Part shown: piece by piece, positions 1 to 64,000 of the stretch | Layout: each line of letters begins with the position of its first letter | Position numbering within the stretch: the first letter of the stretch is position 1 | Source of the DNA: Synechococcus sp. HK01-R | GTDB lineage: Bacteria > Cyanobacteriota > Cyanobacteriia > PCC-6307 > Cyanobiaceae | Direction: 5' to 3' | Assembly: GCF_014217855.1 (NCBI RefSeq) | Contig: NZ_CP059059.1 | Coordinates: 930,001 to 994,000, forward strand | DNA length: 64,000 nt | Notes under the pieces: generated by a model | Database searches by the model: none | Told to the model about the DNA's origin: nothing | The model's input: the letters and a program-made list of their open reading frames with translations, nothing else | Program-made: the position numbers and the translations under genes

Positions 1-978
1 CAGCGGGTGATTCAGCTCCCTGTAACTGCTGAATCGGTGGCCGCCAGCCAACCGCTGCTCAGCGTGATCGGTGCCGGCAACTACGCCAGCCGGATACTCA
101 TCCCAGCTTTTGCGAAGGTCGGCGGGCGCTTTCACACCCTGGCCGCTTCCTCCGGAATCGGCCCGGTGCATGTGGGCCGCAAATTCGGCTTCTACCAAGC
201 AAGCACAGATATTGCAGCTCTACTTGCCGATCCCATTGCCAACAGCGTGGTGATTGCCACCCGCCACGACAGTCATGCTTCTCTAGTACAACTGGCTCTC
301 GATGCTGGCAAGCACGTGTTTGTGGAGAAGCCGCTCTGTCTTACGGCTGATGAGCTCTCTGCGGTCGAAGCCGCTCACTCAGGCAATGCGTTGCTGATGG
401 TGGGCTTCAATCGCCGCTTTGCTCCCCTTTTGATCGAGCTTCAGCAGCATTTGTCCCGCCTCAGTGGCCCCAAGGCTTTCGTTTACACCTGCAATGCCGG
501 CGCCCTTCCCGGCGACCATTGGACTCAAGATCCAGCTGCAGGAGGTGGGCGGCTGCTGGGCGAGGCTTGCCATTTCGTAGACCTGCTGCGCTTTTTGGCA
601 GCTAGCCCCATCGAAGACCTGCAGTTGATCAACGCCGCTGATTGCAAACCCTGCCCCGACACCTTCTCGATGCAGCTCCGTTTCGCTGACGGATCGATTG
701 GCACCGTGCACTACTTCGCCAACGGCAGCAAGGCCTTCCCCAAGGAGAGACTCGAAGTGTTTGCTGATGGCAAGGTGCTGCAGCTCGACAACTTCCGCAA
801 ACTCAAGGCTTGGGGCATCCTTGGCTTGCGAACCCGCCGACTCCTGTCGCAAGACAAAGGCCAGGAGGCCTGTTGTAAGGCTTTTCTTAAAGCGATTGAA
901 ACTGGTGGCTCACCGCCGATTCCAGTTGAAGAGATCTTTGAAGTGCAGCGATGGCTGCTGCGGGCGGTGAACCGATGA
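1..978 (+). CDS. Gfo/Idh/MocA-type NAD(P)-dependent oxidoreductase, 5' end outside window
   Basis: The frame is open from the first base, so the gene very probably begins upstream. The visible part has a Rossmann motif (VIGAGNYASR, about residue 20 counting from the GTG at 7) and the family's EKP motif (E107-K-P) that positions the cofactor and catalytic lysine, followed by the alpha/beta substrate domain. Because it sits directly before a UDP-sugar dehydrogenase and a heparinase-like gene, it may be the C-terminal half of a bi-domain (zinc alcohol dehydrogenase plus Gfo/Idh) oxidoreductase, a type I associate with such clusters; that is inference. Its stop overlaps the next start (ATGA at 975-978), so the two are co-transcribed. 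Substrate unknown, presumably a sugar or sugar nucleotide. Confidence 0.85.
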   Translation, partial: QRVIQLPVTAESVAASQPLLSVIGAGNYASRILIPAFAKVGGRFHTLAASSGIGPVHVGRKFGFYQASTDIAALLADPIANSVVIATRHDSHASLVQLALDAGKHVFVEKPLCLTADELSAVEAAHSGNALLMVGFNRRFAPLLIELQQHLSRLSGPKAFVYTCNAGALPGDHWTQDPAAGGGRLLGEACHFVDLLRFLAASPIEDLQLINAADCKPCPDTFSMQLRFADGSIGTVHYFANGSKAFPKERLEVFADGKVLQLDNFRKLKAWGILGLRTRRLLSQDKGQEACCKAFLKAIETGGSPPIPVEEIFEVQRWLLRAVNR

Positions 979-2189
979 CGACGTGCTGCATCCTCGGCCT
1001 CGGCTACATCGGATTGCCCACAGCTGCCGTGCTTGCCCGCGCCGGCCATCGCGTGATCGGCGTTGATGTGAACGCTCAGGTGGTCGCCACCGTGAACCAG
1101 GGCCATATTCATATTGTGGAGCCCGATCTTGATCAGGCCGTGGCCGACGCAGTGGCCTGCGGTGCTCTCAGCGCCCAGCTCACCCCGGCCACTGCGGATG
1201 TGTTCCTGATCGCCGTGCCCACCCCATTCCGCAGTGGTGTGGATGGCATCCCCCAACCCAACATCGACTATGTGCTGACCGCAGCCCGCGCGATTGCACC
1301 GGTGCTGCAGCCCGGCGATCTGGTGCTGCTCGAATCCACCTCGCCAGTGGGTACCACCGAGCAGGTCGCCCAGGTGATCGCAGAGCTTTCTGGGGTGAAT
1401 CCCGATCAGCTGCACATCGCTTACTGTCCCGAGCGGGTGTTGCCTGGCCGGATCCTGAAGGAATTGGTTGGCAACGATCGTGTGATCGGTGGACTCACCC
1501 CCGCCGCGGCAGAAGCCGGCAAGGCCTTTTATGCCACCTTCTGCCAGGGCGATTTACTCACCACCACCGCTCGGACAGCTGAGCTAGTGAAGCTCACCGA
1601 AAACAGCTTTCGCGATGTCAACATCGCCTTCGCCAATGAGCTCTCGCTGGTGTGTGATCGACTTGGCATCAAAGTGCGCGAGCTGATCCGCCTCGCCAAT
1701 CACCACCCCCGTGTGAATGTGCTGCAACCCGGCTGCGGTGTGGGTGGCCATTGCATCGCCGTCGATCCCTGGTTCATTGCTGCAGAAGCTCCCGACTGCA
1801 CTCCCCTGATCCAAACGGCCCGCCGCGTGAACGACGGAAAGAGCCGCTGGGTGATTGAGCAGGTTCAGGCTCGTGCTGAGGCCTTGGAAGACCAGCTTGG
1901 CCGACCTGCCCGCATCGGCTGCTTGGGCCTGGCCTTCAAGCCTAATGTGGATGACCTGCGTGAGTCCCCCGCTCTGCACATCACCACTGAGCTGTTGGTG
2001 GCCGGCCTGGATGTGCTCGCCTGCGAACCCAACCTGCACGACCACCCCACCATCAAGCTCCATAGCCTCGAGCAGGTGCTCGCCGACGCAGATCTGCTTG
2101 TTTTCCTCGTGTCCCATAGTCCCTTCCGCAACCTGAATCTCGCTGGCCGCACCGTGTTTGACCTCTGCGGCGTGACTGAGCAGGCGTGA
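975..2189 (+). CDS. wecC: UDP-N-acetylmannosamine dehydrogenase-like nucleotide sugar dehydrogenase
   Basis: It is a UDP-sugar 6-dehydrogenase of the UDP-Glc/GDP-Man dehydrogenase superfamily, oxidising a UDP-hexose(amine) to its uronic acid with two NAD+. The N-terminal Rossmann motif GLGYIGLPTAAVLA begins within ten residues of the start. The catalytic cysteine is C260 in a GVGGHCIAVDPWF block, and the C-terminal UDP-binding domain has LGLAFKPNVDDLRESP. I chose ATG at 975 over an upstream ATG at 951 because it gives the normal family N-terminus and an ATGA overlap with the previous stop. The WecC/WbpA subtype is assigned by overall similarity; exact substrate (ManNAc or GlcNAc) is not provable here. 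The next gene begins in its stop codon. Confidence 0.88.
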   Translation: MTTCCILGLGYIGLPTAAVLARAGHRVIGVDVNAQVVATVNQGHIHIVEPDLDQAVADAVACGALSAQLTPATADVFLIAVPTPFRSGVDGIPQPNIDYVLTAARAIAPVLQPGDLVLLESTSPVGTTEQVAQVIAELSGVNPDQLHIAYCPERVLPGRILKELVGNDRVIGGLTPAAAEAGKAFYATFCQGDLLTTTARTAELVKLTENSFRDVNIAFANELSLVCDRLGIKVRELIRLANHHPRVNVLQPGCGVGGHCIAVDPWFIAAEAPDCTPLIQTARRVNDGKSRWVIEQVQARAEALEDQLGRPARIGCLGLAFKPNVDDLRESPALHITTELLVAGLDVLACEPNLHDHPTIKLHSLEQVLADADLLVFLVSHSPFRNLNLAGRTVFDLCGVTEQA

Positions 2190-4123
2190 AGGTTCTCTCC
2201 CAGCTCCGCACCAGCAAGCAGCTGGGCTGGCGTAATTGTGCGGCAGTTGCCGTTCATCGAGTAGCGCTGCAGGCTGGCCTCTACGAGCGCCAGTTTCCCA
2301 TAAGGCCGTGCCCCATCCCTGAGCCTCTTAACGGCCAGCCCCAACCGGCTCCGTTATCTGCCGATGGCTGTCTTGCTGCGGCCGATGCTCTGCTGGCAGG
2401 CACGGCCACCTGGTTCAGCCATGAGAGCCATGCCGCTGGCTCTCCGCCCGATTGGTTCCTCGATCCCGCCTCGGGTCAGCGCTTTCCGGGTGGCGCGCAG
2501 CATTGGAGTCGCTGCCGGCCCTTTGCCGGCGCCGACATCAAGCGCTGTTGGGAGCTATCCCGCTGGGGCTGGGCGCCGCTGCTGATCCGCGCCTGGCGCT
2601 TTAGCGGCGACCACTGTTACCGCGATGCTCTTAACAGTTGGTGCCAGAGCTGGTGCCATGCCCACCCAGTGAATAGCGGCAGCAACTGGCTCTGCGGCCA
2701 GGAGGTTTCCATGCGCCTGCTCCATGCCCTGCAGGCCTGGCAGCTTGCTGATGCCCCCGCCCAGCTGCCTGATCCCAGTCCCCAGCGGGCGGCTTTTGTG
2801 GCAGCGCATCTGCAGCGCATCGCCACCACCGAGCGCTACGCGCAAGCGCAAGACAACAACCATTGGACCTCAGAATCCGCAGCCCTGTTCATCGGCGGCA
2901 GTTGGCTCGCCGCTTCCGCCAGCGCCCATGCCCCGGCTGGCCGTCGCTGGGCCGCTGATGGCCTCCGCGCCCTGGAGCGCAGCGTGGCTCGGCTGGTGAT
3001 GCCCGATGGCTCTTTTGCGCAGCACTCGCTCACTTATCACCGCCTGCTGCTCGACACCCTCGCCCAGGTGGAGCTCTGGCGTCGTTGGCTCGATCTGCCT
3101 CGCTTCTCGGGGCGCTTTCAGGAGCGCTGCCGTAAGGCCACCCATTGGTTTGCTGCGCTGCTGGATCCCTGCAGCGGTGATGGCCCCAACCTCGGCAGTA
3201 ACGACGGTGCCTTTTGCTACCAGCTGCACAGCCAGCCCTACCGCGATTTCCGGCCCACCCTGCAGCTGGCCTCGGTGCTGTTGACAGGTCAGCCTGCCTT
3301 GGCGCCGGGCCCCTGGGATGAGCCGCTCCACTGGCTTGGGCTGATCAGTCCGACAGCAGAGGGGCTCGAGGATGCATCACCTCAAGCGCCGGAGACCGCT
3401 TTGCCCAAGCCCCCACCAGCAGTTGAGCTTTTTGCCGATGGCGGCTATGGTCTGCTGCGTCCCAGCAGCACCAGCTGGGCTTTGCTTCGTTTGCCTGTCT
3501 ACCGTTTCCGGCCGGCCCATGCCGATCCTCTGCATCTGGATCTCTGGCACCAGGGCGTGAACCTGCTGCGCGATGGCGGCAGCTACGGCTACAATGCCGA
3601 TGCTGTCGACCTGGCCTACTTCCCAGGCATCTCCAGCCACAACTCCGTGCAGTTCGATGGCGTCGAGCCCATGCCCCGCCTTGGTCGCTTCCTCTGGGGC
3701 AACTGGCTTCAGCTGGAATCACCGCCGCAGGTGGAGACGGGCAAAGCCATCTCGTCGATTACAGCGGCCTACCGCTGCCCCCACGGCCGCCATCAGCGCC
3801 GGGTAGAGGCCGATTCCAGTCGACTGCTCTGGACGATCATCGACCACTGCGCCGCGTTTAGTGATCGTCTGGTGCTGCGCTGGCGCCTCTGCCCCGCCGA
3901 TTGGCAGCTGTGTATTGATGGTGCATCAGCTCAGCTTTTCAGCTTCTATGCCCAGATCAGCGTGGAGTGCAATCAGCCGATAAAGCGACTGGAACTTGTG
4001 GAGGGCTGGGAGTCGCATTTCTATGCACAGAAAACACACCTTCCGGTGTTGGAACTTGAAGTGGCTGCTGCATCAACCCCCGTTTTGATCACCACCTACA
4101 TCGCCCTACCACCGCAGCCGTGA
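2186..4123 (+). CDS. Heparinase II/III family / alginate lyase-like protein
   Basis: A 645-residue protein with the two-part layout of heparinase II/III-like polysaccharide lyases: an alpha-helical toroid rich in W, H and R (about residues 70-350, with a NNHWTSE block) and a C-terminal beta-rich Hepar_II_III domain (about 410-640, with HADPLHLDLW and GISSHNSVQFDG blocks). Family members cleave uronic-acid-containing glycans by beta-elimination. Inside biosynthetic clusters that contain a uronic-acid-forming dehydrogenase they are thought to trim or release the polymer. There is no obvious N-terminal signal peptide from the GTG start, which is odd for a secreted lyase; the start is fixed by a GTGA overlap with the preceding stop. 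The next gene also starts through a GTGA overlap. Confidence 0.8.
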   Translation: MKVLSQLRTSKQLGWRNCAAVAVHRVALQAGLYERQFPIRPCPIPEPLNGQPQPAPLSADGCLAAADALLAGTATWFSHESHAAGSPPDWFLDPASGQRFPGGAQHWSRCRPFAGADIKRCWELSRWGWAPLLIRAWRFSGDHCYRDALNSWCQSWCHAHPVNSGSNWLCGQEVSMRLLHALQAWQLADAPAQLPDPSPQRAAFVAAHLQRIATTERYAQAQDNNHWTSESAALFIGGSWLAASASAHAPAGRRWAADGLRALERSVARLVMPDGSFAQHSLTYHRLLLDTLAQVELWRRWLDLPRFSGRFQERCRKATHWFAALLDPCSGDGPNLGSNDGAFCYQLHSQPYRDFRPTLQLASVLLTGQPALAPGPWDEPLHWLGLISPTAEGLEDASPQAPETALPKPPPAVELFADGGYGLLRPSSTSWALLRLPVYRFRPAHADPLHLDLWHQGVNLLRDGGSYGYNADAVDLAYFPGISSHNSVQFDGVEPMPRLGRFLWGNWLQLESPPQVETGKAISSITAAYRCPHGRHQRRVEADSSRLLWTIIDHCAAFSDRLVLRWRLCPADWQLCIDGASAQLFSFYAQISVECNQPIKRLELVEGWESHFYAQKTHLPVLELEVAAASTPVLITTYIALPPQP

Positions 4124-5433
4124 AGGTTCTCTATTACCACCAGTACTTCTCTACGCCTGCGGGTTCCAACGGGACCCGTTCTTATGAATTTGCACGCGAT
4201 CTCGTACGTCATGGTCATCAGGTCACCATGGTTTGTTTGCGGACAGACCGTTCAGTGACTGGCCTGACAGGGGATAGCCGTAATGGTCGCCGCCATGGCT
4301 TTGTCGATGGCATCGAGGTGATCGAGTTCGATTTGCCTTACACCAATCACGCTGGCCTGTTGGAACGCGCCCTGGTGTTTCTGCGCTACAGCTGGCAAAG
4401 CCTGCTGCTGGCGCTGGGCTCCGATGCCGATCTGATCTTCGCCACCACCACCCCGCTCACAGCGGGCATTCCTGGAATCGCCACCCGCTGGTTGCGGGGG
4501 ATTCCCTTCGTGTTTGAGGTGCGCGATCTTTGGCCCGAGCTGCCCCGTGCCATGGGGGTGGTGCGTAATCCTCTAGTGCTCCGAGCTCTCTCCGTTCTGG
4601 AGTGGTGCAGTTATCACTCGGCAGATGCCTGCATTGGCCTGGCCCCCGGCATCTGTGAGGGCATTGCCGATCGGGGCATCCCCCCCAGCCGCATAACCAG
4701 CATTCCCAATGCCTGTGATCTTGAGTTATTTCAACCGCTTGACTCACACCAGTTTAAGCAGCCAGAGCTAATCCGCGACTTGGTTTCATCCATACCAGCA
4801 GGATCTTTTGTTGCGGCCTTTACGGGCACTCATGGTCTGGCCAATGGCCTTGATGCAATCCTCGATGCAGCCACCGAATTGCAGCTGAGAGGACGCCATG
4901 ACATTCGACTACTCTTCATCGGCGATGGCCGTTGCAAGCCCTTACTCGAGCAGCGTACGCAGGCTGAAGGCTTAGTCAACTGTAATTTCATGTCGCCGAT
5001 TCCCAAATTCCAACTGGCCCAGATCTTGAGGCAGTCGGTGCATGTGGGTCTAATGGTGCTTGAAGATGTACCGGCCTTTTATCGTGGCACCTCACCTAAC
5101 AAGTTTTTTGACTACCTCGCATGCGGATTGCCAGTTGTGAACAATTACCCTGGCTGGTTGGCCGAACTCATTGATGAATATCAATTAGGGATTACAGTTC
5201 CTCCACGGAATCCTATAGCCTTTGCAGAATCTTTGATAAGTTTAGCGGATTATCCAGATCGGCGAGAGTTTATGGCTGCCAACGCGCGCCGCCTCGCTGA
5301 ATCCCATTTCTCTCGTGCGGTGTTGGCTGGTCAGTGGCGTCACGTTTTGACTTCTATAGCAGTTCGCAATAGTCGGCGAACTAGGAGTCACCCGCTCATA
5401 GGCTTGCGCAAAGTACTCCAAAGACGCTTCTAG
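4120..5433 (+). CDS. GT4 family glycosyltransferase, WbuB-like
   Basis: A GT-B fold retaining glycosyltransferase of about 437 residues. The N-terminal domain starts with KVLYYHQYFSTPAGSNGTRSYE, typical of WbuB-type enzymes that extend a lipid-linked amino sugar, and contains FEVRDLWPELP. The C-terminal donor domain has GTHGLANGLDAI and a GTSPNKFFDYLACGLPVV block, the usual EX7E-like nucleotide-sugar binding region. Acts at the cytoplasmic face of the inner membrane. It ends the rigidly overlapping four-gene operon; base composition becomes more AT-rich towards its 3' end, at the border of the AT-rich insert that follows. Donor and acceptor are unknown. Confidence 0.87.
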   Translation: MKVLYYHQYFSTPAGSNGTRSYEFARDLVRHGHQVTMVCLRTDRSVTGLTGDSRNGRRHGFVDGIEVIEFDLPYTNHAGLLERALVFLRYSWQSLLLALGSDADLIFATTTPLTAGIPGIATRWLRGIPFVFEVRDLWPELPRAMGVVRNPLVLRALSVLEWCSYHSADACIGLAPGICEGIADRGIPPSRITSIPNACDLELFQPLDSHQFKQPELIRDLVSSIPAGSFVAAFTGTHGLANGLDAILDAATELQLRGRHDIRLLFIGDGRCKPLLEQRTQAEGLVNCNFMSPIPKFQLAQILRQSVHVGLMVLEDVPAFYRGTSPNKFFDYLACGLPVVNNYPGWLAELIDEYQLGITVPPRNPIAFAESLISLADYPDRREFMAANARRLAESHFSRAVLAGQWRHVLTSIAVRNSRRTRSHPLIGLRKVLQRRF

Positions 5434-5589
5434 ATGTGTATTCTCACTAGGCTATTCTGCTGTCAAAGAGATGTGAGGTCGTCATCTTCCGGGTTTTACC
5501 TCCGACCCACAGACTCCAGACCCCATGCATATCTACTCGAAGGATTCGGTTGGCGCCCTGGTGGAGACGTTGTGGCCAGCCCTCATACA

Positions 5590-5748
5590 TCACCAACTGT
5601 ATCTGCATGCCTACACGATGGCTGGGAGGCTGAATTCAATCTGGTCCGCTTCCTTTGGAGGTACTTTCATGTAAGGCCACATAGCTCTATAGGAGTCAAA
5701 ACTCCCCAAGAGGTTCATGCTGAAACTGACCCTGTTCTTCTCGCTTAA
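5590..5748 (+). pseudogene. Integrase/transposase C-terminal remnant
   Basis: The last ~45 codons before the TAA at 5746 read like the tail of an rve-type (IS3-like) transposase: a short aromatic segment, then RPHSSIGVKTPQEV, which matches the common RPHSSLG-x-TPAE signature. The frame continues upstream to 5434 but that part does not look like transposase and no catalytic DDE core is left. It sits exactly between the GC-rich operon and the AT-rich genes, so it may mark the edge of an insertion. The call rests on one motif. Confidence 0.5.
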
Positions 5749-5869
5749 ACAAACGTTATCATGGGACAGAATTGTTCAACAAAAGCTTCCTACGCCACTC
5801 CTCTCATTTCCTCCCCTTGTTCGTTTGATTGCATTTCGATACATCCTCTAAAACACGACTTGCAGCTCA

Positions 5870-6793
5870 ATGAATAAGCCATCAATTGCTGTTGTTATTC
5901 CTACGCACGGTCGGTTGCATCAGACGAGAAAACTTGTTTCTTCAATCTTGTTTCAGACAATTCAACCTGCTCATGTGATTATATCTGATTCGAAGGGCGA
6001 TCCTCTTCTTAGCGAATATATTCGTAGTCTTAATTCACTGTCTTGCTCGATTGTCTTTCACTATCTTCCTCTGTCATCAGATAATTTTTGGACTGGCGCT
6101 GTTCGTCAATCTTTGATTGACCTTGTAAGTCTTTCTTCGCCTTTTGATTGTTTCTGCATCATGAATAACGATGTTGTGTTAAAGACGCGGGAAACATTCT
6201 CTGCTTTATCGCATTACTGTTGTGATTATCAAATTGTTGTCTCCCCTATCAATCTACTTGTGAAGACACAACAAGTTATTTATTCTGGAGCTCGTTCTGT
6301 TTTCCCACCCTTTGCGCTTTTTTATCCTCCATTCGTCGGCTCAGACTACTCTGTAATCTCAAACCTTTCAAACGTTCTTCAACCGATGGATGTCTTAGGT
6401 TTTCAATGCACTTTTGTGCCCGCTGAGGCTATTTATAGAAATATTTTGCCGGATGATATTAATCTTCCGCATTACCACGCTGATGGTGAATGGTGTCTTC
6501 GTCTTCATCGATTTGGTTATCCATCATTTACTTGCCTTTCGGTTTGTGTTGATCATGATAATACTTCGACGGGACCTGGTAATAACTTTTCCACTTCTAG
6601 CATGAATCCATATCTTTACTTCAAATTATTATTTGACATACGATCGCCTAGGCATCTGTTGAGTCGTTACAAATTTCACTGTTGTATTCTCCCTTTCTAT
6701 TTTATTCCATTAGCGATTATCTCCGATTTGCTTAGGTTTTTTCTATCCTACATACTCTTGATTCGTTTTCAGCTTTTCTCTTCTAATGATTAA
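5870..6793 (+). CDS. Glycosyltransferase family 2 protein
   Basis: A 307-residue GT-A fold transferase. The N-terminus IAVVIPTHGRLHQTRKLVSSIL is a canonical GT2 start. The metal-binding acidic motif appears as CIMNNDVVL (about residue 105; N-N-D rather than D-x-D), and an HADGEWCLRLHRFGY block lies at about residue 205, like the ED-x-D/W acceptor region. The last ~45 residues are strongly hydrophobic and may anchor it in the membrane. Codon use is clearly AT-rich compared with the upstream operon. It overlaps the following methyltransferase by 8 bp, giving a GT2-methyltransferase-amidotransferase transcription unit. Probable role: adding a sugar to the surface glycan. Confidence 0.83.
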   Translation: MNKPSIAVVIPTHGRLHQTRKLVSSILFQTIQPAHVIISDSKGDPLLSEYIRSLNSLSCSIVFHYLPLSSDNFWTGAVRQSLIDLVSLSSPFDCFCIMNNDVVLKTRETFSALSHYCCDYQIVVSPINLLVKTQQVIYSGARSVFPPFALFYPPFVGSDYSVISNLSNVLQPMDVLGFQCTFVPAEAIYRNILPDDINLPHYHADGEWCLRLHRFGYPSFTCLSVCVDHDNTSTGPGNNFSTSSMNPYLYFKLLFDIRSPRHLLSRYKFHCCILPFYFIPLAIISDLLRFFLSYILLIRFQLFSSND

Positions 6794-7676
6794 GTACGAC
6801 AATCATCAGTCAGAATGGGATCGAGTTCTCAGCGATCCGCATCGCGCTGCGGTCGGTGAGAGTTGGATGCATTCTGATACCCTAGATTCTTTTGCGCACA
6901 ATCGTCAACGTTCTCCCTTCCTTAAGCTTCTAAACTTTTTCAATTCTCCCAGCCTTCTAACCTTGGGAGATGGTCGTTATGGAAACGATGCTGCTTATTT
7001 TTATCATAAGGGTTTTAATGTTCATGCAACCGATATTTCTGATACCTTACTCTCTATTGGGAATTCAAGGGGGTTTATAGGTGATTTTTCCGTGCAAAAT
7101 GCGGAGTCAATTGGTTTTGCGGACCAGTCTTTTGACTTTATATTTGTCAAGGAAGCTCTTCATCATTGCCCGCGGCCTTTTCTGGCTATATCTGAAATGC
7201 TACGTTGTGCAAAGGTTGGTGTTTTCATTTCTGAGCCAAATGATTTGTTTGCTTCCATGTCACCATTTCTCCGAGCCCTCCTATTTTTGTATCGCTGTTT
7301 GAAATCTAAGCCTTACCCGCGCCATGCTCATGAGCCTGTTGGCAACTATATGTATTCTATATCGTATCGGGATATAGAAAAAGCTTGTATGGGCTTGCAT
7401 TATCATCACCTGGCTTTCTATCCGCTTAACACGACATATTCACCAGGATATGAATTTATTCGCATGAGTGATACTTCCTTAAGGTCTAGGTGTATTATTT
7501 TTCTTTTCAAGGCAAAGCTCTTCTTTTTGGATTTTCTTGTTCGGTTTCGGTTTATGCCTCCGTTGATTACCTGCGCTTTTATTTTTAAGGTTGAACCTCC
7601 TTCTCAATTGGTTATTCAAATGCAACGATATGGCTGGGTCTTCCCACAATTGCCTAAAAACCCTTATATTAACTGA
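6786..7676 (+). CDS. Class I SAM-dependent methyltransferase
   Basis: A 296-residue Methyltransf_11-type protein. The SAM-binding motif I region is degenerate (LLTLGDGRYGNDAAYF around residues 56-72), followed by a motif II acidic residue (HATDIS) and the motif IV region QSFDFIFVKEALHHC, which is typical of small-molecule methyltransferases. It starts inside the end of the GT2 gene (8 bp overlap) and is followed after 3 bp by the AsnB-like gene, so it should act on the same glycan or its nucleotide-sugar precursor. AT-rich like its neighbours, consistent with transfer as a block. Whether it methylates O, N or a carboxylate cannot be seen. Confidence 0.82.
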   Translation: MIKYDNHQSEWDRVLSDPHRAAVGESWMHSDTLDSFAHNRQRSPFLKLLNFFNSPSLLTLGDGRYGNDAAYFYHKGFNVHATDISDTLLSIGNSRGFIGDFSVQNAESIGFADQSFDFIFVKEALHHCPRPFLAISEMLRCAKVGVFISEPNDLFASMSPFLRALLFLYRCLKSKPYPRHAHEPVGNYMYSISYRDIEKACMGLHYHHLAFYPLNTTYSPGYEFIRMSDTSLRSRCIIFLFKAKLFFLDFLVRFRFMPPLITCAFIFKVEPPSQLVIQMQRYGWVFPQLPKNPYIN

Positions 7677-7679
7677 GTC

Positions 7680-9653
7680 ATGTGCGGTATTGCTGGCTTT
7701 AGCCTTTTTGAATCTGTAGAGTATCCCTCTTCTGGTTGGTATAATCATTATTTTGCTCGACTGTCTCACCGAGGGCCAGATGGTCACGGTTATTATCAAG
7801 ATTTTGCGTCCAATATTGGCCTAGTCCACACGCGTCTCTCTATTCTTGACCCTTCGGAAAATGGGCGCCAACCGATGCGCAGTCTAGATAATGACGTTGT
7901 TGTTACTTTCAATGGTGAGATTTATAATTTTTCTGCATTAAAGAAAGGCTTGGAAAGTCAGGGTTTCCTGTTCAAAGGATCATCTGATACCGAAGTTCTT
8001 CTTGCTTCTTATCTTGCTTGTCGTAATTCATTTGATGGTTCTTTTGATACACAGGCTTTCTCTGATTTCTTGAATCGCCTCAATGGTATTTTCGCTTTTG
8101 CGATTTGGGACAAGCGTTTTGATTCTCTTATATTAGCTCGCGACGCTTTTGGAGTCAAGCCTCTTTATTTTCAGGAATCGAGAGATGGTTTCTTTTTTGC
8201 TAGTGAGATCAAGTGTCTTGATACAGCGTATAGTGATGTTGATGTTGTTGCGCTTGAGCGTTATCTTACGTTTCTATGGAATCCAGGCCCAAGTACACCT
8301 GTTCGTCAGGTCGCTAAACTAGAGCCTGGCAACGCTATGGTCATTTCCCGGGGATTGATTCAAGAATACTTTTCTTGGTATCGGTTGTCATTTTTTAATC
8401 CCCTGCTGAATTCAACATCTATTCCTGATAAGGCCGAAGCTATTCACGGTTCTAGATCTTTCCTCCGTCAGGCCGTCCATCGCCAAATGGTCTCTGATGT
8501 GCCAGTGGGTGCCTTCCTTTCAGGTGGTCTCGATTCAAGCAGTGTCGTTGCTTTTGCGCAGGAAATTAATTCTGATCTTCAGTGTTTCACGATTAATGTA
8601 CGAAGCGATTCGAGTGAAGGTTTTTCTGATGACCTTCCTTATGCACAAAAAGTTGCACGTCACCTCGGTGTACCTCTGAACGTCGTTGATGTTGACGCTG
8701 CGCGTATGGCACATGGTCTTGAGGATATGGTTTATCAACTCGATGAGCCACTTGCCGACCCTGCTTCTTTAAACGTCTTACTGATCAGTCAGCTTGCTCG
8801 TGATCATGGTATAAAAGTCCTCCTATCTGGTGCAGGAGGTGATGATATCTTTACTGGATATCGTCGACACTTCGCCTTGCAATCCGAACGTTATTGGCGT
8901 TGGTTGCCACGACCTCTACGGATTCAGTTGCGCAATCTTTCTGCCCGACTACCCGTAACCTATTCCTCGTTTAGACGTCTTCGAAAAGCCTTTTCGGGTG
9001 CTCATCTAAATGGTGATCAGCGTCTCGTTCATTATTTTCGCTGGATTGATCGAGCCGATCTTCATGACTTGTTCACCCCTGCTTTCCGCCACGCCTTGGG
9101 TTCGACAATTGCTGAAGATCCAATGTTGGCATACTTAGCAGAGCTTCCATCAGAAACAGATCCACTTCATCGTATGTTGGCTCTCGAGCAACGTTTTTTT
9201 CTCTCTGATCATAACCTTAATTATACCGACAAAATGTCCATGGCAGCTGGTGTCGAAGTGCGTGTTCCTTTCTTGGATCGTGATTTGGTCGAGTTTTCTT
9301 CCCGCATTTCACCTCATTTTAAGCAGCGCGGTGGCCAGAGCAAATGGGTCCTTAAGAAAGCGATGGAACCCATTTTGCCTTATGATGTGATTTATCGTCC
9401 CAAAAGCGGTTTTGGTGCACCTTTGCGCTCCTGGTTGCGTTATGAACTCAAGGATTGGTTGTTCGACAATTTATCAACGGATCGATTGCGCCGCCGTGGT
9501 TTGTTCGATCCTCAGGCTGTTCACGGTTTAATTTCTTCTAATAGTGAGGGTGATGTTGATGCGAGTTACACCCTCTTGTCTCTTGCCTGCATTGAAGTCT
9601 GGTGTCGCCGTTTTATCGACCAACCCGCTCTGAATCTCTCTTCACATTCTTAG
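7680..9653 (+). CDS. asnB: Glutamine-dependent asparagine synthase-like amidotransferase
   Basis: A full-length (657 aa) AsnB-type enzyme. The N-terminal Ntn glutaminase domain begins MCGIAGF, so Cys2 becomes the catalytic N-terminal cysteine after Met removal, and contains SHRGPDGHGYY. The synthetase domain holds the PP-loop ATP site SGGLDSSSVVAF starting at S281 and a GAGGDDIFTGYRRH block. In surface-glycan clusters these proteins often amidate uronic acids (WbpS-like) rather than make free asparagine. A UDP-sugar dehydrogenase upstream (975-2189) would supply such an acid, so uronamide formation is my preferred inference. It is the last gene of the AT-rich unit beginning at 5870 and has no start-codon ambiguity. 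Confidence 0.88.
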   Translation: MCGIAGFSLFESVEYPSSGWYNHYFARLSHRGPDGHGYYQDFASNIGLVHTRLSILDPSENGRQPMRSLDNDVVVTFNGEIYNFSALKKGLESQGFLFKGSSDTEVLLASYLACRNSFDGSFDTQAFSDFLNRLNGIFAFAIWDKRFDSLILARDAFGVKPLYFQESRDGFFFASEIKCLDTAYSDVDVVALERYLTFLWNPGPSTPVRQVAKLEPGNAMVISRGLIQEYFSWYRLSFFNPLLNSTSIPDKAEAIHGSRSFLRQAVHRQMVSDVPVGAFLSGGLDSSSVVAFAQEINSDLQCFTINVRSDSSEGFSDDLPYAQKVARHLGVPLNVVDVDAARMAHGLEDMVYQLDEPLADPASLNVLLISQLARDHGIKVLLSGAGGDDIFTGYRRHFALQSERYWRWLPRPLRIQLRNLSARLPVTYSSFRRLRKAFSGAHLNGDQRLVHYFRWIDRADLHDLFTPAFRHALGSTIAEDPMLAYLAELPSETDPLHRMLALEQRFFLSDHNLNYTDKMSMAAGVEVRVPFLDRDLVEFSSRISPHFKQRGGQSKWVLKKAMEPILPYDVIYRPKSGFGAPLRSWLRYELKDWLFDNLSTDRLRRRGLFDPQAVHGLISSNSEGDVDASYTLLSLACIEVWCRRFIDQPALNLSSHS

Positions 9654-9859
9654 GAGTTTGGACCCTCTACAACTGGAGGAATGCCTGGCGGTTGCAGGGA
9701 GAGGCAGGGCTGATTCAAAGTCTGTCCCAGGCTCTCTTGCCGGGGCTGTTAACATGGGTTGAGTTCGGCGGAATCGCCTCCTCTATATGCTCGAAAGCGC
9801 ACCCGCCGCAACCGATCTCGACCTGATCAGCTAATCGAGGTCGACCCCCCTATGCGCGG
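9654..9859. other. Intergenic stretch between AsnB-like gene and ISAs1 remnant
   Basis: No convincing gene. The sequence turns abruptly from AT-rich to GC-rich around 9660-9710, which looks like the right edge of the transferred block. Short ORFs here have no recognisable motif, and I could not identify ISAs1 terminal repeats. Confidence 0.5.
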
Positions 9860-10923
9860 ATGCGGCGCGGGGTTCGGTTTCCAGCCTGGTATCTGCTGCT
9901 GGTGGCCGTTTTCGGAATCCTGAGTGGCTGCCAGAGCTTGCGGGATCTGCAGCGCTTTGCCATTCACCACCACGCCGTGCTCACCGAGGCGCCTGGCGTG
10001 GAGCTGCGGCTGCCGCCATCGGATTCCTCGTTTCGTTACTTCTTCCACTAGGTGGACGTGGCGGCGCTCTGCGCGGCGATCCGTGACTGGACGATTGCCC
10101 AGATCCCAGACGAAGCAGCGGATCTCGATCAGCTGGTCTGTGACGGTTAGACCTTGAGAGGCTCGATTCAGCCCACAGCCGGTGGTGGAACGGCGTTCAT
10201 TGCCCAGGTCACGCTGTACTCCGCCGCTCTGGGCGTGGCGATCAGCCAGGCTTGCTACGCCACCGGCGAAAGCCACGAGCGGGCGGTGCTGCGCCAACTG
10301 CTCGGCGAGCTCGATCTTGAGGGTGTGCTGATCCAGGCGGATGCGCTCCATACCCAGCGACCGTTTTTCGGCAGCTCTAGGAGCAGGGAGCCGACTTCCT
10401 CCTGACCGTGTAGCCGAAGGCTTCTCCGAAGGAGTGAGCCATCCAGAAGACGCTGCACCGCCAGATCCGCAGCCAGTTCCAGGGCAAGCGCAGAATCCCT
10501 TTCGTGGCAACGGATCACGAGGTTGGCCATGGCCGCGATATCACCTGGACGCTGCGCGCCAAGCAGGCTCTCGAGCACATCAGCGAGGCCTGGATCGGCA
10601 CCAGCTGGACCGTGGAAGTCACCGAGCCAGCGGCACCCGTGACGGCAAGGCCTTTCACGCCACCCACGTGTTCCTGACGAGCCTGCGCACCACGCCAGAA
10701 GCGCTGCTGCAACTGGCGCGACCGCTGGAGCATTGAGGCCTGGCACTGGATCCGTGACAACCAGCTCCATGAGGATGCCCACCGCTACCGGGGCAATGGC
10801 GCTGGAGTGATGGCCACCCTGCGCACGGCAGCGATGAACCTGCTGAGGCTGGCTGGCTTCCGCTCGATCCGGACTGGCTTACAGGCAGTGATGCACGACA
10901 TCACGGCATTGCGTGCAAGGTAG
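9860..10923 (+). pseudogene. Degenerate ISAs1-family transposase
   Basis: Read across frames, the segment follows ISAs1 (H-repeat type) transposases. The N-terminal membrane-like start RFPAWYLLLVAV comes first, then a VDVAALCAAIRDW stretch, the catalytic-aspartate region LEGVLIQADALHTQ, and a C-terminus SIEAWHWIRD...DAHRYRGNGAG ending HDITALRAR and the TAG at 10921. In-frame TAG codons at about 10051 and 10148 and further frame changes after about 10370 destroy it. At the second site the codon occupies the position of the usual DGK-TLRGS lysine. The element is dead and its terminal repeats were not identified. Confidence 0.85.
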
Positions 10924-11112
10924 CGCACCCCTCTGAGTGGTGTAACTCAGGTGGTCCTATGACCCTTTCCGGAGGGTGAACAGGTGCAATCAGAAGATGA
11001 CTGCCCGGGACTGATTGTTCAGCTCCGTTCATCCACTTTGAACCCTGATCGCTGAATGTGCAACTCAACGATCGTGGAGTTCTGTATGGAATCTGCAAGA
11101 TGCTGATGTGAT

Positions 11113-12257
11113 TCAGTTGATGGCTGCAACCGTCTGATCTGCCGCATCACCATCGGTGAGCTCCAGCGGCTCTTCTGGCTCTGGAATCTTGGCCATGGTG
11201 GCCTCAGAGAAGAAGCGACGACGCTCCAGCTGCCATTCCTCCTGTTGCTCCAGATCTTGCGCCAGTGCGTCTGCGGGAAGTGCAGGAAGGCCAGGACGTC
11301 GTCTCTGGCAGCCTCCATCACCGGCACAGCGGAGGGGAACTGCTTTCGCAGCATCTCAGTGACCCGCTGCCAGTGGGCGCGGACCTGATCGGGTGCCTGT
11401 ATCACGAACACCGCTTTCATTGCAGCAGCCACCATGTCCTGACCCGCCTTGGGCACGTGGGAGAGCAGGTTGCGCAGGAAGTGCACCCGGCAGCGCTGCC
11501 AGCAGCAGCCCTGGAACATGCGTTTGATCGCCGCGGTCAGCCCCAGGTGGGCATCGGAGATCACCAGGCGGGTGCCATTGAGTCCTCGCTCCTTGAGGCT
11601 GCCCAGGAACTGGCGCCAGAAGCCCTCCGCCTCGCTGTCGCCCACGGCGATCCCGAGCACCTCGCGGTAGCCGAGGGCATTGATGCCGATCGCCACCACA
11701 ACGGCCCGCGACACCACCTGCAGGTTGCGGCCGAGCCGGCCAGGGAGATAGGTGGCATCGAGGTAGACGTACGGAAAACGGGCATGGTCCAGCGGCCGGC
11801 CCAGGAAGGCCTTGACCTGCTCGTCCAGGCCAGCGCAGATGCGGCTCACCTCGGATTTGGAGATGCCGCTGGCACCGCCCAGCGCCTCCACCAGAGCGTC
11901 GACCTTGCGGGTAGAGATTCCACCGGTGTAGGCCTCCATCACCACGGCGTAGAGGGCCTTGTCGACCCTCCGGCGTGGCTCAAGCCAGTTGGGGAAGACG
12001 CTGCCCTGGCGCAGCTTTGGGATGGCGAGGGTGAGGTCGCCCACCTGGGTGGTAAGCACCCGCTCGCGGTAGCCGCTGCGGTGCGTGGCGCGTTCATCAG
12101 GCCGGCGCTCGTGCAGCTGCGCACCGATGGCAGCTGAGACCTCGGCCTCCAGCAGATCCTGGAAGCCCCGCCGCACGATCTCCGGGATCAGGTCGCAAGC
12201 GGTGGTGCCCTCCATGAGCAGAGCCAGCTCGGAGGCGCCACTATGGGTGAGGGTCAT
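11113..12257 (-). pseudogene. IS256-family (mutator-type) transposase with internal deletion
   Basis: The start MTLTHSGASELALLM at 12257 and most of the DDE core are intact: YLDATYLPGR with the first Asp, LVISDAHLGL with the second, and a CRVHFLRNLL block. After THWRKIWS the expected NPLERLNKEIKRRTNVVG segment containing the catalytic Glu is missing, and the frame shifts. In the other frame the true tail resumes (EEWQLERRRFF to QTVAAIN) and ends at the TGA at 11113-11115. The deletion joint falls in a short sequence that would occur at both ends of the missing piece, suggesting microhomology-mediated loss. It cannot encode an active transposase. Confidence 0.88.
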
Positions 12258-12348
12258 GGTCTGTGTTCGGTTTGGTGGTACTGCTCCGAACAGGGTCACA
12301 GACCTGCCCACCCATTGCTACATCACAGACGTGAGTGAGGCGAGCCGT

Positions 12349-12371
12349 CAGCCCCGGCTACGCCGGGGCTG
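12349..12371. repeat. Perfect 10-bp stem, 3-nt loop hairpin in IS256 end
   Basis: CAGCCCCGGC and its exact complement flank TAC. It lies between the transposase start and the right terminal repeat, where a hairpin could block transcription or translation entering the transposase gene from outside. There is no T-run, so it is not a canonical terminator. Confidence 0.6.
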
Positions 12372-12467
12372 ATGCCCCCGAGTTACACCACTTGCTGGGA
12401 CGCTGCTGCTGGCAATGGCGCGGCGGCAGCCGGAATCCACTCCTGGCTGAACTTTTAATCAGCCCTG

Positions 12468-12745
12468 GCCGAGAAGCAGCAGTTCATCGATGACCAGCGT
12501 CAAAGAAATGCCGTTGAAGGCAAGATCGCACAAGGAAAGCGGCGCTTTGGACTGGGCCTGATTCGTGATAAGCTCCCTGCAACAAGGGTTTAACCATTGC
12601 ACTGAATGTTCTGGTGATGAACCTAGAGAAGCTACTGGAGCTTCTTTTTGTCTTTTTTGCGTACTGGCTCCAGCTTCTCTTCGGCAATGAACCAGAGAAG
12701 GGTTCACGTTTCGCGTATCTGAGTAATCAGGCGGCCCCCGCATGA
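12468..12745 (+). pseudogene. IS5-type transposase C-terminal remnant
   Basis: Two frames together read as the tail of an IS5-family transposase. The first is EKQQFIDDQRQRNAVEGKI followed by QGKRRFGLGLIRDKLPAT. After a frame change at about 12591 it continues TIALNVLVMNLEKLLELL into a hydrophobic end. The upstream catalytic part is absent. This copy differs from the IS5-type element at 14.7 kb, so at least two such elements have visited the locus. Confidence 0.72.
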
Positions 12746-13064
12746 ACTACAAGGCTCCAGGCTATTCGTGCTCAGATCTTTGATGGGTTGGGCGTGGGTT
12801 CACTTTCTCAGGAAGCCCTACTTGGACCTTTGCATGCCTCATTGTCTCAGTCAGATCCGTTGGTGTCACTGCGATCTCGTCTGATTTAGGGGCGTTTTTG
12901 GAAAGCCGCGATAGGCTCTATGTGAAACAGCTTCACTGGAGGCAAAATTCCACAAGAGGCCTACGATATAACCGAATCCTGTTCCTTTCGCCCGGCGCTC
13001 ACCGTGTTAGCTGCTAGAACTGTCCAATAAAAGCCATCAACCTCACTAAGCCTTTTACAACTGT
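12746..13064. other. Gene-free spacer upstream of the PGT-GNAT gene
   Basis: About 320 bp with no ORF of note. It contains the far end of the IS5 remnant and, in its AT-rich last ~150 bp, presumably the promoter of the gene at 13065. I cannot identify a convincing -35/-10 pair. Confidence 0.4.
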
Positions 13065-14405
13065 ATGATTTATTTCTTTTTTAAGGCAATCTGCGACCGC
13101 ATCATTGCTTTAATTGCTTTACTCCTTCTTGCTCCGATGCTGCTAGCAGTGGCTCTACTGGTGCTTGTGAATCTGGGATCGCCTGTTTTGTTCCACCAGC
13201 AGCGAATCGGTTACCGCGGCAAGGCCTTCTGGTTAGTAAAGTTTCGGTCAATGACTGATGATCGTGATTCATCGGGAGCTCTTTTAGCAGATACCTATCG
13301 TCTTAAACCTTTTGGCTGCTGGTTGCGTTCTACCTCACTGGATGAATTGCCAGAGCTTTGGAATGTACTCAAGGGCGAAATGAGTCTGGTGGGGCCTAGG
13401 CCACTGCTAATGCGATACCTGCCCTTTTTTAGCGAAAGAGAACTATCTCGATTCAAAGTTCTTCCTGGGATGACTGGGTATGCTCAAGTTCAGGGCAGAA
13501 ATTTGTGTGGGTGGGATCAGCGTTTGGCAGCAGATGTCAAATATGCAGTTGGTTATAACTTGTGGATTGATTTGCGTATTTTACTGAAAACAGCTTTCGT
13601 GGTCACTCGGGGCCATGGCGTCTTAGTAGACCCAAGTCTCTCCATGAAAGATTTGGATACAGAGAGAGCTCATTCTCTTCATGTTAAACAAGTGCCTAGT
13701 AGTAAAATAATCAGTGCTGGAAAGCTGATTCAGTCAGAAATTTCAGATGAAATTAAAGATGCGACGATTTTGTCAGCAGTCAACTTCCCTTTTTTTCTTA
13801 AACAGGTGCTGCTCAAAGAGTCGAAGTTGATGGGTGTTTTTAGGGGGCAAGAGATGCTTGCCGCTATTTGCTATATTGTACATGATGCATTTTTTCATGT
13901 CAATTACTTTGCCGTCTTGCATTCTGAGAGATCAAAAGGTATCGGGAAAAAACTGATCAACTATCTAAAGTTTCTTTCTGGTGGTCTTGCTGTAACCCTG
14001 CACGTTGATTCAAGAAACCATGACGCAATACGATTCTATTCTCGCAATGGATTTAGGGAAGTAAGCAGGCAGTCAACTTGCATTTTGAGCGCACATGGGT
14101 CTGGCCGTAATTCATTGGAAGATTATATTCAAATAATTAATTCCGAGCAGTATAAAGTTTACGGAATTTCTCATTCAATTATAGACGGAATCAAAGTGGG
14201 AATTATTGATGGTAGATTCGTGAATCTGCCTTCTGATGCGCCTCCGCGTGTTTTAGAAAAATGCCTCATGTTACCCGATTATCTTAAAATTAGATGTCCT
14301 GTTTCAATATTTAAATCTCTTTTAAATGAAAGGCCTGCTTTTGTGAACGTATGCGCTACATATGATATTATTCTAATGCAATGGACTCCATTTGCGGGCT
14401 CGTAA
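13065..14405 (+). CDS. Phosphoglycosyltransferase (PglC-type) fused to a GNAT acetyltransferase
   Basis: A 446-residue two-enzyme protein. Residues 1-190 form a small monotopic phosphoglycosyltransferase: an N-terminal membrane-inserting helix (CDRIIALIALLLLAPMLL), KFRSMTDD, the catalytic Asp-Glu pair in TSLDELPELWN, SLVGPRPLL and a GMTGYAQVQGRN loop. Such enzymes transfer a sugar-1-phosphate from a UDP-sugar to undecaprenyl phosphate. From about residue 215 a GNAT domain follows, with the acetyl-CoA P-loop R289-SKGIGKK and a VTLHVDSRNHDAIRFYSRNGF block typical of motifs A/B. The last ~110 residues match nothing I recognise. Neisserial PglB has the same two activities fused, but with a left-handed beta-helix acetyltransferase. 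AT-rich compared with the CapD and aminotransferase genes it probably works with; flanked on both sides by dead IS elements. Confidence 0.85.
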   Translation: MIYFFFKAICDRIIALIALLLLAPMLLAVALLVLVNLGSPVLFHQQRIGYRGKAFWLVKFRSMTDDRDSSGALLADTYRLKPFGCWLRSTSLDELPELWNVLKGEMSLVGPRPLLMRYLPFFSERELSRFKVLPGMTGYAQVQGRNLCGWDQRLAADVKYAVGYNLWIDLRILLKTAFVVTRGHGVLVDPSLSMKDLDTERAHSLHVKQVPSSKIISAGKLIQSEISDEIKDATILSAVNFPFFLKQVLLKESKLMGVFRGQEMLAAICYIVHDAFFHVNYFAVLHSERSKGIGKKLINYLKFLSGGLAVTLHVDSRNHDAIRFYSRNGFREVSRQSTCILSAHGSGRNSLEDYIQIINSEQYKVYGISHSIIDGIKVGIIDGRFVNLPSDAPPRVLEKCLMLPDYLKIRCPVSIFKSLLNERPAFVNVCATYDIILMQWTPFAGS

Positions 14406-14671
14406 TTGTTCCATTAGGGGCTTCTGACATCACTCTGCCTGCGTTAAATTCTTGCTTAAGAGGCTGATGAAAAGCTAGTCAGTTTCGAGAGAATCGAACA
14501 ATTGCAGTGAGTGTATGCGCGGCCTGCAGGTGTGTACCGGTCCCCCTGGCTGCCCAACACATCTGCGAGACCACTTGTTAGTGAACGGGTCTCACTTGAT
14601 TAGGGAGACTCTGGAAAACCAGGGCCATTCGCGGGACAATGTCCCTGTGATCGCAGGCCAAGACTGGGTTG
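14406..14671. other. Spacer before IS5-type transposase
   Basis: No gene. The part after about 14600 probably belongs to the left end of the following IS element; it contains a small GGGACAATGTCCC palindrome (14633-14645). I could not match left and right terminal repeats. Confidence 0.4.
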
Positions 14672-15651
14672 ATGGGCGGCAAACAGCTCGGCTTCTTGGA
14701 TTACGAGCTCACCACGGCCAAGAAGCAGACTAAACGGGAGAAGTTTCTCTCTGAGATGGAGGTCGTTGTGCCATGGCAGGCGCTGATCGACTTGATCGAG
14801 CCCCACTACCCAAAGACGAGCAAGAAAGGCGGTAGGCCTCCCTATCCGTTGGCCACCATGCTGCGGATCCACCTGTTGCAGCAGTGGTATTCCCTCAGCG
14901 ATCCGGCCATGGAAGAGGCCCTGATCGAGGTGCCCACCATGCGCCGCTTTGCCGGCATCGAGTTGATCAGCGACCGGATCCCTGATGAGACGACGATCCT
15001 GACCTTCCGCCACCTGCTGGAGAAGCACGATCTGGGCCAGCAGATCTTTGAGACGGTCAAAGCCCATCTCAGCACAAGGGGCATGACGATGCGCCAAGGC
15101 ACGATCGTCGATGCCACCTTGATCGCGGCACCCAGTTCCACCAAGAATAAAGAAGGGAAGCGCGATCCCGAGATGCACCAGACCAAGAAGGGAAACCAGT
15201 GGTATTTCGGGATGAAAGTCCATATCGGCGTCGACAAGGACTCCGGCCTGATCCATTCAGTCGTCGCCACAGCCGCCAACGTGCACGACCTCACCCCACG
15301 GCTGAGCTGTTGCATGGCGATGAGGAGGTCGTCTACGGCGACGCCGGCTACCAGGGCATCACTAAACGACCTGAAATGGCGGGCCATTCAGCAGTGTTTC
15401 GGGTGGCGATGCGACCAGGCAAACGCCGAGCGCTACCTTACACTCCAGAAGGAAGGCTTGAGGATCTGATCGAGGCTGCAAAGGCACACGTCCGCGCCAA
15501 GGTTGAGCACCCATTCAGGGTGATCAAACAACAGTTCGGCTTTCAAAAGACCCGACTGCGTGGCCTGGCCAAGAATCGATGCAAGATTAATGTGATGGCC
15601 GCACTGACCAATCTGTTTCTCGCTCGTGGCCATCTACTGGCTGCAGCATGA
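14672..15651 (+). pseudogene. IS5-family transposase, frameshifted
   Basis: The N-terminal two thirds (from ATG 14672) carry IS5 features: [37 protein letters not shown], the first catalytic Asp in [17 protein letters not shown] and [14 protein letters not shown]. After VHDLTP at about 15297 the frame changes. The second frame supplies [18 protein letters not shown] with the second Asp, then HPFRVIKQQFGFQKTRLRGL with the catalytic Glu region, to the stop at 15649. The joint lacks a recognisable slippery heptamer, so I read this as a mutation rather than programmed frameshifting. Otherwise it is nearly complete and therefore fairly recent. Confidence 0.88.
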
Positions 15652-16353
15652 ACACAGAACTGGTGTGGCTGTTGGGATGAACAGGGTGCCAAAAAAGAAG
15701 GCAAAGAGCCCGTAATCAGCTATCCAGGAGCTGATTCAAGTCTCAATGCAACACAAAGGCCACGTCAGACAACTTTTGGCGGCCCCGCGCCGCTCAAACC
15801 GGCGTTGCCCAGAGCTTCCCTAGCGTCAACCTGACGTTGTCTGGATCAATGAACCGCCAGATGACGCAACCGCAGAGCAAGAGTTACTATTTCAACAGGT
15901 CGCCTGAAGAGGCGCCGACAGCGACATCTTTCCTGAAATTCACCGCAATCCCACTGACCACTCCATGCCAAGAGCCACAGCAAGCATGCCTGTGACACAC
16001 TTTGAATCAACCTTGGAGTCTGATCCGCGAGAAGCTTGCTTTTACCCAGGTTGCCACCGAAACACTGAATAAGCTGCTTATGACGCTCCAGAAGCAGCTG
16101 GAACAGTATGTTGACCTTTTGCGACCTTTCTACGCTCCCTAGTGATCAATTTGCGCGGTTAAAATGTTCGCACTCTGCCACCGAAGCCTCAGATAGCTGC
16201 GGCGTGTTGATTGATTGCTCGACTCCGATTCTATCTTCTCGGTAGTCCCTATTCTCGGTAGTCCCTAAATTTTCAAGTTTCACATGTCTCCTATGCTCTT
16301 CCAGCGTTTCAGCTCTTTATTCCTTTTGACCGGTTGCTTGTTGTTCTCCTAAA
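15652..16353. other. 700-bp gene-poor spacer
   Basis: No ORF with recognisable content on either strand. The first half is GC-rich and may be eroded coding sequence; the last ~200 bp are AT-rich and lead into the next gene. It contains the 15-bp tandem repeat listed separately. I see no RNA gene. Confidence 0.45.
16236..16266 (+). repeat. Two-copy 15-bp direct repeat, period 16
   Basis: TTCTCGGTAGTCCCT occurs at 16236-16250 and again at 16252-16266. It lies about 90 bp upstream of the FemAB-like gene and could be a duplicated regulatory site or simple slippage. Confidence 0.7.
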
Positions 16354-17367
16354 ATGATTACTGAAATTATCTCTGATAAGACTCGATGGAAATATATCCT
16401 AAAACAATTAAGATCTTATGATTATTCGCATTCATTTGACTACCATGAGATTAGTAAAAATAATGGCGAGGGTGATCCTTTGCTATTCACCGTCTTTGAT
16501 GATCGCCATAGAGTGCTGGGTTGTTGGCCAACTCTGAGGCGTAATATACAAAATACAGTCTACCATGATCTTTCTGGCGCGTATGGCTATGGGGGGCCGT
16601 TGTTTATGAAAGGGGTTGATTCTAGTCTAATTCTGGAATGCTTGCTTAGTGAGATGAAGAACTATGGCGCTATTTCTTTGTTTTCGAGAATTCATCCGCT
16701 TTTTGCAGATTACTTAGATGCTGGATATTATCGAAGCGATCACGACAAAATTGGAGATGTCGTTGTCATTGATATTAGGCCAGGGCAGCCCATCTTGCAG
16801 TCTTATCGTGGCTCTCATCGTAGGGAAATTATTAACGCCAGGCAAAAAGGACTGCGGCTTGAAGTTGATTGGCAATGTTCCCGGCTAATGGAATTTATTC
16901 GTATCTACGTAAATGCAATGCGTGACCTAGGTGCGCGCGACTACTATTTTTTCAGCGAGAGCTATTTTGAGCAGCTTGTCGCTGTTAATGACTTTAAGCC
17001 TTTTATCATTTTCGCGTCTTTTGAGGGAAAGGTGATAGCGGCTTCTATGTTTGTTGTTACGAATAAAATAATGCAGTACTATTTGAGTGGATCTTGTCGT
17101 GAGTTTCGGGGTTTGTCTGCTTCCAAGTCGATAATAGCTACAGCGCACGAGCTGGCGGAGAGCATGAACCTCGATCATTTAGTTTTAGGTGGTGGTCTTG
17201 GTGGCGCTAGGGACTCGCTTTTCAAGTTTAAGGCTGGCTTCTCGGGTGCGATCAAGCCCTTTTATGTTACTAAAATGGTATTCTCGGAGCGTATCTATTG
17301 CGAACTTTGTGAGTCCAAGCAGCATCTTCGCGCCGATAACTGCTTCTTTCCGTTGTATCGGCAATAG
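16354..17367 (+). CDS. FemAB-like GNAT acyltransferase
   Basis: A 337-residue protein with the tandem GNAT architecture of FemX/FemAB and related acyltransferases. The second domain is clearest: SHRREIINARQKGLRLEV, a FASFEGKVIAASMFVVTNK strand pair, YYLSGSCREFRGLSASKSII and LVLGGGLGGARDSLFKFK, the last two being hallmarks of the group. Known members add amino acids from charged tRNA to lipid II, but relatives inside polysaccharide loci are thought to acylate amino sugars. With an aminotransferase (17614) and a 4,6-dehydratase (18777) just downstream, N-acylation of a glycan amino sugar is the likeliest job. AT-rich, like the genes at 5.9-9.6 and 13.1 kb. Confidence 0.75.
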   Translation: MITEIISDKTRWKYILKQLRSYDYSHSFDYHEISKNNGEGDPLLFTVFDDRHRVLGCWPTLRRNIQNTVYHDLSGAYGYGGPLFMKGVDSSLILECLLSEMKNYGAISLFSRIHPLFADYLDAGYYRSDHDKIGDVVVIDIRPGQPILQSYRGSHRREIINARQKGLRLEVDWQCSRLMEFIRIYVNAMRDLGARDYYFFSESYFEQLVAVNDFKPFIIFASFEGKVIAASMFVVTNKIMQYYLSGSCREFRGLSASKSIIATAHELAESMNLDHLVLGGGLGGARDSLFKFKAGFSGAIKPFYVTKMVFSERIYCELCESKQHLRADNCFFPLYRQ

Positions 17368-17613
17368 ATTATTTATTTAATGTTTTATTTTTACCGTACC
17401 TCCTGTGAGAGATTCATTTGGTACTGCTTTGCTTCTCTTATTTGGCCCCGCGCCCTTTTCCGAGTAGAAAAATATTGCTGTTCAGCCGCCTGCTTAGAAA
17501 GTCGCTAAATATTTTGGCTACATCGGCAAGACTGCCCGATGGCATTATAGTTTTTGCCTTGCCAGTGCAGGTGTTGCCCCCACCTAATTTATCACTTTTG
17601 TCCTCATTATATC
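17368..17613. other. Spacer upstream of aminotransferase gene
   Basis: AT-rich at the left and turning GC-rich at about 17610. No gene or clear promoter was recognised. The change in composition coincides with the start of the aminotransferase gene. Confidence 0.4.
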
Positions 17614-18780
17614 GTGACCCTCGCCCCCTGGCCCCATTTCGATGCCGATCAGATCGACGCTGCAAGCCAAGTGCTCGCCTCCGGCAAGGTGAACACCTGG
17701 ACCGGCCAGGAAACCACCGGGTTTGAGCAGGAGTTCGCCCATTGGTGCGGTACCGCCCATGCCATCGCCATGGCTAACGGCTCTCTCGCACTCTCGTCCG
17801 CCTATCTTGCGATTGGTCTTGGGGAAGGCGATGAGCTGATCACCACCCCGCGCACGTTCATCGCCACAGCCTCAAGCGCTGTGCTGCTTGGCGGCAAGCC
17901 GGTGTTCGCCGATGTGGATGCTGAGTCCGGGGCTATCACAGCCGAAACGATCGCGCCGTTGATCACCCCCCGCACCAAGGCCATTTCCGTGGTGCACCTG
18001 GGAGGCTGGCCCGCCGACATGCCCGCGATTCTCGAATTGGCCCAGGCCCATGGAATCGCTGTTATTGAAGACTGCGCTCAGGCCCATGGCGCCAGCATCC
18101 ACGGTCAGTCCGTCGGCAGCTTCGGTGATTTGGCCGCCTGGAGCTTCTGCCAAGAAAAAATTATTTCCACTGGCGGAGAAGGCGGCATGGTCACTACCAA
18201 CCGAGCCGATCTCTGGGATTCGATGTGGGCCTTCAAAGACCACGGCAAAACCCACGAGGCGGTTTACGGCTGCGAACACCCCCCCGGCTTTCGCTGGTTG
18301 CACAAGCGCTTCGGCTCCAACTTCCGCCTCACCGAACTGCAGAGCGCCATCGGCCGCATCCAGCTCCAGCGCCTACCCGAGTGGACCGCCGCCCGCACCC
18401 GCAACACCCTCCTGCTCGCCGATGCACTGGCCGATTGCTCCGCCGTGCGTGTGCCTCTGCCGCCAGAAGGGATCACTCACGCCTGGTACAAGTTCTATGC
18501 CTTTGTGAGGCCTGAAGCATTAGCCGATGGCTGGAGTCGCGATCGCATCCTCAGCGAGATCGCATCCCTGGGATACCCCGCCCTCTCTGGCAGTTGCAGT
18601 GAGATTTATCTGGAGAAGTGCTTCCAGGAGGCTGGCTTGGTACCTGCGCAGCGGTTGCCTGTGGCCCGTGCGCTGGGGGAGACCAGTTTGATGTTTTTGG
18701 TGCACCCCACCATCATCCCCGAGCAGATGGCTGGCTATGCAGAGGCTGTGCGGACGGTGGTGAAGTGCGCTTGCCGGTGA
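17614..18780 (+). CDS. DegT/DnrJ/EryC1/StrS family sugar aminotransferase
   Basis: A PLP-dependent aminotransferase that aminates a keto-sugar nucleotide. The PLP lysine is K182 within AWSFCQEKIISTGGEGGM. Other family marks are the VIEDCAQAHGA aspartate that contacts the pyridine nitrogen, MANGSLALSSAYLAIG for phosphate binding and the C-terminal WYKFYAF strand. I prefer the GTG at 17614 because the preceding 20 residues of a longer frame do not resemble the family. It overlaps the capD-like gene by GTGA (18777-18780), implying translational coupling. In PglE/PglF-type pathways exactly this pair makes UDP-4-amino-4,6-dideoxy-GlcNAc. Confidence 0.88.
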   Translation: MTLAPWPHFDADQIDAASQVLASGKVNTWTGQETTGFEQEFAHWCGTAHAIAMANGSLALSSAYLAIGLGEGDELITTPRTFIATASSAVLLGGKPVFADVDAESGAITAETIAPLITPRTKAISVVHLGGWPADMPAILELAQAHGIAVIEDCAQAHGASIHGQSVGSFGDLAAWSFCQEKIISTGGEGGMVTTNRADLWDSMWAFKDHGKTHEAVYGCEHPPGFRWLHKRFGSNFRLTELQSAIGRIQLQRLPEWTAARTRNTLLLADALADCSAVRVPLPPEGITHAWYKFYAFVRPEALADGWSRDRILSEIASLGYPALSGSCSEIYLEKCFQEAGLVPAQRLPVARALGETSLMFLVHPTIIPEQMAGYAEAVRTVVKCACR

Positions 18781-20690
18781 GATCTGAGTCATTGCGCCAG
18801 CTCGTTTGGTTGTCTCCGCTCGCCCGCCGGCTGCTGCTGATCGGCATCGACGCCCTGCTGCTGCCATTGGCGGTGTGGCTCAGCTTTTGGCTGCGGCTGG
18901 CCCATCCGCTCCATCCCAGCTTTCAGGCTGCCGGGTTGTGGTTGCTGCCGGCGGTGCTGCTGGTGGGCCTGCCTCTGTATGCCCTCACCGGGCAATACAA
19001 GGGCCTCACGCGCTACGTCGGTAGCCGCGCTCTTTACCGGCTCGCTGGTCGCAATGGACTGTTGGTGCTGCTGTTGGCGGGCCTTGGCGTGATCTTGCGT
19101 CTGCCGATGCCGCCTCGCAGCAGCTGGATCCTGCTCTGGTTGCTGCTCACCGGGTTCACCGGAGCAGTGCGTTTTGCCTTGCGAGATCTGCTCCTGTCCC
19201 TCCGCTCGGTGAGCCAGAAGCAGATGGTGCGTGTGGCGATCTACGGCGCCGGTGAGGCCGGTGCCCAGCTCGCCGCGGCTCTGCGCCTGGCCGGCAACCA
19301 TCAGATCGTGTCCTTTCTCGATGATGCACCGTCGCTTTGGCAGCGCTCGATCAACGGCATTCCGATCCAGCCGCCCCAGGTGCTGAGTGAGATCCAGGAG
19401 CAGCTCGATCAGGTGTTGCTGGCGATTCCCTCGCTGCCCCGCAGTGAACGCCGCCGCATCGTGGCTGAGTTGCAACGCCAGGCGATCCCGGTGTTGCAGA
19501 TCCCCTCGGTGGACGACCTCACCTCCGGCCGGGCCCGCATTGATGCGCTCCGCCCGGTCGCCATTGAAGACCTGCTCGGCCGTGATACCGTGCCGCCCGT
19601 GCCGGAGCTGCTCGGTCCTTGCCTGCGTGATGCGGTGGTGTGCGTCACCGGCGCCGGTGGCTCGATCGGTTCGGAGCTCTGCCGCCAGATCCTGCAGCTG
19701 TTTCCCAAAACGCTGATCCTGCTCGAGAGCAGTGAACCGACGCTCTATGCCGTGGAGCAGGAGCTGCGCCAGCAACTGCCTGCATCAGTGGCCCTGCTGC
19801 CGGTGCTCGGTAGCGCCGCCGATCCGGCGCTGGTGCAACGGCTGTTTGCCGGCCATGGCGTGCAGACCGTGTTCCATGCCGCCGCCTACAAACACGTACC
19901 CCTGGTGGAAGCGAATCCGCTGGCTGGCCTCGCCAACAACGTGGGCTCCACCCGGGTGGTGTGTCAGGCCGCGATTGCCGCGGGCGTCAGTGAACTGGTG
20001 CTGATCTCCACCGATAAGGCCGTGCGTCCCACCAATGTGATGGGCGCCAGCAAGCGCCTGGCGGAGCTCGTGGTGCAGGCGTCAACATTGGAGCTCTTGC
20101 AGAGTGCCAAGGGCTCTGGCCATCCCCGCACCCGACTGGCGATGGTGCGCTTTGGCAATGTGCTGGGTTCGTCGGGTTCGGTGGTGCCCCTGTTCCGTAA
20201 ACAGATCGCCGCTGGCGGGCCGATCACCCTCACCCACCCGGAGATCATCCGCTACTTCATGACAATCCCGGAAGCGGCCCAGCTGGTGCTCCAGGCCGCC
20301 ACCCTCGCCAAAGGCGGTGATTTATTTCTGCTCGACATGGGTGAACCGGTGCGCATCAAAGACCTGGCCGAGCAGATGGTGCGCCTCAGTGGCCTTTCGC
20401 TGCGCGATGCCCAGAACCCCAATGGTGAGATCACCATCACCTGCACCGGCCTGCGCCCCGGCGAGAAGCTCTACGAAGAGCTGCTGATCGACGCCGAATC
20501 CGAACCTACCCAGCACCCCCTAATCTTCCGCGCCCAGGAACGAGCGCTGCCGCCAGAGGTGCTTTGGCCTCGTCTCGATGTGCTCGACGCCGTCATCGCA
20601 GCCCAGGATGTGGAGGCTGCCCTTGCTCTCCTGGCGGAGCTGGTGCCGGAGTGGCAGCGGGGGGATGGGGCAAAGACAGCCGAGAGCTGA
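18777..20690 (+). CDS. capD: Membrane-bound UDP-GlcNAc 4,6-dehydratase, CapD/PglF type
   Basis: A 637-residue polysaccharide biosynthesis protein with four hydrophobic N-terminal segments (about residues 15-140), a Rossmann-like nucleotide-binding middle domain (IYGAGEAGAQLAAAL) and a C-terminal SDR dehydratase domain with VTGAGGSIGSE from about residue 289. The catalytic set T412, M422, K426 (STDKAV-x-PTNVMGASK) has the same spacing as the T-M-K set of Campylobacter PglF. Predicted product is UDP-4-keto-6-deoxy-GlcNAc, to be aminated by the upstream enzyme. The GTG at 18777 overlaps the upstream stop. A shredded second copy of this gene lies at 28327-28958. Confidence 0.9.
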   Translation: MRSESLRQLVWLSPLARRLLLIGIDALLLPLAVWLSFWLRLAHPLHPSFQAAGLWLLPAVLLVGLPLYALTGQYKGLTRYVGSRALYRLAGRNGLLVLLLAGLGVILRLPMPPRSSWILLWLLLTGFTGAVRFALRDLLLSLRSVSQKQMVRVAIYGAGEAGAQLAAALRLAGNHQIVSFLDDAPSLWQRSINGIPIQPPQVLSEIQEQLDQVLLAIPSLPRSERRRIVAELQRQAIPVLQIPSVDDLTSGRARIDALRPVAIEDLLGRDTVPPVPELLGPCLRDAVVCVTGAGGSIGSELCRQILQLFPKTLILLESSEPTLYAVEQELRQQLPASVALLPVLGSAADPALVQRLFAGHGVQTVFHAAAYKHVPLVEANPLAGLANNVGSTRVVCQAAIAAGVSELVLISTDKAVRPTNVMGASKRLAELVVQASTLELLQSAKGSGHPRTRLAMVRFGNVLGSSGSVVPLFRKQIAAGGPITLTHPEIIRYFMTIPEAAQLVLQAATLAKGGDLFLLDMGEPVRIKDLAEQMVRLSGLSLRDAQNPNGEITITCTGLRPGEKLYEELLIDAESEPTQHPLIFRAQERALPPEVLWPRLDVLDAVIAAQDVEAALALLAELVPEWQRGDGAKTAES

Positions 20691-20754
20691 TTTTTTGGGG
20701 TTAAACGATGCGTCTATGGGCATCAAGGCCAGCGCTTCTCCGTCTCCATGGGGT

Positions 20755-20812
20755 GATCTGCTGCCAACGCGGCTTTGAGGCCGCGGCTGTGTTGGCTGTG
20801 GCGATCAAGCCG
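20755..20812 (+). repeat. Dispersed hairpin repeat, copy 1
   Basis: The core CGCGGC-TTTGAG-GCCGCG at 20768-20785 forms a perfect 6-bp stem with a 6-nt loop. It is flanked by a conserved left arm (CTGCTGCCAA) and right arm (GGCTGTGGCGATC-like). Further copies are at 20.89, 22.64 and 29.02 kb. Confidence 0.75.
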
Positions 20813-20884
20813 GAGGCCTTGTGAGAGCCGCTGGGGAACTTGTCATTGGAGGAATACGGCGGGCTTGTCGATAGGGCTCACCCA

Positions 20885-20915
20885 TGAAGCCAACGCGGCT
20901 TTCAGGCTGCGGCGG
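20885..20915 (+). repeat. Dispersed hairpin repeat, copy 2
   Basis: Core at 20894-20911 with one mismatch in the stem (GCTGCG instead of GCCGCG). The right arm is mostly lost. Confidence 0.65.
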
Positions 20916-20998
20916 TGTGACTCGAGAGCGATGGTCAGGACCCTTGACGACCCGGTGTTACTCAGTCACACTAAGTTTTGCTTGTGCGTGTTGTTCTA

Positions 20999-21244
20999 GT
21001 GGTCATCAAGAGTTCTGTGTCTCTCCGCGAGGATCAGCATGCGTTTGCCAAGGCCCTGGTGGGCGCCGGTCGCTTCCCTTCGGTGAGTGCTGTGCTGCAG
21101 CAAGGGCTTGAGCTCCTGCAACAGCAGGAGGCGGATGCTCAAGCCGATCGAGCCGCTTTGCAGGTCTTGCTGCAGCAGCGCGCTCGTGGGGAATTTATCT
21201 CTGCCGATCAACTGCGTGCCAAGTTGGCGGCGCAGCCCCGATGA
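20999..21244 (+). CDS. parD: ParD/CopG-like antitoxin
   Basis: A small acidic/helical protein (81 aa from GTG 20999). The N-terminus VIKSSVSLREDQHAFAKALV and VGAGRFPSVSAVLQQGLELL match the ribbon-helix-helix start and second helix of ParD antitoxins, followed by a Q/A-rich toxin-binding tail. It is expected to bind its own promoter as a dimer and neutralise the next product. Its stop overlaps the toxin's start in an ATGA (21241-21244), the usual TA arrangement. A longer TTG start at 20978 is possible but adds residues unlike the family. Confidence 0.83.
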   Translation: MVIKSSVSLREDQHAFAKALVGAGRFPSVSAVLQQGLELLQQQEADAQADRAALQVLLQQRARGEFISADQLRAKLAAQPR

Positions 21245-21609
21245 GCGAGGCTCCGTGGACGGTTGTCTTCGCTGCAGAGGCCATCAACGATCTGTTGCTG
21301 ATCACTGAGTACCTCGCTCAGGCCTACTGCAGCTTTGGGGAATCACCGGCCGAGGCTGATCGTCACGCACAGGCGCGCATCGAGGTGATCATTGCTGCCG
21401 CTGAACGGTTGGCCACCGCTCCTTGGCGCGGAGAATCGCACGATGATCTGATGCCTGGCCTTCGACATCTGGCTCTCGATCGCGCGGTCTATTGGTTTCG
21501 GCCACGCGCGCAGCATCGCGAGATCCAGGTGCTTGCTGTGTTCTTCGGTGGCCAAGATCACCAGCGCAGCATGTTGGTTCGCCTGCTGCAAAAGAGTTCC
21601 GAGGTCTGA
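21241..21609 (+). CDS. parE: ParE/RelE-superfamily toxin
   Basis: A 122-residue protein of the RelE/ParE fold: WTVVFAAEAINDLLLITEYL (strand 1 and helix), PWRGESHDDLMPGLRHLALDRAVYWF, and a C-terminal IQVLAVFFGGQDH strand, all typical of ParE. It lacks the catalytic residues expected for a ribosome-dependent RelE RNase, which favours the gyrase-targeting ParE branch; that distinction is inference. Coupled to the antitoxin by ATGA. Frame and length look intact, so it may be functional. Confidence 0.83.
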   Translation: MSEAPWTVVFAAEAINDLLLITEYLAQAYCSFGESPAEADRHAQARIEVIIAAAERLATAPWRGESHDDLMPGLRHLALDRAVYWFRPRAQHREIQVLAVFFGGQDHQRSMLVRLLQKSSEV

Positions 21610-21823
21610 GCCTGCCTTGTTCACTGGCTACGCCAAGGCTGTGCGGTCGGGGCCCTCGTGGGTAGGGTTTGGTTCTTCGGCATCCAGTGCTGGATCACCC
21701 TGGTCCTGGGCGGCCTGCTCGCGCTGATCTCTCTTTTCACGTCGTACAACCATGTCCACCTCCCCTACCTCGGCGCCGTTGAGCTGCTTCCCGCGTGGAT
21801 GGTTTTCAGCCTGAAAACGTAGA

Positions 21824-21841
21824 GACGTGTGTCTACACTGG
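21824..21841 (+). promoter_or_regulatory. Possible vapBC operator/promoter
   Basis: An imperfect palindrome with GTAGA and TCTAC arms precedes the antitoxin start and overlaps a TACACT -10-like hexamer. A similar TGTCTACAC string precedes the second VapBC module at about 26284. Assignment is by position only. Confidence 0.35.
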
Positions 21842-21863
21842 TGGCCGCGAGTGGGGTGATGTC

Positions 21864-22169
21864 GTGACGCAATCCGACTCTCAGGGCCGAGACGGTGTTC
21901 CACGCAGGCGCTTCCACCAGGCAGTCCGCCGCTGGGGAAACAGCCTGGCCTTGCGTCTTCCTGCTGCTTGTCTGCGTCAGGCCGGTCTGCGGGAAGGTGA
22001 TCAGGTTGAGATTGTTGTCGGTGACGATGGTCGGTTGAGCCTGGAGCCTTTGCACCATTTGCACCAATTGGACCGCTCGGCTCTCGCCATGGATCTGCGC
22101 CGGCTGCAGGCCACACTGCCCCTCACCCCTTCGGTGATGGAGGAATGCCGAGCCGCTGAGCGCTGGTGA
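21864..22169 (+). CDS. vapB: AbrB/MazE-type VapB antitoxin
   Basis: About 100 residues. A swapped-hairpin AbrB/SpoVT DNA-binding domain is evident from VRRWGNSLALRLPAACLRQAGL and GLREGDQVEIVVGDDGRLSLEP, the standard RWGNSLAVRIP-type signature. The C-terminal part should bind the toxin. The GTG at 21864 is chosen because upstream codons (an ATG at 21795) would run through the promoter-like palindrome. The PIN-domain toxin follows after 22 bp. Confidence 0.82.
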   Translation: MTQSDSQGRDGVPRRRFHQAVRRWGNSLALRLPAACLRQAGLREGDQVEIVVGDDGRLSLEPLHHLHQLDRSALAMDLRRLQATLPLTPSVMEECRAAERW

Positions 22170-22191
22170 GGCCAATCCGGGGGATCGCTCA

Positions 22192-22614
22192 ATGATCTAT
22201 CTCGACACCAGCGTGGTGGTGGCACTGTTGACGCCAGAAGATCGCAGCCCTCTGGCTCTCGACTGGTTTGCACAGTGCCGAGGACCCCTGATCAGCAGCG
22301 ATTGGCTGATCACCGAGACCCACAGTGCCCTAGGCCTCAAGCAGCGCCATCACGGTCTCAGCCCTGAGTTCAGCCTGGTGGCTGGCGAGCAGTTCGAGCG
22401 CTTGCTGCAGAGCGGTGTTGAACTGCGCTCGCTCGAACGCGATCGTTTCCGTCGGGCAGCTGACTTGCTTCGGGATCCAGCCCTCGGTCTCCGTGCTGGT
22501 GATGCCCTGCATCTTGCGGTGGCGCTGCACAGCCACTGCACTCAGTTGGCCAGCTTCGATCGGCAGATGTTGATAGCCGCGGCCGCCCTGGGGATGAGCC
22601 CAGCACTCGACTAA
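22192..22614 (+). CDS. vapC: PIN-domain VapC toxin (ribonuclease)
   Basis: A 140-residue PIN nuclease. The acidic metal-binding residues are in place: MIYLDTSVVVALL (first Asp), the TETHSALG glutamate, LRAGDALHLAVAL and LASFDRQM (C-terminal Asp). VapC toxins cleave tRNA or rRNA. The module appears intact with its AbrB-type antitoxin upstream. The hairpin-repeat copy 3 lies directly downstream, followed by the remnant of another PIN toxin on the opposite strand. Confidence 0.87.
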   Translation: MIYLDTSVVVALLTPEDRSPLALDWFAQCRGPLISSDWLITETHSALGLKQRHHGLSPEFSLVAGEQFERLLQSGVELRSLERDRFRRAADLLRDPALGLRAGDALHLAVALHSHCTQLASFDRQMLIAAAALGMSPALD

Positions 22615-22627
22615 GCCCATCATCTGA

Positions 22628-22672
22628 CTGTTGCCATCGCGTCTTTCAGGCCGCGGTTGTGGTGGCTGTGGC
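22628..22672 (+). repeat. Dispersed hairpin repeat, copy 3
   Basis: Core at 22638-22655 (CGCGTC-TTTCAG-GCCGCG, one stem mismatch) with the conserved right arm GGTGGCTGTGGCGATCGAGG. It lies just after the vapC stop codon. Confidence 0.7.
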
Positions 22673-22865
22673 GATCGAGGTCAGCGGCACCTCAGTGTTG
22701 GTGCGGTGATCAGTGAGTTGGCGCGCCAGGCGTTGCGCCGGCCTGCTGGGCCGGAGGCGCCGCCATCGGAGCGATCCGGGTTGCCGCTCCTGACCATCAC
22801 CTCTTCAGGTGGCGTGGTGGATCTCAACCTGGTGAATCAGCGGCACCCCCTGCTCCAGCGCTGCG

Positions 22866-23110
22866 TCAGGCCAGAAGGAGTCGTTCGAGGCCAGCGAAGC
22901 GCTCGAAGTCGCGATCAAAGCTCACAAGCCGCCAGCCATTGCAGATAGCCAGCGCTGCCAGGTAGGTGTCGGTGCAGAGGCATCCCGGGCTCTGTTCACC
23001 GCGGCGCCCATCACCTTCGCTTGGCTCACCAGGCGCACGAGGCCCAGGGCTGTCACCGTGCAGAACAGCACCTGTTCAGCGAAGTCATGGCGCGATGGCG
23101 AGGCTTGATT
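22866..23110 (-). pseudogene. PIN-domain toxin remnant
   Basis: On the minus strand the 5' part reads HDFAEQVLFCTVTALGLVRL then VSQAKVMG, resembling the substrate-binding region of PIN toxins. After a frame change and an apparent deletion at about 23000, a second piece reads DTYLAALAICNGWRLVSFDRDFERF, the C-terminal PIN motif with its last acidic residue, to the TGA at 22866-22868. The N-terminal catalytic Asp is missing. No partner antitoxin is visible. A decayed VapC-like gene. Confidence 0.7.
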
Positions 23111-23145
23111 GATCCTGAGGTTTGAGCGGACGCTCCATCAGCCCC

Positions 23146-24069
23146 ATGGCTCCCACCCTGTATCTGCACTGGACTGCCACCGGTTACGACTGGATTCGGC
23201 CCGGCCACTATCACGCGATCATTAGTGGTGCGGGCCGGGTGCACCGGCTCCATGCCTACAGCGTGGATCTGCCCGCCCACACCTACGCCCGCTACAGCAA
23301 CAGCGTCGCCCTCTCCTGCGCCTGCATGGGCGGCAGCCCCGACCCCTGGAGTTAGCCGCCCACGTCACCCCAGCTGCAAGCGCTCTGCGAGGAGGCTGCC
23401 GCCATCGCCCGCAGCTGGGGCTGGAGCGCTGATGCCATCACGGTCCGCACCGTGATGACCCACGCGGAAGCCGCTTCCAATCGTGATGGTCGCGTCATGC
23501 ACGACAACTACGGCCCCATGATCTGGGGCGGCACCGGCGAGCGTTGGGATCTGCTGCAGCTCCAGAAGAACGGCCCCACCGATGGTGGCGATCAGCTGCG
23601 CGCCCGCATTCGCGCCATCCTCGCTGGCACCGATGGTTCGCCTTCGGCAACGCAACCTGGGCAGCCGTCCGGCGCACAGCTGCAGTTCCGCGGCAGCACC
23701 ACGATTTAGGCCCGCGGCGAGGCGCTCATGGTGCAAAGCGATGCCCAGGGCACCTCCTGGGCCCTGGTCTCCGATCTGCTCGCGCGCTATGGAATCGCCT
23801 ACGCCTGGGATGCCAATGGCCGCCGGGTGTTGATCGGTGCCCTCGATGTCGCCCCCACCTATCGCGACGACTCCGTGCAGGCGTCGCTGGGCTGGCCCCT
23901 GTTCACGATGACCCTGCAAACCGGCAGCGCCCCAGTAGTGCTCACCGGCATCCTCCGCCCCTCGGATGCGGGCGATCGCGCCTGGTGCCGCGTGGTGGAA
24001 TTCGCCGAGGAGTTCGGCATCTCCGTGCAGTTCGATCCCCTCTCCCTCGGCGAACGCCGCGGGGGCTGA
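23146..24069 (+). pseudogene. Amidase_2-like (peptidoglycan amidase) gene with two in-frame amber stops
   Basis: One continuous frame of 308 codons is interrupted only by TAG at 23353 and TAG at 23707. The translated sequence looks like a zinc N-acetylmuramoyl-L-alanine amidase: LYLHWTATGYDW with a first histidine ligand, HYHAIISG, NSVALSCACMGG, TVMTHAEAASNRDG with a further histidine, and WGGTGERWDLLQ. After the second stop comes a separate C-terminal domain ending GISVQFDPLSLGERRGG. Both stops could be CAG-to-TAG changes. The last ~40 codons recur at 29644-29765 as the tail of a different protein. Either decay or read-through; decay is likelier in this neighbourhood. Confidence 0.7.
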
Positions 24070-24112
24070 GCCAGTGGCTTCGCTCTGACTAGCGTTGGCT
24101 CGGTTGTGATTG

Positions 24113-25192
24113 ATGTCCATGCCCGCCGGCCCCACCCGCAACTTGGTCACCGGTGGTGCCGGCTTCCTTGGCTCCCACCTGGTGGATCGGCTCATGCAGG
24201 CCGGTGAGGAGGTGCTTTGTCTCGACAACACCTTCACGGGCCGCAAAGCGAACGTGCGCCAGTGGTGGGAGCACCCCCGCTTTGAGTTCATACGCCACGA
24301 CGTCACCGAACCGATCAAGCTCGAGGTGGATCGCATCTGGCACCTGGCCTGCCCTGCCTCACCGATCCACGACCAAACCAACCCGGTCAAGACCGCCAAA
24401 ACCAGTTTCCTGGGCACCTACAACATGCTCGTCCTGGCTCGCCGCGTTGGCGCTCGGCTGTTGCTCGCCTCCACCAGTGAGGTGTATGGCGACCCTGAGC
24501 TGCACCCCCAGCCCGAGAGTTACCGCGGCTGTGTGAACACCATCGGTCCCCGCGCCTGCTACGACGGGGGCAAGCGCATCGCCGAAACCCTCTGTTTCGA
24601 CTACCGGCGTATGCACGGCAGTGAGATCCGCATCGTCCGCATCTTCAACACCTATGGGCCACGCATGCTCGCCGATGACGGCCGCGTGGTGAGCAATTTC
24701 ATCGTGCAGGCTTTGCGCGGTGAGCCCCTCACCCTCTATGGCGACGGCAGCCAAAGCCGTTCGTTTTGTTATGTCGACGATCTGATCGAGGGCTTGATTC
24801 GCTTGATGAACGCGGAGCACACCGGTCCGATCAACCTGGGCAATCCCGATGAATTCACGATTCGGGAGCTGGCTGAGCAGGTGCGCGCCCGCATCAACCC
24901 CGCGCTGCCCTTGATCGACCAGCCGCTGCCTGCTGACGACCCGCGCCAGCGCCAGCCTGAGATCGCTCTGGCCCAGCGCGAACTGGGCTGGGCACCATCG
25001 GTGAGCCTCGAGCAGGGCCTGGAGCCCACCATCGCCTGGTTCCGCAAACTTCTCGATAGCTCCTCCACCCCGCCCGGATTCCCTCATCCTCACCGGCGCC
25101 GCCTCGATCGCCGCACGGCCGTTAGTGCATGCGCTCCTGCGTGGTCGCTTCGCTGCCGTGCAGCTTTGTGCCGATCTGCCCGAGCTTGCTGA
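24113..25192 (+). CDS. uxs: UDP-glucuronic acid decarboxylase (UDP-xylose synthase), SDR family
   Basis: An NAD-dependent SDR enzyme converting UDP-glucuronate to UDP-xylose. Motifs are [16 protein letters not shown] for NAD binding, [15 protein letters not shown] (very typical of UXS), [13 protein letters not shown] with the catalytic Ser/Thr, and the Y-x3-K pair in [24 protein letters not shown] and [14 protein letters not shown] complete the substrate site. The normal UXS C-terminus is reached at about residue 320. The last ~40 residues look like read-out through a frame that overlaps the next, broken gene, so the native stop may have been lost. Start ATG 24113 (or 24119). Confidence 0.88.
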
Positions 25193-25773
25193 TCTCCAGG
25201 CCCATCTCTCGCCTTGGTGCGGAGCCCAAGGCTTGGCAACTGCGCTGCAGTGGTTAGCCGAGGAGCCCGAGAGCAGCTCCGTTGCGCCGATGCCGTGCCA
25301 CCGCTCAGCGTTTGGAGACGCTGCCCGATTGCGGAGTTGACCTTGTGTTGCTCAGCAGCCACCAAGCTGCCCACCGATCCGGCATCTCCGGCTCCACCCT
25401 CGCCGCCGCCGAGGCCCTGGTGGAGAACTGGAGTGCGAGCCATCCCGCAGCGTGCGTGCAGGTGTGGCGGCTCCCGGCGGCCTTCGATGCCGAGCAGGTG
25501 TTGCCCCCCGAACCCCCCGAGCTCAACGCAGCCTGGCAGCGCGAAGCCCTTGCCGAAGCCTTTGTGGATGCATTGGCTGCCGCCCAGCCGGGTGGCTGGC
25601 TGGTGCAGGCGGATGCGTGCGGATCACCCTGTCTGCAGCAGGTGCCGTTGGCTGAGGCGGTGCATCGGCCCAGGGAGCCGGTGGATGCATGGCTCGAGCG
25701 GTTGCGGGAGCCCCTGGACCGCTACGACGAGGATCTGGTGCGGGGGGAGCTGGAGATATTGTGGGGCCAGTGA
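25077..25773 (+). pseudogene. Frameshifted gene of unknown function
   Basis: Two frames join at about 25265-25285. The first (from about 25077) reads [21 protein letters not shown] onward, a possible Rossmann start. The second runs DCGVDLVLLSSHQAAHRSG through VWRLPAAFDAEQVL to VDAWLERLREPLDRYDEDLV and the stop at 25771. I do not recognise the family. The end vaguely resembles the C-terminal helix of CapD-like dehydratases, and the neighbourhood is sugar-nucleotide genes. No ordinary start codon precedes the first block. Its last third is duplicated in degraded form at 27821-27940. Confidence 0.5.
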
Positions 25774-26203
25774 GAGGGGATTTGGGATTGGAGAGGGCAG
25801 CCAATACTCTTTTTTGCGCTCAAGATATGTGTCTATACTCATATGCCGCTATCGCGTGATGCTGGTCATTGCTTCGGTTTGAGGGTTGTTAACGGCGTTT
25901 GCCCCTGCTCCATGGATGGGTTCACTGCCTTCTTGGTTCGCCCGACTTGCCGTTCTGTGCAGTCTGTTCAGAATTCATTAGGGCCCAGGGCTCCGTTTCT
26001 GCGCCGCGCTACCGCTCGGGAGTTGTTCCGGCTGCAGCCCGTGAGGTCGCCATGCCGCCGTGAGTGGTCCGCTGAAGGTGGCCCAGGTATGGTTCCGGCG
26101 GGGTTGGCTGGCGGCTGCGAGGGCAAGCTCCTTCGTCTTCTGTCGACTGGCTTCGGTGACACTGTCGATGCAGCCGAGTGCCAAGAATCAGTACAGCTTG
26201 GGC
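25576..26203 (+). repeat. Segmental duplication, copy A
   Basis: About 630 bp, from the 3' third of the broken gene at 25.1-25.8 kb through a gene-free stretch (25774-26280), recur at 27821-28328 in the same orientation. Long shared strings include CTGCCTTCTTGGTTCGCCCG and CGCTCGGGAGTTGTTCCGGC. No gene is recognisable in 25774-26280. Confidence 0.85.
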
Positions 26204-26303
26204 CGGTGCAATTCGCTGATATGCCGGCCTGATCCGCCTGCTTGTCTTCGAGCTCGCCTTTCGCAGCTACACTAAACCAAGCTTGTCTACACACGCTAAC
26301 GCC

Positions 26304-26573
26304 GTGGCTCTCAACATCCGAAACCCGGAGGCGGATCGCCTAGCCGCACAGGTGGCCTGCCTCGCTGGAGAAACCAAAACGGATGCTGTGATCCTGGCCC
26401 TCAAGGAACGCCTCCAGCGTTTGCAGTGCCAGCCCGAGGCGGGCAAGGTTCGGCAGCGTTCGCTGATCCATCGCCTCGATCAGATTGCCCTGCGCTGTGC
26501 CGCTCGACCGATCCTGGATCGCCGCAGCGCTGATGAGATCTGCGGCTACGACGCCAGCGGCCTTCCCTCCTGA
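26304..26573 (+). CDS. vapB: VapB-type antitoxin (Rv0623/PSK family-like)
   Basis: An 89-residue antitoxin. VALNIRNPEADRLAAQVACLAGETKTDAVILALKERL matches the N-terminal DNA-binding plus helix region of PSK/Rv0623-type VapB proteins; the rest carries the toxin-binding tail. GTG 26304 gives the usual short N-terminus and follows a TGTCTACAC promoter-like string. Its stop codon shares a base with the toxin ATG (TGATG at 26571-26575), so the pair is translationally coupled. Different antitoxin class from the module at 21.9 kb. Confidence 0.83.
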   Translation: MALNIRNPEADRLAAQVACLAGETKTDAVILALKERLQRLQCQPEAGKVRQRSLIHRLDQIALRCAARPILDRRSADEICGYDASGLPS

Positions 26574-26971
26574 TGGTGATCGATCCCTCAGCCGTTTTGG
26601 CCATCCTCCAGAACGAACCGGAGCGCCCTGCTTTCAATGCAGCCATCGCCAGTGCCGATCACTGCGCCTTGTCGGCCGCATCCCTCGTGGAACTCTCGAT
26701 CGTGATTGAAGCCCGGTACGGGTCTGATGGCCAAGGAGATCTGGATCTGTTTCTCAGCACGGCACAGATCAGCATCGTGAGCCTGGATCGCGAACAGGCC
26801 GAAATCGCACGCGCAGCCTTCGCGCGGTATGGCAAGGGTCGTCATCGTGCCAGCCTCAATCTCGGCGATTGCTTCTCCTATGCCCTAGCCCAGTGGCTCG
26901 AACAACCCCTGCTGTTCAAAGGTGATGATTTCTGCCACACCGATCTCAAGCCAGCCTGCCCTATGACATGA
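26573..26971 (+). CDS. vapC: PIN-domain VapC toxin
   Basis: A 132-residue PIN ribonuclease. MVIDPSAVLAIL carries the first catalytic Asp, SAASLVELSIVIEAR the Glu, and LNLGDCFSYALA plus KGDDFCHTDL the C-terminal acidic residues in the Rv0627-like pattern that pairs with PSK-type VapB. It appears intact. It lies between the two copies of the segmental duplication, together with the broken sugar transferase. Confidence 0.87.
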   Translation: MVIDPSAVLAILQNEPERPAFNAAIASADHCALSAASLVELSIVIEARYGSDGQGDLDLFLSTAQISIVSLDREQAEIARAAFARYGKGRHRASLNLGDCFSYALAQWLEQPLLFKGDDFCHTDLKPACPMT

Positions 26972-27026
26972 GGCGTCGTATCGCTTTCAATGGCGGGCCC
27001 CATCGCGCAGGTCTCTGATCAGTGCA

Positions 27027-27658
27027 GTGGCATCTGCTCCCTCATGCAGGGGCTGCGCTTGGGTAGTGGCCTTCAAGATCAGCCAGGTCAAACGCCGGTT
27101 CTGGTGCCACGTTCGGTCGCACCAAACGGGCCACTGGCGCGCCGTGCTGCTGCTGCTCAGTCCTCTGTTGCTTGTGATTGCCGGGGCTATTGCTCTTACC
27201 AGCCCGGGGTCGGTGCTGTTCGCCCACGATCGCTACGGCCTTGATGGCCGCCGCTTTCGCATCCTCAAGTTCCGCACCATGCGCGTGCTCGAGGCCGGCG
27301 ACCAGCAGGGCCTGCGCCAGGCCACCCGCAACGACCCGCGCCTCACGCCCATCGGCGGCTTCCTGCGCCGCTGGAGCCTCGATGAGCTGCCCCAGCTCGT
27401 CAATGTGCTGCGCGGCGACATGAGCCTGGTGGGCCCCGCCCCCATGCGGTGGATCACAACGAGCAATACCGCCGCCTGATCCCCGGCATCACTGGCCTGG
27501 CCCAGGTGGAAGGCCTTCGCGGCGAAACCAGCACCCTCGACCTGATGGCGAATCGCGTAGACGCCGATCTCCGCTACCAGCGCGATTGGAGCCTCAAGCT
27601 CGACATCAAGATCCTGATCAAAACCCTGCTGCATCTGCGCTCGCCGCATGCGTATTGA
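27027..27658 (+). pseudogene. Undecaprenyl-phosphate sugar transferase (PGT), frameshifted
   Basis: Two frames together give a small phosphoglycosyltransferase: a hydrophobic LLLSPLLLVIAGAIALTSPG entry helix, LKFRTMRV, WSLDELPQLVNVLRGDMSLVGP with the catalytic Asp-Glu, then in the other frame DHNEQYRRLIPGITGLAQVEG and LKLDIKILIKTLL. The shift falls in a run of C residues around 27435-27440, where one missing C converts PRPHAVDHNEQY to the observed APMRW. The N-terminus before about 27110 does not match the family and is probably read-in sequence. A single-base error in sequencing would look the same. Confidence 0.8.
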
Positions 27659-27701
27659 TTGGGCGAGCTGTCCACCGAAGCCCTTGGGGCCTGGGTGTGG
27701 A

Positions 27702-27815
27702 TCAGCGCTGTTCCTCCAAGTAGCGCCGCAGGTGCGCTGGAAGCACGCGCTGCAGAGCCTGCTCGCGAGCCATCCAGGCCGTCGCCACGATTTCCAGCTG
27801 ATCAGGGTTGAGTGG
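27702..27815 (-). pseudogene. C-terminal remnant of an unknown protein
   Basis: The minus strand reads PLNPDQLEIVATAWMAREQA then LQRVLPAHLRRYLEEQR before a stop at 27702. The helical, charged pattern looks like real protein sequence, but the frame upstream is cut off by the duplicated segment at 27821. I do not recognise the family. Confidence 0.35.
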
Positions 27816-27820
27816 TAGCC

Positions 27821-28328
27821 GCCGCTGCCCAGCCGGGTGGCTGCTTGGTGCAGGCATGGCTCGAGCGGCTGCGCGAACCCCTGGACGGCTGCGACAAGGA
27901 TCTGGTGCGGCGGGAGCTGGAGAGAGCAGCTCAATGCACCTTTTTGTGCTCAAGCTATGCGTTTATGGCCATATAGCGCTAACGCTTGTTGCTGGTCGTT
28001 GCTTCGGTTTGAGGGATGTTGACGGCGTTTGACGCTGCTCCTTGGATCGATGCACTGCCTTCTTGGTTCGCCCGACTCGCCGTTCTTCGCAGTCTGTTCA
28101 GAATTCGCGCGGGCCCAAGGCTCCGCTTCTGTGCCGCACCACCGCTCGGGAGTTGTTCCGGCTGTAGTCCGTGAGGTCGCCGTGGCGCCGTGAGTGGTCC
28201 GCTTAAGGCGGCCCAGGTGAGGTCCCGGCGGGGTGAGCTGGCGGCTGCGAGTGCAAGCTCCGTCGTCTTCTGTCGACTGGCTTCGGTGACACTTTCGACG
28301 CAGCCGAGCGACAAGAATCAGTCGAGCT
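27821..28328 (+). repeat. Segmental duplication, copy B
   Basis: A degraded copy of 25576-26203, same orientation. A block corresponding to about 25613-25690 is deleted, and the sequence runs without a gap into the broken capD copy at 28327. It contains no intact gene. Confidence 0.85.
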
Positions 28329-28958
28329 TGTGCTGCGACTGGCCCATCCGCTCCATCCCAGCTTTCAGGCGTCCGGCCTGTGGTTGCTGCCAGCGGTGCT
28401 GCTTGTTGGCCTGCCGCTGGTTGCCCTCACCGGGCAATACAAAAGCCTCATGCGCTACGTCGGTAGCCGGGCTCTCGATCGCCTCGCAGATCGCAATGGA
28501 CTGTTGGTGCTGCTGTTGGCGGGCCTTGGCGTGATGTTGCGTCTGCCGATGCCGCTCCGCAGCAGTTGGATCCTGCTCCTGTCGCTGCGGTCGGTGAGGC
28601 CGGTGCCCAGCTCGCCGCGGCTCTGCGCCTGGCTGGCAACCACCAGATCGTGTCCTTTCTCGATGATGCGCCAAGTCTCTGGCGGCGCACGATCAACGGC
28701 ATCCCGATCCAGCCGCTCCAGGTTCTGCGTGAGATCCAGGGTCAGCTCGATCAGGTGTTGCTGGCGATCCCCTCGCTGCCTCGCAGTGAACGGCGCCGCA
28801 TCGTGGCTGAGTTGCAACGCCAGGTGATCCCGGTGTTGCCGATCCCGTCGGTGGATGACCTCACTCCGGCTGGGCTGCATCGATGCGCTCCGTCCTGTCG
28901 CCATTGAAGACCTGCTCGGCCGTGATCCCGTGCCGCCTGTGGCGGAGCTGCTCGGTCT
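28327..28958 (+). pseudogene. Broken second copy of the CapD/PglF-type dehydratase gene
   Basis: Nearly the same sequence as 18891-19618: LAHPLHPSFQASGLWLLPAV, then DRNGLLVLLLAGLGVMLRLPMP, EAGAQLAAALRLAGNHQIVSFL and DQVLLAIPSLPRSERRRIVAEL. Two internal deletions (equivalents of about 19135-19190 and 19215-19252), a frame change near 28870 and loss of the whole catalytic SDR domain make it non-functional. After ~20 unmatched bases the copy resumes with the region downstream of the real capD (20745-20840 equivalent). Confidence 0.9.
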
Positions 28959-29002
28959 AAAGGGTTTCTAAGGGGCCACCTCGTCCCCATGGGGCATGGG
29001 GC

Positions 29003-29060
29003 GATCTGCTGCCAGCGCGGCTTTCAGGCCGCGGGTGTGGTGGCTGTGGCGTCCGAGGCC
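29003..29060 (+). repeat. Dispersed hairpin repeat, copy 4
   Basis: Core CGCGGC-TTTCAG-GCCGCG at 29016-29033 with a perfect stem, full left arm CTGCTGCCAG and right arm GGTGGCTGTGGCG. This copy belongs to the flank co-duplicated with capD. Confidence 0.75.
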
Positions 29061-29089
29061 GGCGGCCTTGTGAAAGCCGCTCGGGAGTT

Positions 29090-29297
29090 GCGGCAGCTGC
29101 CGTTTGTGCTGCAAGACCAAATCACGGCTGTGAGCTCGCTCTTTAGGCGTTACGACAACGTGCCAGCCTCACTGACCGATGCGGACCTCATCCGCCTCTC
29201 GGAGATCAACGCTTCTCCTTGTCGACTCGCCACCGACAGAGACTTTCAAATCTATCGCCGTCATGTCCGGCAGGTGATCCCCCTCATCTCTCCCTGA
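29090..29297 (+). pseudogene. PIN-domain toxin C-terminal remnant
   Basis: The frame ending at 29297 reads LPFVLQDQITAVSSLFRRYD then NVPASLTDADLIRLSEIN and LATDRDFQIYRRHVRQVIPL, the second half of a PIN toxin with its acidic residues (TDADL, TDRDF). The N-terminal half and antitoxin are gone; upstream codons run into the hairpin repeat. Confidence 0.72.
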
Positions 29298-29423
29298 TTC
29301 GCAGTCATCGACGCCTGCACCCAGGTCGATCGCGCTGATGTCTTGGCACCCCTTTCCTTGGCGCCGTGATAACAGCTGAGGAGCAAGAACGCGCAGTTTG
29401 CGTAGCATGAGGGAGACCGCCGG

Positions 29424-29765
29424 ATGTCGGCGATGACCCTCACCACCGCGTCGCCAGATCCGGCCGCTACATCGAACGCCTTGGCGCCATTGCGCCTGCC
29501 TGCAGATCAGCAGGGCGGTTGGAAGGTGTTTGAGAGTTCGGGTGGCTTCCGTTTGCCTGATGGCTCCGTCTTGAGCCCCGATGCGACCCTGGTGCGCCTC
29601 GAGCGCTGGCATTCGCTGAAGCCTGAGCAGCAGCGTCGCTTTGCGCCCCTCCGCCCCTCCGACGCTGGCGATCGCGCCTGGTGCCCCGTGGTGGAATTCG
29701 CCGAAGAGTGCGGCATCACCGTGCGCTTCGAGCCGCTGGAGCTGGGCGAACGGCGCGGCGGCTGA
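29424..29765 (+). pseudogene. Chimera: Uma2-type N-terminus fused to amidase-like tail
   Basis: Codons 1-73 match the N-terminal part of a Uma2-family endonuclease-like protein (GWKVFESSGGFRLPDGSVLS then LVRLERWHSLKPEQQRRFAPL). Where Uma2 proteins continue with CPD-x-VVELASPSD, this frame jumps to RPSDAGDRAWCPVVEFAEECGI and ends LGERRGG, nearly identical to the tail of the amidase-like gene (23948-24069). The joint lies in a CGCCCCTCC string also present in the other copy. The frame is open and ends in the start of the next gene, but the Uma2 nuclease core is missing. ATG 29436 is an alternative start. Confidence 0.65.
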
Positions 29766-30517
29766 TGACCTACTGGCTCAGCAAGATCCTGCCCCTGGCT
29801 CTGCTGCCCCTGGGGCTCAGCCTCATCCTGTTGCTGCTGGGGTTGTGCATGCGCTGGCGCTGGCCCCTGATCGGCGCCCTTGCGCTGCTCTGGTTCTTCT
29901 CGCTGGGTCTGGTGAGTCAGGTGCTCTGGCGTTGGTTGGAAGCGCCCTGGCAGCGCTTGCCTGCGGTAGCGGCCCCAACCGCCGATGCGATTGTGGTACT
30001 CAGTGGCGGCCGTCACCCGGCTCCAGGGGCGGCCCGGATCAGCGAATGGGAGGATCCCGATCGCTTCCTGGCTGGGCTCGATCTCTACCGTGCCGGAAAA
30101 GCGCCGCGCCTGCTCTTCACTGGCGGTGCCAGCCCTTTCCGACCCGGTCAACCACCGGAAGGCCAGCGCTATCTCGTCGAAGCGGAGCAGCTGGGAATTC
30201 CTGCAGCGGCCATGGCCAGCACGCCGGTGGTGGTGAACACCGCTGAGGAAGCGGTGGCGATTCGGCGGCTGCTCCAGGCTCCTTCCGCCAGAATCCTTCT
30301 GGTCACCAGCGCGTTCCACATGCGCCGCGCCCAGCGGCTGTTCGAGCGGCAGGGGCTGGAAGTGAAGCCGTTTCCGGTGGATTTTCAAACCCGTGGGGCC
30401 TGGGTAGGTCCCCTGTGGCGGGATCCCAGTCAGTGGTTCCCCACAGCCCAGGCTCTGGACCACAGTTCCCGCGCCCTGAGGGAGCTGCTGGGGCGTCTCG
30501 TCTATCGGTCTTGGTGA
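29765..30517 (+). CDS. YdcF/ElyC-family (DUF218) membrane protein
   Basis: A 250-residue protein with two N-terminal transmembrane helices (about residues 8-28 and 33-55) and a DUF218 domain: ADAIVVLSGGRH, PRLLFTGGASPF, VVVNTAEEAVAIRRLL and LVTSAFHMRRAQRLF. ElyC and SanA relatives act in envelope biogenesis, including peptidoglycan and lipid-carrier homeostasis. The ATG at 29765 shares a base with the upstream stop codon. It marks the return from the decayed region to conserved genes. Confidence 0.85.
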   Translation: MTYWLSKILPLALLPLGLSLILLLLGLCMRWRWPLIGALALLWFFSLGLVSQVLWRWLEAPWQRLPAVAAPTADAIVVLSGGRHPAPGAARISEWEDPDRFLAGLDLYRAGKAPRLLFTGGASPFRPGQPPEGQRYLVEAEQLGIPAAAMASTPVVVNTAEEAVAIRRLLQAPSARILLVTSAFHMRRAQRLFERQGLEVKPFPVDFQTRGAWVGPLWRDPSQWFPTAQALDHSSRALRELLGRLVYRSW

Positions 30518-30540
30518 GTTGTGCGCTTCTCCCGTGGGCG

Positions 30541-31104
30541 CTAGTCGTAAAAGCGTTTGTTGTCGAGGCGCTTCTGACGGTGACGCCTCGCTTCCCGGCG
30601 CGTGAACTGGCTCACCGTGGGATTGGCCGCAATCGGATCGACGTGAGCGACCTGTTCCCAGAGATGCCGCGGTGCCCAGCGCACGCTGTGCTCCACCCGG
30701 TCGTGCTTGGTGATGTGGCACCAGCGGCTGCCGCCGCATTGCGGGCAGAACAGTTCCTCAAGCCACTCGTTACTCAAGACCAGCACCGGATGGGCCTGAA
30801 TCACCAGGCGGGCCGTCTTGGCGGCCATGCCCCGATGCTGCAGCTCTTCAGCGCTTAGCAAGTGCAGGAAGTACTTTCTGCCATTGCCCTCGATCCGTTG
30901 CTCGGGATGGGCGGGGCAGAACAGCTCCCGTCGCTTCGGCCGACGGCGCTGCCTTTGCGGTGGGCGTGAGGTCTGGATTGGATTGCGATCTGGCGTGGCA
31001 ACCAAAGCTTTCCTGTCTAGCCCTCTTAATAACTTACGCCGTACCGAGGCCAAAAACAGTGGCGGGGCACACGTCAGGTGGCTTGTATGCCAATGACGCA
31101 TCAA
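30541..31104 (-). CDS. Conserved hypothetical protein with putative zinc ribbon
   Basis: An approximately 180-residue basic protein of unknown function. Paired cysteines in LFCPAHPEQ and LFCPQCGG suggest a zinc-binding knuckle, and the C-terminal VSQFTRREARRHRQKR stretch is very basic, suggesting nucleic-acid contact. The first ~30 residues (before VATPDRNP) are doubtful and an internal start is likely. It lies just downstream of rnpB on the same strand. I know no assigned function. Confidence 0.6.
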   Translation of the reverse strand: MMRHWHTSHLTCAPPLFLASVRRKLLRGLDRKALVATPDRNPIQTSRPPQRQRRRPKRRELFCPAHPEQRIEGNGRKYFLHLLSAEELQHRGMAAKTARLVIQAHPVLVLSNEWLEELFCPQCGGSRWCHITKHDRVEHSVRWAPRHLWEQVAHVDPIAANPTVSQFTRREARRHRQKRLDNKRFYD

Positions 31105-31109
31105 GAGGG

Positions 31110-31510
31110 TGAAAGCAGGACATAAGCCGGGTTCTGTTCTCCCTCCCGAAGGAGGGGGGCGGTCATCTATCTGGGATCGCCGTTGCCGACGACCTCGAGC
31201 GGCACGCTGTTGGCGGAACGGGGCAGATGGCCAACCGTCGTTCCTGGGCCTTGCTCCCGGCCGGGGTTTACCGAGCCAGCACCTCTCGATGCTGCTGGTG
31301 CGCTCTTACCGCACCTTTGCACCCTTGCCTGTGCCCGGGGCGGAACCCCATGGGGCCATCGGCGGTGTGTTTCTGTGGCACTCTCCTCACGGTCACCCGC
31401 ACTGGGCGTTACCCAGCAAGCCTGGCCATCGGGGAGCCCGGACTTTCCTCAACCGAGCCCGTCAACCCTTGGGCCAACGGCTCGATCGCGACCACCTCGC
31501 CTGCTTTCAA
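31110..31510 (-). ncRNA. rnpB: RNase P RNA (M1 RNA)
   Basis: The catalytic RNA of ribonuclease P, which removes tRNA 5' leaders. On the minus strand the 5' end TGAAAGCAGG pairs with CCTGCTTTCA at the 3' end (P1). GAGGAAAGTCCGGGCTCC and CCACAGAAACA are the universally conserved P4/CR-I and CR-II regions, and the 3' part ends with ACAGAACCCGGCTTATG, the conserved CR-V segment. Length of about 400 nt fits bacterial type A RNAs. It is transcribed away from tRNA-Arg from what looks like a shared promoter element. ORFs across this stretch are spurious. Confidence 0.95.
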
Positions 31511-31514
31511 ACCC

Positions 31515-31521
31515 CATAATG
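31515..31521. promoter_or_regulatory. Overlapping divergent -10 elements for tRNA-Arg and rnpB
   Basis: CATAAT reads rightward at 31515-31520, about 10 bp before mature tRNA-Arg. On the other strand CATTAT (31521-31516) sits about 6 bp before the rnpB 5' end. The two hexamers share five base pairs. No good -35 is visible for either, and the rnpB -35 region would lie inside the tRNA gene. Confidence 0.55.
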
Positions 31522-31530
31522 GCGGGTGAT

Positions 31531-31604
<74 letters not shown>

Positions 31605-31698
31605 TGAGCTCGATCACTGCTCCGGTAGCCGCCACTACATTTGGTGCACTAGCCAGACGCCACACTCCCGCTAGCGTTGCCGTAGTGAACACGGTGCC

Positions 31699-32049
31699 AT
31701 GACCCAGCTTCACGATCTGCGCCTGAGGCTCCTCGTGCAGCAGGAAAGCGAGCGCATCGCCGACTCCCAGCCCACCGACCTTGATCTTTCGGTGGTTCAG
31801 GCCCGATGCCTCTGCTGGCTTGCTCTCCTGGTCGAAGCCCACGAGGACCAGGCCAGTGACGCCGAGCGCCGGGGCGATACGGAGCAGGCGATGGGCTGGT
31901 TCGCTGACTCCATGCGCCTTCGCGACGTGATTCAGGTGGTGAGCTCGATTGAGATCCCGCTTCCCGGTGCCAGCGAGGAGGCAGACGCTGATGGTCGCTA
32001 CGGAGACGACGATGGCGGATTTTCGGGAGAACCCCCCCTGGCAGCTTGA
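31699..32049 (+). CDS. Hypothetical protein
   Basis: 116 residues with a helical, leucine- and glutamate-rich N-terminal 80 residues (LRLRLLVQQESERIADSQPT, CLCWLALLVEAHEDQA) and an acidic, glycine-rich tail. No recognisable family. Placed alone between tRNA-Arg and the next small gene, all rightward. Composition matches the core genome, so it is probably a real lineage-specific gene. Confidence 0.55.
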   Translation: MTQLHDLRLRLLVQQESERIADSQPTDLDLSVVQARCLCWLALLVEAHEDQASDAERRGDTEQAMGWFADSMRLRDVIQVVSSIEIPLPGASEEADADGRYGDDDGGFSGEPPLAA

Positions 32050-32087
32050 TCAGGTGCCATAGTGGACGTTGATCTCGAGGGTCTGCG

Positions 32088-32543
32088 GTGCCTGAAGAGC
32101 CCTGTCAATGCCCTGATTGTCAACGCTTCTACCGGGAGCATGACCGTTTGATCCGCGAATGCCCGACCCTGCGACAGCAGCAGGAGCTCAGCTGGGCAGC
32201 GCTGCAGGCCTTCCGGACCCTTTCGGGGCGCGTGCTCGAAGATCTTCAGAAGCAGCACGGCTCCCGGGCGTCAGAGGCCCAGGCCCATGCCACCCCTGTC
32301 GGTGGCAGCGAAGAGCCGACCGATGCGATCCAGCAGGCCATGGCTGACCTGGAAAACATCAATGCCCACCTCTTCTCGATCGAGGCACTGATGGAGCGCA
32401 TCTTCGATGTGCGCGTGCCCGACGACATCGAGCAGAAGTTCCAGGAGCTGGCTGGTGAGCTCGCCCCGGATCCCCTCAATGCCGATCGTTTGCGGCTCAA
32501 TCGCCTGCTGCACCAGACACCGGATCTCCCCGACCGCGGCTGA
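32088..32543 (+). CDS. Hypothetical protein with N-terminal CxxC
   Basis: A 151-residue protein starting at GTG 32088. The CQCPDCQRFYREHDRLIREC stretch looks like a small metal-binding or redox knuckle. The rest is predicted helical with coiled-coil-like segments (DAIQQAMADLENINAHLFSI). No family recognised. It ends 7 bp before the convergent acetate kinase stop. Confidence 0.55.
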   Translation: MPEEPCQCPDCQRFYREHDRLIRECPTLRQQQELSWAALQAFRTLSGRVLEDLQKQHGSRASEAQAHATPVGGSEEPTDAIQQAMADLENINAHLFSIEALMERIFDVRVPDDIEQKFQELAGELAPDPLNADRLRLNRLLHQTPDLPDRG

Positions 32544-32549
32544 TTGTCG

Positions 32550-33602
32550 TCAGGTCTCGGCTCGCACGCAGAGCCTGGCGATCATCCCTTCCTCATCGGC
32601 CGGCACCACCAGGATCTCCAGTCCGGGGATCCAGCCCAGGGCTTGTGCGAGTTCCTCGCGTAGGGCTCCATCGTGCTCGCCGATCCCACCCGTTAGGGCG
32701 AGCACATCCACCCCGCCAAGGCTGGCGGCCATCGCGCCAAGTTCTTGGAGCAGCCGGTGCCTGAACACCTCCAGGGCCAGGCCCGCACCGGTATGACCTT
32801 GCAGGGCCTGTTCACGGATTTCGCGCATGTCGCCGCTCAGGCCTGACAGGCCCTTCAGCCCTGCCTGCTTCTGCAATTGATCGGCCAGCTCTGCCGCCGT
32901 GTGCCCCTCGCGCATCAGTTCGAGCAGCACGCCGGGATCGACACTGCCGCAGCGGGTGGCCATCACCAGACCTTCGAGGGGCGTGTAGCCCATGGTGGTG
33001 TCGATGCAGCGGCCCCCTTGCACCGCCGCCAGGGAGGCGCCGGCCCCCAGATGGGCGCTGATCAGACGCAGCTGGCTGGGCTGCTTCCCTTGCTCCTGCC
33101 AGCGCCGGCTCACCGACTCGCTCACGTGCTGGTGGTTGAGGCCATGGAAGCCGAAACGCCGGAAGCCTCGGGCCCGTATTGGTTCCGGCAGGGCGTAGGT
33201 GCGGGCCGCATCCGGCAGGGTGCTGTGGAAAGCTGTGTCAAAACAGGCCCACTGGGGCAGCTCGGGCGCCCAGGCCCGAGCCCAGGCCACCCCTTCAAGC
33301 GCCGGTGGATTGTGCAGCGGTGCCAGCGGGATCAGCGCCTGCAGGGCCGCTTCCATCTCTGTGCTGATCCGGGTTGGTGCGGTGAAGCGTTCGCCGCCAT
33401 GCACAATCCTGTGGCCGATGCGCCGCACAGCAGCACGGTGGGGCTGGAGTGCCGGCGCCAGCCAGCTCTCGAGCACGTCGTTGAGTGCTTCGCCTGGGGC
33501 GAGGCTGCGGCCTTCGTGCCAGATGTTGGCCCCGCCCGAATCGAGCAGGGCCGCCTTGAGGCTGGAACTCCCCAGGTTGATCACCAGGGAGAGATCCAGC
33601 AT
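32550..33602 (-). CDS. ackA: Acetate kinase
   Basis: Converts acetyl phosphate plus ADP to acetate plus ATP. The ASKHA-fold start LVINLGSSSLKAALL, RIGHRIVHGGERFTAP, CFDTAFHSTLP, RRFGFHGLNHQHVSE, HLGAGASLAAVQGG and a GGIGEHD motif are all present. At 350 residues it is shorter than typical acetate kinases of about 400. ATG 33602 overlaps the glgP stop (TGATG-type), so it is the last gene of the leftward xfp-glgP-ackA operon and consumes the acetyl phosphate made by phosphoketolase. Confidence 0.92.
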   Translation of the reverse strand: MLDLSLVINLGSSSLKAALLDSGGANIWHEGRSLAPGEALNDVLESWLAPALQPHRAAVRRIGHRIVHGGERFTAPTRISTEMEAALQALIPLAPLHNPPALEGVAWARAWAPELPQWACFDTAFHSTLPDAARTYALPEPIRARGFRRFGFHGLNHQHVSESVSRRWQEQGKQPSQLRLISAHLGAGASLAAVQGGRCIDTTMGYTPLEGLVMATRCGSVDPGVLLELMREGHTAAELADQLQKQAGLKGLSGLSGDMREIREQALQGHTGAGLALEVFRHRLLQELGAMAASLGGVDVLALTGGIGEHDGALREELAQALGWIPGLEILVVPADEEGMIARLCVRAET

Positions 33603-36130
33603 CAGCGCACGTCGCAGGTGATCTCCACGTTCAGCGGCTGCACGTTCCAGATCGACTGGCAATACTCCCGAATCGAACGATCGGAGGAGAAGAAGCCGGA
33701 GCGGGCCGTGTTCAGCAGCGACATGCGGTTCCAGTGCTGGCGGTCACTCCAGGCGCGGCTGACCTCATCCTGGGCTCGCAGGTAGTCGGCGAAATCAGCC
33801 ATCACGAAGAAGGGATCGCTGCCGGTGAGGTTGTCGAGTAGGGGACGGAATAGGTCGCCATCTCCGTTGCTGAAGTGGCCGATCTCCACCAGGCGGATCG
33901 CCTCGGCGAGTTCGGGCAGTCCCTGAATCACGTCCCAGGGGCGATAGCCCGCTTGCTTGAGGGCACTGATCTCCTCCACGGTCTTGCCGAACAGGAAGAA
34001 GTTTTCGCCGCCCACCCGCTCGCGGATCTCCACATTGGCGCCATCGAGGGTGCCGATCGTGAGCGCACCGTTCATGGCGAATTTCATGTTGCCGGTGCCG
34101 GAGGCTTCCTTGCCGGCGGTGGAGATCTGCTCGGAGAGATCCGACGCCGGATACACCTTCTCGCCCAGCTTCACGTTGTAATCCGGCAGGAACACCACCC
34201 GCAGGCGGCCATCCATGTCTGGATCAGCGTTCACCGTTTCGGCGATGCCGTTGATGAAGCGGATGATCAGCTTGGCCATGTAATAGCCCGGTGCTGCCTT
34301 GCCGCCAAAGATCACCGTGCGCGGGGCCATGCCGTCGGCCTGGCCGTTCTTGATCCGCAGGTACTGCGTGATCACCTGCAGGGCGTTGAGGTGTTGGCGC
34401 TTGTACTCGTGGATGCGCTTCACCTGCACGTCAAACAGGCTGGCGGGGTCTACCAGCACACCGGTGTGACGGTGGATGTAGCTGGAGAGCTTGCGCTTCA
34501 CCGAGAGCTTGGTGTTGCCCCAGTGCTCCAGGAAGCCGTGGTCGTGCTGGCGCTCCTCGAGGCGGCGCAGCTGTTCCATGTCGGTGATCCAGCCCTCGCC
34601 GATGTGCTCGTCCAGCAGGGTGGAGAGTTCGGGGTTGGAGAGGGCCACCCAGCGGCGGGGGGTGACGCCGTTGGTCACGTTGCTGAATTTCTCCGGCCAC
34701 AGCTCGGCGAATTCAGGCAGCAGCTGGCTCTTCACCAGGTCGGAGTGGAGAGCGGCCACGCCATTCACGTGGTGGGCGCCAATCGTGGCCAGGTGGGCCA
34801 TGCGCACCGCCTTGCCGCCCTCTTCGTCAATGATCGACAGCTTGCGCTGAATCGTGTCGTTGCCAGGGAAGCGCAGGCGCACCTGCTGCAGGAAGCGGCG
34901 GTTGATCTCGTAGATCAGCTCCAGGTGGCGGGGCAGCAGGTCGGCGAACAGGCTCAGATCCCACTTCTCCAGCGCCTCAGGCAGCAGGGTGTGGTTGGTG
35001 TAAGCGACCGAGCGGCTGGTGATGTCCCAAGCCTTCTCCCACTCCAGGTGGCGGTCATCGATCAGCAAGCGCATCAGCTCGGCCACGGCGATCGCCGGAT
35101 GGGTGTCGTTGAGCTGAACGGTCCAGTAGTTGGGGAAGTCCTCGACGTTGAGACCGCGATGGTCAAGGCTGCGCAGCATGTCCTGCAGCGAGCAGCTCAC
35201 GAAGAAGTGCTGCTGCTTCAGGCGCAGGCGGCGGCCCTCATCGGTGCCGTCATTGGGATACAGCACCTTGGAGAGGGTTTCACTGCCCACTTTCTCCTCA
35301 ACGGCGCCGTAGTAATCGCCGATGTTGAAGGCATAGAAATCGAAGCTTTCCGTGGCATCGGCGCGCCACAGGCGCAGGCGATCGCAGGTGTTCACCCGGT
35401 AGCCCAGCACGGGAACGTCGTGGGGCACACCGATCGCATGCTCGGCTGGGATCCAGCGGGAGCGGTAGTTGCCTTTGTCGTCGATGTAGCTTTCGGTGCG
35501 GCCGCCGAAGCCCACGAAGCAGGCTTCATCCGGCTGGGGTAGCTCCCAGGGCCAACCGCCTTTCAGCCACTTGTCGGTGACCTCCACCTGCCAGCCGTCG
35601 CGGATCAGCTGATCGAAGATGCCGAACTCGTAGCGGATGCCATAGCCGGTGGCGGGCACCTGCAGGCTGGCCAGCGATTCCATGTAACAGGCGGCAAGAC
35701 GACCAAGGCCGCCATTGCCCAGCCCGGGCTCCTCCTCGACCTCGAGGATCTGTTGCAGCGACTCGATGCCAAAACGTCGGAGCGCTTCCTCTGCCTCCTT
35801 CTGGATGCCCAGGTTGAGGAGGTTGTTGTTGAGCTGGGGGCCAATCAGGAATTCCGCCGATAGGTAAGCGACGGTTTTCTGCGGCTGGGCACGGATCGCT
35901 TCCAGACTGGCCAGATAGCGGGTCATCAGCCGGTCGCGCACCGCATAGCTGAGGGCCATGTAGAGGTCATGGCGGCTTGCGGTGGGAGCCAGCTTGCCGA
36001 GCGTGAAGAAGAGGTGCTCGGTCATGCCGTCAAACACCGAGTCAGCGTCAAGGCCCGCCCGTTCCGGGTCGGCGTAGCAGCCGGGGGTGGGCAGACGCAG
36101 GTCGAGGCTTTGGGAAGGTGTGGTGCTCAT
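33602..36130 (-). CDS. glgP: Glycogen (alpha-glucan) phosphorylase
   Basis: Releases glucose-1-phosphate from glycogen. It is 842 residues long, normal for GT35 enzymes. Visible motifs: EEEPGLGNGGLGRLAACYMESLA near residue 120, QLNDTHPAIAVAELMR, LHSDLVK and the PLP-lysine signature EASGTGNMKFAMNG. It is soluble and cytoplasmic. Placed 47 bp after xfp and overlapping ackA, so glycogen mobilisation and the phosphoketolase route to acetate are co-regulated. Large antisense ORFs on the plus strand are shadows of this gene. Confidence 0.95.
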   Translation of the reverse strand: MSTTPSQSLDLRLPTPGCYADPERAGLDADSVFDGMTEHLFFTLGKLAPTASRHDLYMALSYAVRDRLMTRYLASLEAIRAQPQKTVAYLSAEFLIGPQLNNNLLNLGIQKEAEEALRRFGIESLQQILEVEEEPGLGNGGLGRLAACYMESLASLQVPATGYGIRYEFGIFDQLIRDGWQVEVTDKWLKGGWPWELPQPDEACFVGFGGRTESYIDDKGNYRSRWIPAEHAIGVPHDVPVLGYRVNTCDRLRLWRADATESFDFYAFNIGDYYGAVEEKVGSETLSKVLYPNDGTDEGRRLRLKQQHFFVSCSLQDMLRSLDHRGLNVEDFPNYWTVQLNDTHPAIAVAELMRLLIDDRHLEWEKAWDITSRSVAYTNHTLLPEALEKWDLSLFADLLPRHLELIYEINRRFLQQVRLRFPGNDTIQRKLSIIDEEGGKAVRMAHLATIGAHHVNGVAALHSDLVKSQLLPEFAELWPEKFSNVTNGVTPRRWVALSNPELSTLLDEHIGEGWITDMEQLRRLEERQHDHGFLEHWGNTKLSVKRKLSSYIHRHTGVLVDPASLFDVQVKRIHEYKRQHLNALQVITQYLRIKNGQADGMAPRTVIFGGKAAPGYYMAKLIIRFINGIAETVNADPDMDGRLRVVFLPDYNVKLGEKVYPASDLSEQISTAGKEASGTGNMKFAMNGALTIGTLDGANVEIRERVGGENFFLFGKTVEEISALKQAGYRPWDVIQGLPELAEAIRLVEIGHFSNGDGDLFRPLLDNLTGSDPFFVMADFADYLRAQDEVSRAWSDRQHWNRMSLLNTARSGFFSSDRSIREYCQSIWNVQPLNVEITCDVR

Positions 36131-36177
36131 GGCTGGGACGATGGGGAAGGGGGGCTTGGAAGTTCAGGCGATGCAGT

Positions 36178-38607
36178 TCAGGCGTTGCAGGAGGAGCGGC
36201 CGAGGCTCCAGCGCCAGTTGTTGATCTCCGGGGCATCGGTGCCGTGCTCGTAGGCGTAGGCACGTTGCTTTTGGATCTCGTCTTTCATCTGCTCCTTCAC
36301 GTGGGCGGCGCGTGAGCCGAGACTCTCGACCCGGTCGATCACATCGATCACCAGGTTGTAGCGGTCGATCTGGTTGCTGATGGCCAGCTCAAGAGGGGTG
36401 TTGATGTTGCCTTTTTCCTTGTAACCACGCACGTGGAAGTTGTCGTGGTTCGGGCGGTTGTAGGCGAGACGGTGAATCAGCCAGGGATAGCCGTGGAAGT
36501 TGAAGATCACCGGCTTGTTGGGGGTGAACAGGCTGGCGAAGTCCAGGTCGCTGAGGCCATGGGGGTGATCCTTGGGTGCCGCGAGGGCGAACAGCTTGAC
36601 CACATTCACGTAGCGGACCTTGAGATGTGGAATCCGCTCCCGCAGGATTTCGATCGCCGCCAGGCACTCTTTGGTGGGGATGTCGCCGGCGGAGGCGAGC
36701 ACCACATCGGGCTCATCCGGTTCATTGCTGCAGTTGTCATTGCAGGCCCACTCCCAGATGCCGGCGCCCTTGGCCACATGGCGTCGGGCTTCATCAAGGG
36801 TCAGATATTGCAGGTGTTTCTGCTTGTCGGAGACGATGATGTTGGCGACATTGGTTTCGACCAGCGCCTTCTCGGCCACCGCCAGCAGGCTGTTGGCATC
36901 CGCAGGTAGGTACACGCGGGTGATGCTGCCCTTTTTGTTGCCGGCCAGATCGATAAAGCCGGGGTCTTGGTGGGTGAAGCCGTTGTGGTCCTGGCGCCAG
37001 ACGGTGGAGGAGATCAGGCAGTTCCAGGGGCCGATCGGGGCGCGCCAAGGGATCTCCTCACAGTGCTCGAGCCACTTGCAGTGCTGGTTGAACATTGAGG
37101 CGACCACATGGGCGAAGGCCTCATAGGTGTGGAAGAAGCCGTTTCTGCCCGTGAGCAGATAGCCATCCATCATTCCCACCAGGGTGTGCTCTGACAGCAT
37201 CTCTACCACCTGGCCATCCCGGGCGAGTTCACTGCCGTTGAGGTCTTCGGGCAGGAATTCGGCCATCCAAGCTTTCTTGGTGGCTCCGTAGACCGCCTGA
37301 AGGCGATTGGAGGCGGTTTCGTCGGGACCGAACAGGCGATAGCCGCCTGGATTGAGGCTGATCAGGTCGCGGATCAGCTCCCCGAGTGGGTAGGTGTTTT
37401 CCTTCTCAGTGGCGCCCGGCATCGGCACAGGCACCTCAAAGTTGCGCAGGTCGGGCATGACAAGCGCCTTGCGTAGGACGCCTCCATTCGTGTGCGGATT
37501 GGAGCCCATCCGCCGCTCACCTTTCGGGGCCAGGGCGCGGATTTCCTCGCGCACGGCCCCGTTGTCATCGAACAGCTCCCAGGGGCGGTAGCTCTTCATC
37601 CAGTCCTCGAGCAGGCGCAGGTGGCTCTCGTTGGTCTTGACGTCTGCCACCGGCACCTGATGGGAGCGCCAGAAGTTTTCGATTTTTTTGCCGTCGATCT
37701 CCTGAGGGCCGGTCCAGCCTTTAGGGGAGCGCAGCACGATCATGGGCCAGCTGGGGCGGAAGGCCTCCCCGCTGTTGCGGGCTTGCTCGCGGATCGCACG
37801 GATCTCCAGCACGGACCGCTCCATCGCCACCGCCATCTGGCGGTGCATGGTCATCGGGTCGGACCCTTCGACAAAAATGGGCGTCCAGCCATAACCGCGC
37901 AGCAGGCTCTCGAGCTCCTCGTGGGGGATGCGGCTGAGGATTGAAGGATTGGCGATCTTGTAGCCGTTCAGGTGCAGCACCGGCAGCACGGCGCCGTCCT
38001 GGATCGGGTTCAGGAATTTGTTGATGTGCCAGCTGGTGGCCAGGGGACCGGTTTCGGCTTCTCCATCGCCGACGCAGGCGATCGTGATCAGCTCCGGGTT
38101 GTTGAACACCGAACCGCAGGCGTGGGAGAGCACATAGCCGAGCTCACCGCCTTCATGGATCGAGCCAGGCATCTCGGCGGTGCAGTGGCTGCCGATGTGC
38201 CCGGGGAAGGAGAACATCTTGAAGAACTTCTTCAGCCCCGCTTCGTCCATCGACTTGTCGGGGTAGCGCTCGCTGTAGCTGCCGTCGATGTACACCGGAC
38301 CACGAGCGCCCGGGGCTCCGTGACCAGGGCCGGACATGTAGATCATGTCCAGGTCGTATTTGTTGATCAGCCGGTTGGCATGGGTCCAGATGAAGGCTTG
38401 CCCTGGGCTGGATCCCCAGTGACCGAGCAATCGGTTCTTGATGTGCTCGGGCCGCAGCGGCTCCCGCAGCAGCGGGTTGTCCTGCAGGTAGATCATGCCA
38501 ACGGCCAGATAGTTGGCGGCACGCCAGTAGGCGTCCAGGTGCTGGAGCTCCTCCTCCATGGGCGCCTGCACGGCCGCAGCTGAGGCCTGATAGGGCGTGG
38601 TGGTCAT
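36178..38607 (-). CDS. xfp: Phosphoketolase (xylulose-5-P/fructose-6-P)
   Basis: A TPP-dependent enzyme splitting xylulose-5-phosphate (and fructose-6-phosphate) into acetyl phosphate and an aldose phosphate. 809 residues, full length. Recognisable parts are the N-terminal GHWGSSPGQAFIWTHANRLI, PGHGAPGARGPVYIDGSYSE, the TPP-binding GDGEAETGPLATSWHINKF and the central FHTYEAFAHVVASM region. It is the first gene of the operon with glgP and ackA; the 213-bp gap to the divergent antiporter gene must hold its promoter. In cyanobacteria this shunt serves mixotrophic or dark glycogen catabolism (known for relatives). Confidence 0.95.
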   Translation of the reverse strand: MTTTPYQASAAAVQAPMEEELQHLDAYWRAANYLAVGMIYLQDNPLLREPLRPEHIKNRLLGHWGSSPGQAFIWTHANRLINKYDLDMIYMSGPGHGAPGARGPVYIDGSYSERYPDKSMDEAGLKKFFKMFSFPGHIGSHCTAEMPGSIHEGGELGYVLSHACGSVFNNPELITIACVGDGEAETGPLATSWHINKFLNPIQDGAVLPVLHLNGYKIANPSILSRIPHEELESLLRGYGWTPIFVEGSDPMTMHRQMAVAMERSVLEIRAIREQARNSGEAFRPSWPMIVLRSPKGWTGPQEIDGKKIENFWRSHQVPVADVKTNESHLRLLEDWMKSYRPWELFDDNGAVREEIRALAPKGERRMGSNPHTNGGVLRKALVMPDLRNFEVPVPMPGATEKENTYPLGELIRDLISLNPGGYRLFGPDETASNRLQAVYGATKKAWMAEFLPEDLNGSELARDGQVVEMLSEHTLVGMMDGYLLTGRNGFFHTYEAFAHVVASMFNQHCKWLEHCEEIPWRAPIGPWNCLISSTVWRQDHNGFTHQDPGFIDLAGNKKGSITRVYLPADANSLLAVAEKALVETNVANIIVSDKQKHLQYLTLDEARRHVAKGAGIWEWACNDNCSNEPDEPDVVLASAGDIPTKECLAAIEILRERIPHLKVRYVNVVKLFALAAPKDHPHGLSDLDFASLFTPNKPVIFNFHGYPWLIHRLAYNRPNHDNFHVRGYKEKGNINTPLELAISNQIDRYNLVIDVIDRVESLGSRAAHVKEQMKDEIQKQRAYAYEHGTDAPEINNWRWSLGRSSCNA

Positions 38608-38820
38608 GAGCCTGTCGATCCAGGGTGCGTACGCGGAAGGTAGCCATGGCCCCTTGGCCTGGTCGTTAACGACCGCACATCGACACCGTGTAATGGCAAA
38701 CGTGTCAGGGCCAACCTTTGAACGGTCCTGATCGGGCCGGTTTGGTCCCCATGGATCGCTGGAAGCGTCGCCCTGAGACGTTTCCCCTTAAGGTCCCCCA
38801 CAGTTCAAAGCGATGCCTGC

Positions 38821-40215
38821 ATGGCTCCCCCCCTAGTGCTGGCCCAGCTGCCCGAGCTGCTGACCCAGCTCAGCAGTCATGACCTGGAGGTGGCCGAGAC
38901 CCTGATCGGGGTGATCCGCTTTCTGCTGATCTTCGTGGCGGCTCGCACCCTGGCGGAGGTGCTGGTGCGGCTGCAACTGCCCACGATTCTCGGGGAGCTG
39001 CTGGCGGGCGTGATCATCGGCGCCTCCGGCCTGCACCTGCTGGTGCCGCCGGAGACCCAGGCGCAGCTCAGCAGCGGTTTTGTTTCTCTGATCAGCGGTT
39101 TGGCGGCGATCCCGCCGGAAACGATTCCCGAGATCTACAACGAGACCTTCCCCTCCCTGCAGGCCGTGGCCACCCTCGGCCTCTACGCCCTGCTGTTTCT
39201 CACCGGGCTGGAGAGTGAGCTCGATGAGCTGGTCGCCGTCGGCGGTCAGGCGTTCACGGTGGCCGTGGCCGGAGTGGTGCTCCCCTTCGCTCTCGGCACC
39301 TTCGGCTTGATGTCGCTCTTTCACGTAGAGCTCATCCCGGCGATCTTTGCCGGTGCCTCAATGACAGCCACCAGCATCGGCATCACGGCCAGTGTGTTTG
39401 GCGAGCTGGGCTATCTCAAAACCCGCGAGGGGCAAATCGTGATCGGAGCCGCCGTGCTCGACGACATCCTCGGGATCGTGATCCTGGCGGTGGTGGTATC
39501 GCTCGCCAGCGGCGGCTCCTTGGCGATTGCGCCGATCGTGAAGCTGGTGGCTGCGGCGGTGATCTTCGTGGTGGCAGCGATCGGCCTCAGCCGCACGGCG
39601 GCCCCTGCCTTCGATTGGCTGATCGACAAGCTCAAGGCCCCGGGCGAAGTCTTGGTGGCCTCCTTTGTGATCCTCTCGCTCAGCTGTTTTGCTGCCACGG
39701 CCATCGGCCTGGAGGCAGCACTGGGGGCTTTCGCTGCCGGCCTGATCCTCAGCGGCTCAAAGCACAACCACGCCATTCAGCAGGCGGTGCTGCCGATCGT
39801 GACCCTCTTCGCCACGATCTTCTTTGTGCTCGTGGGCGCCGGCATGGACCTGTCGGTGATCAACCCCCTCGATCCCTCCAGCCGTTCAGCCCTCGTCGTG
39901 GCCGGCTTCCTTTTGGTGGTGGCCATCATCGGCAAAGTCGTTGCCGGTTGGGCCTTCGTCAGTGACAAGCCCACCCGTCGGCTGGTTGTGGGTTTGGGCA
40001 TGATGCCCCGCGGTGAAGTGGGCCTGATCTTCCTGGGCCTCGGTACAAGCGCCGGTTTGCTTTCACCCTCTCTTGAGGCGGCGATTCTGCTGATGGTGAT
40101 CGGCACCACGTTCCTGGCACCGATCCTGTTGCGATTGGTGCTCGGGGGAGACAAGCCTGATGACGGAGACCAGGTCAACGAGGAGGTCGCGGCCGATCCG
40201 GTCGGCCTGGTCTGA
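38821..40215 (+). CDS. Cation:proton antiporter (CPA2/KefB-NapA type)
   Basis: A 464-residue inner-membrane protein of about a dozen hydrophobic segments. Family marks are PTILGELLAGVIIGASGL, LFLTGLESELDEL, GASMTATSIGITASVFGELG, AVLDDILGIVILAVV (the Asp-Asp ion-binding region) and GLEAALGAFAAGLILSGS. The C-terminus is short and hydrophilic with no TrkA-N domain. It probably exchanges Na+ or K+ for H+. Divergent from xfp. Confidence 0.88.
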   Translation: MAPPLVLAQLPELLTQLSSHDLEVAETLIGVIRFLLIFVAARTLAEVLVRLQLPTILGELLAGVIIGASGLHLLVPPETQAQLSSGFVSLISGLAAIPPETIPEIYNETFPSLQAVATLGLYALLFLTGLESELDELVAVGGQAFTVAVAGVVLPFALGTFGLMSLFHVELIPAIFAGASMTATSIGITASVFGELGYLKTREGQIVIGAAVLDDILGIVILAVVVSLASGGSLAIAPIVKLVAAAVIFVVAAIGLSRTAAPAFDWLIDKLKAPGEVLVASFVILSLSCFAATAIGLEAALGAFAAGLILSGSKHNHAIQQAVLPIVTLFATIFFVLVGAGMDLSVINPLDPSSRSALVVAGFLLVVAIIGKVVAGWAFVSDKPTRRLVVGLGMMPRGEVGLIFLGLGTSAGLLSPSLEAAILLMVIGTTFLAPILLRLVLGGDKPDDGDQVNEEVAADPVGLV

Positions 40216-40236
40216 TCGGGTTCCTTGGAGCGGGCT

Positions 40237-40587
40237 TCAGCCCCGTTCCCGTCGGGCGAGCAGCAGAAACAGGCTCCAGCCCACCGTGATCAGGGCCAGG
40301 CTGGAGCCCCATCCGGGCCCAAGGGTCCAGCTCAGCAGCAACTGCACCACAAGGCCCACGGCCAAAGCCAGCAGCAGGCTGCTGATCACCAAAGCGATCT
40401 GCTGGCTCTGCCCGTTGAGGGGGCCCTGGGTCAGGCTCTCCTCCAGCCGTTGCAAAGGCCCGCTCAGGGGCACGTAGAGGGCCAGGGCCCAGAACAGGCC
40501 ACCCCTCAGGATCGCTGGATCGGCCAGGGGACCGATGGCGCCGCTCCACTCCTGCATGAACCGCACCTCGGCAAGGCTGCCTAGCAT
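40237..40587 (-). CDS. Small integral membrane protein, unknown function
   Basis: 116 residues with three hydrophobic stretches (GGLFWALALYVPLSG; ALVISSLLLALAVGLVVQLLL; SLALITVGWSLFLLLA) and a basic C-terminus. No family recognised. It lies between the antiporter (convergent) and the hydrolase gene (divergent, starts about 20 bp away). Codon usage on this strand is ordinary, and the hydrophobic pattern supports a real gene. Confidence 0.65.
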   Translation of the reverse strand: MLGSLAEVRFMQEWSGAIGPLADPAILRGGLFWALALYVPLSGPLQRLEESLTQGPLNGQSQQIALVISSLLLALAVGLVVQLLLSWTLGPGWGSSLALITVGWSLFLLLARRERG

Positions 40588-40607
40588 CGCTGGCCTTGCG
40601 GGCGATT

Positions 40608-41561
40608 GTGGTGACCCCTGCTCCAGCTGCTGCTTTGGATCGGAACCAGGGCGCTGACCTGCCCCCCTGGAGCTTTCAAGGCCACGCTGTGCACTGCCTG
40701 CGGCAGGGCCCCCTGGAGCCTGATGCAGGCCTTGATCAGCCGGCCCTGTTGCTGGTGCATGGCTTCGGTGCCTCCACGGATCACTGGCGCCACAACATCC
40801 CCGTGTTGGCCCGCCGCCATGAGGTGCATGCCCTTGATCTGCTCGGCTTCGGGCGGAGCAGCAAGCCGGCTGAACTGGCCTATGGCGGTGCCCTCTGGCG
40901 CGATCAGTTGGTGGCCTATGTCCGCGAGCGGATCGGCCGTCCCACGGTGATCGCTGGCAACTCCCTGGGTGGTTTTGCTGCCCTTGCGGCCGGGGCTGCC
41001 CTCGGGGAGCAGGCCGGTGGGGTGGTGCTGCTGAATGCCGCCGGCCCTTTCAGCGATGAGCAGAAGCCTCCCCAGGGCTGGGGGGCGATCGCCCGTCAGA
41101 CGATTGGTTCCGCCCTGCTCAAGAGCCCCGTGTTGCAGCGGCTGCTGTTTGAGAACCTGCGCCGTCCGGCCACGATCCGGCGCACCCTCAACCAGGTGTA
41201 CATCGACCGCACGAATGTGGATGAGGCCTTGGTGGAAGCGATCCGTCGGCCGTCCCTGGATCCCGGAGCCTTCGGAGTGTTCCGCACCGTGTTTGACATT
41301 CCCCGCGGTCAGCCTCTTGATGAGCTGTTCGCCCAGCTGCAGGCCCCCTTGCTGCTGCTCTGGGGCATTCGTGATCCCTGGATTAACGCGGCCGGGCGCC
41401 GCGCCAGTTTTCAGCGCCATGCGCCGGAGGCGACCACGGAGGTGGTGCTGGAGGCCGGGCATTGCCCCCACGATGAGGTGCCTGATCAGGTCAATGCCGC
41501 TCTGCTGGATTGGTTGGCGAACCTGCCGCTTCACGGGGCATGTCAGCCAGAACACCCGTGA
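40608..41561 (+). CDS. Alpha/beta-hydrolase fold protein
   Basis: About 317 residues. The oxyanion-hole strand LLLVHGFGASTDHWRHN, the nucleophile elbow AGNSLGGFAAL (Ser in G-x-S-x-G), the acid in LLWGIRDPWI and the catalytic His in AGHCPHDEVPDQV are all present, with a cap region between. Cyanobacterial homologues are usually annotated only as hydrolase; substrate unknown. The exact start is uncertain: GTG at 40608 or 40611, or TTG at 40596. Confidence 0.85.
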   Translation: MVTPAPAAALDRNQGADLPPWSFQGHAVHCLRQGPLEPDAGLDQPALLLVHGFGASTDHWRHNIPVLARRHEVHALDLLGFGRSSKPAELAYGGALWRDQLVAYVRERIGRPTVIAGNSLGGFAALAAGAALGEQAGGVVLLNAAGPFSDEQKPPQGWGAIARQTIGSALLKSPVLQRLLFENLRRPATIRRTLNQVYIDRTNVDEALVEAIRRPSLDPGAFGVFRTVFDIPRGQPLDELFAQLQAPLLLLWGIRDPWINAAGRRASFQRHAPEATTEVVLEAGHCPHDEVPDQVNAALLDWLANLPLHGACQPEHP

Positions 41562-41610
41562 TTCGTGGGCGGGTCGGTAGTTTCCCGCCAATCTTGGGTC
41601 TCTGGAATCG

Positions 41611-42471
41611 ATGGCCATGACGCTCACCCAGCAGTCCGAGCCCTACGCCCACTGGGAGTTTGTGCATCCGGACAGTGGGGATCGCCTCAGGATCGTCCCT
41701 GAGCGTGGCGGTCTCGTGAGCGAGTGGCGTTGCAATGGCCGCGAGCTGCTCTATTTCGACCAGGAGCGTTACGCCGATCCGGCTAAGAGCATCCGTGGCG
41801 GCATTCCGGTGCTGTTCCCGATCTGCGGCAACCTGCCTGGCGATCGGTTGCCCCTGGCCAGCGGCGACTACACCCTCCAGCAACACGGGTTCGCCCGCAA
41901 TCTGCCCTGGCAGCTGCAGCTGCTTGAGGATCAGAGCGGCGTTCGCCTCAGCTTGAGCGACACCCCGGAGACCCGGGCGGCCTATCCGTTCGCGTTCCTG
42001 GTGGCGATGGAGGTGCGTCCGGTGCGGGATGCCCTGGACATCGTCACCACGATCAGCCATTGCGGCGATGAGGGCGAAGCGATGCCCTTCAGCTTCGGCC
42101 TGCATCCTTACTTCAATGTCACTGATCTGGGCCGGACCCAGCTCGAGGGCCTGGCACCGGTCTGCCTCAATCATCTGGAGATGGCTGAGGCCGAGACGGC
42201 CACTCAGCTCGCCCGCCTGCCGGAGGGCGTTGATTTCCTGACCCGTCCCGCGGGGCCGGTGACCCTCGTGGATGACGCCGCCGGCACCCGCCTGCAGCTC
42301 CAGCACCTGGATCCGATGGATCTCACCGTGGTCTGGACCGAGCCGCCCCGGCCGATGGTGTGCCTCGAGCCCTGGACCGGGCCCCGGCAGTCATTGATCA
42401 GTGGTGATCGCAAGCTGGAGCTGGCCCCGGGCCAGAGCCAGACCCTCACCTGTCGCTACTCGGTCAGCTGA
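41611..42471 (+). CDS. Aldose 1-epimerase / glucose-6-phosphate 1-epimerase family protein
   Basis: A 286-residue galactose-mutarotase-like beta-sandwich protein. Supporting blocks are SIRGGIPVLFPICGNLPGD, HGFARNLPWQL (catalytic-type His), FSFGLHPYFNV with the second His, and VCLEPWTGPRQSL with the likely catalytic Glu. YeaD-type members interconvert anomers of hexose-6-phosphates, which would suit the nearby glycogen-degradation operon, but the substrate is not visible. Co-directional with the hydrolase (49 bp gap) and convergent with glcE (8 bp overlap at the stops). Confidence 0.83.
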   Translation: MAMTLTQQSEPYAHWEFVHPDSGDRLRIVPERGGLVSEWRCNGRELLYFDQERYADPAKSIRGGIPVLFPICGNLPGDRLPLASGDYTLQQHGFARNLPWQLQLLEDQSGVRLSLSDTPETRAAYPFAFLVAMEVRPVRDALDIVTTISHCGDEGEAMPFSFGLHPYFNVTDLGRTQLEGLAPVCLNHLEMAEAETATQLARLPEGVDFLTRPAGPVTLVDDAAGTRLQLQHLDPMDLTVVWTEPPRPMVCLEPWTGPRQSLISGDRKLELAPGQSQTLTCRYSVS

Positions 42472-43810
42472 GGAAGGGCTGGGCCACCCCCGGCAGCCGC
42501 CCGCGGCTGAGTTGCTGCAGGGGGTCGAATTCCCGCTTCACCGCCTCGATCAGTGGCTTTGAGGGCGCATCGAGCCAGGCGGGCAGGGCCAGTTCCGCGT
42601 TGCCGGCATCGGGTTGCAGCAGAACGCTGAGCTGTCCCCCCAGAGTGCTGAGCTTGTGGCGCAGCGCCTGCACCTGATGGTGGGCGGAAGGCTTTTCAGC
42701 ACACTGCCAGAGCTCACCGCTGCCTGCTCCTGCCGCCAGCTCTCCGCTCCAACCCCGCAGGCCGCGCAGTTCTTGACTCGCCAGGAGTTCGCTCACTCGG
42801 GCGGGTGGCAGGGCCAGTCGCAGCAGCCAGCCAGGCTCAGCGCCCGCTCGCTCAGCAGGCAGCTGTGAATGGATCGGTGTTGGAAGTGGGCTCGCCCAGG
42901 GGTGGCGTTCCGCGCTCAGTCGCTGGGGCACCGCGAGCGCTTCGAGGCGGTTCAGCTGGGCCTCCACGGCCAGCTCACTGACGCTGGCGATGCCCACCCG
43001 GATCGACCAGCCTTGGTCGGAACCACCCCGCCAGTTGATCCACTCCGGGGTCAGGGTGCTGGCCAGCACCTCGGCCCGCCAGGCCTCGAGGGCCTCCAGC
43101 TCGCCCTGCACCAGCAGTTGGGCCCGGGCCGGACGGATCGGCTGGGTGCGCAGGGTGAGGGTGTGGATCAGGGCCAGGCTGCCCCAGCTGCCGCAGAGCA
43201 GGCGCATCAGGTCATAGCCGGCCACGTTTTTCACCACGCGTCCGCCGGCGTTGGCGCTGATGCCATCGCTGCGGATCAGGCCGATGCCAATGATCTGGTC
43301 GCGTAGGCCCATGTGCCGGTGGCGCAGGCCGCCGCTGAGGCCCCGAGCCACCAGCCCGCCGATGCTGCCGGAGCCGTCGGAATGGCTTGGGTCACTGCCC
43401 CAGGGCCAGTCCACCGGCAGCCACTGGTTGTGTTCGATCAGGGCTGCCTGCAGCGCCGCCAGGGGCAGTCCCGCTTCCACGGTCACGGTCAGGTCGTCGA
43501 CCGCATGGTCGAGGATTTGGTTCAGGTTCCGGGTGCTGAGCGTTGGGATCGGCTCCCCTGCGGCGTGGGTCTGCAGCGGTGCCCCCCAGGCCAACCTTGT
43601 GCCTAGACCACTGGGCACCCAGGGGCGCCCTCCCCGGTGCCAGTCACTAACGAGCGACTGCAGCTCTGCCTTGGACTCGGGGCAGTGGAGCTGCTGGTGG
43701 GCCGGTGACGCAGTGATGACGACAGAGCGGTGCAGGCCATGATCGTGCCATGACCATCGTGGTGATCGACGACGACCCCACCGGCTCCCAGACGCTGCAC
43801 AGCTGCCCAC
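42464..43810 (-). CDS. glcE: FAD-binding oxidoreductase, glycolate dehydrogenase subunit GlcE-like
   Basis: An FAD_binding_4 (PCMH-type) flavoprotein. The N-terminal half has the FAD region WVPSGLGTRLAWG, TVEAGLPLAALQAALIEHNQWLPVDWP, SDGSGSIGGLVARGLSGGLRH and NAGGRVVKNVAGYDLMRLL, typical of GlcD/GlcE. The short C-terminal part fits the smaller GlcE subunit. With GlcF (45199) it would oxidise photorespiratory glycolate to glyoxylate. The start is a puzzle: clear homology begins at about 43720, but no ATG, GTG or TTG lies in frame between there and the GTG at 43810, which is inside the divergent gene. Either the genes overlap or a non-standard start is used. Confidence 0.8.
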   Translation of the reverse strand: MGSCAASGSRWGRRRSPRWSWHDHGLHRSVVITASPAHQQLHCPESKAELQSLVSDWHRGGRPWVPSGLGTRLAWGAPLQTHAAGEPIPTLSTRNLNQILDHAVDDLTVTVEAGLPLAALQAALIEHNQWLPVDWPWGSDPSHSDGSGSIGGLVARGLSGGLRHRHMGLRDQIIGIGLIRSDGISANAGGRVVKNVAGYDLMRLLCGSWGSLALIHTLTLRTQPIRPARAQLLVQGELEALEAWRAEVLASTLTPEWINWRGGSDQGWSIRVGIASVSELAVEAQLNRLEALAVPQRLSAERHPWASPLPTPIHSQLPAERAGAEPGWLLRLALPPARVSELLASQELRGLRGWSGELAAGAGSGELWQCAEKPSAHHQVQALRHKLSTLGGQLSVLLQPDAGNAELALPAWLDAPSKPLIEAVKREFDPLQQLSRGRLPGVAQPFLS

Positions 43811-45186
43811 TGCTGCTGCGCTGGGACCTGGACAGTCTGTGCCGTGGTTTGCGTCAACGCCCGCGCTTGTTGTTTCTTCTCGCCAATACCCGGGCGCTGA
43901 CGGCGGCCCAGGCGGCGGAACGCAACCGCGAGATCGTGGCGGCACTGGCTGAGGCACTGGCGGCGGAGGGGATCCCAGCGGATCATGTGCAACTCGTGAG
44001 TCGTGGAGATTCCACCCTGCGCGGCCACGGGGTGCTGGAACCCCAGGTGTTGGCGGAGGCTTGGCAGGGGCTGGTGGGGCCGGTCGACGCCACCTTGCAT
44101 GTGCCCGCCTTCCTGCCCGGTGGACGCACCACGGTTGATGGTGTGCATCGTCTCCATGGTGAGCCGGTGCACACCACGGCGTTCGCTCGCGATCGCCTGT
44201 TTGGTTACAGCACCAGTGATCTCGCCGCCTGGCTGGAAGAAAAGAGCGCTGGCCAGATCAAGGCCGCGTCCGTGGCGCGGCTGGGGCGGGTCCAGTTGGA
44301 TCAGGCTGCAGTGAGCAGGGCCGCCGGTTCAAGGGCAGTCGGTGATTCCGCTGGTTTTGAGGCGCTGGTGGGCTGGCTCGCTTCCCTCGAGGGCAACCGC
44401 GCGGTGGTGGTGGATGGGGAGCGGCCGGAACAACTGGAGGCGTTGGGGGCCGCGGTGGAGGTGCTGCGGGGCCGCAAGCGGTTTCTGTTTCGTTCCGCTG
44501 CCAGCCTCCTGAACGGACTGGTGGATGGGGGCGTGCGGCCCCTGGGTCCTCAACCCCTCGATGCAGCTGGTCTGGCTGGTTTGCGTCGCCGCGCCTCCTC
44601 CGGTCAGCCGTGGCCAGGTTTGGTGCTGGTGGGCTCCCATGTGCCCCTGGCGGATCAGCAGCTGGATCAGCTTTTGAAGGAGCCTGGCTGCCTTGGGGTG
44701 GAGTTGCCGGTGGCCAGGGTCGCCCGGGTGCTGGAGGGGGGGTGCCCCGATCTGCTGTTGGCGGATCTGGAACGGGAGTGGGGAGCACAGCTGCAGAGCG
44801 CCCTGGCGGCAGGACGCACCCCGGTGTTGTTCACCAGTCGCGGAGAGTTGAGCTTCGGTGCTGGGGATGCGGCGCTTGAGCGGCGGCTGGCCTTCGGAAT
44901 GGAACTGGCGCGGCTGATGGCTCGCTTGGTGGCAGCCTTGGCCCCCCAGCTGGGCTACGTGATCAGCAAGGGCGGCATCACCACCGGCACGCTGCTGGCG
45001 GAGGGCCTCAGGCTTGAGGCGGTGCAGCTGGAGGGGCAGCTGCTCCCAGGCCTCTCGCTGGTGCGCCCTCAGGACGATGGCGCTCAGGCTGTTGGTGTGG
45101 AGGGACTGCCGGTTGTGACCTTCCCCGGAAACCTGGGGGACGGAAGCACCCTGGCGGAAGCATGGCGGCTGATGGAGGCGGGCTGA
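43750..45186 (+). CDS. Four-carbon acid sugar kinase family protein (DUF1537)
   Basis: A 478-residue OtnK/DTK/DUF1537 kinase. The N-terminal domain begins VVIDDDPTGSQTLHSCPLL, with RGDSTLRGHGVLEP and PAFLPGGRTTVDGVH; the C-terminal nucleotide-binding domain contains VISKGGITTGTLLAEGL and VVTFPGNLGD. Characterised relatives phosphorylate D-threonate, D-erythronate or similar acids. It sits between glcE and glcF, pointing away from the first and into the second, which suggests a role near 2-carbon/4-carbon acid metabolism. The glcF stop is 12 bp beyond its end. Confidence 0.87.
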   Translation: MTIVVIDDDPTGSQTLHSCPLLLRWDLDSLCRGLRQRPRLLFLLANTRALTAAQAAERNREIVAALAEALAAEGIPADHVQLVSRGDSTLRGHGVLEPQVLAEAWQGLVGPVDATLHVPAFLPGGRTTVDGVHRLHGEPVHTTAFARDRLFGYSTSDLAAWLEEKSAGQIKAASVARLGRVQLDQAAVSRAAGSRAVGDSAGFEALVGWLASLEGNRAVVVDGERPEQLEALGAAVEVLRGRKRFLFRSAASLLNGLVDGGVRPLGPQPLDAAGLAGLRRRASSGQPWPGLVLVGSHVPLADQQLDQLLKEPGCLGVELPVARVARVLEGGCPDLLLADLEREWGAQLQSALAAGRTPVLFTSRGELSFGAGDAALERRLAFGMELARLMARLVAALAPQLGYVISKGGITTGTLLAEGLRLEAVQLEGQLLPGLSLVRPQDDGAQAVGVEGLPVVTFPGNLGDGSTLAEAWRLMEAG

Positions 45187-45198
45187 GTCGGCGTCGGT

Positions 45199-46512
45199 TC
45201 AGGCTTTGTCAGCCTCTTGATTGCTCTTCTCAGAGGTGCTGTTCAGGCTTGCAGCGCGGGCCAGCAACTCCATCGGATGCATGACCTCCGGGCCACCCTT
45301 CTGGAGGTGGCGACGCAGCTGCAGGCTGCAGCCGATGTTGGCGCTGGCGATGACCGTGGCGCCGGTGCCGCTCAGATCGTCGGCCTTGATCCGGCCAAGC
45401 TCGGCGGCCTCCGCCGGTTGCACCAGGTTGTAGATGCCGGCGCTGCCGCAGCACACGCCTGCCTCGCTGGCTTCGTGCAGTTGCAGGCCTGGGATGGCGC
45501 GCAGCAGCGCCCGTGGCTGGGCGGCGATGCCCTGGCCGTGAATCATGTGGCAGGCGTCGTGATAAGCCACCGCAATCGGCAGGGGTTGCAGGGCCGCGCG
45601 GAAGGCTTCCGAAAGACCTCGGTCCGCGAGGAATTCATGCACATCGAGCACGGGGCAGGCAAAGCCGCTGCGTCCCTCGTTCAGAAGCTCGCCGTAGGCC
45701 TTCATGGTGTGGCCGCAGCCAGAGGCCGCCACCAGCACGGCATCCAGCGTCTCTCCAGCGAAGCGGGCCACCAGGGCACTGGCCAGTTCCCGGGTCTGCT
45801 CGAGCTGCCCCTGGTGATGACTCACGGCACCGCAGCAGCCCTGATCGGCTGGAATCACGACGTCAAAGCCGTTGGCCTGCAGCACCGCCACCGTCGCCGC
45901 ATTGACGGCCGGATCAAAGCAGCGCTGCACGCAACCCAGCACCAGCCCGACGCGGCCGCGGCGTTCCCCCTGAGCCGGATTCAGCTTGGGGAAGCGATCG
46001 GCGAAGCCCTCCGGGGCCAGGGGCGGTAGCAGCGCCTCCATCGCCTCCAGTTGCGGCCCGAGCAGGCGTGGCAGCCCAGACCGTCGGGCCAGGGCCTGCA
46101 GAGGTCCGCCTGCATAGGCGCGGAGGGGGGTGAGCAGGGCGCGCAGGCGTCGGGGATAGGGAAGCACCGCCAGGAGCAGCTGGCGGAAGCTTTGCTGCCA
46201 GCTATTGCGCAGCTCGGCTGAGTTCAGTTTTGGTCGAGTCGCTTCAATGAGCTGGTCGTAGCGCACCCCTGAGGGGCAGGCGCTGACGCAGGCGAAGCAA
46301 CCCAAGCAGCTGTCGAAATGGCTGGCCACCGTCGCATCGAGCTCCAGTTCGCTCGCCTCAATCGCCTTAAGGGTGTGAATGCGCCCCCGTGGCGAATCCA
46401 TCTCCGTGCCCAACACCCGATAGCTGGCGCAGGTAGGCAGGCAGAAGCCGCAGTGCACGCAGGGGTCGGAAACACCGGTCGGCAGGCCGGGCAGGGAGGT
46501 CTGAGAAGCCAT
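45199..46512 (-). CDS. glcF: Glycolate dehydrogenase iron-sulfur subunit
   Basis: A 437-residue GlcF-type protein. Two 4Fe-4S clusters are encoded by CVHCGFCLPTC near residue 18 and CLGCFACVSACPSG near residue 70. Two CCG domains follow, with a DQGCCGAVSHH block and a SGCGHTMKAYGELL plus EAGVCCGSAGIYN block that bind further cofactor or heme. It passes electrons from the flavin subunit to the quinone pool. Separated from glcE by the kinase gene, so both subunits are leftward but not one tight operon. Confidence 0.9.
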   Translation of the reverse strand: MASQTSLPGLPTGVSDPCVHCGFCLPTCASYRVLGTEMDSPRGRIHTLKAIEASELELDATVASHFDSCLGCFACVSACPSGVRYDQLIEATRPKLNSAELRNSWQQSFRQLLLAVLPYPRRLRALLTPLRAYAGGPLQALARRSGLPRLLGPQLEAMEALLPPLAPEGFADRFPKLNPAQGERRGRVGLVLGCVQRCFDPAVNAATVAVLQANGFDVVIPADQGCCGAVSHHQGQLEQTRELASALVARFAGETLDAVLVAASGCGHTMKAYGELLNEGRSGFACPVLDVHEFLADRGLSEAFRAALQPLPIAVAYHDACHMIHGQGIAAQPRALLRAIPGLQLHEASEAGVCCGSAGIYNLVQPAEAAELGRIKADDLSGTGATVIASANIGCSLQLRRHLQKGGPEVMHPMELLARAASLNSTSEKSNQEADKA

Positions 46513-46544
46513 GCCGCAGAGTCTGGCGCCTTCTGCCGCGTCCG

Positions 46545-47969
<1,425 letters not shown>

Positions 47970-48030
47970 GGCTTGATCGCCGCCGGGCGGCATTCACGAC
48001 GTGGCGAGCCTATGACTCAGAGCAGGCTCC

Positions 48031-48153
48031 CTAAAGTTCGCCCTGATCCGGCGCCCGCCCGAGGCCAATCAGCACAGAGGCATGACCGGCGGTTGCCACG
48101 ATGCCCACCAGGCCGTACAGGCTGATTCGGGTTCCCAGCGACCGCAGGATCAT
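48031..48153 (-). CDS. Possible 40-residue membrane peptide, GtrA-like start
   Basis: ATG 48153 to TAG 48031. The peptide has a basic start followed by a hydrophobic stretch (ISLYGLVGIVATAGHASVLI), reminiscent of the first helix of GtrA-type flippases. It could be a real small membrane protein or the stump of a lost gene. It lies in the 255-bp gap upstream of icd. Confidence 0.35.
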   Translation of the reverse strand: MILRSLGTRISLYGLVGIVATAGHASVLIGLGRAPDQGEL

Positions 48154-48224
48154 GGTGGCAACCGTAACGGCGGCTGGCGGCGCCGAGCGGCATCCTTCAC
48201 CCTGGAGACAGAGATGGCACGCGG

Positions 48225-48635
48225 GTGAACGCAGCGGAAGCGGTTGACAGTGTGGTGCTGGCCCAGGCTCTGGCTTCGGCCGTCACGCTGGTGCGCGATC
48301 AGTTCCCTGCGGCGACCGCCAACCTCAGCCCCTGGCGGGATGACCCCCTCACCCGTCACTGGAGCGAGGAGGAGACCCTCGACCTCTCCTTTCACTTCCC
48401 GGGTTGGAGTCCTCGCCTGGAGTGCCGCAGTCTGTTGCTGCAGCTTCGCTTGAACAGCAACCGTGCCCTGCTGGGGGTGCTGATGCGCGGCATGACCTAC
48501 GACGGCGAGCGCTGGCGGCTGGCCACTGTGGGTGATTGGCAGCCCTCTGGGCGGCATCTCCCCCAGCCGGATCGCGTGCTTCAGCTGCAACAGATCTGCC
48601 GCGATCTGCACAACCTCTTCCCAGCGGTCTCGTAA
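48225..48635 (+). CDS. Conserved hypothetical protein
   Basis: 136 residues from GTG 48225, alpha/beta pattern without signal or membrane segments. Conserved-looking blocks are LSFHFPGWSPRLECRSLLLQ and MTYDGERWRLATVGDW. No family recognised. Located 72 bp upstream of the heme oxygenase gene on the same strand; functional link unknown. Confidence 0.65.
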   Translation: MNAAEAVDSVVLAQALASAVTLVRDQFPAATANLSPWRDDPLTRHWSEEETLDLSFHFPGWSPRLECRSLLLQLRLNSNRALLGVLMRGMTYDGERWRLATVGDWQPSGRHLPQPDRVLQLQQICRDLHNLFPAVS

Positions 48636-48707
48636 CCCTTCGCAACCCTTGTTGCCGAAAAGCCGGGCATGGCTTTTAAGGTTTTGCGACTGCCGACCCT
48701 TCGTTTC

Positions 48708-49421
48708 ATGTCCGTCGCTCTTGCTGCCCAGCTGCGTGAAGGCACCAAGAAGTCGCACACCATGGCCGAGAACACCGGTTTCGTGAGCTGCTTCCTCAAA
48801 GGTGTGGTCGATAAGGGGAGTTACCGCACGCTCGTGGCCGATCTGTATTTCGTGTACAGCGCCATGGAGGAGGAGATCGCACGCCTGTCTTCCAACCCGG
48901 TGATTGCTCCGATTGCCTTTCCTGAGCTCAACCGCCGCGAGGCCCTCGAGCAGGATCTCGCTTACTATTTCGGTGCCGATTGGGCCCAGCAGCTGAAGGC
49001 CACCCCTGCCGCCCAGGCGTATGTGGAGCGCATCCGTCAGGTGGCGCAGGAGGCGCCGGAACTACTGGTGGGCCATCACTACACCCGCTATCTCGGCGAT
49101 CTCTCCGGCGGGCAGATCCTCAAGACCATTGCCCAGAAGGCAATGAACCTGTCTGACAACGATGGTCTGAGCTTCTATTCCTTCCCTGCCATCGCGGACG
49201 AGAAGGCCTTCAAGACCACCTACCGCGCTGCCATGGATCAGCTGCCGATCGATCAGGCGATGGCCGACCGGATCGTGGAAGAGGCCAACCATGCCTTCCA
49301 CCTCAATATGAAAATGTTCCAGGAGCTGGAGGGCAATCTGGTGGCCGCGATCGGCAAGGTGCTCTTTGGCTTCCTGACCCGCCGTCAGCGGGCCGGAAGC
49401 ACTGAGGCAGTGGCTGCTTGA
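48708..49421 (+). CDS. ho1: Biliverdin-forming heme oxygenase
   Basis: Opens heme to biliverdin, the precursor of phycobilin light-harvesting pigments, using ferredoxin. 237 residues, normal for cyanobacterial HO1. The proximal heme ligand is H17 in KKSHTMAENTGFV. The distal helix is HYTRYLGDLSGGQILKTIA with its flexible glycines, and FYSFP and EEANHAFHLNMKMF are further family blocks. ATG 48708 preferred over an ATG 39 bp upstream. Its stop overlaps the TTG start of a glycosyltransferase gene. Confidence 0.95.
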   Translation: MSVALAAQLREGTKKSHTMAENTGFVSCFLKGVVDKGSYRTLVADLYFVYSAMEEEIARLSSNPVIAPIAFPELNRREALEQDLAYYFGADWAQQLKATPAAQAYVERIRQVAQEAPELLVGHHYTRYLGDLSGGQILKTIAQKAMNLSDNDGLSFYSFPAIADEKAFKTTYRAAMDQLPIDQAMADRIVEEANHAFHLNMKMFQELEGNLVAAIGKVLFGFLTRRQRAGSTEAVAA

Positions 49422-50506
49422 GCCCCAACGTCACGATCGACTCCATTCGGGTTCTGGTGCCGGGCACCGGGGCCCGTTTTCGTTGTGGCGGTTTGAGCGT
49501 GGCGTTGCAGACCGCCCGACTGCTCGGGAGGTTGCGTCCCACTGAGCTCGTCACCTACCGGGCTCGGGAAGCCGAGCATTCCTTTCTGGATGACGTGCTC
49601 GCTCAAGAAGCGTCTCCCGGCAACGCACTCTGGCTGGTCAGCTGGGGTTTTGACGTCCCAGCCACCCTGAAGAAGCTGCGGGGTCGACCGGTGCTCTATC
49701 AGGCCCACAGCAGCGGCTATGGCTTTGATCTGCCTCCAGGTGTTCCGCTGGTGGCCGTGAGTCGCAACACACTGGGCTATTGGGGTGACCGGGCACCGCG
49801 GAATCCCCTCTTCCTGGTGCCCAATGCTCTCGAACCTCAGTGGCTGGAGCGGGGCGCCCGTCCCAGGCTGATGGGCGCTGCGGCCGGGAAACGTCCGATT
49901 GATGTGCTGGTGCAGCAGCGCAAGAGCAGCCCTTATGTGCTCAACACGCTGGTGCCCGCCCTGAGGGCGCGAGGACTGACGGTCGAGGTGCAGAGCGGTT
50001 GGGTGGATGATCTTGTGGCTCTGTTCAACAGTGCCAGCGTTTACCTCTACGACTCGGCCGAGTACTGGCGGGGCCGCGGGGTGAGCGAGGGCTTTGGCCT
50101 CCCCCCACTGGAAGCGCTGGCCTGCGGCTGTGTCGTGTTCAGCAGTTTCAATCACGCCCTTGCCGACACCCTGACCCCCGGAGTCAGCGCCCATCAAATT
50201 GGCCAGGGCTCTCTCAGCAATGATCTCGAGCGAATCACAGCGGCGGCGGCTGACCCCTCCGCCTGGGGCCCCGATGCTGCGACGCTGGCTGCTCTGCTGG
50301 AGGAGGTGTCGGAGGCTCGGCTGCTTGAGCGTTGGCGCAGCACGCTCGGGCAGTTGCAATCCCTTCAGGCCAACAATGCCATGGGTCTGAATCCGGCCTA
50401 CAGCCTGCGCAGTCCATCCACCCGTCGCCTGCGCTGGAGCCAGCGTTTCGATCGCTTGCGTGGCAAGGTGGTCAATCGGTTGCCCGGCTGGCTGCCAAAG
50501 CCCTGA
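49418..50506 (+). CDS. Glycosyltransferase, GT4-like
   Basis: 362 residues. VPGTGARFRCGGLSVALQTARLL is the GT-B acceptor-domain start. PVLYQAHSSGYGF, a VPNALEPQWL linker and the C-terminal GRGVSEGFGLPPLEALACGCVVF block (E-x7-E motif) identify the donor-binding half. The TTG start overlaps the heme oxygenase stop (TTGA); no better start is seen. First gene of the second envelope-glycan cluster. Confidence 0.82.
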   Translation: MSPNVTIDSIRVLVPGTGARFRCGGLSVALQTARLLGRLRPTELVTYRAREAEHSFLDDVLAQEASPGNALWLVSWGFDVPATLKKLRGRPVLYQAHSSGYGFDLPPGVPLVAVSRNTLGYWGDRAPRNPLFLVPNALEPQWLERGARPRLMGAAAGKRPIDVLVQQRKSSPYVLNTLVPALRARGLTVEVQSGWVDDLVALFNSASVYLYDSAEYWRGRGVSEGFGLPPLEALACGCVVFSSFNHALADTLTPGVSAHQIGQGSLSNDLERITAAAADPSAWGPDAATLAALLEEVSEARLLERWRSTLGQLQSLQANNAMGLNPAYSLRSPSTRRLRWSQRFDRLRGKVVNRLPGWLPKP

Positions 50507-50587
50507 AGAACTCTGGCTGCGGTCTTAAATAAAGCATTGCAAGAACAGGCCTCTGCCATTGAGGCAGAGTCTTCAGCACCCTCGTTC

Positions 50588-52405
50588 ATGCCCCTGAAAA
50601 GCCAGACCTGGACTGAACTGAAGCTGCTGCTGCAGGAACTGTCGCCCAAGCGTCTGCGCTACCTCGCTCTTGTGTTGCTTGCTTCCCTGTTTCAGGGAAT
50701 CATCGACATTCTTTTGGTGGGGCTGCTCGCCCGCCTCGTGGGACTTCTGGCCGGCGCGAAGCTCGGTGATCAGATCCCAGGCATTCGTTTTTTCGGTGGT
50801 GGTCTGCTCGATCAGGCCGGATGGATCGTTGCTCTGTTGATTGCGGCCTATTGGCTCGCCTCTGGAATTCGCTTTGGGGTGGCGCTGCTGGAGTCATTGC
50901 TCACAGCTGAGATCTGGTCTGACCTGGTGAATAAGGTCTACCGGAATCTGATGCTGCAGCGCTATGAGTTTTTCATGCACAAGCGCACTTCAGTGTTGTC
51001 CGAGCGCTTCAATCGCATTCTTAGTCGTGTCACCGGAGCGGTGATTACGCCCATGATTGCGATTGCAGGGAGCCTGCTGTCGGTGATGGCATTGATTATG
51101 GGTGTGGTGTTTGTGCTCGGTGGTTCGTCAATTCTTATTTTCTCTTTGCTGCTACTCGCCTATGCAATTTCTTCTAAAATCATTACTCCATATTTGCGAT
51201 TAGCTGTTCGTCAAAAAAATCGCTATACCCGTCGCCTTCATATTATCTTTTCGGAGTCTATTCGCTCCATGCGCGATGTGCAGCTTTACTCATCGCATGA
51301 GTTTTTTGTTGATCGATTTTCCCGCGATGGAGTGCTTGCTAAGCGCAACGATCGACTCTCGACCCTGTTGCCAAATGTTCCGCGTTTTTTGATCGAACCA
51401 GCGGGGATCACGATACTTTTTGCTGTTGGCCTGGCCCCGGCGATGATCGCTGGTGACGGATCAAGATTAAGGGAGGCTCTTCCAGAGCTGGCCACGATTC
51501 TTGTGGTGCTGCTGCGGATCTCTGGCCCGCTGCAGTCAGTGTTTCGCAGTATCAATAAATTGCGCGGTGGCCTGCCTGAAGTTAAAGATGCGCTCGAACT
51601 TTTGCGGATGCGGCCAGAGAGACTCTCTCTGGGAGATCCCGGAGTGCCATCGCCGGAGGGGGTGATGGCGCGTCGCTTAATTGAGCTCCACGATGTGAGC
51701 TTTAGCTACCAGGGCAGCAGCACGCCCGTGCTTGAGGGCATCAATCTTTCCATTCCTGTGGGGTCTCGGATTGCCCTCGTCGGCAAGACGGGTAGTGGCA
51801 AGACCACCATGGCTCATTTGCTGCTCGGTCTTTACACGCCCACGCTGGGTGAGTTGTTGCTTGATGGCGTCCCGGTTTCCGATGAGGAGATGCCGGCATG
51901 GCAGGCTAATTGTGCGTTTGTGCCGCAGTTGATTCGTCTTCTTGATGCCAGCGTCCGTGAAAACGTCGCCTTCTGTGAAGATCCCGATCTGATTGATGAC
52001 GATCAGGTCTGGGCGGCTCTGGAGGCGGCTCAATTTGCTGAGTTTGTCTCTCAGATGCCCTATGGCCTGTTCACGATGTGTGGAGAAAATGGCATGAAGC
52101 TTTCGGGTGGCCAGCGTCAGCGTCTGTCGTTGGCGAGAGCTTTTTATCGCCGCGCCAAGTTGATGGTGCTCGATGAAGCCACCAGCGCTCTCGATAACAA
52201 AACCGAACACGATGTGATGCAGGCCCTCGATCTTGTGGGACGTCGTTGCACGATGGTGGTGATTGCCCATCGCCTTTCCACCGTCAAGAAATGCGATCGC
52301 ATTTACGAGGTGGACCGCGGGCGAATCATCGCCTCCGGTGACTTCCAGCGTCTCACTGAAATCTCCCCCAGCTTCCGCGAGAGGACCATGTTGGATGCGG
52401 TTTGA
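50588..52405 (+). CDS. ABC transporter, fused permease/ATPase (lipid-linked glycan flippase type)
   Basis: A half-transporter of about 605 residues. The N-terminal transmembrane domain has about six hydrophobic segments (first at LRYLALVLLASLFQGIIDIL). The nucleotide-binding domain has Walker A GKTGSGKTT at about residue 399, signature LSGGQRQRLSLARAF, Walker B LMVLDEATSALD and an H-loop VIAHRLSTV. The MsbA/PglK-type architecture plus surrounding glycosyltransferases suggest it flips a lipid-linked oligosaccharide or lipid A-like molecule. A TTG start at 50537 would add 17 residues. Directly followed by the next gene. Confidence 0.88.
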   Translation: MPLKSQTWTELKLLLQELSPKRLRYLALVLLASLFQGIIDILLVGLLARLVGLLAGAKLGDQIPGIRFFGGGLLDQAGWIVALLIAAYWLASGIRFGVALLESLLTAEIWSDLVNKVYRNLMLQRYEFFMHKRTSVLSERFNRILSRVTGAVITPMIAIAGSLLSVMALIMGVVFVLGGSSILIFSLLLLAYAISSKIITPYLRLAVRQKNRYTRRLHIIFSESIRSMRDVQLYSSHEFFVDRFSRDGVLAKRNDRLSTLLPNVPRFLIEPAGITILFAVGLAPAMIAGDGSRLREALPELATILVVLLRISGPLQSVFRSINKLRGGLPEVKDALELLRMRPERLSLGDPGVPSPEGVMARRLIELHDVSFSYQGSSTPVLEGINLSIPVGSRIALVGKTGSGKTTMAHLLLGLYTPTLGELLLDGVPVSDEEMPAWQANCAFVPQLIRLLDASVRENVAFCEDPDLIDDDQVWAALEAAQFAEFVSQMPYGLFTMCGENGMKLSGGQRQRLSLARAFYRRAKLMVLDEATSALDNKTEHDVMQALDLVGRRCTMVVIAHRLSTVKKCDRIYEVDRGRIIASGDFQRLTEISPSFRERTMLDAV

Positions 52406-54631
52406 GTGTTGATGGCAGACATTGTTCTCCTGGCCACGGCTGACTGGGATCACCCCCTTTGGACGAATAAGCAGCACGTCGCCTGTGCACTCGCGGATCT
52501 GGGCCATCGCGTGCTCTACATCGATTCCCTTGGGGTTCGCGGCCCGAGGGGCGATCACGCCGATAACGGGCGGATTCTGCGACGCCTGAGCCGTGGCCTG
52601 CGTCTGCCGCGAGCCGTGCGCCCCGGAGTCTGGGTTTACTCCCCGCTCGTCTTGCCCGGTAAGACTCTCGGTCTGGCCGGTCGCCTTAACCGCTGGAGCC
52701 TTTATCTCGGCCTGCTGATCGCTGATGTCGTCCTCGATCTACGTAGGCCCCTGCTGTGGACGTTCAATCCCCTGACGAGTCATTATCTGCCCCTGGGCAA
52801 GTTTCACGCCACCATTTACCACTGCGTGGATCGGATCCAGGCGCAGCCAGGGATGCCAGGGGCAGAGCTGGAGCTTGCTGAGCGGCATCTCTGCAGTGTC
52901 GTCAAGGTTGTCTTTACAACCTCTCCGGAGCTGCAGCATTCCTTAGCGCCGCTCAATGCCGGAACCCATGGCTTCGGCAATGTCGCTGATGGCGAACACT
53001 TCCGGCGAGCGCTCGATCCAAGACTCCCCAAGCCGTCCGACTGGCCCCTGATCAGTGGTCCGGTGCTGATCTTCATCGGCGCGATCGATGCCTACAAACT
53101 CGATTTGGCCATGCTGGAGGCCTTGGTGCGATCCAGTCCTCACTGGAATTACGTGTTCATTGGTCCAGTAGGAGAGACCGATCCGAGCACGGACATTGCG
53201 TCCTTGGACGCTTTGCCCAACGTGCACCTGTTGGGTCCGCGCTCTTACGCCACCCTGCCCGCCTACCTGGCCCAGGCCGATGTGGCCTTGCTGCCCTTGC
53301 AGCTCAATGACTACACCCGCCACATGTACCCGATGAAATTCTTCGAGTACCTGGCTGCGGGTTGTCCTGTCGTCGCGACGGCGATTCCCTCCCTGGAGGA
53401 TCAGGGAGATGTCGCTCTGCTCTGTCCACCGGATGCCGAAGCCTTTGCCCAGGCGATCAGCCTCGCTTTGTCAGGGGCAGGTCCAACGCTTGAGCAACGG
53501 CTGGCCCGTGCAGAGCAGCACACCTACAAGAGCCGCACGAAAGCGATGCTCACCTGCCTGGAAAACCATGGCTTGATGCCTGCTGTTCCCCAGGCACCGC
53601 AGGCTCCTCCCTACAACCGCATACGCAGCCAGTGGCGACGCTCCTCCCTCGCTGCCCAGCTGCGGCTTGTCCTGCTACGCGGTCTCGATCGCCTCGGGCA
53701 GGGGCGGTTGGTTCGGACTCTGCTCAGTCGCTGGTTCAGCGCTGATCCGCACAACATCCCCTTGCTGACTGAGCTCACCCAGCGCCTGCTGGAGGCCGGT
53801 GACTATGCCGAGGGTTGTCGGATGATCGAGCGGATCTGGCTCGAGGATGGTGAGGCAGACATCCTGCATCAGCTTCTGTTCCGCAGAGGATCACGTCCTG
53901 GCAGTCGCTTCGATCAGCTCTTGCTTTTTGATGTCCTTGCGGCCAGCCCTGTGCTGCCCCTGCATTATTCCGGCTATTGCTGGGTGGTGCGCACCTACCG
54001 GGCTACTGATGCCAAGGATGCGCAGGCGATGCGTCGAGGGGTGCAGGGTCTAGGGGGGATCCTCGCCAGGCTCGAAGCAGATCCCAACACCTACTGCTGT
54101 TTGAAGCCGAATCGAGAAAATCGAGCCAAGCTTTTGATCTCCAGTCAGCTCACGCGTCTACGCGCTCTTATGGCGCTTGAAGACTGGTCTGGGCTTGACC
54201 TGGCTGCCCGAGAGCTGCTGCACAGCGCCCGTCGCTATGACCCTTTCCTGATCGAGCGCAACACAGCCACTCGGATGACGCGCAACATCATGCGCAGTCT
54301 CACGGTCGCGGCGGTGATGGCCTGGCATCGGGGCGATGCCTGTGGCTTCGATGCTGTGCTGGATCAGATCAGGCGCCTGCGAGAAGCCTGTTACGCCGAA
54401 CGCTTTGACCCCATTGCCAACAAAACTCAGGAGGATCACCGGGGCTTCTCCGACGCCATTCTCGAGATCCTCTCGGCCTGTCACTGGCCGGCGGATCAGC
54501 CTGAGGCAAGGCCGGATGCTGAACAGCTCGTTGATGCGTTGCTGCTGGTGTACTTCCCCACCTTGAAGCGAGCACGCGCCGAGAAGGCGCATGACTTTTT
54601 TCGTGCCCTTGCGCTGGCTCCGGCCCTCTGA
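52406..54631 (+). CDS. Large glycosyltransferase with C-terminal helical extension
   Basis: A 741-residue protein. The first ~390 residues are a GT-B transferase: DIVLLATADWDHPLWTNKQH, LLWTFNPLTSHYLPLG, VLIFIGAIDAYKLDLAMLEA and MYPMKFFEYLAAGCPVVAT. The remaining ~350 residues are alpha-helical and repeat-like (LLTELTQRLLEAGDYAEGCR, LQGLGGILARLEADPN), resembling TPR-type scaffolds, perhaps for protein contacts. It starts right after the ABC transporter stop and shares its last base with the next ATG (TGATG). Donor and acceptor unknown. Confidence 0.82.
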   Translation: MLMADIVLLATADWDHPLWTNKQHVACALADLGHRVLYIDSLGVRGPRGDHADNGRILRRLSRGLRLPRAVRPGVWVYSPLVLPGKTLGLAGRLNRWSLYLGLLIADVVLDLRRPLLWTFNPLTSHYLPLGKFHATIYHCVDRIQAQPGMPGAELELAERHLCSVVKVVFTTSPELQHSLAPLNAGTHGFGNVADGEHFRRALDPRLPKPSDWPLISGPVLIFIGAIDAYKLDLAMLEALVRSSPHWNYVFIGPVGETDPSTDIASLDALPNVHLLGPRSYATLPAYLAQADVALLPLQLNDYTRHMYPMKFFEYLAAGCPVVATAIPSLEDQGDVALLCPPDAEAFAQAISLALSGAGPTLEQRLARAEQHTYKSRTKAMLTCLENHGLMPAVPQAPQAPPYNRIRSQWRRSSLAAQLRLVLLRGLDRLGQGRLVRTLLSRWFSADPHNIPLLTELTQRLLEAGDYAEGCRMIERIWLEDGEADILHQLLFRRGSRPGSRFDQLLLFDVLAASPVLPLHYSGYCWVVRTYRATDAKDAQAMRRGVQGLGGILARLEADPNTYCCLKPNRENRAKLLISSQLTRLRALMALEDWSGLDLAARELLHSARRYDPFLIERNTATRMTRNIMRSLTVAAVMAWHRGDACGFDAVLDQIRRLREACYAERFDPIANKTQEDHRGFSDAILEILSACHWPADQPEARPDAEQLVDALLLVYFPTLKRARAEKAHDFFRALALAPAL

Positions 54632-55794
54632 TGGCCCTCCTCCGCGTTGCCTTCACCATTGATTCGCTCAAGCTCGGGGGGGCTGAGCGGGTGCTGCTCA
54701 CTTGGGCGCGCTGGTGTCGTGATGCTGGTTGGCAGGTGCTGGTGATCACAAGGCAGGGGGCCGAGCGCGATGCCTATCCCCTGCCGGAGGGGGTGCAACG
54801 TCGGGTGGAACCCGGCCTCCGCCCCACGCTGGAACGATTGGGTTGGTTCGCCTTTCCATGTCGCGTCTGGACCCTGCGCCGCCTTCTGCAGGAGGAGCGC
54901 TGCGAGCTGGTGGTGGGGGTGACCACGCTTCCTGCCATCAAGCTTCTGCTGGCCTGCAGTGGTCTCGCCATCCGCACGCTGGTCTCGGAACGCAACTATC
55001 CGCCTGCAAAGCCCCCCGCCTTGCCATGGCGCTGGTTACGTCGTCTCACTTACCCCCGGGCCGACCTGCACCTGGTCCAGACCGACACCACGGGCCAATG
55101 GCTCAGCCGGCATTGCGCGGTGCGTCGCCAGCTGCTGCTGCCCAATCCGGTGGTCTGGCCCCTGCCGGATCGTGAGCCTGTGCTGGATCCCGAGCTCTGG
55201 ATCCAGCCGGAGCATCCCTTGCTCCTGGCGGTGGGGACCAAGGCCCATCAGAAGGGGTTCGATCGGCTGATCCCGGTCTTCGCTGCCTTGGCCCGTCGAG
55301 ATCCAACCCTGCATCTGGCCCTGCCAGGCCTGGCGCCAGGCACGTATCACGGTCTTGATCAGCAGGCCTGGTTGCGGGAGCTGCTGGGTCCCGACCCCGA
55401 TCTGCAGCGCCGCCTTCTGCTGCCTGGCGTTTGCGGTTCCATGGCCCGTTGGTATGCACGGGCAACCGTCTTTGTCTTGCCCTCCCGCTTTGAGGGTTTC
55501 CCCAATGTGCTGCTCGAGGCGATGGCGGCTGGCTGTGCCTGCATCGCCAGCGACTGTCTCACTGGGCCTCGCGATTTGATCTGCGATGGCGATAACGGTG
55601 TGTTGTTACCAGCGGAGGCCAGTGGTTCCGATTGGATCGCCGCGCTTGGGGATCTGCTGGGCGATCCCGACCGCCGCCGTCGTTTCGGCGAGCGGGCAGC
55701 TGCGGTGCGTGAGGGTTTTGCTGAACAACGCCTCCGCCATGATTTTCTGGAGGCGTTGAGCAGCCTGCAGCGGAGCAGCCTCCACCATGGATGA
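54631..55794 (+). CDS. GT4 family glycosyltransferase
   Basis: 387 residues. The start VAFTIDSLKLGGAERVLLTWARWC is the classic GGAER acceptor-domain motif. LVSERNYPPAKPPALPW and LLLAVGTKAHQKGFDRLI belong to the linker and donor domain, and PSRFEGFPNVLLEAMAAGCACIA contains the E-x7-E site. Overlaps both neighbours (TGATG upstream, 8 bp downstream). Closely similar in layout to the next gene, suggesting stepwise addition of sugars. Confidence 0.88.
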   Translation: MALLRVAFTIDSLKLGGAERVLLTWARWCRDAGWQVLVITRQGAERDAYPLPEGVQRRVEPGLRPTLERLGWFAFPCRVWTLRRLLQEERCELVVGVTTLPAIKLLLACSGLAIRTLVSERNYPPAKPPALPWRWLRRLTYPRADLHLVQTDTTGQWLSRHCAVRRQLLLPNPVVWPLPDREPVLDPELWIQPEHPLLLAVGTKAHQKGFDRLIPVFAALARRDPTLHLALPGLAPGTYHGLDQQAWLRELLGPDPDLQRRLLLPGVCGSMARWYARATVFVLPSRFEGFPNVLLEAMAAGCACIASDCLTGPRDLICDGDNGVLLPAEASGSDWIAALGDLLGDPDRRRRFGERAAAVREGFAEQRLRHDFLEALSSLQRSSLHHG

Positions 55795-57073
55795 TCTCTG
55801 GGTCGTGCTTCCCCATTTCGGTGCCGGTGGAGCCCAGAAGGTGGGTCTCCTCGCTGCAGAGCATTTCGCGGCTCAGGGTCTCAAGGTCAGCGTGCTCTCC
55901 CTGCGTCATGGACATCCGATCAAACATGCGTTGCCAGATGGTGTTCGCGCGTTTGACCTCGGTCCCGATCTGCTGCATCCCTGGCTTGCTGACGTGCACA
56001 ATCGCTCCCTGCCGGCGTGTGGCCGACGGTTTTTACTTGCCCAGGTGCTGCGCTTGCAGCGGGCAGGTGTTTGCTTGCTGTTTGCTTTGTGCTGGCCCTG
56101 GATCGCCCGGCGGATGCGTCCAGAGCTGCAAGGCCTGGTGACTCGTTTCATGGCCAGCGCCATGCCATGGATCGGTGGTTCTCGGTTCGTGCGCTTGCGT
56201 CAGGAGATGTTGGAGCAGCGCCCGAAACGGGTGCTGGCCCTGCTCACCAAAACCAACATCCTCTGCTGCGCGGCACTCTGGGATCAGCCGGTGCACCTGG
56301 TGGTGTCGGAGCGGAACGATCCCCGTCGCCAGAAGTTGGATCGACTCTGGAGTTGCCTGCGCCGCCTGTATTACCGCCGAGCCGATGTGGTGACAGCCAA
56401 CACCGAAGGTGTGCTTGAAGCCCTCCAAGCGATGGGGAGTTGGCAACGCTTGGATCTGCTGCCTAACCCCCTCCCGGGTGGGCTGCATCTCCAGGAGAGC
56501 GCTGGGTCGGGCCAAGGCGAGCTGCAGGTCGCCAGCCGTGAACTGGAGGTGCTGGCGGTGGCACGGCTGGTGCCCCAGAAGGGGCTGGATCTGCTGATCC
56601 GAGCCTTCGCCTCCCTACCAGAGCCGGTTCGTGCCGGTTGGCGCCTCGTGCTGGTGGGTGATGGTCCAAAGCGCAGTGCGCTCAAGGCACTCGTGCACCA
56701 GAAGGGCATCGGTGATCATGTGGCCTTCGAAGGGTTCCAGGCGGACCCGCTTCGCTACATGCAGCAGGCCTCGATCTTTGCACTGCCCTCTCGCTTTGAA
56801 GGCATGCCCAATGCCCTGCTGGAGGCGATGGCCTCTGGACTGCCCTCCGTGGTGAGTGATGCGTCGCCGGGCCCCCTGGAGATGGTCTGCGATGGCCGTC
56901 AGGGGTTGGTGGTGCCGAACGAGAACGTGGACGCTTTCGCGGTGGCCCTGGAGCGTTTGATGGTGGACGAGTGTCTGCGCCTGCGGCTTGGGGCGGCAGC
57001 CCAGGACACCCTTCGCGCTCTCGACTGGGATGTGGTGGAGCCCCACTGGCGCTCGGTGCTGGCACTGCCGTGA
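55787..57073 (+). CDS. GT4 family glycosyltransferase
   Basis: 428 residues. VVLPHFGAGGAQKVGLLAAEHFA is the N-terminal glycine-rich loop, VVSERNDPRRQKLDRLW the family SERN block, VLAVARLVPQKGLDLLIRAF the start of the donor domain, and PSRFEGMPNALLEAMASGLPSVV the E-x7-E motif. Starts 8 bp inside the previous gene and ends in a GTGA overlap with the next. Confidence 0.88.
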   Translation: MDDLWVVLPHFGAGGAQKVGLLAAEHFAAQGLKVSVLSLRHGHPIKHALPDGVRAFDLGPDLLHPWLADVHNRSLPACGRRFLLAQVLRLQRAGVCLLFALCWPWIARRMRPELQGLVTRFMASAMPWIGGSRFVRLRQEMLEQRPKRVLALLTKTNILCCAALWDQPVHLVVSERNDPRRQKLDRLWSCLRRLYYRRADVVTANTEGVLEALQAMGSWQRLDLLPNPLPGGLHLQESAGSGQGELQVASRELEVLAVARLVPQKGLDLLIRAFASLPEPVRAGWRLVLVGDGPKRSALKALVHQKGIGDHVAFEGFQADPLRYMQQASIFALPSRFEGMPNALLEAMASGLPSVVSDASPGPLEMVCDGRQGLVVPNENVDAFAVALERLMVDECLRLRLGAAAQDTLRALDWDVVEPHWRSVLALP

Positions 57074-58227
57074 GCATCGGCATCCCCGTGACGGCTCACC
57101 ATCGGCTGCTGATGCTGGCGCCCACCCGTCGCGCCGCCAGCGAGACCTTCATCCGCGCCAACCTGGAGGGTTTGCCCTTCCAGGTCACGGCCGGTTTCGG
57201 GGACGAATGTCCCCTGGGTCGTCCCCTTGCTCTGGCCTATGGCCTGGCGATTGTGCTCAGCAAGCTTCTCACCCGCTTGCATCTGTTGCGTCTCGCGGGG
57301 ATGCCCGCTGCTCTCGTGACTTGGCTGCTGATTCGCTGGAAGCGCCCTGAAGCGGTGCTGGTGGACTTCGGGTTTGAGGCGGTGCGGGTGATGGAGGCCT
57401 GCGCCTGGACCGGCGTTCCACTGGTGGTGCATTTCCGCGGATCGGACGCATCAGCCCGAGGCCGCCTTGGTTTGCTGAGGGGCCGCTACCGGCGGCTGCT
57501 GGCGATCGCCGCTGGGGTGGTGGTGAAATCACGGCCGATGGCCGAAACGCTCCTGGCCCTGGGTGCTCGCCCGGAGCGGCTGTTGATCAGTCCCTCGGGA
57601 GCTAATGCCCGGCTGTTCCATGGCAGCCATCCGGCCGAGATGCCACCGGTGTTGCTGGCGGTGGGGCGCTTCGTAGCGAAGAAGGGGCCTTTGCACACAA
57701 TTCGTGCCTTTGCGCTGGTGTGTGAGGCCCTGGGGGCTGCAATGCCGACCTTGGCGCTCTGGATGGTGGGCGAGGGTCCGTTGCTGAGCGAGGCTCGCGC
57801 CCTGGTGAGGTCGTTGGACCTAGAGGGGCGAGTGCATTTCCTCGGCGTCCGCGGGCAGGACGAGGTGGCGCAGCTGATGCGGCAGGTGCGGGGCTTTGTG
57901 CAGCACTCCCTTGTGGCGCCTGACGGCGATAGCGAGGGCAATCCAGTGGCAGTGATGGAGGCGCAGCTCAGTGGGCTGCCGGTGGTGGCCACGCGCCATG
58001 CCGGCATTCCTGAGGTAGTGCTCGATGGCGAGAGCGGCCTGTTGGTGGACGAGGGGGATGAGCAGGCGATGGCCGAGGCGATCACGCGCCTGGTCGTCGA
58101 TCCAGCCCTGGCGGCACGTCTGGGAGACTGCGGTCGGCGCCGCATCCAGGAGGGGTTCACGATCGACCACCACCTCCGCCAGCTCTCCGACCTGCTGTTG
58201 CAGGTGATGACGGAGGTTGAGCCATGA
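57070..58227 (+). CDS. GT4 family glycosyltransferase
   Basis: 385 residues from GTG 57070 (GTGA overlap; a longer frame from 56971 would run deep into the previous gene). TRRAASETFIRANLEGL is like colanic/exopolysaccharide GT4 enzymes that begin SETFI. VVHFRGSDASARGRLG, LLAVGRFVAKKGPLHTIRAF and DSEGNPVAVMEAQLSGLPVVAT follow, the last being the donor-site motif. Overlaps the sulfotransferase start by ATGA. Confidence 0.87.
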   Translation: MSIGIPVTAHHRLLMLAPTRRAASETFIRANLEGLPFQVTAGFGDECPLGRPLALAYGLAIVLSKLLTRLHLLRLAGMPAALVTWLLIRWKRPEAVLVDFGFEAVRVMEACAWTGVPLVVHFRGSDASARGRLGLLRGRYRRLLAIAAGVVVKSRPMAETLLALGARPERLLISPSGANARLFHGSHPAEMPPVLLAVGRFVAKKGPLHTIRAFALVCEALGAAMPTLALWMVGEGPLLSEARALVRSLDLEGRVHFLGVRGQDEVAQLMRQVRGFVQHSLVAPDGDSEGNPVAVMEAQLSGLPVVATRHAGIPEVVLDGESGLLVDEGDEQAMAEAITRLVVDPALAARLGDCGRRRIQEGFTIDHHLRQLSDLLLQVMTEVEP

Positions 58228-59102
58228 GCCGCAGACTTCTGCTGATCCGCGGCCTCGGCCATAGCGGCACCACGATTCTCGACTTGGCCCTCGGGGCCCA
58301 TCCCCAGGTGGTGGGTCTGGGGGAAGCCGTCAGGATCCTGGCGACACCGGGTGCTGGTGAGGAGAAGCGCGGGCCTGCTCAGCTGCGCGGTGATCTGCGT
58401 TTTCAGCGCCGCTGCACCTGCGGAGCGCTTGCCGCCGACTGTGCGGTCTGGGGGCCGCTGCTTGCTTGGCTTCCCGCCCATGAAGCTCAGCCCTTGGCCG
58501 ACAAGATGCAGCATCTGATGACCTCCTTGGAGGCAGCCACTGAGGCAGCGCCCACCTGGGTCGTGGATTCCTACCAGGGGGATTTCGTCTTGCCCTTTGA
58601 TCAGGATGACGAGCTCGAGATTCGCATCCTGCATCTCACCCGCGACGTGCGTTCGTGGGTCCATTCCCGTTCCCGGGATGGGCGTCAGCGGGGCCAGTGG
58701 CTTCCTTGTCTGAAACCGTTGCTGCGCTGGTGCCGGATCAATGCTCGCCATGAGCGCTGGTTGCGCCGCTGTGGCAAGCCTGTGTTCCGGCTGGGTTATG
58801 AGGAGCTGGCCCTGCAGCCGGAGCCAAGCCTGCGCCGCCTTTGCGCCTGGCTGGAGATCCCATTCGATCAGCGGATGCTGGCACCCGCTAGCCATAGCAG
58901 CAGCCACGTGCTCGCTGGCAATCGGGTGCGTTTTGATCCGGAGCGCAGCGCTTCGATCCATTACGACGGCGCCTGGATGGCAGCCCCTGCAGGTTTGGCC
59001 CAGCTGGCCCTGGCCCTGCCTTGGGTGGCGGCCCTCAACCGCCGGCTTGTTTATTCCGCCACGGAGGATCCAGCGGGAGCCGACTTGCCAGCACCTCGGT
59101 AG
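58224..59102 (+). CDS. Sulfotransferase family protein
   Basis: 292 residues. The 5'-phosphosulfate loop is LLIRGLGHSGTTILDLALG at the N-terminus (G-x-x-x-S/T-G-T-T type), and the 3'-phosphate region is ILHLTRDVRSWVHSRSRDG with the conserved Arg and Ser. LGYEELALQPEPSLRRLCAWL is the typical C-terminal block. It probably transfers sulfate from PAPS to the glycan made by the preceding glycosyltransferases. Last gene of the rightward operon; its last 52 bp overlap the end of the convergent membrane-protein gene. Confidence 0.85.
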   Translation: MSRRLLLIRGLGHSGTTILDLALGAHPQVVGLGEAVRILATPGAGEEKRGPAQLRGDLRFQRRCTCGALAADCAVWGPLLAWLPAHEAQPLADKMQHLMTSLEAATEAAPTWVVDSYQGDFVLPFDQDDELEIRILHLTRDVRSWVHSRSRDGRQRGQWLPCLKPLLRWCRINARHERWLRRCGKPVFRLGYEELALQPEPSLRRLCAWLEIPFDQRMLAPASHSSSHVLAGNRVRFDPERSASIHYDGAWMAAPAGLAQLALALPWVAALNRRLVYSATEDPAGADLPAPR

Positions 59103-60927
59103 CGGAAGATGCGTCCGCTGCCGGCTGGCTTAGCGCGATACACCTGGTCATAGCGATCGAGTTCCGCACCGAGGGAATCGAGATTCCCTCGGTCGATGCT
59201 GATCAGGACATCACCAGGTTTGGGGGTGTAGGTCTCCCCAGGGCGGATGCCATCGACCGTGGTGTAGGTACCTGTCTCGGGATCGAGAAAGATGAGGCGA
59301 TCCACCTTGAAGCGATCCAGGTGACGTTTTCGTCGAAACCAGGATTTGGTGAAAATCAGATTCACCTCCTCCCCCCGACGTTTCGCTTTCGCTGTGAGGT
59401 CTTCGATTTTGTTGAAGGTTTTCAGCCAGGAGTGCTGTTTCGCTTTGATCGCACTGACCCGTTCGACGAAGCCATCCCCCCGCTGATGTTCAACGCCGAG
59501 CAGGCCAGCGCTGGCGGTCACGGCCACCAGGACCAGGGCTGCAGGTGAGGAGAGGCGTTGGCTGAGTGCGGGAGCGATCCAGGCACACCAGGCGAAGCTC
59601 AGATCGAGCACCGTCACCAGCTGCACCGGCAGGCTCATGTAGCTGCTGCCCTCGTAGCCAACGGCTGCGTAGAGCGCTGCCATGTAAATGACGGCCGCAG
59701 CATTGAGCCCATCGAGCAGGTTCGCCCCGCAGCGCCGACTGCTGATCAGGGCGATGCGTAGGCCGATGAAGGCGAACAGGATCCAGCAGCGCAGATCCCC
59801 GAGGAACCGGAAACCGTCATCGGAGCCATAGGCCTGCTTGCCGTGATAAAGGCTGGGTAGATAGCTCAGGTAGGTGTAAGCCAGGGCAAACACCACCAAC
59901 AGGCTGATCAGCCAGAGCTCGAGGTTGTAGCTGCTCAGCCAGTCGCGCAGTCGTTGGCGGCTCAGCTGGCCGCCTGGAAAGGCCGGGTAGCGGTAGCGCG
60001 CCAGTCGTCCAGCCGCCCCAGCCACCAGGGTGAAGCCGGCGGGGGTGATGAACAACAGCACGCCGATGTCCTTGAAGAACAGCCCCACCAGGGCGAACAG
60101 CAGGCTGAAGCACCAGGCCTGGCGATGGCCTGATTCTTGGTAGCGGCAATAGAAGAAAGCGAAGGCCACGAAGCAGAGCATGAGCATCCGCTCGGCATAG
60201 ATCAGTTGGAAGAATCCGAAGCCCGTGGCGGGTGCGACCAACAACAGCAGGCTGACAACCAATAGGAGATGACGGGGGCCTGACGGGGCAGCAGCCCGCG
60301 CACGATGCGAGTGGCCAGCACCACGATCGTGAACAGTTCAGCGGCACTCACCAGCATCCACACCTTCACGTAGGGGGTGAACCAGCTGAGAACGTGCAGG
60401 TCCTGATGGGCGAGCGGGAAGAAGCGGTAGTCATTGCGGCGCATGGTCTCCGCGATGAATTCGTGGCGGACCGAAAAGTTGTCGAGCAGGTGGTGATCAA
60501 GGATTCCGTCGTACCAGGCCACCAGTTCCGGGTAGAGCCAGCTGGTGCCGTTCACCATCGCCACCGTGTAGCCGATCCAGAGGATCAGCACCAAGGGATG
60601 CTCACGCGAGAACGTCAACAGCCGCTGTCCCCACATCCCCCGTTTGGGGGATGCCGACCGCTCAGCTCCCGGCTGATCGTGAGCGCGCAGTCCTACCCAG
60701 AGCAGCACCAGCACGGTGATGGCTAGGAGGGCCAGAGCGATGTCGTGGGAGGTGCGGTTGTAAAGGTAGAGAAGCTTCTCGCCAGCTTCACTGCGGGGAG
60801 AGGGCAGCCAGTCTTTGGCTTTCTGAAGCCATAGCCAGCTGCTGAAGGCACCCATCCCCAGAGCAGCGGCCAGGACCGTCAGCGGCACCCAGGGTTGGAT
60901 GCGCCGTGAGATCGACTGCAGGGGCAT
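59051..60927 (-). pseudogene. Multi-membrane-segment protein, frameshifted (paralogue 1)
   Basis: Two long frames, 60927-60202 and 60262-59051, join at about 60250 (near a TTGGTTGTCAGCC string) to give a protein of ~620 residues. It has about ten hydrophobic segments and a soluble C-terminal domain (NLIFTKSWFRRKRHLDRFKV, VDGIRPGETYTPKPGDVLIS). The layout resembles lipid-linked-sugar glycosyltransferases (GT-C fold) or other envelope membrane enzymes, but I recognise no catalytic motif. A related gene lies immediately upstream. One base missing or added explains the break; a sequencing error is possible. Confidence 0.72.
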
Positions 60928-60933
60928 GAAGGC

Positions 60934-61837
60934 TCAGCGGTGGCGGAAGATTCGCCCAGCACGTGTTGACGCGCTGTGGCGGTAGATCTCCGCGAAGGCC
61001 TCGCCATCCTGCCCGAGGTCGCTGCGTTCACGTTTGTCGATCGTCAGTAGAAAATCCCCCGCCTGGGGGATGTAAGGCTCTCCCTGGTCGATGCCCTCCA
61101 CCACGGTGTAGGTCTTGCGCTGGCGGTGGTACTCGATCAGACGATCCACCGCCAGTGGCTTGAGGCTGTGTCGATTGAAATAGGAGCGCATGAAAATCAC
61201 GTTCACAGGCTCCCCCTTCTCCCGGCTTTCGCGGCTGAGTGTTGCCATGGCATCGAAGGTTTCGCGCCATCGGAGCTGGGTGGTCTTGATCGTGTGAACG
61301 CGTTTGCTGAAGCTGTCGGAGCCACGCTGCTCGAGGCCAATCACCAGGAGGCTGGCGGCCAGCCCCAGGCTGGTGACCGCTGCTGAACCTGGGCGGCCTC
61401 TGAGCTGGGGAACCAGCCAGTGGCACCAGATGAAGCCGAGATCCATCACCGTGACCAGCTGCACCGGCAGGGTCCAGAAGCTGGCGTAGGGGTAGCCGAC
61501 GCTGGCCCAGAGGGCCGCGGCATAGGCGATGGCTGCCAGGTTGAGCCCATCCAGCAGGTCCGTGCGCCGCTGCTTGCGCAGCAGCGGCAGCAGGCGCAGG
61601 CCGTTGAAGCTCACCAGGGTGATGAGGCGCCAGTCGGTGTCCAGGCTCCAGCGACCGCCAGCGGCGTTGCTCCGGGAGGGTGAACCAGCTCAGCAGGGCT
61701 GGTGTCACGAACAGCAGCAGGGCGATGTCTTTCACAAACACCCCCAACAGGGCGAAGGCCAGGGCGATCACAGCCAGCCCAACCAGATCAGCCAGCAGCC
61801 ACTGTTTGCCGGCTTCGCTGCCGGCGGTGGGGATCAA
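60934..61837 (-). pseudogene. Multi-membrane-segment protein, truncated and frameshifted (paralogue 2)
   Basis: Clearly homologous to the preceding gene: shared blocks are LLGVFVKDIALLLFVTPA (compare LVGLFFKDIGVLLFITPA), TDLLDGLNLAAIAYAAALWASVGY and a C-terminal VDRLIEYHRQRKTYTVVEGI. Relative to paralogue 1 roughly the first 280 residues are missing. The frame also changes between 61614 and about 61660. Its apparent TTG start overlaps the kdsA stop (TTGA at 61837-61834), perhaps by chance after truncation. Function unknown. Confidence 0.7.
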
Positions 61838-62688
61838 AGCGTGCTGACGGCCGGCTGGTCGCCGACGGCGGCACGGATCGCCACCACCTGGGCTAGCAGT
61901 GCTTCCAGGCGATGGAGAGGAACCATGTTCGGGCCATCGCTCAGGCCCTTGTCGGGGTCAGGGTGCACCTCCATGAACAGGCCATCCACGCCAACCGCCG
62001 CTGCGGCCCTCGCCAGAGGCGCCACGAATTCCCGTTGGCCGCCGCTGCTGCTGCCTCGTCCGCCCGGTTGTTGGACGGAATGGGTGGCATCAAAGATCAC
62101 CGGGCAGCCGAGGGCCTGCATCTGAGGAAGGCTGCGGTAGTCCACCACCAGGGTGTTGTAACCAAAGCTGCTGCCCCGTTCGGTCAGCCAGAGGCGACCG
62201 CTGGCGGGATCGAGCCCGGCCTCGGCCATCTTGTTGACGACCTGGGCCATGTCCCAGGGGGCGAGGAACTGTCCCTTCTTGACGTTCACCACCTTGTCGC
62301 TTTCTGCCACAGCCGCGGCTGCGGCGAGGAGCAAATCGGTCTGACGGCAGAGGAAGGCGGGGATCTGAAGCACATCCACCACCTCGGCCACGGCCGCGGC
62401 CTGGCTGGATTCATGGATGTCGGTGAGCACCGGCAGGCCGAATTGCTGCTTCACCTCCGCCAGGATCGCCAGACCCCCCTCCACGCCGGGGCCGCGGAAG
62501 GAGTGGCCGGAGCTGCGATTCGCCTTGTCGAAGCTGGCCTTGAAGATGTAACGGATGCCCAGGCGCTCGCAGATGCTTTGCACCTGACTGGCAACCTCCA
62601 GCACGAGTTCGCGGCTTTCGATCACGCAGGGGCCGGCGATCAGGGTCAGGGGTGCGGTCACGGCCAGTGGCTGAGCTGCCCCGATCAT
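61834..62688 (-). CDS. kdsA: 3-deoxy-8-phosphooctulonate (Kdo-8-P) synthase
   Basis: Condenses arabinose-5-phosphate with PEP to Kdo-8-phosphate, the first committed step to Kdo in the LPS core. 284 residues from ATG 62688; a longer frame from 62754 adds non-family residues and crosses the divergent gene's start. Motifs: [30 protein letters not shown], the catalytic [45 protein letters not shown] and [14 protein letters not shown]. Together with kdsB at the right edge it shows the organism makes Kdo. Confidence 0.95.
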
Positions 62689-62732
62689 CGGACAGGGCCG
62701 CCGTAACCTGCGCGCGACGGCAGAGGTTTGCG

Positions 62733-63446
62733 GTGGCAGTGACTCCGATCCCAATCTTCATCGGTTATGACCCGCGCGAGCGGGCTGCCACCAATGTGCT
62801 GCTTGACAGCCTTTATCAACACAGCACCACTCCCTTAGCGATGACTCCCCTGGTCACGCCTCAACTCGAGACCCAGGGGTTGTATCGGCGGGAACGAGAC
62901 CCGAAGCAGAGCACTGCGTTTTCCTTTACCCGGTTTCTGGTGCCCCACCTGATGGGTTACGAGGGCTGGGCACTGTTCATGGACTGCGACATGCTCTGTC
63001 GCGCCGATATCAAGGCTCTGTGGGACCAGCGTGATGACCGCTACGGGGTGATGTGCGTGCAGCATGAGCATGTGCCTGGAGAAACGGTGAAGTTCCTCGG
63101 GGAGGTGCAGAGCGCTTACCCCAAGAAGAACTGGAGTTCACTGATGCTGCTCAACTGCAACCGCTGCACCAGATTGACGGTCGATTATGTGAACACGGCC
63201 ACGGGCCTGGAGCTTCACCGCTTCCACTGGTTGGACGGTGACCATGAAATCGGCGCCCTCGATGCCGGTTGGAACCATCTCGTGGACGTGCAGGCGGCAC
63301 CGACGGCTGCGGCGTCTGCTGGTGGCCCGGGGCTGCTGCACTGGACCCTTGGTGGACCTTGGTTCCGAGACCAGCGCACCATGGGTGGACCACTGGCGGC
63401 GGAGTGGTTTGGCGCCCGGGATGACGCCATGAAGCTCTGGGACTGA
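62733..63446 (+). CDS. GT8-like glycosyltransferase
   Basis: A 237-residue GT-A-type protein. [22 protein letters not shown] is a typical GT8/GT32-like start, and [20 protein letters not shown] contains the D-x-D metal-binding motif. [14 protein letters not shown] and [14 protein letters not shown] are further family-like blocks. GTG 62733 (or 62739) is chosen because upstream codons enter the divergent kdsA leader. It lies 5 bp upstream of kdsB, so it probably adds a sugar to the Kdo/LPS core. Confidence 0.82.
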
Positions 63447-63451
63447 CGGCG

Positions 63452-64000
63452 ATGGCCATGGCACGTTCAGTGGTGGCGGTTCCAGCCCGCCTGGCTTCTT
63501 CGCGGTTGCCCGACAAGGTGCTGGCAGACATCGGAGGTAAGCCGATGATTCAGCGGGTTTTGGAGCAGTGCGCCAAGGCAGCCGGGCCGGCCACCGTGGT
63601 GCTCTGCACCGATAGTGAACGGCTTCAGGGTCTGGCCGAGGCCTGGGGCTTTCCTGTCTTGATGACATCAGAAGCGTGCAGTTCCGGCAGCGAGCGGATT
63701 GCTTCTGTCGCTGATCAGTTGGTCGCCCTGGCTTGGGATGAGCAGCCTGACGGCTGGGATGCCACCACCCGTGACCAGCGGCTGTCATCCACGGCGGTGA
63801 TCAATGTGCAGGGGGATCAGCCGTTCCTGGATCCGGCCGTGGTGACCGCCATGGTGGCGGAATTCTCCCGTCGGGATCCGGTCCCTGCGGTGGTGACGCC
63901 GGTGTATCGACTGCAGCCGGACACGATCCACAACCCCGCTGTGGTGAAGACCCTTCTGGCCCATGACGGCCGTGCTCTTTATTTCTCCCGCTCGGCCATC
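63452..64000 (+). CDS. kdsB: CMP-Kdo synthetase (3-deoxy-manno-octulosonate cytidylyltransferase), partial
   Basis: Activates Kdo with CTP. About 183 codons are present before the window ends. The nucleotide-binding start VVAVPARLASSRLPDKVLADIGGKPMI is diagnostic (PARxxSxRLPxK). LCTDSERLQGLAEAWG, MTSEACSSGSERIA, VINVQGDQPFLDPAVV and HDGRALYFSRSAI follow in the expected order. Two in-frame ATGs (63452, 63458) are possible starts. Confidence 0.94.
   Translation, partial: MAMARSVVAVPARLASSRLPDKVLADIGGKPMIQRVLEQCAKAAGPATVVLCTDSERLQGLAEAWGFPVLMTSEACSSGSERIASVADQLVALAWDEQPDGWDATTRDQRLSSTAVINVQGDQPFLDPAVVTAMVAEFSRRDPVPAVVTPVYRLQPDTIHNPAVVKTLLAHDGRALYFSRSAI

Follow-up and report, generated by a model that had tools for sequence, protein, structure and literature searches.

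The window, the whole stretch of 64,000 nucleotides of Synechococcus sp. HK01-R that was analysed, contains a single open frame of 446 amino acids with an ATG start at positions 13065 to 14405 of the forward strand, which joins a phosphoglycosyltransferase (PGT) to an acyltransferase of the GNAT superfamily. The gene lies within a segment without homology to the same-genus genome G007 (5340 to 17531), in which low-GC genes and insertion sequence (IS) elements stand in the place of most of a PGT gene and pglD. A GT4 glycosyltransferase gene precedes it on the forward strand (4120 to 5433); in G003, G007 and G011 the orthologue of this gene forms a single fusion with the resident PGT. The segment also carries a Mutator-family transposase gene on the reverse strand (11019 to 12311; PF00872, E = 8.9e-106) and, on the forward strand, a DDE transposase in two frames downstream of the fusion gene (14669 to 15651) and a low-GC FemAB/Acetyltransf_6 acyltransferase gene (16354 to 17367; PF02388, E = 2.6e-7; PF13480, E = 8.1e-6). 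Further along the forward strand are a probable 57-bp 3' remnant of an ancestral pglD (17532 to 17588), colinear with the pglD ends of loci L114, L117 and L188, a DegT/PglE-like aminotransferase gene (17554 to 18780; PF01041, E = 2.2e-88), the true start of which is probably some codons later, and a CapD/PglF-like UDP-sugar dehydratase gene (18618 to 20690; PF02719, E = 3.9e-112). A 99 % identical copy of window positions 15402 to 15823 occurs at G000:C1:1445801-1446222, which points to recent mobility close to the fusion gene. At 20978 to 22614, small genes in two adjacent pairs resemble toxin-antitoxin modules, one member having a PIN domain; a heme oxygenase gene near 48.7 kb is in keeping with a picocyanobacterium; and fragments of a second PGT (27027 to 27479) and a second capD (28330 to 28907, two frames), together spanning 27027 to 28907, look like decayed copies.

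The first domain of the fusion protein (residues 1-187, positions 13065 to 13625, forward strand) is a PglC-like monotopic PGT by its Pfam and PglC matches. Bac_transf (PF02397) covers residues 7-181 (E = 1.9e-54, above the gathering cut-off), the motifs KFRSM at residue 59, D93-E94 and GMTGYAQ at residue 135 are present, and the nearest solved sequence relative is PglC of Campylobacter concisus (8e37; E = 4e-47, residues 4-187). With a Bac_transf domain, a catalytic DE, PRP and KF(R/K)(S/T)M, the domain fits the monotopic PGT class. The GNAT core (residues 251-336, positions 13815 to 14072, forward strand) is matched by Acetyltransf_7 (PF13508; residues 266-332, E = 3.5e-9) and Acetyltransf_1 (PF00583; residues 251-330, E = 5.8e-9), both above the gathering cut-off. 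The acetyl-CoA loop of GNAT enzymes has the consensus R/Q-x-x-G-x-G/A, and the fusion protein has RSKGIG at residue 289; its motif B, NHDAIRFYSRNGF at residues 318-330, contains N318, Y325 and F330, which are invariant in a 20-row alignment.

An AlphaFold2 model of residues 196-446 gave pLDDT block means of 83-94 across residues 246-335, with low values on either side, and in the Foldseek / VIA-align comparison it matched the GNAT protein 1tiq (E = 1.1e-9) and RimI 2cnm (Z = 15.7, rmsd 3.2 over 141). The domain has both the predicted GNAT fold and the acetyl-CoA loop that define the superfamily, and the GNAT fold of residues 251-336 is well supported. A false GNAT call was ruled out, since Pfam, fold prediction, structure matches and motifs concur. 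RimI, N-terminal acetyltransferases and PaiA are all among the best structural matches, so that the substrate is not readable from the fold, and the PseH profile TIGR03585 gave a score that is not significant (12.8 bits, E = 0.091, below the cut-off of 93.1 bits). The full-length model had three Foldseek matches at E <= 0.001, all of them PglC, with 8e37 at E = 3.5e-13; the rows below these, with 4zcf at E = 0.031 and integrase cores among those from E = 0.27 onwards, fall short of significance, and the GNAT domain was modelled badly there because its alignment had PGT rows only.

The C-terminal tail (residues 337-446, positions 14073 to 14402, forward strand) is without a family match: the last 110 residues alone matched nothing in Pfam or PHROGs, and against 291 genomes they gave five weak matches besides themselves (E 0.008-0.08). 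Tail pLDDT was mostly below 50 in the model of residues 196-446, as against block means of 70-84 over about residues 371-440 in the full-length model. The GC content by codon position (0.45/0.37/0.27, against 0.36/0.26/0.45 in the +1 frame) has the pattern of the neighbouring low-GC genes; the tail thus looks coding, and a non-coding tail was rejected. An IS-derived tail was rejected as well: the other genomic copy of the downstream IS aligns only from window position 14600, and the tail is therefore not a piece of the IS. Relatives of the GNAT domain and tail were sought in plasmids (17 records at E <= 0.01, none covering 80 %), in phages (none found) and in viral contigs (16 candidate stretches, none confirmed). 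The original prediction had described this frame as a small PGT with KFRSM, DE pair and GMTGYAQ, a GNAT domain with an R289-xx-GIG loop and a tail of about 110 residues of no known family; all three parts are borne out, with the PGT motifs at the predicted places, and the separate profile and structure check of the second half that it had proposed confirmed the GNAT domain and left the tail without a match. By eye, internal start codons between 13644 and 13830 have no GGAGG-like stretch upstream, but there are weak purine runs before 13653, 13827 and 13830; separate translation of the GNAT domain from an internal start retains a slight probability.

In the same-genus genomes G003 and G007, a GT4-PGT fusion gene is followed by pglD, degT and capD, and in two further genomes of the genus, G014 and G018, as well as in G437 of the same family, the order is PGT-PglD-DegT-CapD with the PGT unfused. 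The PglD-like protein of L114 consists of PglD_N plus hexapeptides by Pfam, and a close DegT orthologue (E <= 1e-100) is present in 10 of 31 same-genus genomes, including the window's own. Colinearity between the window and G007 runs from base 31 to 5339, close to where the GT4 part ends, and resumes at 17532 to continue across DegT and CapD (DNA identity 79 % and 84 %). Between them G007 has the PGT and pglD except for its last 57 bases, and the window has 12.2 kb with transposases, the PGT-GNAT gene and the FemAB-type gene; gene GC in this segment is 36-47 %, compared with a window mean of 61 %. At the level of sequence, the alignment shows that the segment replaced most of the PGT and pglD. 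The same-genus loci at L114:7355-9247, L113:8237-10132 and L115:6317-8209 have GT4 and PGT in one frame of about 630 amino acids, so that loading and later sugar transfer may be coupled in those genomes.

The 57 bases at 17532 to 17588 aligned to the 3' ends of sister pglD genes with scores of 31 (L114), 26 (L117), 36 (L188) and 20 (L112). Simple base shuffles reached these scores 0, 1, 0 and 23 times per 1000, respectively, the best L114 shuffle scoring 30 against the observed 31, and three control loci without PglD scored 22 (L115), 15 and 19. The pglD gene was probably once present and removed together with the resident PGT, a loss that is less than certain because of the L112 result and the L115 control score. 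Compared with L117, DegT has a dN of 0.053 and a dS of 0.57, and CapD a dN of 0.060 and a dS of 0.446; compared with G007 and G018, the two proteins are 88.7-90.5 % identical over the compared codons, with dN/dS of about 0.08-0.13. Judged by these rates, degT and capD are under purifying selection.

No NeuD/PglD-type protein was found elsewhere in the genome with one PglD query, a search that a very different enzyme could escape. The seven PglD matches of the genome correspond to five proteins: GlmU, LpxA, CysE and LpxD, each above its own NCBIfam cut-off, and a gamma-carbonic-anhydrase-like protein below its cut-off. All five score below the NeuD/PglB/VioB cut-off, above which the sister PglD lies, and a remote PglD serving the pathway was rejected on this ground. 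That the genome would be without another PglD is well supported. If acylation of the 4-amino sugar persists, its enzyme most likely comes from the new segment.

The reading favoured here, with moderate confidence, is that the fusion gene encodes a bifunctional monotopic PGT, in which the GNAT domain would acylate a UDP-4-amino sugar and the PGT of the same polypeptide would then load it on undecaprenyl phosphate. CapD and DegT, assigned by homology, would make UDP-2-acetamido-4-amino-2,4,6-trideoxy-hexose; the GNAT domain would acylate the 4-amino group of the sugar, most likely with acetyl taken from acetyl-CoA; and the PGT domain, to judge from its intact catalytic residues, would hand the sugar-1-phosphate to undecaprenyl phosphate. 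By synteny, the fusion gene arrived on a foreign segment, which took the place of a resident PGT and of PglD, a beta-helix acetyltransferase, between GT4 and degT, in one or more events.

The genes occupying this position were surveyed in the best 80 of at least 582 relatives by PGT similarity and in 15 kin loci from within the genus, the family or the class, the loci being picked by likeness to PGT or DegT and not at random. Among the best 80 of at least 582, PGT and then DegT, on the same strand and within 4.5 kb, were found in 33 loci, and the pair was absent in 47; the genes between them in these 33 loci included a PglD-type gene in 29, ATP-grasp in two (one with a HAD gene) and nothing labelled in two. 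The slot in the 15 kin loci held PglD in eight, ATP-grasp in two, a formyltransferase in one, FemAB in one and an unlabelled gene in one (L193, with a weak PglD match), and two had no PGT-DegT pair. The slot genes of L114, L115, L116, L118 and L120 were identified by Pfam and the others labelled by phmmer to these, and the ATP-grasp, formyltransferase and FemAB seeds came from kin loci that are themselves counted in the tally. The survey shows the PGT-slot-DegT-CapD locus to be an exchange site, at which the acylating enzyme (PglD, ATP-grasp, formyltransferase, FemAB or GNAT) varies and the sugar-making pair stays.

Several individual slots have features of their own. ATP-grasp genes are found at L115:8169-9880, in L036 and at L120:11758-12717, being PylC-like in L115 and L120 and accompanied by a HAD gene in L115 and L036; all three resemble an unfused PglB2. 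In L120, a same-genus genome, a standalone GNAT gene (Acetyltransf_3, L120:11228-11761) adjoins the ATP-grasp gene upstream of DegT and CapD. The formyltransferase gene at L116:9148-9984 suggests that the sugar of that genome is a 4-formamido sugar. Acyltransferases of the FemAB type are repeatedly found next to PGT and/or DegT, namely in the window (16354 to 17367), L118, L220, L223, L224 and L228, and may be a further 4-N-acylation module; in L224 and L228 a gene of about 300 amino acids, which is PhyH in L228, stands between PGT and FemAB. L204 contains a neisserial-type PGT-PglD fusion followed by degT and capD, and its second half matches the 'Pilin glycosylation protein' 4m98, presumably gonococcal PglB, at E = 5.8e-115.

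Because FemAB-type genes occupy the slot elsewhere, acylation could fall to the FemAB-type protein of the window, whose gene stands before degT and after the fusion gene. It would then be the 4-N-acyl (perhaps aminoacyl) transferase that replaced PglD, and the GNAT domain would acylate a different amino sugar or an intermediate further along the assembly of the same glycan. This division of labour is credible but unlikely. The order in L118 is PGT-FemAB-DegT, and FemAB-type loci of about 4 kb include DegT in 10 of 18 cases, PGT in six and both in three (one of which, L226, is the same place as L118), but the FemAB proteins of these 18 loci are only 26-31 % identical to that of the window and score better with the L118 seed, and the DegT proteins encoded next to them are only remotely similar to that of the window (E about 1e-28 to 1e-37, weaker and split in L231). 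An IS, moreover, separates the fusion gene from the FemAB gene in the window, and the physical fusion to the PGT favours GNAT over FemAB.

The PGT domain itself is divergent. The catalytic or near-universal residues K59, R61, D93, E94 and PRP are retained, and the fusion PGT was compared with 41 slot-type PGTs, a group assigned by hand that leaves L120 (ATP-grasp slot, very divergent PGT) outside and in which L193 has no full-length PGT row. Of the positions that at least 85 % of this group share, it agrees at 58 and departs at 20. The slot-type residues replaced are H130, Q126 and F197 (41 of 41 each), N143 (40 of 41), R128 (39 of 41) and W159 (37 of 41); the fusion PGT has L197 where 41 of 41 have F, K159 where 37 of 41 have W, and A75 where 33 of 41 have P. 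UDP-diNAcBac PGTs are described as recognisable by the loop motif GLLP, the aromatic box and a Phe at the C-terminus (PMC10942596). The loop proline and the C-terminal Phe of this signature are missing from the fusion PGT, alignment column 197 being read here as that Phe; for the aromatic box, K159 in place of W is at most suggestive. The PGT that had been predicted as complete is whole in its catalytic core, but the C-terminal Phe and other slot-type residues are missing. In a quick tree the fusion PGT fell outside the clade of seven kin PGTs and had no strongly supported placement. Because of its departure from the slot-type signature, the sugar of the fusion PGT may not be bacillosamine.

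A changed sugar, with which the loss of slot-type residues fits, and the tethering of the GNAT domain to a membrane-bound domain would suit a reversed order of reactions as well, in which loading by the PGT comes first, on the free 4-amino sugar, and the GNAT domain acylates the lipid-linked sugar afterwards at the membrane. WcfS of Bacteroides is reportedly an example of a PGT using the free 4-amino sugar. Such an order is quite improbable here, and it runs against the neisserial PglB pathway, in which acylation is described as coming first (PMC6959607).

A second PGT-GNAT fusion was sought in several genome sets, which overlap in part. Among the matches listed for 59 other genomes, none extended past residue 224; with residues 201-446 as query, 33 of 385 other genomes had matches and none covered the tail; 44 of 398 genomes matched at E <= 1e-50, none past residue 197, and 81 of 267 at E <= 1e-35, none past residue 223. 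The 72,556 plasmid records searched included 1,034 with a match and none covering 80 %. A fusion to an unlike GNAT would surface only as a long frame, and the 13 long-frame regions examined (4 + 9) contained no PGT-GNAT by phmmer and C-terminal length. No description of a PGT-GNAT fusion was found in the literature (titles and abstract openings), and a prior listing is possible in O'Toole 2021, said to be a survey of monotopic PGT fusions, or in Anderson 2023, reportedly the paper on the diNAcBac motif. The original prediction had proposed looking for the same fusion beside capD and DegT genes in picocyanobacterial genomes; PGT-slot-DegT-CapD loci do occur in relatives, and no second PGT-GNAT was found in the sets searched. 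Its proposal of a convergent analogue of PglB holds in that PGT and GNAT share one frame, that the fusion occupies the slot of PglD in same-genus genomes and of the PglD half in L204, and that no alternative PglD was found, but recurrence did not emerge.

The fusion gene is known from the sequence of one genome, and because a single genome carries it, a sequencing error at the domain joint is possible. Such an error, or a chance fusion from IS-driven rearrangement with little or no acyltransferase function, would make the GNAT domain or the whole gene a relic. The surrounding IS elements, the single example, the tail of no known family and the drift of the PGT are in keeping with a relic, whereas the PGT catalytic residues and both GNAT motifs are intact and the frame is open, with coding composition through to its end; a relic is considered improbable.

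With PGT joined to GNAT in the slot of PglD, and no other PglD found in the genome, the gene is best taken as a third kind of bifunctional enzyme, next to PglB with its beta helix and PglB2 with its ATP-grasp domain. A class of bifunctional monotopic PGTs (Bi-PGT) has been described in which a domain is fused to the PGT core at its N- or C-terminus (PMC10942596), and by domain architecture the fusion protein would fit this description, its extra domain being C-terminal to the PGT core. The fuller proposal is that a GNAT was captured by a PglC-like PGT as a third, independently evolved acyltransferase-PGT fusion type, which displaced both the resident PGT and PglD, altered the first sugar of the cell's surface glycan and/or its 4-N-acyl group, and carries an added C-terminal domain of unknown fold; the chances of this are evenly balanced.

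Neisserial PglB has the same domain order as the window fusion, PGT and then acyltransferase, but its second domain is a left-handed beta helix and not a GNAT. This second domain has been called an aminotransferase for gonococcal PglB (PMC6133551) and an acetyltransferase elsewhere (PMC6959607, PMC11130364); the latter reading is followed here and agrees with the match of L204 to 4m98. The neisserial-type L204 retains the C-terminal PGT motif GEATM..F.G, which the window fusion lacks, and is followed by degT and capD, whereas an IS and the FemAB gene precede degT in the window. PglB is described as an acetyltransferase/PGT and PglB2 as an ATP grasp/PGT, the two being exchanged by recombination (PMC11130364). 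PglB2 likewise joins a PGT to an alternative acyl-transferring domain, an ATP-grasp domain in place of GNAT, and its known product is GATDH. Campylobacter PglC is homologous to fusion residues 4-187 and shares the DE pair, PRP and KF(R/K)(S/T)M, but it is a PGT core alone, and the window PGT deviates at conserved slot-type residues; pglC is described as rescuing an epsL deletion in Bacillus subtilis (PMC10653937). The PglD/NeuD-type acetyltransferase has the same genomic slot as the fusion and an unrelated fold. PseH, described as a GNAT used as a separate protein, acetylates a UDP-4-amino sugar at N4 (PMC7910423); by analogy the proposed chemistry would be within reach of the fold, but the window GNAT has no significant match to the PseH profile. 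PglB and PglB2 are precedents for coupling the N-acylation of a sugar to its membrane loading through enzyme fusion. If yet another, unrelated acyltransferase fold has entered this coupling, selection for the coupling, beyond mere inheritance, would be suggested, and the variation of the slot is a genomic rule that could predict the N-acyl group starting a bacterial glycan.
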